Positions 1 to 64,000 of a DNA stretch of 64,000 nt are shown here, in pieces (positions within the stretch are counted from its first letter, which is position 1; each line of letters begins with the position of its first letter). Origin of the DNA: Thereva unica (taxonomy: Eukaryota; Arthropoda; Insecta; Diptera; Therevidae); assembly GCA_949987705.1 (NCBI GenBank), contig CATLJY010000061.1, positions 273,364 to 337,363 on the forward strand, in the 5' to 3' direction. The notes under the pieces were generated by a model that saw only the letters and a list, made by a program, of their open reading frames with translations, did no database searches and was not told where the DNA came from. Made by a program: the position numbers and the translations under genes.

Positions 1-54
1 AATCTAATCGCAAACGGAAGTCCTTTCTTTAGTTGCTTAAAATTGTACTCTCAC

Positions 55-226
55 TCTGGTTGTGATCCAAGCATCGCAACCAGATCATCAACAGTCTAGG
101 TCCAAGGTACCTAGGCTGCATTTACCAAGTTAATTAAAACATCGGTTTCCAATAAACCAGCCACCTGGTCACGATACAAGCATCGTGATCAGCCCATCAA
201 CAGTCAAGGTCCAAGTACCTTGATTG
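55..226. repeat. Tandem pair of hairpin units with compensatory changes
   Basis: Two related 63-bp units (55-118 and 164-226) each hold two hairpins. Unit 1: arm 55-66 pairs with 73-84 around loop CCAAGC, and arm 92-101 pairs with 109-118. Unit 2: arm 165-175 pairs with 182-192 around loop ACAAGC, and arm 201-210 pairs with 217-226. Between the units, 144-148 pairs with 154-158 around loop CCAAT. Loops are nearly constant (CAAG or CCAA core). Stem bases differ between units but stay paired: TTG/CAA became TCA/TGA in hairpin 1, and T-A became A-T in hairpin 2. This is seen directly; function is unknown. It may belong to a repeat extending left of the window. Confidence 0.6.
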
Positions 227-1069
227 AGCAAAAAGAGGAAAGGCAAAAGAGCCTTACACTAAACAGATACCTAACCAATTTTATTCAGAATATGTCTTGT
301 GCGCGTAGATTTTGACGTTCTCGGATAATTGGCCCCCATGGCGAACATGGCTTGAGACGAAGATTGCCAACCATGACGATACTACTGATTTGATCCTAAA
401 AAGGACAGTTTCTGCTTCCCGTTTTCGTGTTTCGTCGTTTCCGGTCATACCGCCCTCACGGCACTGGTTAACAATCCACTGTAACGCTTGTTTATAACCG
501 ATGTTAGATGTTTCACTTGAAAGTATTGTAATGTTTGTGGCATTACTGAGTTGAGTCGATTGAGTTGATATTTTCGAAATCGTCATAAACGTCGCTCATC
601 AAAATTTCCTCATCTATTACAAACTTTCAAACAACATCCAGCAGCTCACTGTCATCATTCTCATTAATCTCAGAACATTTTCTATTGCATATCCTATGTT
701 GAGGAGAATAGTGCTGAATCCTGAGTTTTCCGATTACGTTTTCATCTTTTGCTTTAAATGACGTTTTCCAATATGTCCGTAAATGAGTGATCAATTCAGA
801 CATGCATCAATATCATCGGCCCACATATTTGTCCGGACCGCGTCTGCGGTCAGCGTGCAAATTTGCGATATTCGGCCGCAATCTTGAAACGGCCATCTTG
901 ATTTTTTTATAAAATGGTCAGATAGCATTGTCACGCGAACTATACATGTGGGTAAAATTTCAAGTTGATCGGTTATATAAAAGTGAGTCAAATTCAGGTT
1001 CCAAGATTTGTCCATATACCTACATATATCCATACATACATACAGGTAGAGCTAATTATATAGTGCATA
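227..1069. other. No gene recognised
   Basis: AT-rich sequence. A 101-codon open frame on the minus strand (281-586) resembles nothing I recognise and has no supporting splice or family signal. A short tetranucleotide-like tract (CATA) lies near 1025-1045, just before the first MITE. Confidence 0.5.
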
Positions 1070-1072
1070 TAA

Positions 1073-1262
1073 GGCTGCGTTCGGTAATGTCATTTGCAGC
1101 GCAGTAGACGCAACTCATTCGTTCGGAATTGCAGTCAGGTGTACGAAATCGTCAATTTGCAGCGCTTGCTTTTGTAAAACTAGTCACTTTTGCAAACGGT
1201 ATCAGTCAATTTTGCAGCTAGCGCAGTTGATTGACGGTCATTTGACGATACCGAAAGCAGCC
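1073..1262. mobile_element. 190-bp MITE, TSD TAA (family M1)
   Basis: The element starts GGCTGCGTTCGGTA and ends TACCGAAAGCAGCC, so the ends are near-perfect inverted repeats. TAA flanks both sides (1070-1072 and 1263-1265). A second copy lies inverted at 5595-5783. The 3-bp duplication fits PIF/Harbinger-type non-autonomous elements; assignment to that superfamily is inference. There is no coding capacity. Confidence 0.8.
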
Positions 1263-1265
1263 TAA

Positions 1266-1947
1266 GGGTGGGTGCCAAAATACAATTCCGAATTTGCTAC
1301 TTTCACCATGGACACTTCGAAATTACAAAGTGTGCCAAAATACATTTCTCGCATTTCATTTGACAATTGATATTATTTCAAAATATGGATGACAACAACA
1401 TTTGCAATTTGTAATTTTTTTAATAATTTATTTTAAAGCAGCCTTGGGCCACGCTGTTTTATGTTTTAAAGTAATTGAAACGGAAGAGCTTCATGAGCAT
1501 CTATCCAGTACGTAAATAACTCAATTCTGCTGCAACGTCCTACCGTGTAGGAGGATCAGCCCTTAATATATTGACGGTGACGAGAATCGAGTACTGAAAA
1601 TTACAAGAATTACACATTTGATCTCCAATAATTGGAAATGGATTCAACTAATATGCCCAGAAGTTCAAGATTCCATATCGGGCCATAGATTTCATTCATT
1701 TCAGGGTTAAATGTTCTACATATTTGCATAATTATTATACCAACAGCCTTGTGATCATTTAGAATTTTATCTTTCACAATAAAATTGAATTACAACAAAC
1801 TGTCAAACGACTGTTTGCATAAAATTTCCCTACAATTCAAAAATTTCCTTACATTTCCAAAGACACAAACCTCCGAAAATTGAAATGTAAAATCGAAATG
1901 CGTTTTTCATACAAATTGACATTTGAATTGTATTTTGGCACAGCCCC
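1266..1947. mobile_element. 682-bp TIR element, TSD TAA
   Basis: The left end carries TGCCAAAATACAATTC (from 1273) and the right end carries the inverted GAATTGTATTTTGGCA (1925-1940), with G-rich outer bases (GGGTGGG left; CCCC right). TAA follows at 1948-1950, and the TAA at 1263-1265 precedes it. That left TAA is also the right target duplication of the neighbouring MITE, so the two elements are back to back. No ORF is present, which suggests a non-autonomous DNA element. Confidence 0.65.
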
Positions 1948-1950
1948 TAA

Positions 1951-2185
1951 ATAGCCTATAACATGCCCGCCAAAATACTGAATCTTCCAGTGAAAGTCCC
2001 ATCCCAATCGGATTAGCCGTTTCCGAGATTCGCCCGGATAAACAAACAGACAGGCAGACAGACATACAGACAGACAGAAATTTTAAAAATGCGTGATTTC
2101 ATTTTAAAATCATGATTAACCATATAAAATTAAAAAGACACAATTATTTTGAAATCACAGACAGACACTCCAATTATATTTATAA
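1951..2185. repeat. Retroposon-like tail with (CAGA)n
   Basis: The sequence has the common insect layout of a tract ending in CCGTTTCCGAGATTCGCC, followed by imperfect CAGA/CAGG repeats (about 2045-2080) and an AT-rich end. Its left limit is not visible. It abuts the point where similarity between the two BEL LTR copies stops (about 2186), so it may interrupt or truncate the 3' LTR. Confidence 0.4.
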
Positions 2186-2204
2186 GATTATAATTTTTGC
2201 TTGA

Positions 2205-2778
2205 GGGCCGGTTTCATCGACCCGGATAATAATAAGACCGAATATATTCATTTCACCAACCTGGATATATCTCAGTCGGATATAAATACGACTGGGTTGC
2301 GTTGGTCGTAAAAATATCCGCTGGACGTAGCCTCATTTAGTATGCTATGTTCGAAATTTCGAAAATTATGTTTGACGTTAAAAACAAACAGTTTCAATTT
2401 ATTTTTGAAAATAATTAAATGACATTAGAACCATTGAATAAATCAGTTTTGAGTTGAGTTGAGTTTTTGAAAATTATGGTTGACGTTAAAAACACTCACG
2501 GTGATATGCTTGGATTTATTTTTTTTTACAATACTTCATATTTGACGCAACGAACTTTTCCAATTTTACAGAAAATAAAATCAAATGCCAACTTCCTTAC
2601 CTGATATCGAAAAACAATTAACAACTGACACTATGTTCGAATTCTATGTCCGAAAATAACATAGACTTTCGAATATGGAGGCATCATTTATCCCGGTCGA
2701 TGAAACACACCAAATATCCGACAGAATATCCAAGATATTTATTATCCGTGGATATATCCGTGCCCATGAAACCGTGCC
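2205..2778. mobile_element. 574-bp MITE (family M2), TSD TGA
   Basis: The ends are GGGCCGGTTTCAT and, inverted, GGCACGGTTTCAT. TGA flanks both sides (2202-2204 and 2779-2781). The related LTR at 30037-30043 has the unoccupied site, reading CTTGAAAG, which proves the 3-bp duplication within this window. A second copy lies at 23134-23709. It is non-coding. PIF/Harbinger affiliation is inferred from the TSD length. Confidence 0.88.
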
Positions 2779-3386
2779 TGAAAGTTCAAATTATTAGTTT
2801 TGATTTTAAGCGAGCTCGCCTCGCTGGGTTCTGATCGGATACTAATTTTTCCTCCTCACGATCGCCTTCGATCGTCCATCCTCGGTCGGGCTGCCGTTAT
2901 CCTTCCTCTGCTGTGTGGGGGATCCCGCTGGGATATCTGGTGTTGCAGAGCTGTATTTAGGGGGCGTACAGTGGGACGAATTGCGTAAAACGTGGACAAA
3001 AGTCCGAAAATAAAAGTTTCGATCTAGGGATTTTCATCTTTTGGGTTTACTACAGAATTGTTGGCACTATTAAATCCCGGCAGTAGAAACGGTTGTTTTT
3101 CCTATAAGCTGCACAGCAGGGCGAACTTGGCCATTGTTTATTTGTAAAGCGTTCGGCTCTATGCATAAAAAACGTAGTGCAAATTGGAACTTGTATAAAA
3201 TTATAACGACAATACAGATTCGACATATTGAAAGTGGAGAATGTTTCTCCAGGTAAGTACTAAATTTAAAATGCTTTATAACTTGTTAAGCGACGTGTTA
3301 ACATTTGCTATTGAAATAAACAATAATTATGTATAATAACGAGAAAAAAAAGACGGGAAGTGCCATGGCTTCTCGATGGCACAGTA

Positions 3387-4651
3387 GACATGAATATGTC
3401 TTATCCCTGGGGTCTATTTGTTTCTTGTTCTTATTGGAAATCACCTTCTTGTTCTTATTGGAAAGAACCCCTGGAGGGGGTCGAAAGGAATGCACACAAC
3501 AATATATATCTGGCTCGCTTCAATACATACCCTTCAACCACCTTATCCTTTTCCACAATGTAACAGAATACAAACACACGAAACGAAATCGTTCAAAATA
3601 AAAAAAATTGTCCTTTTGCAAAAATTCTAAACGCGCCGCGGCCGCACCACACTCAATCCGCAAACTGCGTAGTAAGAAAAGTCCCTGATATCGATTCTGA
3701 TTCCGCCCCGCTTCGAAAACACAAAAATATCGCGCGACGGACGTGTGTGGGGCAGTTGGCAAACTGATTTGACAGTTGGGGTTTCAGTTGGGATAAATCA
3801 AAATCTTTTAATTTTATGAGGGCGGGGTTTAGAGTTTGGGCAACTAGTCGCACTGTGTGTATTGCAGTTTGGTAAACTACTTGGATGAATTAAGCCTGAA
3901 TTCGAAGAATATATTTTTTTGCAAGTTTATTTTGCATTATTTTTAATTTAAATTATGAAAGTTCACATATTATTAAATTATTTTCATAATTTATACTTTT
4001 AGAGTTTAATTTATATTTTGAAAAATATAAATATTCATATTAATAATTAAAAACAATTATAATTAATCTAAAAAATCATCTTTCTCCAATTTTTATTATT
4101 ATAAAACTTAGTCGCGGGTTTTCTACAATTTCATTTAACTTTCAAATTGCCTATGAATATCGAATTGACAGTTGAAATATCAACTCAGTTGAAGCGTTTG
4201 TGGCAAAACAACAACTTTTTACACAACTCAGTTTGGACAACTAGTTGGATGGGCCCCATAAGCTGTTTAAAAAATCTCACACAAAGTAAAAACTCCTGGA
4301 CACTTTTTCTCACTCTTGGAACAAGAACTCGCAGCGATTGAACAAAAAAAGCTGCTATGATATTGGACGCAAAAAAGCTGCTAGCATAGCTTCTTGTTAA
4401 TGTATGTGCTCGAAACAGTCATTTTGGCAAAACGACAAATATTCATGTCAAAAGAAATGTCTCGAAAATTTTCTAACCTTAAGAAAGCTTTCGATAATAT
4501 TTTCACCTAAAAATATGCAGAATTAAATATAAATTTAATTTGCTTCTAAAATTTATCCTAAAAGTATGCCAAACAGTAATGAGTCATGGTAACGATTTTC
4601 GTCTCCGCACATTCTTTCAAATAGACCCCAGGGATAAGACATATTCATGTC
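3387..4651. mobile_element. 1.27-kb element with 34-bp perfect TIRs
   Basis: The 34 bases from 3387 (GACATGAATATGTCTTATCC and onward to TCTATTTG) recur exactly inverted, ending at 4651. A direct repeat, TTCTTGTTCTTATTGGAAA, occurs twice near 3420-3465. A GC-rich patch with a NotI-like octamer lies near 3635. No clear target duplication was found and no coding frame is convincing. Confidence 0.65.
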
Positions 4652-4710
4652 AATTATAAAATTCAATCGAAATTAAGAGATAAGTTATGAGTTCCACGGA
4701 ATACCACTAA

Positions 4711-5309
4711 TAGCGTCATCGATTTGGCAGCTCTAGCTTCGAGTGCGAGCACATTTCATCTTGAGCTGAGCAAAAGTAGATCGCTCCAGAACAAATTCGC
4801 TCTAATATAGAACTGCTCTGATTCAATTTCGCTTGCTCTTCGATTGAATTTTGCTCCCTTCAAGATTTGTTTTGATTAACATTTACAAATTTTTGTGTTC
4901 TGAACATATTAATTCTCAGAAAAATTTACATTTAATTTCTTTGGTATTTGAAATAACTGTACATATTCCGCGTCGACATCTAATGATTATTCTAAAGATT
5001 TTTCGACCATTAATAATTTTGTTGTATTATTATTATTATAATTTTTTTTTATTTATTTAATCTTCAACATGAATAACTTTTTAAATTTTAGAGCACTTTT
5101 CAAATCTGTCGATATGATACAGATCTAAAAACTTGCTCTTTCTGATCTTTGGTAGAGCACTTTTGGGCAAATCGATGACAAAATCTTGGTTTGCTCTTAG
5201 AGCGAGTGACAAATCGATGACACAGCCCTGAGAGGGAGCGTCAAATCGATGATGCAATTTGCTCTAAAAGCACTTTTCGAGCAAAAAGGGCAGCAAATCG
5301 ATGACGCTA
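4711..5309. mobile_element. 599-bp MITE, TSD TAA
   Basis: TAGCGTCATCGATTTG at the left matches CAAATCGATGACGCTA at the right. TAA flanks both sides (4708-4710, 5310-5312). Subterminal AAATCGATGA boxes recur internally (near 5170, 5210 and 5245), a layout often seen for transposase-binding motifs. It is non-coding. Confidence 0.8.
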
Positions 5310-5594
5310 TAAGTCAAGTAATTTTTTATAAAATAGGTTATATTTACTTCAGGACTAAAAAAGAAAATTCAGCTACTAGCCGCAACTCTCTTAGTAAACC
5401 ACATATGCAGTTACGGCTGCTATATTTTAGTTTTTCTGAAATGTCTATAAAAGTGCGGGAAAATTCTTGTTAAATCTGCACGAAATTTGGTGGTATTATG
5501 TTATCGACGTCGCTGATCACTATTTAAAATTCAAAATGGCGGATCCAATATGGCGGACGTAATTTTTCAAAATTTGTAGAAATAAGTTCTATAT

Positions 5595-5783
5595 GGCTGC
5601 ATTAGGTATCGTCAAAAGACCGTCAATCAACTGCGTCGGTTGCGAAATTGACTGATTCAGTTTGCAGAAGTGACTAGTTTTACAAGCAAGCGCTGCAAAT
5701 TTGACGATTCCGAACACATGACTGCAATACCGAACGAATGAGTTGCGTCTACTGCCCTGCAAATGACGTTACCGAACGCAGCC
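5595..5783. mobile_element. 189-bp MITE, second M1 copy (inverted)
   Basis: It is the reverse complement of the element at 1073-1262, starting GGCTGC and ending GCAGCC, with TAT on both sides (5592-5594, 5784-5786). It is inserted in an ATGGCGG-rich segment that has an inverted, uninterrupted relative at 17400-17760. Confidence 0.8.
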
Positions 5784-6443
5784 TATGTACATATCTATAT
5801 GTTTTGATTACATGTATGCTGATTACGAATCTGTTGTCAAAATTAGGAAATTCAAAGTCGCGGGTATATATGTTTCTATAAATATTAGTTCAGTCGTCAG
5901 AGCACAATTTGAATGCAGACCTCTAACTAAATGTTAACTCACGAAACTTTTTCTAAAAAAATAGTTTTTCGTGAGTACAATATCTTAAAAAAAAGTTTCG
6001 GGAAATTGGTTGTACGCTGGTCCTAAAAACAACCCCTTAAAAACAGAATATTCCGTTTTTGGATAATATCTCTGAAACGGAAAGTCCCATCCTAAAATAT
6101 TGTTTACAAAGTTTGTAGATCATGCGATTATCTACAAAGAATCACCGTTCATGAATTTGTTTACATGACCTAATATGCAATTTGTATCGGTCATCAGACC
6201 GAATAAATCCTCTGTTGGACTACGTGGCTAATGTTTTCAGGGTAATTCCTGGATGGTTTTGGAGAAAAAAATTGTTCTAGAGAGGGGGCTATCCCCGCTA
6301 TCCACTAAGGTACAGGGTGTTTACGAAAGAACAAAATATATTTTTTAAAATTTACTTAAAGTTGAATAACTCCTAGACTAATTATCGTGGAGCAACGTAA
6401 ATCGGTTCGTCTTTTAGTTATATATGTATTCCTTTATATGATA
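5784..6443. other. Non-coding interior of the 14.8-kb element
   Basis: AT-rich sequence up to the edge of the Helitron-like repeat. No frame above background and no recognisable structural RNA. Confidence 0.5.
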
Positions 6444-6630
6444 CTAGCATAAAACCCGCGTGCCTTGCAACGCCTTTAAAAACTGTTTATTATGTGCAAT
6501 GTTTTCCTTAAAAAAACCAACAAAAAAGTCAGCTGTTATTATCCCTAAAAAGGGTTTATTGTAATGCATTTTTTTAATAAATATGGTAAACAAATTGCTG
6601 CGAATATCACCTCTGCTCAACAAATCGCTT

Positions 6631-6988
6631 CTTAGTGGATGTTCACGCCATTATAGGGATGCACTGTCAAAATTTCAGCCCTATAGCTCCAGCGGTTTGG
6701 GTAAACCCCATTTCACTCCCTTAGGGGATGAATTTCGAAAAATCGCTTTTTAGTAGATGTCCACGCCATTATAGGTATGCACTGTCAAAATTCCAGCCCT
6801 ATAGCTCCAGCGGTTTGGGTAAACCCCATTTCACCCCCTTAGGGGATGAATTTCGAAAAATCGCTTCTTAGTGGATGTTCACGCCAATATAGGGATGCAC
6901 TGTCAAAATTTCAGCCCTATAGCTCCAGCGGTTTGGGTAAACCCCATTTCACCCTCTTAGGGGATGAATTTCGAAAAATCGCTTCTTA
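6631..6988. repeat. 118-bp minisatellite, left part
   Basis: About three units, recognisable by ATAGGGATGCACTGTCAAAA, then AGCCCTATAGCTCCAGCGG, then GAATTTCGAAAAATCGC. The array is cut by the LTR element at GTGG (6989-6992) and resumes at 14494. Confidence 0.9.
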
Positions 6989-6992
6989 GTGG

Positions 6993-8907
6993 TGTAACAG
7001 CATAATGGCGCGATCTAAATAGTGGGCGCCACTTATGCGAGGTGTTACCCCCTTAGCCACAAGCCCGGAAGAGCATGGCCAAGGAGCCAACACCATACAT
7101 AAGAATAAAAAGAAAATCCGGAACTCCTACGCCGGCCACACGGAGTTGTCTAGCTCGCCGGAGGGGTCGTGGGGTGTGTGGCCGGGGCTTACCGAGGCTG
7201 GTTCACCACTCACCTGTGACTATGTAACTTGAATTCCGCCATCATCCTTTTCCGATCATCGTCTGCGACGCGTCACACCCTGAAAAGGAAGTCATCCGTC
7301 CCAACCATTCCCAAGAAAAAATCTAACAACTTGAGTTCATTCTTAATAACTTAAAAATTGTTTTCTTTTATTTCAGACACATTAACAAAATACTAGAAAC
7401 ACCAATAGGTAATATCAATATTCAATGGGACACGATTAGAACAATGTCATCATAGCTCAATACATTTACAGTTTCAACATAAAAACATTCACAATTTCCC
7501 CGGTAGGGATACTTCCGTATGCTAACTGATTTGCAAAACGTCTCGTATTGGTACCAATTTCGCTTCGTTTCACTCACAAGTGGTATCAACAAATATCGTG
7601 TCCAATTATAATTACGAATAAGTTATTGGAAAACAACCAGAAAATTATTTTGCAAATAAAAAAAATTTAAGCCAATATTTTATAATAAAATTAGAACAAA
7701 TAAAAAGGAAATTTCGTTTAAATTATTACATAACAATTGTACGGGAACAGTGAAAGAACAACAATTTATAAAGTATTTGCTTAATACCGTTAAAATTATT
7801 ATTTGAGTAATAAAGTTAAAGTTAATAAATGAAGGTAAAAATTTGTGTTATTTTATTTATTTGTATTGTGTAAATCTATATATGTGTGTATAGCTATTTT
7901 AGATATCTTTTTTTTCTTTTGAAACCCAAATTTACTACCACCTTTCCGAATATATTGCAAAAGTAATATACAAAGTAAATGCCATACCGAAAAATCAATA
8001 CTTCTTTGTTCCTTCTTAAGTTGGCACGATACCTTTATCGCCCTTAGTCCAATCAAATTAGGCCGACTTCACCATCTATATCCGTACTTGAAAAGTGTTC
8101 ACCAGGCGCAACGCTTCATGACCAAATCTGCCACCAGGCAATTCATTAATAGTACACTGCCGTAAAACACCTCGATGACCACTAGTGAAATGAAGCCGCA
8201 ATGAATGGGCCTCTTCTTCCTTTCCTACACCAAGCCAATTGACCAAAAATGTGAATCAACACGGCAGCCAATCACTTCCGTGTTAATGTGACGAAATTCT
8301 TGTACTCTCTTGAGAAACGCCGATGATCTCAGGTTGACCAACAGACGTGGAATCCAAGGTACACCAGAATAGCACCACCCAAATATTCTCCTTCGAAATT
8401 TGCTGCTAGATGAGCAATGACCGCCTTGCTACACATACGATGAAAGCCTTTTTCGTCTGCACGCTGCAAATCGCCAGGAAATGAGAAGCAGGATTCCTTG
8501 TCGCTGGTTTCTTGACCCCTTCTGGTTGGTTTTTTTGGAAGACTTCTTGGTAGCTTCTTGATTACCATCAGGTTGGGAGCGAACACGGTAGCCGCCACTA
8601 TTTACTCCGTCATGCAAAAAAGCCAATTGCAAAAAAAAACCGATTGAAAAAAAACTGAATCTCCTGACTGATTGCAAAAATATTAGCAAATCATTCCAAA
8701 AAAACTCTACGAGCTGACTCACACGAACTGAACTCTCAAATTTTTCTTTTTTTCCTCACTAACCAAATTATTTTTTTGTTCTCGCCTACCTCTTTTTAAA
8801 TTTTTCCTTTTCCTCAAAAGTGATTTACAATAAATTTCCCATTGCCTACAAGGTGATTTCCCAACTAAATTTCCCCACCCAAATAACTAATAATTCCGAC
8901 CGTTACA
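6993..8907 (-). repeat. 3' LTR of the PAIP1-carrying element
   Basis: 1915 bp, near-identical to 12579-14493. Differences noticed by eye are near 7312, 7708, 8499 and 8766. It starts and ends with TG...CA as expected for an LTR. Confidence 0.92.
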
Positions 8908-8983
8908 TACCCTCGGGTCCACGAGGCCGACTCGCGAGGCAGTGAGGAGCCGAAAAAAACGGTCGCCGTAGGTCTAATATGTT

Positions 8984-9052
8984 TGGCGCCAATGTGGGAC
9001 TCGACTCACGACCTGAGAATAGGAGTCTCATGCTCTAGTGAGCTAGCCGGGC
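8984..9052 (-). pseudogene. tRNA-Lys-derived pseudogene with encoded CCA
   Basis: Read on the minus strand it begins GCCCGGCTAGCTCA and continues with TGAGA/TCTCA anticodon arms around CTCCTAT. It ends with a degenerate T arm and GGCGCCA. This matches animal tRNA-Lys(CTT), with a shortened D arm and the anticodon changed to CCT. The terminal CCA is normally added after transcription, so its presence in DNA suggests a reverse-transcribed mature tRNA. A run of seven T's follows downstream on the minus strand (near 8953-8959), which could stop Pol III. It may instead be the head of a SINE. Confidence 0.65.
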
Positions 9053-10841
9053 ATACGTGAACTAGTTGGTAATATACGAACCGAGTGAAAAGCTAACTAT
9101 AATTTAGGTTCATGCTTGCAACCGTAAGTTGCGATGGCCAGTCTGAAAAATCTCCCGGAGGAATATCTGAAGGTACAAATACCAGGCGGAAGACAATACC
9201 ACATTGTCCCCCTACTGACATCTATACGTCTCCAAACATTCTCACACAAACCCCGGGTGCTTTCGATCCATCGGCACAACCTCCAGCAATGCCATATTGC
9301 CTTCGAATCTTCCCGGTGAACCGACAGACACCCAGTTCGCCGAGAGACCTTCTCCAGACTGACCGAAAATAAAAAAATGAAGATGGAACCTTGAGGAAAT
9401 CAACGACGTATGTCTTTATGCGGTAAAATGAGTATAGGAATACGAAGTGATTGCAGCTACTCCAATTGGTCAGCATCTCGGTAAAAAAACAAAACCTAGA
9501 GGGATAAAAAAATTTTGATGCCCCCATTGCTCGTGGGATTGCGGAGTAAAAATACCATAGTAACGGTGAAACACCCCATTTTGAGTTCTTATTCAAAATC
9601 TTATTATACCATAAAACTTGTCATTCAATTACCGTAGTTGTTAAAATGTTGATACCTGCTGGTACTCCTACCTTTAATAGCTTATCCACTGAGATTTTTC
9701 TGGTATAAAGATCGGTAGGTACCATATTCCTAGAAGAATCATCAATTCCGATCTGAATATTATTATTGCAGTTCCAGAAAACAATACAAAGAGATTATGC
9801 TTCTCTTGTTGCCAAAAACTAACTGCCTAAAGTACGACTGGAAGCGCCATGACATTTGATAAAGGACGACTCATGTAGAACATAAAGTGGAATTGTGATA
9901 TCGTTACTAACATACCATATCGATACAGTAAGGCCGAACTTTTTCTATTACTTTTCTTAAATTTTCCATGCTGCGGCTACAATTCCGGCTAGCACTAGTC
10001 TAACTACCTATTGACTCCAACATTTTGAATTCCCAAATTCTGGAAGAAGATAACAGCGGGTGAAGATAATATTGATACAAATAAAAGGCCCAATAAAAGT
10101 TCGTGGCACTACACCAGGAAATTCATGGTGATCATACTGAGTGAGATTGTGCCGTAGATAGAGTATATCATGCTTTGCTTGTATATTAAAGCTCTCCTCC
10201 ACATTCGTGAAGGGTGCCTAGAATAGATGAGCCAGAGCTACCAAGAACAGTATGAGCCCCATTACCGAATATCAGTCACGCAAACACTTTCAATAATTTC
10301 GTATTTCGGATACGTTAATTATATTTAAATTGCGGGAAATACGAGAAAATCAGGAATCCAGAGGAAACTGACATCAAGATGAAGAAAGGTTGGCGGCTGC
10401 TGCGCAAACTCTAGTGGGCTTAGTGTTAAATACGTCATCCATCGCTGGATACTATCCACTTTATTTGTGTCCAATTTTTGCTTCGCAAGTTCCGAGTTGA
10501 GATGGAAATAAATTTTCCGGCTTTAAAAATAACCTTACAAACCAATAAAAAAATTTTCTCGACGACCACTGACAACTTAAGCAGAGTTCCGCACAACTGA
10601 TTTTGACTGATAAATATTGTAAAAGAATTTGGTTATGTTTAGACCACTAAAATCCTGATGATAAAATCGTTAATACTACAAATTCGTTGCATTTTAATGT
10701 GTAAAATTATATTTCCTTATTAAACTTTACCGAATAACCGTCTTAAAAACACATATATGTGTAGATCTGTTATATTTAATTTTTCTCTAAATTAACGTAT
10801 TAAAAAAGGATGGCGCCAACAAAACGATAATGAAAAATGCA
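9053..10841. other. Non-coding 3' part of the LTR element
   Basis: About 1.8 kb between the PAIP1-like stop codon and the tRNA-Lys copy. The open frames here are short or antisense and match nothing I recognise. Codon patterns do not resemble gag or pol. Confidence 0.5.
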
Positions 10842-11393
10842 TTAGTTGACTTTTTTTCCGGGCGCCTTAACTGATCGTCGAAGGGTATGGGTACTTACGG
10901 CCGACAAGAACAACTCGACCCCTCGTAACCTACGACCATTCAGTCCGTCCTGCCTAAGTAGCCTCTGCAGCTCGGCCAACAGTAATCTAAATAGACTTCT
11001 AAAGGCACTACCCTTTTCGGGATTCATTGAATCCAGCAGCCCATATAATTTTGCTCCCGTAACACACAACGCCGGTTCCGCCACGCAACGATAGAAGATA
11101 CCCTCCATTGCCTGACTTAACACCCAGGGATTATTCTTAAAATCGAAAAATATAGTTAAGATTCTCGACGCAATGGTATCGAACGATCCCGGAATATCTG
11201 TTAACCTATTCATCACCTCGAAAAGATAACTCAATGCTGTGACCTCGTCCAGTGAGTGTGACATGACAACCCGTTTAGCCTTAGGAACGAATTCCTTCGC
11301 AAACGGAGATAGAGTCGAACGACAATGTGGCCTACGCAGCTTCTTGTGCGCAAGGGGCAGGCCATAATACGTGCGTCCGCAAGTATCAACCAT
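10842..11393 (-). CDS. PAIP1-like protein: PAM2 motif plus MIF4G-type domain
   Basis: 183 codons from ATG 11393; the frame is open a little further upstream with no other ATG. Residues 28-37 read LSPFAKEFVP, a good PAM2 motif, the peptide that docks on the MLLE domain of poly(A)-binding protein. Residues about 50-148 resemble the start of the PAIP1 MIF4G domain: a leucine-rich helix, then NRLTDIPGSFD, a GIFYRCVAEP segment, TGAKLYGLLD and FRSLFRLLLAEL. PAIP1 links poly(A)-binding protein to eIF4A and stimulates translation. The frame ends before a full MIF4G domain (usually about 200 residues), so it is truncated or a minimal form. It is in sense orientation in an LTR element lacking gag and pol, about 1.2 kb after the primer-binding site. 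I infer capture of a host gene. Whether it is expressed is unknown. Confidence 0.72.
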   Translation of the reverse strand: MVDTCGRTYYGLPLAHKKLRRPHCRSTLSPFAKEFVPKAKRVVMSHSLDEVTALSYLFEVMNRLTDIPGSFDTIASRILTIFFDFKNNPWVLSQAMEGIFYRCVAEPALCVTGAKLYGLLDSMNPEKGSAFRSLFRLLLAELQRLLRQDGLNGRRLRGVELFLSAVSTHTLRRSVKAPGKKVN

Positions 11394-12558
11394 GACTACC
11401 GAGGACAGTAGCAACCACCACGCCCCGAAGAATCGAAGAGGAAAAAAAATTTTTTGTGAAAATAGATTAAAATAGAACAGCCAATAAAATCAACAGCAAT
11501 TAGTATAACAACAAATGCCTAATAACAAATCAAATAAATATTGAAATTATGTGAGTATACCTCAAAAAAACACAACCAACGCTGATTAGTGAATAGCGAT
11601 AAAACAGCCAAAGTGTATTAGCGCCTATATATGGTAGTGTAGGTGAGGTGATTATGTGCTTTAATTCAGTATAAGCGAGGAATGGTTGAGACGGATAACA
11701 ATTCCCCTCAGGACTCCCGCATGTCGATGGCCTCGATGCCAGCTGGTGAAAACTATGAAGCATAGTCATCACCAGGTGTCATCCAGGTCGCCGACCCAGC
11801 TTCAGGTCTGCCCCGAACGAAGGACGGAAACAAAAAGTCAAAGGGCATAGTCACGAAAGGGAAACTTCTTCAGAAATAAAAAAAATTTGGGGAATCCGCT
11901 GTTCAATCACAACTGAGCTACCTTTCGGAAAATCAATCAGTTGGGATGAACCAGACGGAAAAAACTCAGGACGTAAACAAAAAATTAGAATTTAAAAAGC
12001 TGAATGGACCTTCCGAAGGAACAAGGGGCGCAGTGGCAGGCGTTAACACGCCTGTTACCAAAGACGGTTAAGCCCTTGTCCCAACTTCAACTTCCACCAG
12101 GAAAATTAAAAGATGATCCTGTTCAAGGACCGACGCAGTGGCAGGCGGTATCACGCCTGATACCAGAGTCGCCGACCCTAGAAACAGGACAGGGATGAAC
12201 CCCTACTACACCTGCACGCATAGCCAAGCGACCACTCGCTTGTTAGCAAGCCGTGCAGGTCAGCATGGCTCGAAGCTACTCCAAAAAGAAGAAGTTACCG
12301 CGTAAGTGAACGGACAGGCCTAAAAGCGAAGACAAATAAAAATTCACATAGAATTTGGACAAAGATGCTGAAAAAAATTCGACAAGACAGACAAGGACTA
12401 AGGCTTCGCGGTACTACCTTAGCCCACAGCGAGCGCTGGGTAAAAGTGGTGAACCATAAACAAAAAAATCAAATGTTGTCCGTGAAGGCACAAGTGGTAC
12501 TAAACCAAAAAAAAATTTAATCTCAGGGTCCGTGTAGGACAGTCAACGGGCTTTAAAA
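11394..12558 (-). promoter_or_regulatory. Structured 5' leader of the LTR element
   Basis: This stretch lies between primer-binding site and ORF and holds several strong hairpins. One pairs 12211-12218 with 12252-12259 and encloses CAAGCGA/TCGCTTG (12225-12231 with 12236-12242). Two copies of CAGGCG-N6-CGCCTG lie at 12037-12054 and 12142-12159. Another stem pairs TGGTGA with TCACCA (11744-11774). In retroelements this region usually carries packaging and dimerisation signals; that role here is inference. Confidence 0.5.
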
Positions 12559-12574
12559 GCCACGTTGGGCGCCA
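12559..12574 (-). promoter_or_regulatory. Primer-binding site, tRNA-Lys
   Basis: Minus-strand TGGCGCCCAACGTGG is complementary to the 3' end of animal tRNA-Lys (CCACGTTGGGCGCCA). It lies four bases inside the 5' LTR boundary and fixes the element's orientation. Confidence 0.85.
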
Positions 12575-12578
12575 TTTA

Positions 12579-14493
12579 TGTAACAGCATAATGGCGCGAT
12601 CTAAATAGTGGGCGCCACTTATGCGAGGTGTTACCCCCTTAGCCACAAGCCCGGAAGAGCATGGCCAAGGAGCCAACACCATACATAAGAATAAAAAGAA
12701 AATCCGGAACTCCTACGCCGGCCACACGGAGTTGTCTAGCTCGCCGGAGGGGTCGTGGGGTGTGTGGCCGGGGCTTACCGAGGCTGGTTCACCACTCACC
12801 TGTGACTATGTAACTTGAATTCCGCCATCATCCTTTTCCGATCATCGTCTGCGACGCGTCACACCCTGAAAAGGAAGTCATCCGTCCCAACCATTCCCAA
12901 GGAAAAATCTAACAACTTGAGTTCATTCTTAATAACTTAAAAATTGTTTTCTTTTATTTCAGACACATTAACAAAATACTAGAAACACCAATAGGTAATA
13001 TCAATATTCAATGGGACACGATTAGAACAATGTCATCATAGCTCAATACATTTACAGTTTCAACATAAAAACATTCACAATTTCCCCGGTAGGGATACTT
13101 CCGTATGCTAACTGATTTGCAAAACGTCTCGTATTGGTACCAATTTCGCTTCGTTTCACTCACAAGTGGTATCAACAAATATCGTGTCCAATTATAATTA
13201 CGAATAAGTTATTGGAAAACAACCAGAAAATTATTTTGCAAATAAAAAAAATTTAAGCCAATATTTTATAATAAAATTAGAACAAATGAAAAGGAAATTT
13301 CGTTTAAATTATTACATAACAATTGTACGGGAACAGTGAAAGAACAACAATTTATAAAGTATTTGCTTAATACCGTTAAAATTATTATTTGAGTAATAAA
13401 GTTAAAGTTAATAAATGAAGGTAAAAATTTGTGTTATTTTATTTATTTGTATTGTGTAAATCTATATATGTGTGTATAGCTATTTTAGATATCTTTTTTT
13501 TCTTTTGAAACCCAAATTTACTACCACCTTTCCGAATATATTGCAAAAGTAATATACAAAGTAAATGCCATACCGAAAAATCAATACTTCTTTGTTCCTT
13601 CTTAAGTTGGCACGATACCTTTATCGCCCTTAGTCCAATCAAATTAGGCCGACTTCACCATCTATATCCGTACTTGAAAAGTGTTCACCAGGCGCAACGC
13701 TTCATGACCAAATCTGCCACCAGGCAATTCATTAATAGTACACTGCCGTAAAACACCTCGATGACCACTAGTGAAATGAAGCCGCAATGAATGGGCCTCT
13801 TCTTCCTTTCCTACACCAAGCCAATTGACCAAAAATGTGAATCAACACGGCAGCCAATCACTTCCGTGTTAATGTGACGAAATTCTTGTACTCTCTTGAG
13901 AAACGCCGATGATCTCAGGTTGACCAACAGACGTGGAATCCAAGGTACACCAGAATAGCACCACCCAAATATTCTCCTTCGAAATTTGCTGCTAGATGAG
14001 CAATGACCGCCTTGCTACACATACGATGAAAGCCTTTTTCGTCTGCACGCTGCAAATCGCCAGGAAATGAGAAGCAGGATTCTTTGTCGCTGGTTTCTTG
14101 ACCCCTTCTGGTTGGTTTTTTTGGAAGACTTCTTGGTAGCTTCTTGATTACCATCAGGTTGGGAGCGAACACGGTAGCCGCCACTATTTACTCCGTCATG
14201 CAAAAAAGCCAATTGCAAAAAAAAACCGATTGAAAAAAAACTGAATCTCCTGACTGATTGCAAAAATATTAGCAAATCATTCCAAAAAAACTCTACGAGC
14301 TGACTCACACGAACTGAACTCTCAAATTTTTCTTTTTTTCCTCACTAACTAAATTATTTTTTTGTTCTCGCCTACCTCTTTTTAAATTTTTCCTTTTCCT
14401 CAAAAGTGATTTACAATAAATTTCCCATTGCCTACAAGGTGATTTCCCAACTAAATTTCCCCACCCAAATAACTAATAATTCCGACCGTTACA
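12579..14493 (-). repeat. 5' LTR of the PAIP1-carrying element
   Basis: 1915 bp, bounded by TG...CA, near-identical to 6993-8907. It should hold the promoter. Long T- and A-rich tracts are present, but no TATA box could be placed with confidence. Confidence 0.92.
13915..14154 (-). CDS. Possible small LTR-encoded ORF, unknown
   Basis: 79 codons from ATG 14154, in the sense direction of the element and intact in both LTR copies (the other is at 8329-8568). It starts with a Lys/Arg-rich stretch and ends with hydrophobic residues near its C-terminus. It resembles no family I know. An overlapping frame has no ATG. Because the LTRs are nearly identical by descent, conservation between them is not evidence of selection. 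Confidence 0.2.
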   Translation of the reverse strand: MVIKKLPRSLPKKPTRRGQETSDKESCFSFPGDLQRADEKGFHRMCSKAVIAHLAANFEGEYLGGAILVYLGFHVCWST

Positions 14494-17036
14494 GTGGATG
14501 TTCACGCCATTATAGGGATGCACTGTCTAAATTTCAGCCCTATAGCTCCAGCGGTTTGGGTAAACCCCATTTCACCCCCTTAGGGGATGAATTTCGAAAA
14601 ATCGCTTCTTAGTGGATGTTCACGCCATTATATTGATGCACTGTCAAAATTTCAGCGCTATAGCTCCAACGGTTTGGATAAACCCCATTTCACCCCCTTA
14701 GGGGATGAATTTTGAAAAATCGCTTTATAGTGGATGTCCACTCCATTATAGGGATGCACTGTCCAAATTTCAGCCCTATAGCTTTAGCAGTTTGTAAAAA
14801 CCCTATACACCCTTAGGGGATGAATTTCGAAAAATCGCTCTTTAGTGAATGTTCACGTCGTTATAGGGATGCACTGTTAAAATTTCAACCCTATAGCTCC
14901 AGCGGTTTGGATAAACCCTATTTCACCCCCTTAAGGGATGAATTTCGAAAAATCGCTTTATAGTGGATATCCAATCCATTATAGGGATGCACTGTCCAAA
15001 TTTCAGCCCTATAGCTTTAGCGGTTTGTAAAAACCCTATTTCACACCCTTAGGAGATGAATTTCGAAAAATCGCTCTTTAGTGGATGTAAACGTCATTAT
15101 AGGGATGCACTGTCAAAATTTCAGCCCTATAGCTTTAGCTGTTTGTAAAAACCCCATTTCACACCCTTAGGGGGTGAATTTCGAAAAATCGCTCTTTAGT
15201 GGATGTGCACGTCATTATAGGGATGCACTGTTAAAATTTCAACCCTATAGCTCAAGCGGTTTGGATAAACCCTATTTCACCCCCTTAAGGGATGAATTTC
15301 GAAAAATCGCTTTATAGTGGATGTCCACTCCATTATAGGGATGCACTGTCCAAATTTCAGCCCTATAGCTTTAGCAGTTTGTAAAAACCCTATACACCCT
15401 TAGGGGATGAATTTCGAAAAATCGCTCTTTAGTGAATGTTCACGTCGTTATAGGGATGCACTGTTAAAATTTCAACCCTATAGCTCCAGCGGTTTGGATA
15501 AACCCTATTTCACCCCCTTAAGGGATGAATTTCGAAAAATCGCTTTATAGTGGATATCCAATCCATTATAGGGATGCACTGTCCAAATTTCAGCCCTATA
15601 GCTTTAGCGGTTTGTAAAAACCCCATTTCACCCCCTTAGGGGATGAATTTCGAAAAATCGCTTTATAGTGGATGTCCACTCCATTATAGGGATGCAGTGT
15701 CCAATTTTCAGCCCTATAGCTTTAGCGGTTTGTAAAAACCCCATTTCACACCCTTAGGGGATGAATTTCGAAAAATCGCTCTTTAGTGGATGTCCACGTC
15801 ATTAAAGGGATCCACTGTTAAAATTTCAACCCTATAGCTCCAGCGGTTTGGATAAACCCTATTTCACCCCCTTAAGGGATGAATTTCGAAAAATCGCTTT
15901 ATAGTGGATGTCCACTCCATTATAGGGATGCACTCTCCAATTTTCAGCCCTATAGCTTTAGTGGTTTGTAAAAACCCCATTTCACACCCTTAGGGGATGA
16001 ATTTTGAAAAATCGCTCTTTAGTGGATGTCCACGTCATTAAAGGGATCCACTGTTAAAATTTCAACCCTATAGCTCCAGCGGTTTGGATAAACCCCATTT
16101 CACCCCCTTAAGGGATGAATTTCGAAAAATCGCTTTATAGTGGATGTCCACTCCATTATAGGGATGCACTGTCCAATTTTCAGCCCTATAGCTTTAGCGG
16201 TTTGTAAAAACCCCATTTCACACCCTTAGGGGATGAATTTCGAAAAATCGCTCTTTAGTGGATGTCCACGTCATTAAAGGGATCCACTGTTAAAATTTCA
16301 ACCCTATAGCTCGAGCGGTTTGGATAAACCCCATTTCACCCCCTTAAGGGATGAATTTCGAAAAATCGCTTTATAGTGGACGTCCACTCCATTATAGGGA
16401 TGCACTGTCCAATTTTCAGCCCTATAGCTTTAGCGGTTTGTAAAAACCCCATTTCACACCCTTAGGGGATGAATTTCGAAAAATCGCTCTTTAGTGGATG
16501 TCCACGTCATTAAAGGGATCCACTGTTGAAATTTCAGCCCTATAGCTCCAGCGGTTTGGATATACCCCATTTCACCCCCTTAAGGGATGAATTTCGAAAA
16601 ATCGCTTTATAGTGGATGTCCACGCCATTATAGGGATGCACTGTCAAAATTTCAGCCCTATAACTTTAGCCGTTTGGATAAAAGCCATTTCAACCCCTTA
16701 GGGGATGAATTTCGAAAAATCGCTTTTTAGTGGATGTAAACGTCATTATATGGATGCACTGTCAAAATTTCAGCCCTATAGCTCCAGCGGTTTGGGTAAA
16801 CCCCATTTCACCCCCTTAGGGGATGAATTTCGAAAAATCGCTTCTTAGCGGATGTCCACGCCATTATAGGGATGCACTGTCAAAATTTCAGCCCTATAGC
16901 CCCAACGGTTTGGATAAACCCCATTTCACCCCCTTAGGGGATGAATTTCGAAAAATCGCTTTATAGTGGATGTCCACGCCATTATAGGGATGCACTGTCA
17001 AAATTTCAGCCCTTTAGCTCCAGCGGTTTAGGTTGT
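14494..17036. repeat. 118-bp minisatellite, right part, with higher-order repeats
   Basis: About 21 units. A block from about 14731 repeats at about 15318 with an offset of 587 bp (five units). Between about 15660 and 16560 two unit types alternate: one with CACTCCATTATAGGGATGC, the other with CACGTCATTAAAGGGATCC. It belongs to the surrounding Helitron-like element. Confidence 0.9.
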
Positions 17037-17293
17037 GCGTTGTCTGTTAGTCAGTTACTTTTTATACAATAGGAAAAAAAGTAAAGATAAAAAATCTCCT
17101 TACAACTTATTGAACCCCATTTCACCCCCTTCAACCCTTTTTTCTCCATAAAAAGTAGCCTATGTCCGTCTCCAAGGTCTAAACTATGTCTGTAGCAAAT
17201 TTCATCAAAATCGGTTTAGTGGTTTAGGCGTGAAAGCGTAACAGACAGACAGACAGACAGAGTTACTTTCGCATTTATAATATTAAGTAAGGA
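17037..17293 (-). repeat. Conserved 5' segment of the Helitron-like element
   Basis: Contains the widespread insect motif in which a TTTAGTGGTTTAGGCGTGAA stretch leads to (CAGA)n, then GTTACTTTCGCATTTATAAT. Read on the minus strand this is the 5' end of the element. Confidence 0.6.
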
Positions 17294-17812
17294 TTAAGAA
17301 CAGGAACGTGAGGGACTCCGTTTACAAGATATGTAATTAAAAAGTGTGATCTAAATCAAAATATTCTTCGTTTTTTTTTCAGAAAAATCCCAATATTTTA
17401 GCCACTCAAGTTTTTGTTCTTAAAATTTTCGAATTCAAGTATCAAATTTGCTGAATACGAATTCAGAAAATTTGCTGAATACGAACTCAAAAACATATAT
17501 ACTAGTTTTGAACTTATTTATACAAATTTTGAAAAATTATGCCCGCCATTTTGGATCCGCCATTTTCAAATTCCAAATTTTGACATCAAATTCGTAATCG
17601 GCATGTCCAAAAACATCTAGATGTAAGTTTTGAGTTTATTTCTACAATGTTTTAAAAATGATTTCCGCCATATTGGATTCGCCATTTTGAGTTTTCAGTT
17701 TTTGACATCAAATTAGTGATCAGCGAGGTCGATTACGCTATAATACCGAATTTCGTCCACATCCATCAATATTTAGACTGTCCACGTTTTCGGCAATTCG
17801 TCCCACTGTGAA
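17294..17812. repeat. Right arm of the 14.8-kb element
   Basis: Contains diverged, inverted counterparts of 5480-5900: segments with CGCCATTTTGGATCCGCCAT and GATCAGCGAGGTCGATTACG, ending in the terminal inverted repeat. No gene. Confidence 0.6.
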
Positions 17813-18113
17813 GCGGTTAAACTCCAACATCATGGGCCCCCTTGAAATTCTAGATTTCAACAATAATGTCCGGATCTGCGCTGGACGTTGACATATTCTC
17901 CGTGCTCCGATATAGGGCAGCCATAATAATCAGGATGATGTGAATTTCATGGTGCTTTGGAATCTCGAGGGTGTGTGGTTTGGAAAAAAAGAAAGTTCGA
18001 TTAGTAGGAAGAAAAAGGAAAAAAAAACTTCAACATATACATTCGTATCCAGGTTATATAAAAATTTCGCATTTGGCTTTCAAAAAAAAACAATTCATAA
18101 TATTACAAGAAAA

Positions 18114-19250
18114 TTAATCACATGTAGGGTCGGAAGCTAGCGTTTTCATTTTATCTATCTCTTCAGCTTGCATGAGCTCATTACTGGGTAAAACACATAT
18201 CTTAGTGATAGCACGTTGGATTTCTGCCGTACTGGTCTTAATTGTTACTACTCTTACGGACTTATCTTTACCGGGATGTGTTTTTATTATGCGGCCTAAT
18301 TTCCATCTGAGAGGAGGAATCCGTTCATCTTTAAGTATGACCAAATCTCCTACCTTAACATTACGTTCACTTTGGCGCCATCTTGGGCGTTGTTGGAGAC
18401 GAGCTAAATACTCAGTTGTCCATCGGTTCCAAAAGTGTTGTCGAAGTCGTTGTATGTATCGCCATCTATCGAGGCCATGAATATTATGGTCGAGTAGGGC
18501 CTCTTCAGGCGGAGGCAACAGAGGCTTACCTATGAGGAAATGGGCTGGAGTTAAAATTCCAAGATCATGAATATCATCGGACAGAGGACAGAGGGGCCGA
18601 GAATTTAAACACGCCTCAATCTGGATGGTGAGAGTGATAAGTTCTTCATACACAAAACTCGCATTTTTCGCAACACGTTTGAAATGAAATTTGAGAGACT
18701 TTACTTCAGCCTCCGAAAGACCACCAAAATGAGGGGAATACGGCGGAATGAAACTCCACTCGACACCGTTTACGGAAAAGGTCTGGGCGGCTTCGGTCTC
18801 AGCCTGCTGTATAGCAGCATTGAGTTCCGCATCTAGTTTGTTTTTTGCTCCCACAAAATTTGTACCATTATCTGAATATACTCTTTGGCATAATCCGCGC
18901 CGAGAAATGAACCTCCTGAACGCTGTGAGAAACGAATTGGTGCTAAGATCACCGACGACTTCGAGATGCACGGCTTTGGAACATAAACAGACAAAGATGA
19001 CAATATACCCTTAATATGATCGACTACCTCGGATTCGACTCGCTCGGATGTCAAGAGGGCCAGTATAATCAAGTCCTACAAAGGTGAACGGGTTACTAAT
19101 CGTAACTCTTTCCGGAGGTAAATCGGCCATGATTTGTGTCTGATTAGTTTTTCGCAACCGGAAGCACACGACACAATTATGGAAACACCTCTTTATTAAA
19201 TTTTTAGCACGTAAAATCCAATAATTTTGTCGCAAAAATGCCTGCACTAA
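18114..19250 (-). pseudogene. BEL/Pao integrase region
   Basis: The upstream frame (19011-19247) has the N-terminal zinc-finger half (CVVCFRL) and the start of the catalytic core with GLDYTGPLD. The next frame (18114-18971) has YSDNGTNF, then YSPHFGGLSEAEVKSLK and a C-terminal stretch that reads RWKLGRI. These are the three acidic positions of a retroviral-type DDE integrase in BEL/Pao style. The two frames are out of register, so the gene is broken. A stop at 18114 and a 285-bp 3' region with a polypurine tract follow. Confidence 0.85.
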
Positions 19251-21078
19251 TTGAGGTGTCCCCCGTGTAGTGTTTCTTCGTGTGCATGCTCAATGACGAG
19301 CTGAGTAAAATGACCGCTGCTGGGCAACAAAATAGGGCGGCGCTCATTAAAGGGTTAGGTGGAGCTGCTGAGCCGTCTTCCTACTCGAAATAGATGATCC
19401 GAATCTAGCCAAGGATTCAAGCTTAGCAATTTGCTGCGTACCGAGATAGGCCGTTTTTCTGATAATGACTTGAATTCATCATTGAAATAAAGTGACTGAA
19501 TGGTCTAACACCAAAATTTGCGACTCTGATCAATTTCCGTGTAAGACAGCGATCTCAAAGTTTGGGAGGTTGTGGTCGATTTCTCTTTAACCTTGCGGAG
19601 AAAAAGCGGAAGCAATACGCAGTCACTCGGAGGAGCCGCTTGAGCTTTGAAAAACGGGCCAAGACTGAGTATAAATATGACGTATCAGGGTGACAGGCAG
19701 GCAATTCCTGTGCCTCAAGTTCCTCTCGTACGTGACGAGGTGACGTAAGCCATTGATCTTCATTTTGCTTTAACCAAGAGGGGCCTTGTAGCCATAGCGT
19801 TTGGTGGATGAGTTCTTATCCGGAGATACCGCGACTACTACAGTCCGCAGGATTTTGAGAAGAAGGGACATGTCGCCATTTGGGGGCGCCAATATTAGTA
19901 GTTATGGTGCAGAGGCGGTTACAAATGAATGTCTTGATTGGGGGTTTTCGCAGCCACGACAAAACGATAGTGGAATCGGACCAGGTGCGTAACTGGGACT
20001 CATCAAAGGGGATGCTTTTTCGCATAGCTTTAAGTAGTTCCGACAAGAGGACGGCGCCACACAGTTCAAGACGGGGAAGGGTTATAGTTTTCACGGGACT
20101 AACTTTGGTTTTGCTACTGAGCAGAAAGATATTTATCCCGGATTTATGCTCCACACGAATGTAGACGACCGCAGTGTACGCCCGCTCGGATGCGTCACAG
20201 AAGCCATGTATCTGGAACGTGAGTACTAACCCATCGAGGAATAACTATCTGTTCAATTGCAGGTAGAGTGTTGAGGTAAGCGGTCCAGAAAGTTTCGAGC
20301 TCGTGGGGTAGAGGTTCATCCCATAAGAGGCCATGTTGCCACAAGACTTGGATAAATATCTTGGCGCGGATTATAACTGGAGCTAGCCAGCCCAGAGGGT
20401 CATAGAGGCTAGCTATGTATGCCAAGACCTTTCGCTTGGTAAAGGGGGGTTGGGGTTTATCCATACGAATCTTAAAACTGAAATGGAGTGGAATTCCAGA
20501 AAAGGCCAAGAGTTTTGATCACGTCCGTTGTCATCCTAACCACATGAGAATTTGGGGTTCGATCAACCAACCACATTTTTTTAGAGCAGATCGGGGCAAT
20601 TAGCGGACCATTTGTAAAGGTGACAATGACCAGCTTTTAGGATTGATATGGTTTCTTCCTGTAGAGACAAGGCGTCATTCAAAGTATCCGCGCCTGAGTA
20701 AATATCATCAACGTAGGTTTCGAATCTTAAAATTTCCGCGGAATTTGGGTATTTGTCTCCCTCATCTTGAGCCAACTGATGAAGGGTGCGAATCGCCAAG
20801 TAGGGTGCACTCGCTGTACCGAAAGTTACTGTGTGGAGTCGTATATCTTCAATGGGTGAATTACAGTCGTTTCGCCAAACGATACGCTGAAATTCATGAT
20901 CTGGGCATTCAACAAGGATCTGTCGGTACATCGTTTCTATGTCCGCACAGAATACGAAACGCTTCAACCTCCACTTTAGGAGAAGCTGCGAAATGTCTTG
21001 CTGCAGGCGAGGTACAGTCAGCAATCTGTCATTCAACGAGTGGCCATTAGAAGTCTCAAGTCTTGCATGAGGCATCAA
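19251..21078 (-). pseudogene. BEL/Pao reverse transcriptase and RNase H region
   Basis: The RT part (20581-21078) has CADIETMYRQI and the active-site YVDD within FETYVDDIYSGAD. The segment 20195-20509 carries the BEL-typical SLYDPLGWLAPVIIRAK. The segment 19816-20154 carries LPRLELCGAVLL and WSDSTIVLSWL, typical of the BEL RNase H region. Frames change between these parts and several stops lie near 19300-19800. The enzyme is therefore dead, although each domain is easy to recognise. Confidence 0.85.
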
Positions 21079-22489
21079 AGACGACTCTACACTTTGTAGT
21101 GCTACTGTCCGTTTTGATTACCGCATGGTGGGGCAGATAACAATAAGAGGAAGTAGAAGCCTCCTTTGATGGGGGTGGGACCCTCTAAGCATGGTTAAGG
21201 GTAAGGTATTCTTCTATGCATTCCTTATATGTCTTATACAATTCGGGGTTTTGGCTGAATTTCTTTTCTAAGTGATGAACACGTTGGATGGCGATTTGGC
21301 GGGACTCTCCGAAACGAGTTTCGTGTTTGGATAACGGAATCGGAATGAAAGGCAACTTTACCACATATCGCCCTTCCGGGGTGCGTGAATGAGTTTGTTT
21401 ATATATTTCTTCGCATAGACTATCCTCTGGACTAAACGGGTTCGGTTGCGGGCTTTCCTCTATCTCCCAAAACCTATTCAATTGATTTTGTAAGTCAACA
21501 TGACTATATGCACTGATAATACAGGGGGCTTCTTGTAGGGTTTCATCTTTCACTTGAGGAACTTCACCAAAAATTATCCAACCCAATCGCGTACGTAGGG
21601 CAACGGGGGCTCCCTGACCACCTGTCTTTAATTCAGGTAAGATGATCTGGGCATAAACACCTGCACCTAAGACTATGTCGATAGAGCTGGGTGCAACAAA
21701 TCGGGGGTCGGCCAGAGCGAGACCTTCTATATGGGGCCAATCATAACATTCGATTTGATTAGAGGGTAGCATACTAGTTAAGCTATTAAGGATTATTGCA
21801 TCCAAGTTAATTACGAAGCTCGTATCTTGCAGAGATTTCAACTGAAGTTGTGTAATATACTTTGCTGAAGAGCTCTCCATATTATTCAATCCGCGGATAT
21901 GGACAGGCCATGGATGCTTTTTCGCACGCCATCTTTGGACGACATGGGGAGTAACATAGCAACCTTGGCTGCCTGGATCTATTAACGCGCGAAATGTTAA
22001 ATATTCCCCGGTGTCGTCGCGTAACGACACTAAGGCCGTAGCTAGCAAGTCGGATCCTAGTTGAGCCACAAAATTAGCATGTATCGTCGGGGGGCGTGGA
22101 GGAGAAGGCGTTCGCGCTGGTGGCACTAATTGTTTCGGGTTGCTCGGGGGACTCTGAGTCTTCTCTAAATGTAGCAGGGTGTGGTGTCGCGATCCACATT
22201 TAAAACAAACACCTTTGTTAGAGCATTGCTTGAACCCGTGACTTGTAGCCAAACAGTGGAAACAGGGCTTCTTTCCTTTGACTATAGACACTCGGGCCGA
22301 AGGATGCATTGCTTTAAACCTGGGGCACGTCTTTAGGGTATGATCTAAACTGCAACACGGGCAGTTGTAACCGTAGGCCGTGTAAAAGGCCTGAAGAAAT
22401 GGTGCACTGTTCGAAGATCCTTTTTCTTTCCTAAGTTCCCCGTTGCCAAGAAGATTTCGCCTTGGAGTTATAATTTCTCGAGAAGACTC
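21079..22489 (-). pseudogene. BEL/Pao zinc-knuckle and aspartic-protease region
   Basis: The frame 21185-22309 starts with two CCHC-like knuckles (CFHCLATSHGFKQC and CFKCGSRHHTLLH). A protease-type core follows with ALIDPGSQGCYV, then the linker to RT. In-frame coding continues upstream to 22489 (ESSREI), where a transposon splits it from gag. A TAG at about 21185 separates it from the RT start. This order is standard for BEL/Pao polyproteins. Confidence 0.82.
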
Positions 22490-22492
22490 TAA

Positions 22493-23949
22493 TGCATAAT
22501 CTCCAATGGGAAAACCAACTACGAACCAACCACGTACCAGTAGGCTGAATTAGCTGACAAAATGTGTTCATAGACATTTCTATCAATGTAGATGTGAAAT
22601 GTCAGTTTTATTATTATTTTTATTTGATATTTGGCTAGTTTTTTAGTTTTTGGTTTAAAACATCCCAAAGATGCTCTATGCAAGGGCTCCAAGGCTGCGC
22701 CATCTACAGGTTTACAGGAAGAGAAGGACTAAATGAGTTTGCAGGATGTTATAGCGCGAATTGTATCGTGTGTTTTGATTAAATGCTATTGAATATCCAT
22801 TGTGTTTGCATTATATTAATTTTTGAGGACCTTAAGACCATTTACTATTTATATTACAGCCTTAGATGTAGCAATTGTATCAGAAATACTGAGGAATGTT
22901 CTTGATTCCTCAATAAACTATGGGGTTTATCCAGAGCCTTGAATTGAGAGCGTAATGCTTGGATAGATATAAAATTACGTCTCTTCCGCAGTGTTTGTGT
23001 AAGTTTTATGGTCCATAATACCTTGAATTATGAGGAAATTACCAACCCCGTCCGTGTTCATACGTTTCAATTAAATGCCATTTTGGCGTTTTCTGTTGTG
23101 ATATTTTTTGGCGGGATATTGCAATTACACTCAGGGCCGGTTTCATCGACCCGGATAATAATACATAAGACCGAATATATTCATTTCACCAACCTGAATA
23201 TATCTCAGTCGGATATAAATACGACTCGGTTGCGTTGGTCGTAAAAATATCCGCTGGACGTAGCTCATTTAGTATGCTATGTTCGAAATTTCGAAAATTA
23301 TGTTTGACGTTAAAAACAAACAGTTTCAATTTATTTTTGAAAATAATTAAATGACATTAGAACCATTGAATAAATCAGTTTTGAGTTGAGTTGAGTTTTT
23401 GAAATTATGGTTGACGTTAAAAACACTCACGGTGATATGTTTGGATTTAATTTTTTTTACAATACTTCATATTTGACGCAACGAGCTTTTCCAATTTTAC
23501 AGAAAATAAAATCAAATGCCAACTTCCATACCTGATATCGAAAAACAATTAACAACTGACACTATGTTCGAATTCTATGTCCGAAAATAACATAGACTTT
23601 CGAATATGGAGGCATCATTTATCCCGGTCGATGAAACACACCAAATATCCGACAGAAAATCCAAGATATTTATTATCCGTGGATATATCCGTGCCCATGA
23701 AACCGGGCCTCAACGTCATTTATGACTTGATTTTTGACATTTTTTGGTACAAAATTGTTTAGAGCCGCTGCAAGAAACCCGCTGAATTTCATCTGGCAAC
23801 TCAAATGGTTTAACTAACACATACGAAAAGTTAACCCATGTCGACCAAAACACGAGCGAGACGGATAATTCAATTTACAATGGGAAGGAATAGGAAGCAG
23901 CATTTTGGTTGGTTGGTTCGTGGTTAGTTTTGCCATTGGAGATTAGGCA
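22493..23949. mobile_element. TIR element splitting BEL gag, TSD TAA
   Basis: The left end reads TGCATAATCTCCAATGGGAA and the right end inverts to TGCCTAATCTCCAATGGCAA, with about 40 bp of similar TIR. TAA lies at both borders (22490-22492, 23950-23952). Removing the insert restores an uninterrupted polyprotein reading across the junction, which confirms the borders. A 576-bp M2 MITE is nested at 23134-23709. It is non-coding. A Harbinger-type assignment rests on the 3-bp TSD. Confidence 0.82.
23134..23709. mobile_element. 576-bp MITE, second M2 copy, TSD TCA
   Basis: A close copy of 2205-2778 in the same orientation, with TIRs GGGCCGGTTTCAT and GGCCCGGTTTCAT. TCA lies on both sides (23131-23133, 23710-23712), complementary to the TGA used by the first copy, so the same target triplet was chosen twice. 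Confidence 0.9.
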
Positions 23950-23952
23950 TAA

Positions 23953-24939
23953 AGCTCTTACTCGGCTATTAATGAAATCAGTAAGTGTGTCTAAAGAGGG
24001 AAAGACAGTGACAGGACCTAGAGACTGTTCCCATAATTTACGCGTCTCTACCGGCAAACGCTGGACGACCAGGGTCACAATGATTGGTGTCCATTCATTA
24101 ACTTCCACCTTAAGACCTCTCAACGACGCTAGACATTCACTTATATTCTCTATCAGCCGACGAATTTGAGACGCCGATTCGGAGTTTACTGGGGTTTGGC
24201 TAAGCAAAATTTGTACCTGGCGGGTGATAAGTAAACGAGAGTTTTCAAATCTATCACAAAGCATCTTCCATGCCTCTCGATAATTTTCATCAGTAAAACT
24301 CAGATGTTTGAGCAAACTAGCGGCCTCACCTTCCAAACTGCTCTTCAAATAGTGCAACTTCTGCACCGCTGGCAAAGAGCGATGATTGTGAATAAGAAAT
24401 TCAAACATATCATGAAAGGAAACCCAATCTTTGTAATCCCCGCTAAACTTGGGAATAGATATACGCGGGAGTTTTACATCTAATGTCGGGGTTTCGAAGT
24501 GCTCTGCATTTGAGCTACCATCTTTAGAATCAGCCGTAGAACCTGACGACTGTCGGTTGTTCTGATTTCCTTTATCAATGCTGTTTAACTTGTCTAATAA
24601 GGCACCGCGTCGCTCAAAGTGTGACTCCTCGTGCTTGCTATAATGATCTTCAATCAAATATGCCTGCTCTCGCTTATCCTTTTCATTGGCCATGGCGACA
24701 ATGTTCGTATTATTAGTCTGATATTGAACCCACCACGCGTCTAAAGCGGAAGCGGATAAACGACCACGCATATACCCAACAGTACATCTAAGCTTTGGAG
24801 TTTTGTCATAATTTGTCCAAAACTTTTTGATTTGTTCTTGCAAGGCGATCTGCTTGCTGATTAGGTTTAAAATCAATGGTGGATCTGGAATGGACTCTTC
24901 CGACATCTTACGATCAACAAAGGATAATACCCTCTCCAA
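23953..24939 (-). pseudogene. BEL/Pao gag region
   Basis: The frame begins at 24939 and encodes a gag of the DUF1759 type: LPRISIPKFSGDYKDWVSFHD, a LHYLKSSLEGEA segment and a FENSRLLITRQV helix region, ending FINSRVRAL at the insertion. The open frame runs on to 23875 inside the transposon, giving a false C-terminus. A coiled or helical N-terminal part (ISKQIALQEQIKKFW) is visible. In an intact element this would be the capsid precursor. Confidence 0.85.
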
Positions 24940-26052
24940 CGGAAACTTAGTCGAGATTTGGCTTGAATGGGACTCTTCGTAACTAATATTGTAACTATTA
25001 AACTAAAATGGGGTTTTGAGGACTATTTATGAAAATCAGAAAATAATTGCACTGGATCTTTTAACCTTCATACCACAGTATCAAGGGCGATTATAAATCG
25101 ATCTCCGCTTATCAAAACTATTACCAGGGGGCATCAACAAAACTTCAAAAGAAAACCGTTATCAACTATTCAAAAAACTAAACTCGCATACCATCGACGC
25201 ACGAAATTTCGAAATATATTAATTCAATTTTCTCTTACCACCTCAAATTCCCCTTTAATATATGGAAACTGTAATTGAGCTGTAATAAAATTTAAATAGT
25301 TCCGTTTATCCACCAACAAGCAACAACTTAGAAATCTTCACCATTAAAACAAATGCACCGGTAATTTATGAGAAATAAAATCAAAATCAGCTTGTTCAGA
25401 AAAAAAAAACCAAAAATCTTTATTATCAACAAAAGAAAAATGCTCGAAATACACGAGAACCGTAATACCAACTTCAATAAATCACCCCCAAGAAAAAAAA
25501 ACAAAACTTTAAAATTTTTGGAACGTTACTTACTCAAAGAAAGCAGCAAAAAAACTCAAAACTATGTTTTACTACATATGTACATCAAATGATTTTTAAG
25601 GACCGTAAGATGAACTTGAATTATTCACGTTGTCACCAACAAAGTACAAAGAATTTGAATTTTGGCATTCAAAAATACAACCAAAATTATAACCACCATG
25701 CAAAGAAAAAAACGGTATCATCCCAGCAAACATCATCTCGAAGTTTAGAGTGCTTCGAAAAATTCTCGAACAGGAAGAGAGCGAGAAAGAAATACTTTGG
25801 AAATAAAATTATGGTAATATTTCGTTTTTACGAAAAAAAAAAAAAATCGAAATTTTAAAAGAAGAGAACCGCGTACAATACTAAAAGTAAAATTCGCCTT
25901 TAAAAGGTTTCGAGAATTTTTCGTTTTGGCGAAAGAAACTCGAATCGCTTTTGCGATTCGACCTAGCGGTCCTTTTCGTTCTTTTTTACTTCGATTTCAA
26001 TTCGAAAACGGCTTCGAGATCGCAATTGTAGTTCATTTTAACGATTAGCTTT
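24940..26052 (-). other. BEL/Pao 5' untranslated leader
   Basis: An AT-rich stretch between gag and the Harbinger insertion. A perfect hairpin CGAATCGC-TTTT-GCGATTCG lies at 25941-25960. The plus-strand frames here are low-complexity Lys/Asn-rich and look accidental. Confidence 0.45.
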
Positions 26053-26491
26053 GGGCCGGTTCACGTAGCTCGAACGACGACAATCGTTCGAAACGAATTT
26101 GAATACGAAAAAATTTGTCTCGAAAAAAGTTAGCGTTCACGTAGCTCGAAAGAAATTTTTTCGAGGAAACCACATTACTGAAACACGATTTTTTTACAAA
26201 ATCCGCTGTAATTTATTGAATGAACTGTCAATGGTTGAAAATAGTTTTCTATTTCTTTGTCTGTTTATATTGTTAAAAAGTTAAAATGTGGAGATACATT
26301 TATTTATTGGAGGAGAATGGGGAAGTTGAAGATTCTCATATAAGGATAATGCGGTGTACTTTACGGGATTCTTCAAATCCATTAACATTACTAAATACTA
26401 TGTACGTATATTTTCATAATACTAAAGTACGACTTATTTAAAAAGATTTGAATTTTAGTTTTCTAGCCCAATTTCGGCTATCTAAAGAGGC

Positions 26492-27622
26492 ATGTATGTC
26501 CTGCGAGCAATTAATTTGCGCAGTGGACAGCGACGGACGTATATTTCTCCAGTACAAAGACTTGCTGTAGCTTTAATCGTTTTGGGTACAGGAGGGTACC
26601 AAAACACGGTTGGAAGCAATTTTATATGTCCAATGACGAAAGGTGCGGTTTCAAAATCGGTGCATGAAGTGCTTCTTAGCATAGAACGGGTATTATGCCC
26701 TTTGTGGATTAAATTTCCCAAAGAAGACGAAGTGCAACAAATAAAACAGTGGTTCTTTGAGAAATATCAACTTCCTGGAGGTATATTTCTATCAATTTTA
26801 TTATTCATAAAATATACTGAACATATCATTTAGTTGTAGGTTGCATAGATGGAACTCATTTGTACTTGTTGAGGCCATAACAGAACGAGCATATGTATTT
26901 CAACAGAAAGCAAAAACACAGTTTACATGCTATGATTGTAATATATTGTGTCAACGTTTAGTTACATTTAAAACTAACATAAACTTTTCGTTGCAGATCT
27001 GTGATCATAAAATGAGAATACGGGCAATTGATGCAAGCTATGGTGGTGCAGCCCATGATTCGTTCGTTTGGGGGCAATCAGAAGTCAAGTCATATTTTGA
27101 AAATCAAGAACATAGAAATATGTGGCTTTTAGGTTTATAAACAAATTTGATAAATTTATTAAAAACATTAATTACTGTTCCATACACACAGGTGATAGTG
27201 GCTACCCCTTAGAACCATGGCTGATGACACCTTATAGATCTCCAACGGATCCAACAGAAAAGCGCTTCAATGATATCCATTCCAAAGCGCGGAGCATAGT
27301 CGAAAGATATTTTGGACTATTGAAAGGTTCATTATATCAAATTATTAAAAATGAGAAAATTTCTAATTAGATTGCGTCTCCAGGTGTATGGCGTGTACTA
27401 TTGGAAGAACGAAAGCCTCGATACTCGCCGCAACACGTGATACGTATGGCCAATGTCTGCGCGACGCTCCATAACATAGCCATAAAATTTAAAGTGAAAT
27501 ATCCTACCCATTTTGAAGTTATTGAAGATTATGAGCAGGACATGATAGGAACATTACCTGCAAGAGGCTCACTTAAACAAAGAGCAGAAACTATTAGAAA
27601 TAATATAAAAAATTCTTTGTAA
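26492..27622 (+). pseudogene. Harbinger (HARBI1-like) transposase with introns
   Basis: The coding pieces follow the DDE_Tnp_4 order. An N-terminal helical part (ALIVLGTGGYQNTVG) is followed by GCIDGTHL with the first Asp, AHDSFVWGQS, and GDSGYPL with the second Asp. IVERYFGLLKG then supplies the Glu, and ANVCATLHNIAI ends the series. Plausible GT-AG introns lie near 26781-26835, 26939-26997, 27132-27191 and 27326-27381. After GTHLYLLRP an in-frame TAA (about 26878) breaks the second exon, so this copy should be inactive. The enzyme would cut and paste elements at 3-bp targets. Confidence 0.83.
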
Positions 27623-28007
27623 ATATACCATTTATTTCAAATATACATATTATAAATAAAAAGATAGTTCAATAATTCAAATGTAAATAAAATAACATTT
27701 CCGGCAATAACAAAAAAAAAAAAAAAAATAATAAACTAAAAAAACTTCACAATTAGGTAAGAAATACACTATTTCACTTTATATGCTGTAGCTCAGTCGC
27801 TACATTCACAGTTTCTAGTTTTCAATAGTTCTAATTTAACTAATCTTAATTCAAGTTTTCTTTTTCTATATAGTAAAGTTTCTTTTGTATGTTCCTGTAA
27901 TATTCCAACCTTTTTTTGGCAATTTCATTTCGTTCTTTCAGAATGTTTAACAATTTCGTATGGAATTCTGTCCGCTCACTGGTGTCTTCTTTTATTAACT
28001 CTTCAGC

Positions 28008-28635
28008 CTAATTTTTGCTGGCTCGTTGCTTAATAGAAATATCTTGCGTTTGAAGCTCATAATCCTCATTATTATTGCATGAGGAAGAAACACTTTTACT
28101 TGGAGAAGGACTTCTTAGTATTTCTCCCAGCATAAAATCCATTTCTTCTTCAGTGTTTGATGTGCTGCTTAAGCCAAAAGTTTTAGCATTGGCTACAATA
28201 GCCGTTTCTTCTAAAGGAGAGATATATGCTCTTTCTGGGGGCCCACCACCAGTTTTCTTTAGAGACTTCTTATTATAAGCCAGTTTTTTCTTGGCGTTAT
28301 ATTTAAAGTCTGCCCAAACCTATTGAAATATTATAATTTTTAATTTCTAAAAATATTAACGGATCACTTCAAGATTAACTCACTTTCTTCCAAGATGCTG
28401 CGGTCTTTGTTGGTGGGCCATTGCTATTTAATTCTTTTATTAATTTATCCCACAATTCTGTTTTTTTATATTTGCCATTCGCATCTTTAATTAATGCATT
28501 TTTAGCTAATATTGGATGCTTCTCCATGTAATTTACTAATATTTTTATTTGTGTGGGATTGGAATTTTGAGACCTACAAAACAAATGATTTAAATTATCG
28601 TTATTAATATGAACTGACGTATAAGTTACTTACAT
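28008..28635 (-). CDS. Harbinger Myb/SANT-like accessory protein, three exons
   Basis: In Harbinger elements this partner carries the transposase to the nucleus and to DNA. Exon 2 (28384-28573) encodes a Myb/SANT-like helix set with NYMEKHPILAKNAL and TAASWKK. Exon 3 (28008-28319) continues WADFKYNAKKKLAYNKKSL with TGGGPP and an acidic, Ser-rich tail to TAG. Introns are 28320-28383 (GTGAGT...AATAG) and 28574-28633 (GTAAGT...TGTAG). The start codon appears to be split: exon 1 ends AT (28634-28635) and exon 2 begins G, giving Met-Ser-Gln. No internal stop was seen. Confidence 0.7.
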
Positions 28636-29130
28636 TTTGAAGAAAAGTAGAAGTTTCAAGTTAAATTTAGAAAACGCCGCACGACTTAATTTCTATGAAT
28701 TTCAAAACAAATAAGAAACACATAATTCAGCAAAGTAGTGTTGCCATTAGCATCAATTTAATTAATTTTTTAAAAATACTTATGTAATAACTTATAAAAG
28801 TCTACTTTTAATTCTTTAAATACTTTTAAATCTTAATAATACAAGTCCTCGATAACATTAGAGCTTTCGAGTGCTTATTCATGCCAACGAACGAAAATTT
28901 ACAATTTTTTCGAGCTACGTGAACGCGAAACGAAAAAAAATTTTCGTTGTCGAGTTACGTGAACCGGCCCCTCAGAATTTTCATCTCCTACACGTGATGA
29001 ATTTTTATTGTTCACTTCACTGCACGGGTTTTAGATTGAAAAAATACTAAGAGCCAATTAAATAATGCGAAATTTTTTACTCACCATGATGTATGTTATG
29101 TATGTTATTCAAGTTATAGGTGTGCCGAAA

Positions 29131-29148
29131 ATCCGGCTCGAAGGACCA
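29131..29148 (-). promoter_or_regulatory. BEL/Pao primer-binding site, tRNA-Tyr-like
   Basis: Minus-strand TGGTCCTTCGAGCCGGAT matches the complement of the 3' end of animal tRNA-Tyr (from memory). It lies five bases after the LTR end. The same motif occurs at 59865-59882. Confidence 0.75.
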
Positions 29149-29153
29149 TTTTA

Positions 29154-30240
29154 TGTTTGCGAGAAGGGGTGCGGGGGTTTCCGATGGGGGATTTGATGGG
29201 ATTTGGAAAGAAAATAAAGCACCAAACGCACCACAAAAAGATCGTATTTTTCTTAATTCACTTTTTATTTACTTTAAGGGCCTAAAGGCCCACTTATAAT
29301 GAATGAATCTGAGCGGATTGGAATGTCAAAGTCACGCATCTGCTCGGATTCACGCATCTGCTCGGATTCAAACGTCAAAATCTATTGTAAACAAGAGTGC
29401 AAAAAAATTCTTCATTTTGTGGTTTTTATAGCCAATTTTCGCTTTTTATAAATAATTTCATAATTTTTAACCTTGTTGACGAGTTGGTCGCCGGTAAACA
29501 TTTTTACATTTCAACTTTTAACCTTATGTTTATCAAATTGAACTGTCAATACGGCAATTTCTAATCTTTTAAAAACGAATGCGCTCAAATCCAACCGACA
29601 GCGCTCAAATCCGCTTGAATGCGTTCATTATAATCGGCCAGGTCTCAAATGTGTGCTGGGAAAACCAATTTGACAGTTCAATCCGTTTTGTTGCGCTCAA
29701 ATCCGTTCATTATAATTGGGCATTATTACACTCAATCGAGCAATTATAGGGTATCGCGCGCCCGCGAATATTAAGAAAACTATCCAAAAATTAAAATAAC
29801 TTATATTATAAAATTAAATAATTTAAATTAGGTATTTTTAAGAAAACATAAATCTAGCTATTCATGGTGGAAAATTTTAATATTTTCTATTAGTATATTA
29901 GTTATAATGGTTCAAAGTTCAGTACCTGCGCCCGGAAAATACTCCTATTTTGGTGGAAAAATTTTAAAATTTAATTAAAATTTCTATTTATCTTCAAACT
30001 ATATTTCTATTTTTATGTTGAATTATAATTTTTGCTTGAAAGTTCAAATTATTAGTTTTGATTTTAAGCGAGCTTGCCTCGCTGGGTTCTGATCGGATAC
30101 TAATTTTTCCTCCTCTCACGATCGCCTTCGATCGTCCATCCTCGCTCGGGCTGCCGTTATCCTTACTCTGCTGTGTGGGGGATTCCTCTGGGATATCTGG
30201 TGTTGCAGAGCTGTATTTAGGGGGCGGGTAAACTCCAACA
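29154..30240 (-). repeat. BEL/Pao 5' LTR with nested MITE
   Basis: On the minus strand it starts TGTTGGAGTTTACCCGCCCC at 30240 and ends GCAAACA at 29154, just before the primer-binding site. About 210 bp (30028-30240) match the 3' LTR pieces at 2186-2966 and 17813-17829. The rest has no counterpart in the window. A TIR element at 29289-29721 interrupts it. Confidence 0.7.
29289..29721. mobile_element. MITE-like element with TTATAATGAA TIRs
   Basis: The left end CCCACTTATAATGAATG matches the right end read inversely, CCCAATTATAATGAACG. Both are followed by GRATYTGAGCG-type boxes. A third, internal end-like copy lies near 29625-29642 (CATTATAATCGGCC), so this may be two overlapping copies. No clear target duplication. 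Confidence 0.5.
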
Positions 30241-30369
30241 CTACGTGCGCACTTAAATTAATACATAGTAGTAACAGTTTTATATAATAATTTATTATTA
30301 AGAACTATAACTATTGACACCTACCAAAAACCTACTATTGTCAAGAGAGGGGGAGTTATGTTAGTAGGG

Positions 30370-30545
30370 ATCTGAGTATTTTTTAATAGGATGCCTTGTT
30401 GAGTGAAGGGGGGAAATAGGAGCTGTGACTATTGAAAACCATACAACCTCTATTGACGGGCCCTGCTCCTTGCGTAATTGGTACGGTGTGGATATTCCAT
30501 AAGTAATTTAGTGTGTTGTGTATTCACAAATTCACATGGCAATCT
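30370..30545 (-). pseudogene. LINE B, C-terminal fragment
   Basis: On the minus strand it encodes EFVNTQHTKLLMEYPHRTNY and then, in another frame, PVNRGCMVFNSHSSYFPPSL. These match the end of the LINE B protein at 57132-59186 (KMLKEYPHRTEYA; PVNRCCMTFNSHSACFSP). It is the downstream continuation of 32577-33128, separated from it by an RTE fragment. Confidence 0.8.
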
Positions 30546-32576
30546 CCCAGCGAGAGATACTGCAACCAAATAGACCACATTCTCATAGAAAGAAGGGCAG
30601 CCTTTAGTATCTTCAATGTAAGAACCTGTAGAGGTGCAAATTGTGAATCGGACCACTTCCTAGTTAAAGCTAGATTCAGATGTCGGCTGTCCACTCAAGA
30701 AAAAAGAAACAACAACCAAAAGAAAGTCGACGTCGATCGCCTGCAGGAACAGATTGTTTTGGAGAGATATCGGGCAACTCTAGCAGAAAAGATAGGTCCC
30801 AATATAAATAACGAAGATACAGTCGAAGGTAAATGGATAAGATTGAGCACGAAGGAAACTGTAGGTTACAACCGCACAGCCAGAGCCAGTGAATGGTACG
30901 ATGAGGAGTGCAAAGCAGCTAGAGAGACCGACGAGGAGCAAGAAATTAAAATACGAGGAAACAAGAACTGCAAAAACATTTGCAGGAAGAAGAAAAGACA
31001 TTTCCTCAACAATTACATCCTGAGGGCAGAGAAAAACTTTGCGCAAAACAAAACACAGGAAGCATACAAGGAAGTAAACTTCTACAAGAAAGGCTTCAAA
31101 CCATCCTCCGGTATATGTAGAACAAAAGAAGGCACTATAATTACAGGCAGCGAAGATGTAAAGAAAAGGTGGAAGGAATTTTTTAGCGAGCTGGTGAACG
31201 CAAATGAGAGCATCGGACCTGTTACCAGATTCCCGTCTACAACATAACGATGACACAAGAGAAACAAATGTACCAACCCTGGAAGAATTACAGACTGCCA
31301 TACAAACCTTAAAAAACAACAAATCTCCAGGAATTGATGACATTCCAGCAGAGTTGATCAAACATAGAAACGACTCGCTTTCAGCAGTAATACATGAATT
31401 ACTATGCTGCATATGAAGGAATGAAAAAATGCCTGAAGAATGGGAGCAAAGCACTATCTGCCCAATACACAAGAAAGGGGACAGATTCAACTGTGGAAAC
31501 TATAGAGGCATATCTCTTATAAACACAGTACATAAAATAATGACCAATATAATTAAGGCCAGACTGGAACCGCCGCAATAAGTGAATACCAAGCTAGATT
31601 CAAAAGAAATAGATCAACAATGGATCAAGTTTTGTCAATAAGGCAAATCCTCCCAAAATGCTGGGAATATAACATCGACGTATATCAAATTTTCATCGAC
31701 TATAAACAAGCATACGACAGCATCGACAGGGAAAAAATGTATGCGACAATGCTGGACCTAAACATACTCCTAAAGATAGTGAAACTGACGAAAATGACAA
31801 TGGAAAATTCAAGGTGTACAGTCAGAATACAAGGAGAATTGACGGAGTCCTTCCCAGTCAAGCGGTGCAATTTAATCTCTGCCTAGAATTCGCAAAGTAT
31901 ACATTGATGCGAACGCAATCCTGCTTAACAAATCCAAACAATTGGCAGGATATGCCGACGATATAAACTGCCTTGCCAGATCACCACCTGGGGGAATATA
32001 ACTTATAACGGGTAAACGAATTTAACTACCTGGATGACAACGATGAAACGATAGAAGTACAAAGAAAAATATACGCCGCAAACAGAACATACTTCTCACT
32101 ACTGCCCGTAATGAAATCCAGAGACGTTCACAGAAAAAACAAAAATTAGAATCTACAAAACCAGCATACGTACAGTAGCTACGATTTGATGTGAAGCATG
32201 GGGTATCCCAGAAATCCGCAGACAAGACGGATATATTCGAGAGGAAGGTTATCCGAAGGATATACGGCCCAATCAATGAAGATAATGCATGGAAAATACG
32301 CTCCAATCACAAATTGTAAGATCTATACGAAGAGTGTAAACTCTCTACACATGCCAAGCTACTGCGTTTACGTTAGGCCGGTCATGTCCAAAGAATGGAT
32401 AACTCAAGGATACCAAATCCCTATACCTACTACCAGATGGCAGAAGACAAGTTGGGAAGACAATGTTAAGGCCGATGCAGCAAAACTGCTCAACATAAGA
32501 AACTGGAGACAAGCTGCGAAGTAGAGATAGGTTTGGAGGAAGAAGCTGATGGAGGCCAAGCCTCGAATTAATCAAT
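30546..32576 (+). pseudogene. RTE-type LINE fragment
   Basis: It starts inside the endonuclease domain (CNQIDHILIERR, then RGANCESDHFLV). It continues through the linker to RT (KNNKSPGIDDIPAELIKH, ICPIHKKGD with NYRGISLI, and DYKQAYDSIDREKMY) and ends with a degenerate C-terminal part. Several stops and frame changes occur (near 31245, 31416, 31580 and 31886). It is related to the better-preserved LINE C at 46995-53486 and inserted in the old LINE B copy. Confidence 0.82.
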
Positions 32577-33128
32577 GAATTTGATGTTGTCCGACAAAAA
32601 TTGCACTTTAAGTTTTCCACTTAGGATGCCAAAGGCAAGCAAGGTATGGGTAATTTTCTCCTGTCAGATATCGGCAAGAGATCAAGCACTTTGAGCCTGT
32701 CCAAGTAGTGCGGTAGAGTTTGGAAATTATTTGGTAGTTATGGGGGTTATGTAGATGTCTCAGGATGAAAAAAATAAATCTCTTTTGACCGGATTTGATC
32801 CTCCTACTGCTCACTTGGAATATAGAATCCCAGATAGGATACGCATATTCCAGGATAGGACGGACTAAAGAACAGAAAAGTGTTTTTGTGACCCATACAT
32901 TACCGAATTCTTTGGCTCTCTTGATGAAACCAAGGAGTTTACTGGCTGTAGCAATTATGTTGTCGTAGTGCATGTATTTCATTTTTCGGAGACTCCCTAT
33001 TTTTTCGTGACAGATTGACTGTACTATAGGTGGCGCCTAGATCTACGATATGATCAACTTGATTCAACATTATGCCGTTGAGATAATATTTCTGCATTTG
33101 GGTTTTTTCCTCGAGAGAAGGTAATAGC
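32577..33128 (-). pseudogene. LINE B, RT C-terminal fragment
   Basis: The minus strand encodes KYYLNGIMLNQVDHIVDLG, KLLGFIKRAKEFGNVWVTKT, LFCSLVRPILEYAYPIWDS and KVQFLSDNIKF. Each aligns with the LINE B copy at 58.5-59.0 kb. It ends at the 9-bp duplication GGTAATAGC (33120-33128), where a transposon separates it from 42309-42612. Frames are broken. Confidence 0.85.
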
Positions 33129-34398
33129 AGAGATAACATAATACTCCGTATAAAGATGCGACAGCTAGAACAAAAAACCCGAACGCTTTTCGCATCGGCA
33201 GACCTCTGAGATTGCCTCCACCTTAGCAACATGCAACATATTCGAGTTTCTAGCTACACAAGGAGGCGAACGTGGTCATGGTCCGCAGCACAAGACATGT
33301 GGTGAGTTTGTCGATAAGGAAGCTAGAGTTTTAGAGGGGCAAGGAAAGGAACTGACAACAGAATGTTTCTCGCAGCATTGTCATCTTTCAAACATTTACG
33401 TCTAGCGCTACATTGAAGGATTTTCCTGATGCTTTGTATTTTAACTATTTCTTAGAACATTCAGTGTATTTTTTTAATGACTGTCTGAGATCCACTATCA
33501 ATTTCACTTGATTTCAAATTCTTGGTGAGAGGGTTTGCGATATTTTTAAAATAGGTGATTAGTTGAGGTTTTGGTTACTTTTTTTTATTTTCTGGTATTT
33601 CGGTATTGGCTAACTCGATTGATTTTAGAAAGGAATTTAGGTAATTATTCTTTGTTTTATTTTATCCCAAATCTGGGACAATGGCTTTTTATAAATGCTT
33701 GCAAAGTTAACTCCAAGCCCACAATAAAAAATCGTACGTCTGCTCAAAACAATTCGATCGTAATTGTTTTGGTAAAAATAAATTAAAAATAGGTTCAAGA
33801 CCTTCATAGGCTTCATGTCAAGTCAATTTTCAGGAAAAAGGTATGACAGAAGGAATTCATTCTCGGACTTGCAATTACAGGATTTATCCATTTTAGAGTC
33901 AGTCCCCTTATCAACAATTAAATATTGAGCTCGTAAATATATACTGCAAACAATGGAAGATGAAAAAAAATTTCTTTATACATATTTGTTCTTCTGGTGG
34001 AAACTAAAAAAAACAAGTTTTCAAATTTTTGGACTTCCATTTTTTTAGTTATAAATTTTCAAAAAGTCGAAAATCTTTTAAATCTTTAAATTGATCTAGT
34101 TCAAAAACTATTTGACATAGAAAGCTGAAAGTAGCACCAATTCCTTCTGCTTCAGTAAGGCTTTAATACGTGATACACAATATAGTATTATTAGTAAGAA
34201 TAAAACTATAGTATTACTAGTAAGAACGAAACTTTTGTTTTTGGAATATCTCAAAATAATATTTTTTCAAATTTTTGAAAAAATTATATTTTGTACATAC
34301 AATCTTAACGTACATATAATGCCAAAATTTAGGATGGGACGACATTGGGATCATATAGAAATAAATGTTTTTAGGTACTCAATGAACGCAATATAAAA

Positions 34399-35747
34399 CT
34401 AGTTGGGATGTGGGTTCGACCCTTTCGGTCCACACGATCAACTTCCCAGTATGATGGATGTTGAATATTATGATTGGATATTTTAATAATAAATGAACAA
34501 TAGGCAATATAGAATATATGCATAATACCGAGAATTTGTCACAATTGTTTATCAATATTTTCGTTAAAATGTCAAACTAAATTTGCGCACTTACAAGATT
34601 AGGATGACGAAAATGTATATAAAATTGATGTATTAATGTTTTTCGGCACCTCAATGAAGCCGATATAGTTTTTAGTTCGCGCGGTATCGTGCAGGTACAA
34701 AAATCACTTAAGTCGCGCAAGTGTCGCGCCCAAAATCTGTCGGTCGATGAAGTTTGCCCCGTCTCAAAAGGCATAACACTTTGACGCAGACAAATTTCAT
34801 TGACCCTGATGGTTGCGACAAGTGTAATTCCGGGAAAAATCTCCAAGAATGTGGCGATTGAGCCCGCGCAAACGAAGTCCCGTTACGAGTCACGCTTTGT
34901 CATTGACTTATGTAACATTCGTGGACTTCATGCGAATTTCTCTTTTGTTGAGTGCCACCTACTGACTTTTAAACCCCCAATTTTCGCACTTAGTGAAACC
35001 CAAATATCACCGGATAATGACTTAAGTCATTACCAGATATCGGGGTACACTTTAGTGCACAACCTCTCCCCCCATAGGGGTATTGCCATTTATGTTAGGG
35101 ACGACGTGGCTTATTATAAAATATTTTCCAGCGCGACTTCAGATTTTAATTATCTTTGGATTAAAATCATTTTCCAAAGCCACGTCATATTCTTCTGCTT
35201 CCTATACAGAAGTCCTAACATAAGTAACGAAGCCTCCACCTTATCTTTTGATACTATTTCCGAACAAATCTCGGGATTCTTGTCGTCCAATCCTGAGTGT
35301 GAAATCATCGTTGCGGGTGATTTCAATGTTCACAATGTAAACTGGCTGACTTACTCAAATGGCACCAGTGTTTCTGGCAAGGACGTCGAGCTCTTTGCAG
35401 ACACCAATAATTTGCATCAAATTGTTGATCATCCCACGAGAGTCCCTGATGTTGCTGATCAAGGATCCTATCTCCTTGATCTTTTTCTAACTTCTCATCC
35501 AGCGCGTTATTCCGTCACAGTTGATTCACCTCTCGGCAATTCGGACCACTGCCTAGTTAGCGCTAGCTTCCCATTCAAATTTCCCACCCCTCCCAAACCA
35601 GTTAGAAGAACTGTATGGCATTATGGGAAGGCCAATTGGTTGGGGCTTATTAATTTTTTCCAATCTACTGACTGGAATCTGTGTTTCCGAAACAAAAACG
35701 TCAACTCTGCCGCTATCCGTATTTCTAGGATCATACAGGCAGGAATG
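34399..35747 (+). pseudogene. Truncated duplicate: retroposon head plus LINE A 5' third
   Basis: First unit of the tandem duplication. Retroposon sequence runs from CTAGTTGGG (34399) to AAGTC (34714). LINE A follows with ATG 34800 and an open frame through the endonuclease domain, including GDFN and SDH. The frame is cut at the duplication junction and stops at 35754. By eye it is identical to 37507-38855. Confidence 0.88.
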
Positions 35748-35756
35748 GTAATTTAA

Positions 35757-36236
35757 GGTAATTTTCTCCTGTCAGATATCGGCAAGAGATCAAGCACTTT
35801 GAGCCTGTCCAAGTAGTGCGGTAGAGTTTGGAAATTATTTGGTAGTTATGGGGGTTATGTAGATGTCTCAGGATGAAAAAAATAAATCTCTTTTGACCGG
35901 ATTTGATCCTCCTACTGCTCACTTGGAATATAGAATCCCAGATAGGATACGCATATTCCAGGATAGGACGGACTAAAGAACAGAAAAGTGTTTTTGTGAC
36001 CCATACATTACCGAATTCTTTGGCTCTCTTGATGAAACCAAGGAGTTTACTGGCTGTAGCAATTATGTTGTCGTAGTGCATGTATTTCATTTTTCGGAGA
36101 CTCCCTATTTTTTCGTGACAGATTGACTGTACTATAGGTGGCGCCTAGATCTACGATATGATCAACTTGATTCAACATTATGCCGTTGAGATAATATTTC
36201 TGCATTTGGGTTTTTTCCTCGAGAGAAGGTAATAGC
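35757..36236 (-). pseudogene. LINE B C-terminal fragment, duplicated copy
   Basis: Second-unit copy of part of 32577-33128 (offset 3108). It arose by tandem duplication rather than by a new insertion: it carries the same broken frames and the same GGTAATAGC border (36228-36236). Confidence 0.85.
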
Positions 36237-37822
36237 AGAGATAACATAATACTCCGTATAAAGATGCGACAGCTAGAACAAAAAACCCGAACGCTTTTCG
36301 CATCGGCAGACCTCTGAGATTGCCTCCACCTTAGCAACATGCAACATATTCGAGTTTCTAGCTACACAAGGAGGCGAACGTGGTCATGGTCCGCAGCACA
36401 AGACATGTGGTGAGTTTGTCGATAAGGAAGCTAGAGTTTTAGAGGGGCAAGGAAAGGAACTGACAACAGAATGTTTCTCGCAGCATTGTCATCTTTCAAA
36501 CATTTACGTCTAGCGCTACATTGAAGGATTTTCCTGATGCTTTGTATTTTAACTATTTCTTAGAACATTCAGTGTATTTTTTTAATGACTGTCTGAGATC
36601 CACTATCAATTTCACTTGATTTCAAATTCTTGGTGAGAGGGTTTGCGATATTTTTAAAATAGGTGATTAGTTGAGGTTTTGGTTACTTTTTTTTATTTTC
36701 TGGTATTTCGGTATTGGCTAACTCGATTGATTTTAGAAAGGAATTTAGGTAATTATTCTTTGTTTTATTTTATCCCAAATCTGGGACAATGGCTTTTTAT
36801 AAATGCTTGCAAAGTTAACTCCAAGCCCACAATAAAAAATCGTACGTCTGCTCAAAACAATTCGATCGTAATTGTTTTGGTAAAAATAAATTAAAAATAG
36901 GTTCAAGACCTTCATAGGCTTCATGTCAAGTCAATTTTCAGGAAAAAGGTATGACAGAAGGAATTCATTCTCGGACTTGCAATTACAGGATTTATCCATT
37001 TTAGAGTCAGTCCCCTTATCAACAATTAAATATTGAGCTCGTAAATATATACTGCAAACAATGGAAGATGAAAAAAAATTTCTTTATACATATTTGTTCT
37101 TCTGGTGGAAACTAAAAAAAACAAGTTTTCAAATTTTTGGACTTCCATTTTTTTAGTTATAAATTTTCAAAAAGTCGAAAATCTTTTAAATCTTTAAATT
37201 GATCTAGTTCAAAAACTATTTGACATAGAAAGCTGAAAGTAGCACCAATTCCTTCTGCTTCAGTAAGGCTTTAATACGTGATACACAATATAGTATTATT
37301 AGTAAGAATAAAACTATAGTATTACTAGTAAGAACGAAACTTTTGTTTTTGGAATATCTCAAAATAATATTTTTTCAAATTTTTGAAAAAATTATATTTT
37401 GTACATACAATCTTAACGTACATATAATGCCAAAATTTAGGATGGGACGACATTGGGATCATATAGAAATAAATGTTTTTAGGTACTCAATGAACGCAAT
37501 ATAAAACTAGTTGGGATGTGGGTTCGACCCTTTCGGTCCACACGATCAACTTCCCAGTATGATGGATGTTGAATATTATGATTGGATATTTTAATAATAA
37601 ATGAACAATAGGCAATATAGAATATATGCATAATACCGAGAATTTGTCACAATTGTTTATCAATATTTTCGTTAAAATGTCAAACTAAATTTGCGCACTT
37701 ACAAGATTAGGATGACGAAAATGTATATAAAATTGATGTATTAATGTTTTTCGGCACCTCAATGAAGCCGATATAGTTTTTAGTTCGCGCGGTATCGTGC
37801 AGGTACAAAAATCACTTAAGTC

Positions 37823-40800
37823 GCGCAAGTGTCGCGCCCAAAATCTGTCGGTCGATGAAGTTTGCCCCGTCTCAAAAGGCATAACACTTTGACGCAGACA
37901 AATTTCATTGACCCTGATGGTTGCGACAAGTGTAATTCCGGGAAAAATCTCCAAGAATGTGGCGATTGAGCCCGCGCAAACGAAGTCCCGTTACGAGTCA
38001 CGCTTTGTCATTGACTTATGTAACATTCGTGGACTTCATGCGAATTTCTCTTTTGTTGAGTGCCACCTACTGACTTTTAAACCCCCAATTTTCGCACTTA
38101 GTGAAACCCAAATATCACCGGATAATGACTTAAGTCATTACCAGATATCGGGGTACACTTTAGTGCACAACCTCTCCCCCCATAGGGGTATTGCCATTTA
38201 TGTTAGGGACGACGTGGCTTATTATAAAATATTTTCCAGCGCGACTTCAGATTTTAATTATCTTTGGATTAAAATCATTTTCCAAAGCCACGTCATATTC
38301 TTCTGCTTCCTATACAGAAGTCCTAACATAAGTAACGAAGCCTCCACCTTATCTTTTGATACTATTTCCGAACAAATCTCGGGATTCTTGTCGTCCAATC
38401 CTGAGTGTGAAATCATCGTTGCGGGTGATTTCAATGTTCACAATGTAAACTGGCTGACTTACTCAAATGGCACCAGTGTTTCTGGCAAGGACGTCGAGCT
38501 CTTTGCAGACACCAATAATTTGCATCAAATTGTTGATCATCCCACGAGAGTCCCTGATGTTGCTGATCAAGGATCCTATCTCCTTGATCTTTTTCTAACT
38601 TCTCATCCAGCGCGTTATTCCGTCACAGTTGATTCACCTCTCGGCAATTCGGACCACTGCCTAGTTAGCGCTAGCTTCCCATTCAAATTTCCCACCCCTC
38701 CCAAACCAGTTAGAAGAACTGTATGGCATTATGGGAAGGCCAATTGGTTGGGGCTTATTAATTTTTTCCAATCTACTGACTGGAATCTGTGTTTCCGAAA
38801 CAAAAACGTCAACTCTGCCGCTATCCGTATTTCTAGGATCATACAGGCAGGAATGCATTTGTTCATTCCTCATACTACTAAATCTGTGAAGGCTAGGCCC
38901 AACAGATGGTTTAATCAGGAGTGTATGAATGCAATCAGAAATAAAGAAGCCGCCTTTCGAGCTTACAAGAGCTCCCCGAGTGAATCGCTCCGTGCAGAGT
39001 ATATAAAACTAAGAAATTCCTGTAAAGTCACCATCAGGAATGTCAAAAATTCATTTGACAGCAAGCTGAGAAGTAAACTCCTTAATGCAACCTCTGGTAG
39101 CAAGAACTTCTGGTCCTTGGTAAGCTCCATTAAGAAGAATTTCACTTCATCCACAACTCCTTCACTTATCCACAATGAGAAGGTGATAACAGACAGCAAA
39201 TCCAAGGCCGATTTATTAGCATCTCTGTTTGCTTCCAATTCTTCTTTACCCCAAACTAATATGCTACCCCCGGTTCTTGAGCTCAGCGCTCATCTAATGG
39301 ACAGGGTTTTCTTCAGGACTCGCGAGGTATACAGGTGCCTCAAGGAGCTCGATGTAAACAAATCGACTGGACCCGATAATATACCCCCTATCGTCTTAAA
39401 ACAATGCGCCTCACCTTTGGCTAGACCTCTGCGCAAACTTTTTGCCCTATCATACTCTTCCGGAGTTTACCCAGACTCTTGGAAACTTGCCCATGTTCAG
39501 CCAATACCGAAAAAGGGTGACTCCAGCGATCCCTCCAACTACCGCCCAATAGCAATTACTTCTATTCTCTCCAAAACCATGGAGACGATAATTAACAAAA
39601 AGCTTATGGGATATCTAGAATCCAACCAACTTATCAGCGACAAACAATACGGCTTCCGTCAAAAAAGATCCACTGGTGATCTTTTAGTTTGCCTTACAGA
39701 ACACCTCAGCCGAAGTTTGCATGGATCTGGCGAATCTAGTTTGGTTGCTTTGGATATCTCCAAGGCTTTTGATAGAGTATGGCACTCTGCCTTGTTAGCT
39801 AAACTCCAAGCTTTTGGAATTGACTCACTTCTGTATAAGTGGGTTGAGAGTTTCCTTTCCGGCCGTTCAATTAAGGTATTATTGGATGGCGTCAAATCTG
39901 AATCTCACCCCATCTCTGCGGGGGTCCCTCAGGGGTCAATTTTATCACCGGCCCTTTTTCTCATCTTTATAAATGACCTACTTTCAATCCCCTCCAACCC
40001 ACTTCTCAGCTTCGCTGACGACGGTACTCTACGTTACTCGTACAGCTTCGATACAAGACGGATACATGCCAGATCCTGTTTGATGATCGTGAACTAATGT
40101 TCAACTCTATTAAAAAAGACATCAAACTAATTCTAGATTGGGGAGAGAAGAATCGTGTCAAATTCAACCCCTCTAAAACCAAGTACTGTCTTATCTCAAA
40201 AAAGAAGTTCAACACCTCACCATCCTTGACAGTGGATGACGTTGAACTAAAGGCCGACCCATCCCTACACATCTTAGGCGTGACATTAGCCAAAGACCTT
40301 CGTTGGAATGATCACATATTCCAAATCGCCAAACAAGCATCCCAGTGCTTGGGATTTCTTAAGAGGTGCAATTTCCTCCTCCAGCCATCGGCCCGCGCTG
40401 TTATTTATAAATCCTACATACGGCCTCTTCTCGAATATAACTCCCTCGTTTGGGGCGGCGCTCCAATAACCACCTTGGCATGGTTAGATAAGGTCCAAAA
40501 AAGGCCCTTAAATTAATTGATGACGACACCGCTGGCTCCACCATCGACCCCCTCAGCCACCGTAGGAATGTAGCAGCATTGACTAAATTTTATCGCTACT
40601 ATCATAATGACTGTTCCTCCGAGTTAAACGCTCTCCTGCCTCCACGGCAATCTTATAACCGCAACACCAGATTAGCCCACTCGTCTCATTCCCTTCACCT
40701 GCAACTCCCCCTTTCACGCACTCAACAAGATATGAATTCGTTTGTTAATAGAACAACTCGACTGTGGAATAGTCTCTCGCAGTCAGTATTTCCGAGCTCC

Positions 40801-41006
40801 TACAACATCCAAGAGTTCAAACGCAGGGTTCATCACCACCTTCTTCAATACCCCCCTGTTCCTTTTAACCCTTTACCTATACCCCCCTCCCCTCCCCGTA
40901 CTAAGCTTACTGCTAGACATTGCACCATGACGTGACAAATGACATGACGGACTGGTAGTACAAAGGGTGACTCCTGAGCTTAGCACTGTCACATAAAAAA
41001 AAAAAA
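37823..41006 (+). mobile_element. LINE A, near full-length non-LTR retrotransposon
   Basis: Flanked by AAGTC (37818-37822 and 41007-41011) and ending in a run of A's (40994-41008). It has a short 85-bp 5' UTR and a single endonuclease-RT reading region; no ORF1 is visible. The domain style (CNIRGLHANF, SETQIS, GDFNVH) recalls the CR1/L2 group; the clade call is inference. It is inserted in the retroposon 37507-41440. Confidence 0.85.
37908..40935 (+). pseudogene. LINE A endonuclease-reverse transcriptase, frameshifted
   Basis: The first frame (37908-40097, 729 codons, ATG) has the apurinic-type endonuclease with SETQIS (65-70), GDFN (173-176) and SDH (248-250). RT follows with LDISKAFDRVWH, GVPQGSILSPALF and the active site FADD (702-705). 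The frame is lost about 20 codons later and coding resumes at 40097-40516 (PSKTKYCLIS, RPLLEYNSLVWG). It shifts again to 40579-40935 (SFVNRTTRLWNSL). At least two indels therefore disable an otherwise well-preserved enzyme. An intact version would nick DNA and prime reverse transcription at the target. Confidence 0.88.
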
Positions 41007-41440
41007 AAGTCAATTAAACCAAAAACCCGCTGGACCGAATATTATAAAAATATTTTCAGATTATATTGTCGCTAATACGCTTCGAACGGCATCTCAAGTA
41101 AGTCAATATCTTTTGTAGTTTGGGCGATATCGTGCAGGTACAAAAATCACTTACGTCGCTCAAACAAAAAAACGGCTGGACCGAATTTCATGAAATTCTT
41201 TTCAGATCATATTTCGGTTAATACGCTTCGAACAACACCTTAACGAAGTCGATATCAGTTTTGGTTCGCGCGATATCGTGCCGGAAAAAATGACCACATC
41301 CGTACGCACATACACACACACACATACTTCCTCCCAATTTTTTGCTTAAAATGCTCCTGGGACCTTGAAAGAAGAAAATACGTTGAAATTTTCGATTTCG
41401 ATTTTCGGACCGATTACAATAACTTCCTATACTGGGAAGT

Positions 41441-42308
41441 TAAAAAACATTTGGCTACGGAAGAGCTGATACCAACCGCTAATAATGTCGCCATTTACTA
41501 ATTTGGGTATGGCGAATTAAATAGAAATAAAGTCAACCCTCTAACTTGATCGAAAACTACCCCCGGGACAACCCTTATTACTAAATTTTAGGGTTTCACA
41601 CTTGCTCTATTTGTGGCCCAAAGTCAACCGCGTCAGACTCGCGGATCCCACCCCTACAGCCACTGCTGAAGTTAAATTATTTTCTTATGTCCAAAATAAA
41701 GGTTTCACTGCCAATTTTTAATGAACAAGAACATATATTTCATATAAGACATGGTTTCTAAAACATGCCTATCCCTCAGGTAGAAACCACCCCACCACTA
41801 GGGGATGAAATCTAAATTATTTAATTTTATACCTAAACTTCAATTAAATAATTTAGTTCTCACCGCTAACGGTGGGGTGGGTTGATTTCCGATGCCCGAG
41901 AGCAGAGGTATTGTTTCCAAAATTTATTTTTAATCTAATAGGTGTATGTTAGGGCTTGTCAGTTTTTAAAAATCGGTTTTTACAAGAAAATTTTGTAATT
42001 CGAAATTCGGGGTTTCCAGTAAAAACAAAACGGTTTTAAATTTATACATTGCACTTCTTCTGACAGCTACAAAAAATGACATTATTGAGTTATCCGAACA
42101 GATATTAGAGGTCCCGCCGAAAGAGTTGATGCCGCGAAAGTCGCGTTTTCCATGCGCAGTAGAATCCCTGCATGCCGTTCCCGTCCCTTAGCTTAGTCGC
42201 AACAAATTTCGAAGGGGAAAGCGCATTTCTTATCAATATGTGCGCAATTTTTATTTGTGTGCAGCTTTAATTTCCCCAGCTGCGCGCACGGAGTATTATG
42301 TTATCTCT
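41441..42308. other. Non-coding right part of the 9-bp-TSD transposon
   Basis: No gene recognised. A self-complementary AT-rich stretch (ATTATTTAATT ... AATTAAATAAT) lies between CCCCACCACT and GGTGGGGTGGG near 41800-41880, suggesting a hairpin. The right TIR is at its end. Confidence 0.5.
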
Positions 42309-42612
42309 GGTAATAGCATGACACTTGCTGGTGTTAAGTTGTAGTTTGTTGGTGGTCCAGTAGGGCATTGAGTTTTGTCTGCAAGAAGAAAGCATCAGTT
42401 TGGGTCTTAATGACAATATAAATTTTGAGAGAGATGTGGCATATTTGCTAATATTAGATAAATTGGAAATGAAAATATTGAATAGTAGGGACCAAGATGA
42501 CTACCCTGAGGAGCGCTAGAGGTTACTTCGATCTCATTAGATAGAAATCCTTGGAATCTGATAACCTGTGCTCTTCCGTTCAGATATGCCCCTATATAGT
42601 CCAATCAATCTA
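42309..42612 (-). pseudogene. LINE B, RT central fragment
   Basis: The minus strand encodes YLNGRAQVIRFQGFLSNEIE, APQGSHLGP and, after a frame change, FLQTKLNALLD. These align with LINE B residues around 350-440. The other side of the GGTAATAGC duplication continues at 33128. Confidence 0.82.
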
Positions 42613-43271
42613 CGGAATCACCATGTTAATTTCCAGACAATTGAAGGCAGGAAAAAAAATATGGGCGTGTAGAACACTTAATTTGAAGAATGATAGCGTT
42701 TTTTTTTACGGAACTGCATTGGCGAACTTAACCTAAAAAATTCGCAAAAGTCAAAAAACCGGGTTTTCGCCAATAAAACAAAAAGTTGAGCTCGGATCCG
42801 AAAAAGTTAAATTATAAAGTTATAGGTATTAAAATTATCTTTCAATTGATGTGGTACAAAATATTGGTTAGTGTCTTATACATGGAGAAAAATGCTAAAA
42901 ACCGCTAAAAATCGCTTCTTTTTCTTTTATTTTTTTCTTTTTATTGATGCGACCTAGAAAATTTTTATTTGGTAAAAATGTTGCTTTTGGCAATCTGAAA
43001 ACTCATTATTTTTTTTGGCTCGAAATTTTGCAAAATATGGGTGAAATTTCGATTTATGTAAAAAAAAGCGTTTTCGTAAAATCCTTCGTCTACAGCTCCT
43101 CGACCTCGTAGGACATTTTTTCGAAGCTCTTTTTCTTCGTTAAGAGTTGGAGTATCATGCACTATAAGTTAAAATTGGAGTTTTTCAATTTTATGTACAA
43201 AAAACTCCACCGCAAAAAAGACAAGTTTTTTTGCCGCAAAAAAGACAAGTTTTTGTACTGCAAGTTTTTTA

Positions 43272-45060
43272 ACTTCCCAGTATAGGAAGTTATTGTAATC
43301 GGTCCGAAAATCGAAATCGAAAATTTCAACGTATTTTCATCTTTCAAGGTCCCAGGAGCATTTTAAGCAAAAAATTGGGAGGAAGTATGTGTGTGTGTGT
43401 GTGTGTGTGTATGTGCGTACGGATGTGGTCATTTTTTCCTGCACGATATCGCGAGAACCAAAACTGATATCGACTTCGTTGAGGTGTCGTTCGAAGCGTA
43501 TTAACCGAAATATGATCTGAAAAGATTTTCATGAAATTCGGTCCAGCCGTTTTTTTGTTTAAGCGACGTAAGTGATTTTTGTACCTGCATGATATCGCCC
43601 GAACCACGAAAGATATTGACTTACTTGAGGTGCCGTTCGAAGCGTATTAGCGACAATATAATCTGAAAAGATTTTTATAATATTCGGTCCAACGGTTTTT
43701 TGGTTTAAATGACTTAAGTGATTTTTGTACCTGCACGATATCGCGCGAACTATAAAAGATATCGACTTGGTTGACATGCCGTTCGAAGAGTATTAACCAA
43801 AATATGATCTGAAAAGATTTTCATAAAATTCGGTCAAGCCGTTTTTTTGTTTAAGCGGCGTAAGTGATTTTTGTACCTGCACGATATCGCCCGAACCACG
43901 AAAGATATTGACTTACTTGAGGTGCCGTTCGAAGCGTATTAGCGACCATATAATCTGAAAAGATTTTTATAATATTCGGTCCAGCGGTTTTTTCGTTTAA
44001 ATGACTTAAGTGATTTTTGTACCTGCACGATACCGCGCGAACTAAAAACTATATCGACTTCATTGAGGTGCCGAAAAACATTAATACATCAATTTTATAT
44101 ACATTTTCGTCATCCTAATCTTGTAAGTGCGCACATTTAGTTTGACATTTTAGCGAAAATATTGATAAACAATTGTGACAAATTCTCGGTATTATAGATA
44201 TACTAGCTGGGACCCGGTGCGCCTACGCTGCACCCATAAGTCAATAGTAAACAATAAAAACCATCCATTGCCTTAATATTTTTCAAGATATGAATTTTAC
44301 ACAGATGAAATGCCTCAAAGAACATGGGTCTTGCGTCGGCCGCCATGAATCGGTATATTGAGTCTACTACATTGCTTATTGTATTCTACTTATCATACCC
44401 TTTAATTTGATACCCATGTTGAGGGGGTTGTGAAGAAAGTGGTACCCCGCCCTCTTGAGACGGCCGCCATGGATCTAAAGATATATTTTGTATACTACAT
44501 TGCTTATTGTATTCTACTTATCATACCCTTTCATTTGATACCCATGTCGAGGTGGATGTGAAGAAAGTGGTACACCGCCCTCTTGAGACGGCCGCCATGG
44601 ATCATTTTAGTTTCAATAGTGTCATGGCCTACCTATTGTTTGACAGCTGCGTAAATTTGAAATTTTCATTAAATGTAATGATTCAATTTAATGACAATTT
44701 TACATTTGTCAAACAATAGGTAGGCCATGAAGCTATGGAAACTAAAATGAAGTGAAAATTCCTAAAATTACCATTTTTGTTTGGATTTTGCAGCTGTTTT
44801 TTTGGTTAAAAGTATAAAAAATAGCCTACGACCTATTCTCAGACCTACCAAATATACACAAAAAATTTCATGCAAATTGGTCAACCCGTTTCGGAGGAGT
44901 ACGGTAACAAACACTGTGACACGAGATTTTTATAGATATAGAAGATTCTATATTGCCTATTGTTAATTTATTATTAAAATATCCAATCATATATTCAACG
45001 TCCATCATACTGGGAAGTTGACCGTGTGGACCGAAAGGGTCGAACCCACATCCCAACTAG
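43272..45060 (-). mobile_element. Second copy of the CTAGTTGGG retroposon, TSD TAAA
   Basis: On the minus strand it runs from CTAGTTGGGATGTGGGTTCG (45060) to CCTATACTGGGAAGT (43272). TTTA lies on both plus-strand sides (43268-43271, 45061-45064). The body has four diverged tandem units of about 140 bp marked by GTACCTGCACGATATCG and a (TG)n tract (43389-43410). A Helitron-like element (44203-44945) is nested. Confidence 0.68.
44203..44945 (-). mobile_element. 743-bp Helitron-like element
   Basis: On the minus strand it begins TCTTCTATATCTATAAAAAT and ends GGGTCCCAGCTAG. Flanking bases are A before and T after. The empty site is preserved in the sister retroposon (about 34512 and 37620, GAATATATGCATAATACC), showing insertion at AT with no duplication. 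No coding capacity. It contains an inner repeat, CATTGCTTATTGTATTCTAC (twice), and an inverted pair around TGGCCTACCTATTGTTTGAC. Confidence 0.8.
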
Positions 45061-45125
45061 TTTATTTCATTATTTTTCGACTCTATTTCGACTACTATTT
45101 AATAAAAGTTTATATTCTGTTTAGA

Positions 45126-46139
45126 GAAAAAATAGGTAATTTGGTCATACATTATATAAATGTATATTGAACCTAATATCTCACACTTTTATAGGAATAA
45201 TTTGTTTTTGGTTGATCTATATGAAAAGTTGTTGAAGAGTTGCATGTTGTATTTTGAAGAGTTGGGTTTATTTAAATGGTTTAACGTTGGTTGTTTTTAG
45301 AGAATAAATATGTAATTTGGTCATACATTATATAAATGATAATAAAAGTTGGTTTTTTGGCATGGCTTTTTCCAACTATAAAAAATTGTTTCATTTTTAA
45401 ATTCTTCTCGAAAAATTTTGTTATTGCAGACTTCTAGAGTTAAATTAAAAAAAGCTATAGAAAATGGCCCTCGAATTTCGAGTGCTGGATGCGGCTATTT
45501 GCATTAATTTTAAATATTTTAACGTTCAGGCAATTTTGGTCATAGTTCAAATAAATGTATTTTGAATCTAATGACTCCAACTTTTATAGGAAAAGTTGGT
45601 TTTTAATTATTGGTTGATAAAAGTTGAATTTAGAAGCTTTGAAATGATTTTAAATATTTAAACGTTAGCTGCAGCAAGGCGCACCGGGTCCTAGCTATCC
45701 AAAATACAGAAAATAAGCAGTTAATTGCGACACTGCATCTGCGTATGGAAATTCATATCTCGAAAAATGATATGTCAATGGATGGTTTTTATTGTCGCGA
45801 TCAACATGTCAGATCCCTAATAGTTTCACATTTTGTTATTTGGAATCAAAAATACCAAAAGATTGCCTTTTTCAAACTCCCTTACGGTATATTAAAATGC
45901 TTCACCTGATTACTACTATTGGCTTATGGGTGCAGTATAGGCGCCCCGGGTCCCAGCTAGTTTATATAATAAAAATTGATTCGAACAACCAGAAACAGTA
46001 CAGTACAGTACAGTAAATATTGAACAACAATATGTCTCAAATTCACAGGTATTTAACAAAGGAAAAAGGCTCCGTTATTTAAAAAAAGTCTTCGCTGTTG
46101 ACGGTCGTACGGTTAATTTATTTTATTTTAAAAGTAGTA
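45126..46139. repeat. Interior with Helitron 3'-end remnants
   Basis: The plus strand contains CGGGTCCCAGCTAG followed by T (ends 45960) and a second similar end (CGGGTCCTAGCTA, about 45700). These resemble the 3' terminus of the Helitron-like element at 44203. No gene. Confidence 0.5.
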
Positions 46140-46549
46140 AAAAGAATATAAACTTTTATTAAATAGCAGTTTAGAGTCGAAAAATAATGAAATAAAAAAC
46201 TTGCAGTACAAAAACTTGTCTTTTTTGCGGCAAAAAAACTTGTCTTTTTTGCGGTGGAGTTTTTTGTAGATAAAATTGAAAAACTCCAATTTTAACTTAT
46301 AGTGCATGATAGTCCAACTCTTAACGAAGAAAAAGAGCTTCGAAAAAATGTCCTACGAGGTCGAGGAGCTGTAGACGAAGGATTTTACGAAAACGCTTTT
46401 TTTTACATAAATCGAAATTTCACCCATATTTTGCAAAATTTCGAGCCAAAAAAAATAATGAGTTTTCAGATTGCCAAAAGCAACATTTTTACCAAATAAA
46501 AAGTTTCTAGGTCGCATCAATAAAAAGATAATCTTGATATCAAGATTAT

Positions 46550-46856
46550 TCATACCCGCCATAAGCTTGTAAACAGAAAGGGATATATCAGGGATAAGGG
46601 GAGTGTCAGGGTGCGAGTCAGTTAGATCGTGTGTGGCGCTGGCCAAGGGGCTATAAATCTCAGCAAACCTATCAGCAAACATGCTACAAATTACTTGGGG
46701 GACGAGGTGTGTGCGCTACCATTCGTCATTGTTTTTAGGTAGCCTGAAGTCTTCCGTTTAATGTTAACGTAATCAAAGAAATTATTTGGGATCACTTATG
46801 ATACTATCTCCAACAGAATTATTTGTGTATGAGTAGGCCTCGCTCGTTTACATAGT
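46550..46856 (-). pseudogene. LINE B, linker and start of RT
   Basis: The minus strand encodes MFADRFAEIYSPLASATHD and YKLMAGMNNLDI, matching LINE B residues about 136-186. Upstream, DNA-level similarity continues through a shifted frame to ARPTH-like sequence at 46856. It is broken at both sides by the long-TIR element and the TIR element at 46857. Confidence 0.8.
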
Positions 46857-47289
46857 CACCCTTATGCTAGAGACGCGAAAGTGTAAATTTGCAGTTTTGA
46901 GTTATTGCTAGATAAATGTTCAAACTGTCTCTAAAAGACTGTCTATTTTTTTTTACGCGTCCAATCTTTTTTTAATATAGCTATATAATAAACCAGTCAG
47001 TCATCAGCGGAATAGGGGGAATAACATGTAGCATAACATGCACGTGCCGTAACTATTTCGGACTGATGGAAGTGCGATCATAACCTCCTAGCGGTGGCCA
47101 CTGGTAACTATTCTATGAGAGAGGATAGGCTAATATGATCGGGCTAGTCCCTTCCAAGTAAGGTTGGCGTGAGGCTAATAACCTCACCCGTAAAAAACAA
47201 TTATTACGGAACGAGCAACATGCCTCGGATACTGGAATAAACGACGACGACCACGGCAACGAAAAAGGCAAAACGATTTACGAATTTTT

Positions 47290-48411
47290 TCATGGAACGT
47301 TCGAACTCTGTACGGAACTCGAGCTTCAAAACATCTAGCCGATACCCTGTCAAAGTATAAAGCTGACATTACCGCCATTCAGGAGATGAGGTGGACAGGG
47401 AATGGTGTTTTGCAAAAACCAGAGTATGACGTATATTACAGCTGTCATACAAAACACCATGTTCTAGGAGTAGGTTTTATGGTTAGCAAAACAATGAAGT
47501 CTACCATTATCGGCTTTAAAGCAATAAACGAAAGGCTATGCTCCTTTCGTGTGCGAGGTAAATTTAAGAACATCAGCCTCATAAACGTTCACGCACCTAC
47601 ACAAGAGTCCCCGGATGATGATAAAGAAGAATTCTTCGAATTAGTTGAACGGGAACTTAATGCCTGCCCCAGGTATGATGTAAAAATCATACTGGGAGAT
47701 CTGAACGCCAAAGTAGGCCGGGAGCCCATATACAGGCAATATGTCGGCAGCCACAGCTTGCATGAAAACACTAATGACAATGGACAGCGAGTTGTAGAGA
47801 TGGCAGCAAGTAAGAACTTGGTCGTTGCAAGTACTAGATTTGCGCGTAAAGATATCCATAAAGCCACCTGGGTATCTCCTGATGGAGCCACTCGCAACCA
47901 AATAGATCATGCGTTGATAGACCGCCGCCACCTTTCGGGTCTGATGGCGGTACGAACGTACCGAGGTGCCAACTTCGACTCGGATCACTATCTTGTTGGT
48001 ATGGTGCTCCGAGAGCGCATTACAACGCTGAAAAGCTTTGTATCCGCTGATCAGGCTCGAATCAATACAGCTGCACTACGCAATGAAATGGCCAGAAACA
48101 GCTACGGTCATGCATTAGAACTCGCCCTAAGTCCTGGGGATGAGATGCCGGGCGTCGACGAGAACTGGACCCGCCTTAAAAATACTGTCATTAGTACTGC
48201 TGATTCCATCTTAGGCAGAAGTCGTAAAGATCGGAACGACTGGTTCGATAATGAATGCAAGCTGGCAACTGAACGTAAGAATGCTGCGTACCGAGCCATG
48301 CAGCAGTCTCAGAGAACACGGGCACGCGAAGAGAACTATAAAGAGCTCAGAAAAGAAGAAAAGAGAATTCACAGACGAAAAAAGGAAATCGAAATCTCGT
48401 CTGTGAGCTAG
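47290..48411 (+). pseudogene. LINE C endonuclease domain
   Basis: The frame is open upstream of ATG 47386: FSWNVRTLYGTR, then ITAIQEMRWTGNG. It continues INVHAPTQ, ILGDLNAKVG, RNQIDHALIDRR and NFDSDHYLV, the conserved blocks of an RTE-type apurinic endonuclease. A frameshift near 48395 truncates it at RKKEIEISSVS. In the next frame the protein continues (CELEQYREQRPHQAREFYQ) into the RT. It would make the target nick for reverse transcription. Confidence 0.85.
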
Positions 48412-49471
48412 AACAGTACAGAGAACAACGGCCGCACCAGGCGCGGGAGTTCTACCAAAGAGTCCGCAGTATGACGCAATTCACACCACGTTGCACATAC
48501 TGCAAGGACAAAGAAGGGAATCTGATCACCGATCTTAAAGGCATCTTGGAGCGATGGGAAGAGCACTTTCATGAATTGCTAAATGGCGAGCTAACTGAAG
48601 ATTCGGAGGCTCCACCAATATCTGTTGACAATGCTATGCTGCCGCCACCAAGCATAGAAGAAGTTAGCAGAGCCATCTGCCGGCTCAAAAACAACAAGGC
48701 CTCGGGTGCAGACGGCATCGCAGCGGAGCTGGTTAAATATGGAGGGCCTACATTACACCAAGCGATTCATGAATTAATTGTGCAAGTATGGGAGCAGGAA
48801 GTGATGCCAGAAGACTGGAGAAAAGGCATCCTCTGTCCGGTACACAAAAAAGGAGATATCACAGCGTGCACTAATTATCGCGGTATAACGTTGTTGAGTA
48901 CCGTGTATAAGATATTCTCCGCTATCCTACAAAACAGGATGGCTCCATACGCCAGAAACATCATAGGCCATTGTCAGTGTGGCTTCAGTCCAGGCAAATC
49001 AACGACTGATCAGATTTTCACCTTGAGGCAGGCTATGGAAAAATGTCTAGAGTTTCAAAACTCAATTCAACACCTCTTAGACTTTAAAGCCGCCTATGAT
49101 AGCATAGCCAGGGTAGAACTCTACAAGGCCATGAGAGAATTCGGCATCCCCAACAAACTGACAAAACTATGTAGGCTGACCATGATCAACGTGTCAAGCC
49201 AAGTAAAGGTATCCGGAACACTGTCCAGACCAATCAACATCTATAATGGACTCCGACAAGGGGACGGTCTGGCCTGCCTCCTTTTCAACCTGGCGTTGGA
49301 GAAAGTGATCCGAGATTCGGGCGTGACATCAAGGGGTACAATCCTCCACAAGTCCACCCAATTACTGGCTTACGCAGACGACATTGACATCATTGGAAGA
49401 ACAACAACAGCTGTACAAGAAGCTTTCACTCAGATTGAGCAAGCGGCAGGAAATCTGGGACTGCACATCAA
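48396..49471 (+). pseudogene. LINE C reverse transcriptase, split by insertions
   Basis: From ATG 48471 residues are: KASGADGIAAELVK (76-89), CPVHKKGD (122-129), NYRGITLLS (135-143), DFKAAYDS (204-211), GLRQGDGLACLLFN (260-273) and active site YADD (301-304). Coding stops at HIN, where a piggyBac-like MITE inserted. It resumes at 49943 with ESKTKYMVAS and is cut again at 50050. Confidence 0.85.
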
Positions 49472-49938
49472 CCCTAGATAGCTAACCTTCTGGCGTACAC
49501 CATTTAAGCTAACCATCCGTCGAAACGACGTGTATTTCAAAAAGTATTTTTTTTATATAAAATATAAACTGCACGCACCTGGTACCTTACATTACTGGTT
49601 ATTAAAAGGTTTTTCAATAAAGATGGGTATTTTTAGTTGTACTTTATTTAATTATTCAAAAATTACAGTAACATTTTTAAGACCTCTGAAAAACAAACAA
49701 TTTTTTTTTTCATACACTTAAAGAACAAAATTCGACGACGAACGACGGACGACGACGGACAAAGCTTAAGTATCTCAAAATCTATAACACTTACTTGCTC
49801 AATGTGTTTGCCACTGCAGCGACCTAGACGACGACTGAGTTGGCTAGCTGAGTTGAAACAATTAAATCCACCGTTTAAAAGAGACAACGATTTTACTTAG
49901 CGATGCCCGTCGATTCGACGGAGGTTAGCTATCTAGGG
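49472..49938. mobile_element. piggyBac-like MITE, 467 bp
   Basis: The ends are CCCTAGATAGCTAACCT and, inverted, the same first 17 bases, followed by a CCGTCG box. The right flank is TTAA (49939-49942). The left flank is TCAA, one substitution from TTAA. CCCTAG ends with TTAA targets are the piggyBac signature. Removing it rejoins LINE C codons. Non-coding. Confidence 0.78.
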
Positions 49939-50211
49939 TTAACGAAAGCAAAACAAAGTACATGGTGGCCTCGTCTGGAAGAACACCTAACATTGGTCCC
50001 ACAATCAAGGTAGCGGAACACGAGTTTGACGTGGTAAAATCATTTACCTATAGTCCAAAGTCCCTGGGCCATTTTTTTTAGTGATTAGTAACTAGTTGAA
50101 ATTTCGTGAGTAGCTTCCTTTTAGGAAGACGCCCAACTTTTCTCTCTACGAAGATTCTCAATGTGGTGTCTAATGAAACGGGGGGGCGTAAAACATGTCG
50201 GTTTGGTGATT

Positions 50212-51194
50212 GCAAAAAGGACCCCGCACAAAATGTATGGAAATGTGCTTTCGGTCAAATTGGCTGAAATTTTACTATGTTGTAGCTGACATCGTCCTGA
50301 TCAAAAGTGTTCATGGACACGAAACCTAAAAATGAGATCTTTTGGGTTTTTCAGGTACTTTTAGGATTTACGTCTCTTTTGCCTCCCACGGCCCCAAAAC
50401 AAGTCGTAGGAGGCTCCAAGACCCCTCAATATTTTCGTAACGGTACCTACTATTAGTAAAAAATACCATAAAAATCCCCCCTTGCCTCTAAGGGGGCCAG
50501 GGGGCGGTCCGTATGGCTGCAACAGGTAAAATGCACTTATGCACTTTATACTTTTACCTCCCACGGCCCAAAAAAAAATCGTAGGAAGCTCGGAGACTCC
50601 GGAAAATCTTCGTAATTAATCGTACAATTACAAAAAAATAATATAAAAATCCGCATTTCCCTCTAAGGGGGTCAAAAAGGGTCCTGAAAGTTTGCCCCCT
50701 CCCATATGCACCCTATGCACACCACCCATGTCTAAATTATAAAACTAGTTAATTTCATTGTAATAATTCATAATCAATCAAAAAAAAGTCATTGCACCTC
50801 ACCTGGGGCTCTAATTACATCGATTTGTAGGTGCATCAAAAAATTCTCAATTCCAAGCTTTAAAAAGTTAAGTGCATTTTACCTGTTGCAGCCATACGGA
50901 CCGCCCCCTGGCCTCCTTAGAGGCAAGGGGGGATTTTTATGGTATTTTTTTACTAATAGTAGGTACCGTTACGAAAATATTGAGGGGTCTTGGAGCCTCC
51001 TACGACTTGTTTTGGGGCCGTGGGAGGCAAAAGAGACGTAAATCCTAAATGTACCTGAAAAACCCAAAAGATCTCATTTTTGGGTTTCGTGCCCATGAAC
51101 ACTTTTGATCAGGACGATGTCAGCTACAACATAGTAAAATTTCAGCCAATTTGACCGAAAGCACATTTCCATACATTTTGTGCGGGGTCCTTTT
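50212..51194. mobile_element. 983-bp palindromic element nested in a TIR arm
   Basis: Arms of about 330 bp (50212-50545 and 50868-51194) are near-perfect inverse copies, starting GGACCCCGCACAAAATGTAT. A spacer of about 320 bp lies between. The paired arm at 52680-52700 gives the unoccupied site (GCAAAAATTTTATTAG), with no extra duplicated base. No coding. An RNA across it would fold into a long hairpin. Confidence 0.82.
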
Positions 51195-51946
51195 ATTAGT
51201 AACAATTTGTTTGTTAGTTAAATCAAGAGATAATGTAATGAAGAAATCAAAAAACCGTTTGTCCTACAAAAATGATGGTGCAACCAAAGGGTCGCCCACC
51301 CGCAACATGTGCAAATAACGAGGTCATAAATAATTATTAGTAACAAGCTGATTTTTTCAGTATTGGTTAGTATTTGTGCCTATAATAAGACGGCCACATT
51401 GTCCTCCAAATTAGGTGGTGCGATTTCTCAGTCCTACGCTCTGCAAGTGTTAGTTTCATGGACGAATTTTTATCATTAGTAACAACATCATTCTTGTATT
51501 TTTCTTTAGGGAATTAAGTATAGAACACGTTATTACTGCTGTCCTACAAAAAAGGTGGTGCATATTGATAAAATATAACTCAAACCTACTTTAGCTTAAG
51601 TTGTTAGTATGTAAGATATGTAAAAAAATTTCCCTAAATGCAGTAAGGAATAAGTATGCGCTGTTTTGCAAATCAATAATTAATAAAATATATATTCTTA
51701 TAAAAATAGAAATATTTCAGTCGACGACGTTACTGGTCCATTTAATAGTGAAGTAATAGCAGTAGTTAATAGTGATAATGGAGTGTTTCTTATTTAATGT
51801 GCTTTCAAAGACCATACCTTTACGGAAAAAAAAGAAGAAGTAAAAAAGATGTCTAAGGAAATTTTACTATCTTGCAAAACTTTTCTTAAGGCTCGAAAGC
51901 ATCATAAACACAAATTTTCATTAGTAGTATATGGTGTAATGCCCAC

Positions 51947-52186
51947 ATGCGTAGTCCCACCGATAAATTGCCAGAAAATAATGGATGGATGAAAATTGAT
52001 GGCAAGTTCCTATATTATTGGTTCGACGGTCCTCAAAGTCCATCAATGGAAGAATTATCTTCTAACTTCCAAGGTGCCCTATTATTGTAGATTATTTCCA
52101 AAATAATTAATTGCTTTAATTAATTTATTACAGACACAGATAGCGAAGATAGCGAAGAGGACGAGTTGGAATCTGATGAAGATTAA
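51947..52186 (+). CDS. Small spliced acidic-tail protein of the foldback element, unknown
   Basis: Exon 1 (from ATG 51947 to 52073) encodes PENNGWMKIDGKFLYYWFDG and a Ser/Glu stretch. Intron 52074-52133 has GTGCCC...TTACAG, phase 1. Exon 2 (52134-52186) encodes TDSEDSEEDELESDED and stops. The predicted length is 59 residues. The GW-x-W-x-GP block plus acidic tail reminds me of C-terminal parts of transposon-linked proteins, but I cannot name a family. It may be the last exons of a longer, decayed gene. Confidence 0.35.
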
Positions 52187-52880
52187 TTGTATTAAATTCT
52201 TTATACCTATCTGAATAAATAGTATTTTTTTGTCATGTTACCAAAATATCAATAGGCATATTTCTTTTGACTTTTCGAAAGATTTCCATAAAAATGTTTT
52301 CTGATAACTTTCCCACTTTTCTTGTAGGACAAGCGATACGCACCAAAATTTTTGTAGGACACTGTTGTAGTTAGGTTAAACGCACACTAATCTTTTAAGT
52401 GACGTCCTTATCCCACAGTTACTAATGATAAAAATTCTTCCATGAAACTAACAATTTCAGAGCGTAGGACTGAGAAATCGCACCACCTAATTTGGAGAAC
52501 AATGTGGCCGTCTTAATATAGGCACAAATACTAACCAACACTGAAAAAATCAGCTTGTTACTAATAATTATTTATGACCTCGTTATTTGCACATGTTGCG
52601 GGTGGGCGACCCTTTGGTTGCACCATCATTTTTGTAGGACAAACGGTTTTTTGATTTCTTCATTACATTATCTCTTGATTTAACTAACAAACAAATTGTT
52701 ACTAATAAAATTTTTGCAATCACCAAACCGACATGTTTTACGCCCCCCGTTTCATTAGACACCACATTGAGAATCTTCGTAGAGAGAAAAGTTGGGCGTC
52801 TTCCTAAAAGGAAGCTACTCACGAAATTTCAGCTTGTTACTAATCACTAAAAAAAATGGCCCAGGGACTTTGGACTACTA

Positions 52881-53466
52881 CCTTGGGTCAATAGTAGCAG
52901 CCGACAATAGCATGGAACCAGAAATACACGCACGACTGCAAAGAGCCAACAAAGCCTACTATAGTCTGTCAAGGCTCTTCAAATCCAAATATCTAACCAT
53001 AACGTCTAAACTTTTACTATATAAGACGATGGTCTTACCCGTTCTCACATATGCATCCGAAACGAGGGTGCTTAGCAAAAAGCACTCAAACCTCTTGGGC
53101 GTGTTTGAGAGGAAAATACTTCGGAGGATTGTTGGCCCCGTATGTGAGGAAGGACGATTCCGGAGACTCTACAATGACGAGATCTACGAGCGCTATCGCG
53201 ACGTAGATGTTGTTAAGAAAATAAAGCTCGGTAGGCTCCGGTGGGCAGGGCATCTAGCTCGTATGAGTGATGATGAGCCTGCTCGGAAAGTTCTCTGCGT
53301 TAAGACCTATGGGGTGCGACAGCGAGGGAGGCCCAACCTTCGCTGGAAGGATGGCGTGGACCAGGACGCTCAGAGTTTAGGGATGCCAAACTGGATGACA
53401 TCGGCTCAGAATCGGAACCGGTGGAGAGAACAGTTGCGCGAGGCCAGGAAAGGATCCCGGTTGTAG
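52881..53466 (+). pseudogene. LINE C C-terminal domain
   Basis: It continues LINE C after the foldback element: YLGSIVAADNSMEPEIHARL, TMVLPVLTYASETR, LRRIVGPVCEEGRFR, LGRLRWAGHLARM and RGRPNLRWKDGV, then the stop. This is the usual C-terminal part of RTE-type proteins, ending just before the GAA tail. Confidence 0.85.
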
Positions 53467-53603
53467 AGCCGTTAAAGAAGAAGAAGATATAATAAACCCA
53501 CAGTCGTACTTCTGGCATGGCATCTTTGTACCATTTTGTATTACAAAACCCTATTAGCGCGAGAGTGAAAAATTTGCACTTTCGCGTCTCTGGCATAAGG
53601 GTG

Positions 53604-54270
53604 ACGATATGTGTTGTTAGTCTATTGATCATGTCATATAGAAAGGAACTAAGACGTTCACGGATTTTTATTGCAGGAATCGTTTAATGGGTCACTCAAG
53701 AAGAAAAAACTGCGGAGTGCTATTAAATAAGAGGGTGGAAATTGGAGATAGGGGTCAAAATGGACCCTTTTTTGTTTTTGCAATGTATCTCGCAAACGAA
53801 GCAAAATGTCGATATTCTTTATATGGAATTTTTTGTAGAGAATTAAATTTCGCATGGAAATAACTTATTTAAAAAATTTTGAATTTTTTTTTCTTTGCTG
53901 CCTACAAAATACAATTTTCGAGAAAAAAAACAGTTTTTGAGTGATTTTTTGGCCAAAAGGTGATTTTTGCCAACTTTGACTTTGAATAACTTCGAAAGAG
54001 TTAAGTTTTCGTAAAAATGACAAGAGAGCGCTTGTAGGCAACAACGTTTCGTACTGACTAATCAAATTTTTTTCCCAAAATACCAGTTTTTCAGTGAAAT
54101 TTTTAACTAATTGTAAGAGGGATTTTGATAACTTTGAGCTTGAATAGCTTTCAAAGGGTTATTCGGGTCAATATTTTTGTAGTAGCTTGTCAACATTTTA
54201 TTGTCAACATTTTGAGCCCTTTTGGAGTGTTTTGTCTCCTCAAAATGCTAATTTCCCCGGACTAAAGAGA
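53604..54270. other. No gene recognised; insertion inside LINE B
   Basis: T-rich sequence with recurrent phrases (TTTTGCCAACTTTGACTTTG and TTTTGATAACTTTGAGCTTG, about 175 bp apart), suggesting a diverged tandem repeat. It separates LINE B pieces at 46856 and 54291, but no borders were resolved. Confidence 0.45.
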
Positions 54271-54905
54271 AAACATAAAAAGAAGCTATGTTAGATTGGC
54301 CATATTTCGGTCATTAAACCAAGAAAAATTTCAGATACTCTATCCCGTTTTTTAATTTTGGGTAAATATTTGTCGTTGAAAATGATAGAATAGAAGCATG
54401 AAACTATCACGTCAAGATCATTACTAGATAGCCTATATTCCCAGTCGACTAGGGGTAATTCTAAGCCAATATTGTCCAAGTCCGCATTCTTAAAATCGTA
54501 AACAATTGCATTGTTATGTATGATGCTTGGGGATTGATGAATTGAACTCGAGGGTCCATGCGGAGTGGTGGGTAGAGTTAGTAAATAGGTTTTCGTCGTA
54601 GAATATTCACCTCCTCGTATGAATTGGTGAAGATCAGGTCTAGCAATTTATCACAAGAATTTGGTTGCCCGATAATTTGGTAAAAAGTGTTGATAAGTTT
54701 TATATTGACGGCATTAATAGGAAGGAAATTATTATCTTCCTCGTCGGGGACGAAAGAGATATTCGGTCAGTTGAAATCACCTAGGATAAATATGACGTCA
54801 TTACCACAAAGTGTATCGTTAACTTCCTCCACTATATACAATAGATCGTCATAATTGGATTCGTCGGATATAGGATATAGAACGAACCGATGAATACATG
54901 CTTCA
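54271..54905 (-). pseudogene. LINE B, endonuclease fragment
   Basis: The minus strand encodes ILGDFN followed by a stop, VNIKLINTFYQIIGQP, CDKLLDLIFTNSYEEV, then LPLVDWEYRLSSND and DKYLPKIKKRDRVSE. The last parts align with LINE B just before residue 40. GDFN marks the endonuclease metal site. Confidence 0.8.
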
Positions 54906-55613
54906 GGAGCCAGTTCACGCAATTCGATACTCGACGTCGACGTCGACGCTTTATGAAAACGATATTAGTTTCAACGACGTTGAATTTGGGTTCACGTAAG
55001 TCGACGCGTCGAATGTCATAAAATAATTACCCCCAAAAAGTATGCAAAATTTCATGGAACCGCTAATAATGATATTACTTTTGACATTGTCCATAAGCGG
55101 GAAGAGTTACATATAATATTAACATAACAAATTCATAATAACATTTGAAAATCTTAACTCTGCATTTATTTTTCTACATTGTGGTTTTTCTAACTGAACT
55201 CTCTAGGAGCAGTTTTATTTTTTCTTCGACTATCCCGCAGTTTATTTTTTTCTATTGTATTTTGCGCGTTCAGAACTGCAAGAGGTTTTGTGTGAAATTA
55301 TTTCTTCTCATGCAGTTCTTCTTCAAGAATAATGAATGTGTGCTTTAGGAGATAAAAATGTTGATTTTTTTGTTGTCGCTAATTGAAGTGTAACATACTT
55401 TATATCTTCGATTCGTTTGAATTTAATTTTTCAGTTAATTGGTACCACAACTAGTTTTTTAACACACTAAAAGCAAAATTCGACACCAACTTTGGCGTCG
55501 AGAAGATTAACGACACTTTTAAAACGACAAACATAAAACGTCGACTTGCGTGGACCCAAAACGACATTTAATGTGTCGTTTTCAGTCGACGTCGAATTGC
55601 GTGAACTGGTCCC
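54906..55613. mobile_element. Harbinger-like MITE, 0.7 kb
   Basis: The TIRs are GGAGCCAGTTCACGCAATTC and, inverted, GGGACCAGTTCACGCAATTC, each followed by CGACGTCGAC boxes. They resemble the Harbinger ends at 26053 (GGGCCGGTTCACGTA), suggesting mobilisation by that kind of transposase. No clear target duplication. No gene inside. Confidence 0.68.
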
Positions 55614-55900
55614 GGGTCGGATTTGATTCGTATGAAGACGTTCAAAAGATTTTGAACATCTTGATCAATTCACTATTTAAACAGTGTAGGACAGCTATAA
55701 CGACTCCACCCCCTCTGGTGAAATCAGTGGAACTGTAGTCGCTATCGCATCTGTGGATTGTCCAGCTGTTTCGGTCAGTACAAGATATTATAGCTACACG
55801 ATTTAGAGTCAATGTAGAGATTATTAAGTTTAGTTGTCATGCCACTTCAATTGTGGTAAAAGATTCTTACGACCTCGGGTGGGTTAGGCTTGGGGAGAAG
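55614..55900 (-). pseudogene. LINE B, endonuclease N-terminal fragment
   Basis: The minus strand encodes KLNNLYIDSKSCSYNI and STDFTRGGGVVIAV, characteristic of the early endonuclease domain of Jockey/CR1-type LINEs, with stops. This is the most upstream piece of the old LINE B copy. Confidence 0.7.
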
Positions 55901-56684
55901 ACACTGGGTGGGATCGGCCGTTAGGGAAGTAACTAGTTACGGGCGGTAATATCTGTTCATCGTATCACGGCTTTATACAGCCGGGACACATGTAAAGATC
56001 TTACATAAGCAGCATAAACGGAGAAATCCTTGGTAACTTGTTGGGAATTGATTTCACAATGCTCATGGTACCTTTGTCGAACATATTCAATAGCTATCAA
56101 TGTTCGCTACAACACCGAACAATGTTCGGCGGACATCACAACTGTCTGTCGAACACTGTTCGGCGAACATGTTCGGTTGGTGGAGACGCGGGTTAATATT
56201 TGCACAATCTTTAATTTGAACAATAATTTATATCTTAATTTTAATACGTTTTTATTAGCTTCAACAATTTTGAAAGGTATGCGCTTCCAAGCTGGCGGCC
56301 TAATTTCGCAATTGAAAATCGGTATCTGGGGGTTTTAAGTTCACAAATAACAATTAATTTCACTCGAATTCAAAATTGATGTTCTGAATTCCGAGTGAAT
56401 TTCGTTTGTTCGAAATCACTTTCGAAAATATATAATTTGGTTGAGACTTAACATTTTTATATATTTTGAGCATAGTTTGTGGCCGAGTTAAAAAAAAATT
56501 AAAAATTTTGTGCCCCAAACAATGGATTTTGTGTTAATAGCTGCGGTATTTGAAAAAGAAAAAAGAGAGCTTCAAAGAACGGCAAAAATTAAAAAAGATT
56601 TTAAAGGGATAAATCAAATCCTATGAATCTTTTTGATTCCTTTTGAATTATTTATATATGCACAATAAATATAAGCTGTACAAA
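55901..56684. other. Non-coding, with a cluster of GTTCG palindromes
   Basis: Between 56100 and 56180 the words CGAACA and TGTTCG recur: CCGAACAATGTTCGG, then TCGAACACTGTTCGG, then CGAACATGTTCGG. The rest is AT-rich without a recognisable gene. A 102-codon plus-strand frame (56030-56338) looks accidental. Confidence 0.4.
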
Positions 56685-56858
56685 TAGTACACATTTGCCT
56701 TGCACTTCATAATATCTGCAGGCATCTTAAACTAGATTATGAAGTAACATCCATCACAAATGCAGTATGCAGATATAGACGTTATCGACCCAGAAAATGT
56801 TGAAGAACAGAGAAGTGATGCTGTTAGGGTCAGAGATGAAATAGCTAATAGTTTATAA
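56685..56858 (+). pseudogene. Harbinger transposase C-terminal fragment
   Basis: One frame reads ALHNICRHLKLDYEV, the conserved helix near the end of Harbinger transposases (compare CATLHNIAIKFKV at 27.4 kb). After a one-base shift it continues DIDVIDPENVEEQRSDAVRV and RDEIANSL to a stop. No TIRs were located around it. Confidence 0.65.
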
Positions 56859-56981
56859 ACTAAATTTGTTATACGAAAAGTTGAATATAAATTTAAAAAA
56901 TAATAATTTATTCAGTTTTTTAAAAACATAAAAGAACCCTTTGCATAAAGTTTTTGGGCTAACTCTTTCCAAAGGTCCTCA

Positions 56982-59186
56982 ACAACTAACTCCGCATGGA
57001 TCCTAGAGATTAACTTCACAATCTCTAAAAACAGCACTTCATACAATAATTCAATTATTTATGATTTTAAGAATGCGAACTTTAACAGCATCAGCTTCGA
57101 ATTATCTCTAGTTGACTGGGAAAATAGGCTATTGGGTAATGATATTGACGAGATAGTGTCTTCATTTTACACTATTATTTTCAACATTATTGACAAATAT
57201 GTGCCCAGAATCAAAAAAAGGGATAAATTATCTGAACCATGGCTGGATAAAAATATTCGAAAACTTCGTAATCAGAGAAATAAATTATATAAACTGATTA
57301 GGAACAACCCTAATGTAGATGCGGAACAGAAATTAGCATACACTAGGTTAGCCTCAGAATTTACTCTTAGGTCGCGTGAGGCCTATACAACATATCTTGA
57401 CTCTGTCGGGGATAACATTATTCAGAATCCTAGAAAATTTTTCGATTTCGTTAACATAAAACGAAAGACCTTAGGCTATCCAACGACTATGACAAACGGC
57501 AGAAAACAATCTTCATGTCCCCAAGAAATTTGCAACATGTTTGCTGACAAATTCATTGAAGTCTTTTGCCCAAAGTCTAATGTAGTACACACTGACCCAG
57601 TAAATACGCGCAATCACACTAGAATTTCTATAACTGATTTATCTCTATCCCTTGACGATGTAATGACCGGTATAAACAATCTCGACATCAATAAAGGTCA
57701 TGGTCCTGACAACCTGCCTCCTTTGTTTTTGCAGGGCTGTTCAAATCAAATCTTGGTTCCCCTCCATATTATCTTCAACAAATCATTATCGACAGGAAAG
57801 TTCCCTAAGATATGGAAAAAATCCTATCTTACTCCGATCCATAAAACATCTAATAAGCACTCGGTGGAAAACTACAGGGGTATTGCCATCTTATCAACTA
57901 TTCCTAAACTCTTCGAGAAACTTGTTTACGATAAGATTGCCCCTCTAATCGACCCATGTCTTAATGAACAGCAACATGGTTTCAGAAAGGGACGATCGAC
58001 TACTACAAACCTTATGATTCTAACCTCCAATCTACTATGTGCTATGGAGAAGGGTCATCAAATAGATACGGTCTATACTGACTTCAGCAAAGCCTTCGAT
58101 CGCGTTGATCACCATATTTTAAGTAAAAAACTACTAAAATTTGGAATATCAGGTCCTGCCCTGGAATGGATTAAATCATATCTCGACAACAGAACTCAAG
58201 TTGTCAGATTCCAAGGATTTCTGTCAAAAGAAATCTCAGTAACTTCCGGGGTCCCTCAGGGTAGCCATCTAGGCCCTCTGTTATTCAATATATTTATCTC
58301 AGACCTGTCGGATACACTGGAAAATATTCCGCATCTCTTCTATGCCGACGACCTCAAAATTTATAATGTCATAAGGTCCCCGATCGATGTTACTTTCTTT
58401 CAAACAAAACTAAACGCGTTGCAAGACTGGTGTACTACCAATAAATTAGAACTAAACATCAGCAAATGTCATGTTATTACCTTCTCCCACAAAAGAATGA
58501 CCCAGCTACAGGAATATTATCTCAACGACAAGGCATTAGACCGTGTCGATCAAGTTGTAGATCTAGGTATTGTTCTAGACAATAAATTAAATTTCAACTT
58601 GCACTACGATAATATTGCTGCGAGAGCCAACAAGCTTCTGGGCTTTATAAAGAGAAGAACCCGAGAATTCAATAACGTTCGGGTCACAAAAACTCTTTTC
58701 TGTTCGCTCGTCCGCCCTATCTTGGAATATGCGTGCCCGATCTGGGACCCTATATTCCAGGTAAGCAGCAGTAGGTTGGAATCAATACAGAAAAAATTTC
58801 TCCTCTTCGCTCTGAGAAACCTACACGACCCGCGCGACTTTTTCAACTTACCGCCCTACACAGACAGACTCAAGAAGTTAGAACTCATGCCGCTGTCACA
58901 TCGGAGGAAAGTGCTTATCTCGTGCTTAACTTTGGACGTCCTAAACGATAACGTTAAGGTGCAGTTCCTGTCCGATAGAATCAAGTTCAATACCGAAGTT
59001 CGTCACAATAGGCATACCAAAATGCTTAAAGAATACCCTCATCGGACCGAATATGCAAAGAACGAACCCGTCAACAGATGTTGTATGACTTTTAACAGCC
59101 ATAGTGCTTGCTTCTCACCCCACATTAAAAAAACATCCTTTAAACAAAAAATTATATCCCTTCTAACATCACAATTACTACCATAA
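56982..59186 (+). CDS. LINE B reverse transcriptase, 5'-truncated but open
   Basis: The frame is open from about 56982 to 59186 without a stop and lacks its own start because the element is 5' truncated. Numbered from 57132, residues are: linker with DKYVPRIKKRDKLSEPWLDK (21-40), MFADKF (136-141), NKGHGPDNLPP (187-197), ENYRGIAILS (246-255), HGFRKGRSTTTN (282-293), DFSKAFDRVDH (317-327), GVPQGSHLGPLLFN (373-386) and active site YADD (404-407). LFCSLVRPILEYACPIWD follows at about 535. All RT blocks are intact; the endonuclease is missing. The Jockey/CR1 group is likely. It is the best reference in this window for the broken minus-strand copies. Confidence 0.85.
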   Translation, partial: TTNSAWILEINFTISKNSTSYNNSIIYDFKNANFNSISFELSLVDWENRLLGNDIDEIVSSFYTIIFNIIDKYVPRIKKRDKLSEPWLDKNIRKLRNQRNKLYKLIRNNPNVDAEQKLAYTRLASEFTLRSREAYTTYLDSVGDNIIQNPRKFFDFVNIKRKTLGYPTTMTNGRKQSSCPQEICNMFADKFIEVFCPKSNVVHTDPVNTRNHTRISITDLSLSLDDVMTGINNLDINKGHGPDNLPPLFLQGCSNQILVPLHIIFNKSLSTGKFPKIWKKSYLTPIHKTSNKHSVENYRGIAILSTIPKLFEKLVYDKIAPLIDPCLNEQQHGFRKGRSTTTNLMILTSNLLCAMEKGHQIDTVYTDFSKAFDRVDHHILSKKLLKFGISGPALEWIKSYLDNRTQVVRFQGFLSKEISVTSGVPQGSHLGPLLFNIFISDLSDTLENIPHLFYADDLKIYNVIRSPIDVTFFQTKLNALQDWCTTNKLELNISKCHVITFSHKRMTQLQEYYLNDKALDRVDQVVDLGIVLDNKLNFNLHYDNIAARANKLLGFIKRRTREFNNVRVTKTLFCSLVRPILEYACPIWDPIFQVSSSRLESIQKKFLLFALRNLHDPRDFFNLPPYTDRLKKLELMPLSHRRKVLISCLTLDVLNDNVKVQFLSDRIKFNTEVRHNRHTKMLKEYPHRTEYAKNEPVNRCCMTFNSHSACFSPHIKKTSFKQKIISLLTSQLLP

Positions 59187-59321
59187 ATAAGCATAGACTT
59201 AAGCTATTATTATTATATAGCATAGACTTAAGTATTTTTACCTTAGTCATAAATGCTTTGTATAACTCTGTAGTAGGTTTAAGTATGCCTTGTTTGGCAA
59301 ATAAATAAATAAATAAATAAT
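59187..59321 (+). repeat. LINE B 3' UTR and (AAAT)n tail
   Basis: A short 3' UTR contains a repeated GCATAGACTTAAG phrase. It ends in AAATAAATAAATAAATAA (about 59300-59320), the simple-repeat tail of the LINE. Confidence 0.75.
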
Positions 59322-59466
59322 TTGTCTTTTTTTGTATATCTTCTTACTATTTAGGGATTATTTCTGCTATTGATACATTTATTAAAATATTTTCTTAAAT
59401 AAATTGTTACCTTTGTAAAATATTTACATTTTAAAATAAATCACAGCGCTTCTCCTGCTATTCCAC

Positions 59467-59859
59467 TGTTGAAATCTCGCCCCTCTAATTCCAACACCAT
59501 GTAAACTACCACCAGCAAAGGAGAGAAGAGGCAATGCAGCTATCATAGGCAAAGAAACCTTTATCAGCTCTATAATACAATATCATCAGAATCAACTGTT
59601 ATATTGATATCGAGTCTTATCACACCAAGGGAATATTTTACGGATCAGTCGTCACTTATCCAGCCCAGAGAAGAGAACGTCATCACGAAAACACAACCAG
59701 TCGGAATTCCAGTTTTGTATTTGAAATAAGCACCGTCATATACACACCGCCAAATACCTACCAGACATTAATTGAAATAAATCATATTGTGAATTAAAAG
59801 GTGATAGTGTGTTCTTCCTGAATTCCCCCTTTCAATTCCGGAAACCCCATTCGGAAACA
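59467..59859 (+). repeat. 5' LTR of a second BEL/Pao-like element
   Basis: It starts TGTTGAAATCTCGCCCCTCT, similar in layout to the other BEL LTR (TGTTGGAGTTTACCCGCCCC), and ends CGGAAACA five bases before a primer-binding site. 393 bp. The left limit is inferred from the TG start and this similarity; the other LTR lies outside the window. Confidence 0.6.
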
Positions 59860-59864
59860 TAAAA

Positions 59865-59882
59865 TGGTCCTTCGAGCCGGAT
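59865..59882 (+). promoter_or_regulatory. Primer-binding site, tRNA-Tyr-like
   Basis: TGGTCCTTCGAGCCGGAT, identical to the site at 29131-29148 on the other strand. It is complementary to the tRNA-Tyr 3' end as I recall it. Confidence 0.78.
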
Positions 59883-59883
59883 T

Positions 59884-59892
59884 CAGGTAAGA
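59884..59892 (+). promoter_or_regulatory. Consensus 5' splice donor after the PBS
   Basis: CAG|GTAAGA (cut before 59887) matches the metazoan donor consensus fully, four bases after the primer-binding site. It would start an intron containing the satellite that follows. The acceptor is outside the window or not recognised. Confidence 0.5.
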
Positions 59893-60249
59893 TTTTGCAT
59901 ATTACCTTTTGCACGTAAAAAAAATATATAAATCATTGTCTCAAGTGTATTTTGGTGCGTTTTCCTTTAATTAATTGACGTGGTGTACATAGTTAATATA
60001 AAGTGCATAAAGTGCACATACATAATAATATAAAGTGCATTTAACGGATTCAAAACGTGCCGTATTCCAACTGGATATAGGTCCCCGTTAATACTCTGAT
60101 GGCATCCCGTTTGGATTTGTTCATTTGACGAAAATTACAATAGTGAGAAAATATTTGTATTTACCGTGATTGTGGTTTACCGTTTCTTTTTTGCCATCAT
60201 CTCAAGGTGAATCAAAGATAGAATGATTTCGCAGTTTCCCCATTGTTGC

Positions 60250-63200
60250 AATTAGTGGTCATAAATAGTATTTTCTCAGTTTAAAGATCTTTTCCCCAGT
60301 TTATTGAGTCGCATTTTGTCTCATTTTGGTGCGATCAGTGGTGATAATTAGTATTTTCTCAGTTTAAAGATCTTTTTCCCAGTTTTTTGAGTCGCATTCT
60401 GTCCCATTTTGGTGCGATCAGTGGTGATAATTAGTATTTTCTCAGTTTAAAGATCTTTTTCCCCAGTTTATTGAGTCGCATTTTGTCCCATTTTGGTGCG
60501 ATTAGTGGTGATAATTAGTATTTTCTCAGTTTAAAGATCTATTCCCCAGTTTATTGAGTCGCATTTTGTCTCATTTTGGTGCGATCAGTGGTGATAATTA
60601 GTATTTTCTCAGTTTAAAGATCTTTTTCCCCAGTTTTTTGAGTCGCATTCTGTCCCATTTTGGTGCGATCAGTGGTGATAATTAGTATTTTCGCAGTTTT
60701 AAGATCTTTTTTCCCAGTTTTTGAGTCGCATTTTGACCCATTTTGGTGCGATTAGTGGTGATAATTAGTATTTTCTTAGTTTAAAGATCTTTTTCCCCAG
60801 TTTTTGAGTCGCATTTTGTCTCATTTTGGTGCGATCAGTGGTGATAATTAGTATTTTCGCAGTTTTAAGATCTTTTTTCCCAGTTTTTGAGTCGCATTTT
60901 GTCTCATTTTGGTGCGATCAGTGGTGATAATTAGTATTTTCTCAGTTTAAAGATCTTTTTCCCCAGTTTATTGAGTCGCATTTTGTCCCATTTTGGTGCG
61001 ATCAGTGGTGATAATTAGTATTTTCTCAGTTTAAAGATCTTTTTCCCCAGTTTTTTGAGTCGCATTCTGTCCCATTTTGGTGCGATCAGTGGTGATAATT
61101 AGTATTTTCTTAGTTTAAAGATCTTTTTCCCCAGTTTTTGAGTCGCATTTTGTCTCATTTTGGTGCGATCAGTGGTGATAATTAGTATTTGCTCAGTTTA
61201 AAGATCTTTTTCCCCAGTTTTTGAGTCGCATTTTGTCCCATTTTGGTGCGATTAGTGGTGATAATTAGTATTTTCTCAGTTTAAAGATCTTTTGCCCCAG
61301 TTTTTGAGTCGCATTTTGTCCCATTTTGGTGCGATTAGTGGTGATAATTAGTATTTTTTCAGTTTTAAGATCTTTTTCCCCAGTTTTTGAGTCGCATTTT
61401 GTCCCATTTTGGTGCGATCAGTGGTGATCATTAGTATTTTCGCAGTTTTAAGATCTTTTTTCCCAGTTTTTGGGTCGCATTTTGTCCCATTTTGGTGCGA
61501 TTAGTGGTGATAATTAGTATTTTCTTAGTTTAAAGATCTTTTTCCCCAGTTTTTGAGTCGCATTTTGTCTCATTTTGGTGCGATCAGTGGTGATAATTAG
61601 TATTTTCGCAGTTTTAAGATCTTTTTTCCCAGTTTTTGAGTCGCATTTTGACCCATTTTGGTGCGATTAGTGGTGATAATTAGTATTTTCTCAGTTTAAA
61701 GATCTTTTTTCCCAGTTTTTGGGTCGCATTTTGTCCCATTTTGGTGCGATTAGTGGTGATAATTAGAATTTTCTTAGTTTAAAGATCTTTTTCCCCAGTT
61801 TTTGAGTCGCATTTTGTCTCATTTTGGTGCGATCAGTGGTGATAATTAGTATTTTCGCAGTTTTAAGATCTTTTTTCCCAGTTTTTGAGTCGCATTTTGT
61901 CCCATTTTGGTGCGATTAGTGGTGAAAATTAGTATTTTCTTAGTTTAAAGATCTTTTTCCCCAGTTTTTGAGTCGCATTTTGTCTCATTTTGGTGCGATC
62001 AGTGGTGATAATTAGTATTTTCGCAGTTTTAAGATCTTTTTTCCCAGTTTTTGAGTCGCATTTTGTCCCATTTTGGTGCGATTAGTGGTGATAATTAGTA
62101 TTTTTTCAGTTTTAAGATCTTTTTCCCCAGTTTTTGAGTCGCATTTTGTCCCATTTTGGTGCGATCAGTGGTGATAATTAGTATTTTCGCAGTTTTAAGA
62201 TCTTTTTTCCCAGTTTTTGGGTCGCATTTTGTCCCATTTTGGTGCGATTAGTGGTGATAATTAGTATTTTCTTAGTTTAAAGATCTTTTTCCCCAGTTTT
62301 TGAGTCGCATTTTGTCTCATTTTGGTGCGATCAGTGGTGATAATTAGTATTTTCGCAGTTTTAAGATCTTTTTTCCCAGTTTTTGAGTCGCATTTTGTCC
62401 CATTTTGGTGCGATTAGTGGTGAAAATTAGTATTTTCCCAGTGTAAAGATCTTTTTCCCCAGTTTTTGAGTCGCATTTCATCCCATTTTGGTGCGATCAG
62501 TGGTCATAATTAGTATTTTTTCAGTTTTAAGATCTTTTTCCCCAGTTTTTGAGTCGCATTTTGTCCCATTTTGGTGCGATCAGTGGTGATAATTAGTATT
62601 TTCTCAGTTTTAAGATCTTTTTTCCCAGTTTTTGGGTCGCATTTTGTCCCATTTTGGTGCGATTAGTGGTGATAATTAGTATTTTCTTAGTTTAAAGATC
62701 TTTTTCCCCAGTTTTTGAGTGGCATTTTGTCTCATTTTGGTGCGATCAGTGGTGATAATTAGTATTTTCGCAGTTTTAAGATCTTTTTTCCAGTTTTTGA
62801 GTCGCATTTTGACCCATTTTGGTGCGATTAGTGGTGATAATTAGTATTTTCTTAGTTTAAAGATCTTTTTCCCCAGTTTTTGAGTCGCATTTTGTCTCAT
62901 TTTGGTGCGATCAGTGGTGATAATTAGTATTTTCGCAGTTTTAAGATCTTTTTCCCCAGTTTTTGAGTCGCATTTTGTCCCATTTTGGTGCGATTAGTGG
63001 TGAAAATTAGTATTTTCTTAGTTTAAAGATCTTTTTCCCCAGTTTTTGAGTCGCATTTTGTCTCATTTTGGTGCGATCAGTGGTGATAATTAGTATTTTC
63101 GCAGTTTTAAGATCTTTTTTCCCAGTTTTTGAGTCGCATTTTGTCCCATTTTGGTGCGATTAGTGGTGATAATTAGTATTTTTTCAGTTTTAAGATCTTT

Positions 63201-64000
63201 TTCCCCAGTTTTGAGTCGCATTTTGTCCCATTTTGGTGCGATCAGTGGTGATTAATTAGTATTTTCGCAGTTTTAAGATCTTTTTTCCCAGTTTTTGGGT
63301 CGCATTTTGTCCCATTTTGGTGCGATTAGTGGTGATAATTAGTATTTTCTTAGTTTAAAGATCTTTTTCCCCAGTTTTTGAGTCGCATTTTGTCTCATTT
63401 TGGTGCGATCAGTGGTGATAATTAGTATTTTCGCAGTTTTAAGATCTTTTTTCCCAGTTTTTGAGTCGCATTTTGTCCCATTTTGGTGCGATTAGTGGTG
63501 AAAATTAGTATTTTCCCAGTGTAAAGATCTTTTTCCCCAGTTTTTGAGTCGCATTTCATCCCATTTTGGTGCGATCAGTGGTCATAATTAGTATTTTTTC
63601 AGTTTTAAGATCTTTTTCCCCAGTTTTTGAGTCGCATTTTGTCCCATTTTGGTGCGATCAGTGGTGATAATTAGTATTTTCTCAGTTTTAAGATCTTTTT
63701 TCCCAGTTTTTGGGTCGCATTTTGTCCCATTTTGGTGCGATTAGTGGTGATAATTAGTATTTTCTTAGTTTAAAGATCTTTTTCCCCAGTTTTTGAGTGG
63801 CATTTTGTCTCATTTTGGTGCGATCAGTGGTGATAATTAGTATTTTCGCAGTTTTAAGATCTTTTTTCCAGTTTTTGAGTCGCATTTTGACCCATTTTGG
63901 TGCGATTAGTGGTGATAATTAGTATTTTCTTAGTTTAAAGATCTTTTTCCCCAGTTTTTGAGTCGCATTTTGTCTCATTTTGGTGCGATCAGTGGTGATT
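60250..64000 (+). repeat. 84-bp satellite array, about 45 units, with a 1078-bp higher-order period
   Basis: Each unit has GTGGTGATAATTAGTATTTT, then an AGATCT (BglII) site, then GAGTCGCATTTTGT and CATTTTGGTGCGAT. Two unit types alternate: CGCAGTTTTAAGATC and CTTAGTTTAAAGATC. Rare variants recur exactly 1078 bp apart: CCCAGTGTAAAG at 62437 and 63515; GAGTGGCATT near 62717 and 63795; the shortened TTTTTTCCAG near 62784 and 63862. This shows block amplification of about 13 units. The array continues beyond the window edge and has no coding capacity. Confidence 0.95.

Follow-up and report, generated by a model that had tools for sequence, protein, structure and literature searches.

A PAIP1-derived gene under purifying selection in a family of Thereva unica LTR elements without detected gag and pol

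Between two near-identical LTRs, the 64,000 nucleotides of Thereva unica DNA analysed here (the window) carry a reading frame that resembles PAIP1, a partner of the poly(A)-binding protein (PABP). The usual view treats non-autonomous LTR elements as parasites made of RNA alone and captured host genes as passengers that soon disappear. The locus raises the question whether a host gene was captured here and, if so, whether it has been kept for a use of its own.

Layout of the element and identity of its reading frame

The element is inserted in an array of 118-bp satellite units. Its main parts are the following.

6993-14493, sense strand minus: whole LTR element
6993..8907, minus strand: 3' LTR, 1,915 bp, compared with 12579-14493
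12579..14493, minus strand: 5' LTR, 1,915 bp
6989..6992, no strand: left target site duplication (TSD) GTGG, 4 bp, within the 118-bp satellite array, placed by sequence and LTR ends
14494..14497, no strand: right TSD GTGG, 4 bp, placed by sequence
10842..11393, minus strand: PAIP1-like ORF, 183 aa plus stop, frame open to 11489
11277..11318, minus strand: PAM2 motif, residues 26-39, around TLSPFAKEFVPK (Pfam PF07145, below the cut-off)
10899..11237, minus strand: first part of MIF4G, approximately residues 53-165, C-terminally truncated, placed by the PDB Paip1 alignment and longer relatives

The near-identical LTRs claimed by the sequence-only reading hold up: they match at 99.79% over 1,915 bp, have the TG...CA ends of an LTR retrotransposon and are flanked by the 4-bp GTGG duplications. 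They enclose an interior of 3,671 bp. By eye, no clear polypurine tract was seen ahead of the 3' LTR of the window copy. Eight ORFs of at least 90 aa were listed in the element, two of them second-LTR duplicates of two others, and Pfam was run on the remaining six distinct ORFs (seven entries, the main ORF being entered twice). None of the six had a profile of gag, protease, RT, RNase H or integrase; at E ≤ 10 there was nothing but PAM2 and, in another frame, a single weak match to a glycosyltransferase. This formal test on the window copy agrees with the earlier claim that gag and pol are absent, and the element does not qualify as an autonomous LTR retrotransposon.

The minus-strand frame at 10842-11489 is open for 215 codons, with 183 aa counted from the ATG. 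It is the longest sense frame of the interior, but not the only sizeable one, as had been thought: sense frames of 132 and 100 aa are also present. At least 215 codons in any of the six frames were reached in 4 of 2,000 first-order simulations of the interior, so the length alone is suggestive at best.

In the window protein, PAM2 scored 17.7 bits (E 0.0027), short of the cut-off of 20, and Pfam MIF4G gave no match at E ≤ 10. The top PDB sequence matches were MIF4G chains of Paip1 (3rk6 and 6yxj, E 0.036-0.037), with Paip1 aligning to residues 53-141. Searched as a single sequence, the protein had no relatives among 5.8 billion proteins and none among the viral contigs or phages searched, the phages giving seven chance matches at E ≥ 1. 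Its single-sequence AlphaFold model had a pLDDT of 51.7 and no Foldseek match at E ≤ 0.001; the most probable among the 50 matches shown was the MIF4G domain of DAP5 (0.92, rank 16). This model was set aside, and an alignment-based model of a longer relative was used instead. For that model, Paip1 was the best fold match in the PDB.

Relatives in the same genome settled the domains. MIF4G reached 34.7, 43.4 and 44.1 bits in three of them (L080, L090 and L092; cut-off 30.8), and PAM2 reached 21.4 bits in each of L080 and L090. Because these relatives pass the MIF4G and PAM2 cut-offs, the domain assignment of the window protein is secure, its own PAM2 lying below the cut-off and its MIF4G match being partial and sub-threshold; in the longer members, PAIP1 is the best match for MIF4G. 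The arrangement first proposed, PAM2 followed by the first part of MIF4G in the order of PAIP1, is thus backed by the profiles of relatives as well as by the PDB. LSP[FL]AKEFVP is kept in nearly all rows of the alignment, the exception being the divergent copy L083, which has lost conserved PAM2 residues. Subfamily proteins go down to 41-62% identity with the window protein, and the window copy represents a branch shortened at the C-terminus, within a family in which longer members retain most of MIF4G.

Copies, host gene and selection

Searching the genome with the protein gave 150 listed matches, 136 without and 14 with an in-frame stop in the matched part. All 40 of the 40 close copies keep the ORF open to codon 181, three of them with a 1-base indel near the end, and the 40 DNA copies scored are mostly 97-100% identical. 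None of the three outcomes that the sequence-only reading had named as speaking against it (no profile match, a frame broken in all other copies, no other copies carrying it) occurred. Allowing at most one mismatch, the genome contains 861 junctions between LTR and primer-binding site (PBS), and not one instance of the reversed control. Among the first 100 of these junctions, a listed ORF match lies 0.3-4 kb downstream in 30 and is absent in 70; the latter may reflect unlisted ORFs (the lists are incomplete), deletions or an autonomous partner. No autonomous gag-pol partner was found among these first 100 of the 861. At C4:58686964-58702641, four element ORFs of 303 aa each stand at an exact spacing of 5,059 bp, probably a tandem array of the element. 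In another locus (L086, about 6338-8914), copia-like pol frames seen by eye adjoin or lie within the 3' LTR and are probably a separate insertion.

With the family alignment as query, 5.8 billion proteins yielded eight matches at E ≤ 1. The top three (P0001-P0003, E 3e-17 to 4e-14) are PAIP1-like, with a PAM2 motif LSPFAKEFVPR, MIF4G and an acidic C-terminus. Within the host genome, the locus L091 (C2:155516700-155517926) encodes 409 aa in a single frame with a PAIP1-like layout that includes the C-terminus; its MIF4G scored 33.7 bits, above the cut-off, and its PAM2 18.4 bits, below it. No long repeat pair surrounds this ORF in about 3 kb on either side, and over the same stretch the DNA resembles that of the window element and of the divergent subfamily member L084 inside the ORF only. 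The PAIP1 C-terminus was reached by two among 90 scored P0001 matches (of 228 candidates), namely L091 and a 5'-truncated copy of it (L096:2406-2918, C1:146635420; protein 97% identical to L091). This truncated copy had been considered as an intron-containing parent and was rejected. Two further loci, L088 and L089, were dropped as PAIP1 exons, with PAIP1 matches at chance level; we take them to resemble NOM1. An intron-containing parent had been expected, and none was seen in genome searches that could miss a gene exon by exon; the parent found is instead the single-exon gene L091.

The element proteins share an LRRPH motif near the N-terminus with P0001 and L091. In contrast to PAIP1, all 18 aligned element proteins lack the acidic C-terminal region (PAM1) that follows MIF4G and is present in L091; in the window subfamily, the C-terminal part of MIF4G is missing as well. 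The element proteins are PAIP1-derived, but not PAIP1, because that acidic region is missing. Five of those aligned stop at LEAVLKLIS or LEAVLRLIS; the corresponding host sequence is IETVLKLQKTNWGR. Since L091 and P0001 have the C-terminus and these five element proteins end at this position, the natural direction of transfer is from host to element. In a tree of 22 rows, a value of 100/100 sets the element proteins plus L091 apart from P0001-P0003; the branch of L091, basal within this group, is unresolved. On this basis L091 is likely to be the host parent gene of the element ORF, and a single capture of the PAIP1 gene by the element family is likely, though not proven.

Comparison of the copies, which had been proposed as a check, gave dN/dS values well below 1: 0.20-0.59 in 76 of 78 pairs among 13 family members, the other two pairs being saturated, and 0.26-0.37 between elements and host gene at a dS of 0.76-1.8. 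In codon models (fast searches, compared by likelihood), a free omega was better than omega = 1 by 99.8 (MG) and 77.8 (MGK) lnL units in the elements. In the 40 copies the gain was 15.2 (MG) and 8.6 (MGK) units; these values are rough, the model with an extra parameter scoring below the simpler one. On the 40-copy tree, omega was 0.57 on internal and 0.56 on terminal branches, with no difference between them. This equality counts against the selection reading, since selection acting only through spread should separate the two kinds of branches. By region, pN/pS pooled over related pairs of 14 sequences was lowest in PAM2 (0.15), followed by LRRPH (0.29), the N-terminus (0.37), the first part of MIF4G (0.48), its second part (0.70) and the linker (0.74). 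Judged by these substitution patterns, purifying selection has maintained the ORF during the divergence of the family into subfamilies.

The recent mobility suggested for the window copy extends to its relatives. Of 20 fetched 10-kb loci, 16 have an LTR pair in the stretch, at 97.5-99.9% identity between the two LTRs, and the window pair is 99.8% identical by the same comparison; several of these alignments span part of the LTR, and the LTR of L062 is shorter (836 bp). The pair of the divergent L084 is 99.6% identical. Near-identical LTR pairs in divergent subfamilies mean that the subfamilies were recently mobile side by side. A 4-bp TSD was seen by eye in 11 of 11 copies with both outer ends readable, out of 21 examined.

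Leader, primer site and a second captured fragment

Outside the ORF, the window element carries these parts.

11394..12578, minus strand: leader, about 1.18 kb, nine upstream ATGs, conserved between divergent subfamilies
12000..12189, minus strand: pair of CAGGCG...CGCCTG hairpins, folded in 20 copies
12563..12574, minus strand: primer-binding site TGGCGCCCAACG, 4 nt past the 5' LTR end
8984..9052, minus strand: CCA-ending tRNA-like sequence, about 75 nt ahead of the 3' LTR

The leader measures about 1.1-1.3 kb in 19 of 20 copies and 2.1 kb in L085. Its first kilobase is mostly 70-98% identical between subfamilies (60-column windows) whose ORFs are near saturation at silent sites. Excluding the ATG of the ORF itself, 8-14 upstream ATGs were counted in the same 19 leaders and 35 in L085. 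Over 20 copies, the twin hairpins have 56 consensus pairs, four of them with two-sided changes, and 30 of 1,120 cells are unpaired; they could possibly serve as a packaging or dimerisation signal. A single PBS is present in each of 21 sequences, lying 3-4 nt past the LTR end (L061 has about 10 extra bases); it presumably matches a tRNA-Lys primer. Its core TGGCGCCCAACG is invariant in the window (12560-12574) and 20 further loci and the next two bases vary, perhaps as traces of different tRNA primers.

A CCA-ending tRNA-like pattern was found in 17 of the 21 sequences examined. In the window, the Rfam tRNA match at 8994-9045 scored 24.6 bits (E 0.059) and did not reach the cut-off of 29. We assume that the sequence resembles tRNA-Lys; it is partly complementary to the PBS of the element itself. 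The last 0.5 kb of the element is 85-97% identical in several relatives. Together with the conserved leader and the hairpins, this stretch looks like a set of signals for a helper element.

Some relatives hold a second piece of host sequence. Three of four fetched group-C elements (L053-L055) carry an N-terminal piece of USP7 with about half of the MATH domain, matching USP7 in the PDB at E 2.3e-14 and Pfam MATH_2 at just 16.3 bits. The probable host USP7 gene is an open frame of 1,180 aa at C1:227298272. Examples of the piece are as follows.

L055:6203-6943: USP7 piece in a relative of the window element
C2:77828415, C1:68438489, C2:39411749, C2:39417275, C2:70330142, C1:57932579: copies with a stop-free PAIP1 match and a broken USP7 piece

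In these six copies the USP7 piece is interrupted by a stop and continues in another frame. The TAA looks common to five of the six, probably one inherited event after which the copies multiplied. In two others (C5:92657702 and C2:41978577), the piece is open over essentially the full query. The broken USP7 fragment alongside the PAIP1 ORF offers a built-in comparison, which is consistent with selection that maintains the PAIP1 frame but has little effect on the USP7 piece. PAIP1 as sole cargo, as the element was first described, holds for the window copy as far as could be seen, but not for those relatives that add the USP7 fragment.

Possible role of the protein

The window element can be described, from its sequence, as a young copy of a large LTR family without detected gag or pol, whose main gene is a piece of PAIP1 (N-terminus, PAM2 and MIF4G) without the acidic C-terminal part. 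The central claim of the sequence-only reading, a PAIP1-derived gene inside an LTR element, now has profiles, PDB matches, a predicted fold, a likely parent, 150 listed matches and a dN/dS below 1 behind it. We consider it highly probable that the gene was captured, has been selected and encodes a PABP-binding protein.

Gag and Pol of another element would move elements of the window type in trans. The element protein would bind PABP via PAM2, which is both a known PABP contact and the most conserved part of the ORF. Acting near the site of its own synthesis, it might hold or protect the poly(A) RNA of the element itself, for example by keeping PAM2-bearing deadenylation factors off PABP, and more element RNA would survive and be available for packaging. 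The MIF4G part would probably add a second contact, but not the full translation-stimulating activity, since its C-terminal half is relaxed and no longer present in the window subfamily. Also speaking against a full translation stimulator, the family dropped the C-terminus of PAIP1, and the window subfamily then dropped the second part of MIF4G too. The sequence-only reading had suggested boosted translation, RNA protection or a move into RNP granules as candidate functions. The distribution of constraint along the protein favours PABP binding over complete PAIP1 activity.

A working PAIP1 would bind PABP and, via MIF4G, eIF4A, and so boost translation of its own RNA behind a long leader. The many upstream ATGs, the PAM2 and most of MIF4G kept in longer relatives, and Paip1 as best fold match all fit this. 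It seems unlikely, however, given the missing C-terminal region, the weak constraint on the second part of MIF4G and its absence from the window subfamily; moreover, an element without gag and pol has nothing else obvious to translate. A decoy similar to PAIP2 would occupy PABP, and thereby lower host translation or loosen PABP from the tail of the element, so that its RNA passed from ribosomes to packaging. Such a decoy would account for a highly constrained PAM2 next to a relaxed C-terminal half of MIF4G, but it leaves the open and constrained first part of MIF4G unexplained, and we regard it as unlikely. The protein might also shield the RNA from host surveillance, either small-RNA silencing or nonsense-mediated decay, if it held PABP close to the stop codon or imitated the contacts made by PAIP1 or eIF4G. 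RNAs in which a short ORF is followed by a long 3' part are typically subject to PABP-sensitive decay, and PAM2 is retained; by sequence, though, shielding is inseparable from the other PABP readings, and we think it quite improbable.

The ORF could finally have been caught by accident and be functionless, open merely through the youth of its copies. Such captures are known for LTR elements, as in Bs1 of maize (PMC13317346), and most close copies are indeed nearly identical. Against this stand a dN/dS of about 0.2-0.6 at a dS up to well over 1, the stop-free matched part in 136 of the 150 listed matches and the stop in the co-captured USP7 piece of six copies with a stop-free PAIP1 match; a dN/dS near 1 on deep branches was not seen. 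A functionless ORF thus appears highly improbable. Protection or retention of the element RNA is our tentative choice over translation boosting, a PABP decoy and surveillance shielding, and as a role for the protein it is still doubtful. Taken as a whole, we find it probable that a selected PAIP1-derived gene sits in a trans-mobilised element and that PABP binding protects the poly(A) RNA of that element.

Gene capture and non-autonomous LTR elements are both already known; what would be new is a PAIP1-derived gene in such an element. Like LARDs and other non-autonomous LTR elements, the family has two LTRs, a PBS, TSDs, a conserved leader and no gag or pol found, and is presumably moved in trans. 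Unlike the interior of LARDs, its interior is not non-coding, as it carries a protein gene under purifying selection. Typical LARD LTRs are also longer than the 1.9-kb LTRs of the window element. Bs1, too, is an LTR element with captured host coding sequence (PMC13317346), but in the window family one captured regulatory gene is the main gene and persists in divergent subfamilies that were recently active. The literature searched, mostly papers outside subscription journals and bioRxiv, described no LTR element that carries a gene with PAIP1, PAM2 or MIF4G.

In yeast, the Pab1-binding protein Pbp1 (Ataxin-2) likewise acts on the RNA of an LTR retrotransposon; it promotes Ty1 movement independently of its Pab1-binding part (PMC6218562). 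Pbp1 differs in being a host protein, whereas in the window family the gene sits inside the element, and its independence of Pab1 binding is a caution against assuming that PABP binding helps the element.

A host-derived PABP-binding gene that stays open and constrained across deep divergence suggests that such elements can manage poly(A) RNA with a protein of their own, and raises the testable question whether a transposon gains from controlling PABP. We lean slightly towards the view that an LTR lineage without gag and pol built its own biology around one stolen PABP-binding derivative of PAIP1 and diversified into several concurrently active subfamilies, with PAM2 kept and MIF4G reshaped or discarded, as would be expected of PABP manipulation.

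Elsewhere in the window, a 3,099-bp direct repeat at 32649-38855 is 100% identical and contains LINE-like sequence; it is either a recent duplication or an assembly artefact. Bel/Pao-like LTR remains lie at 18114-25002 (minus strand), with frames resembling gag, protease, RT and integrase by eye, and positions 60243-63999 are a satellite array of about 45 copies of an 83-bp unit.
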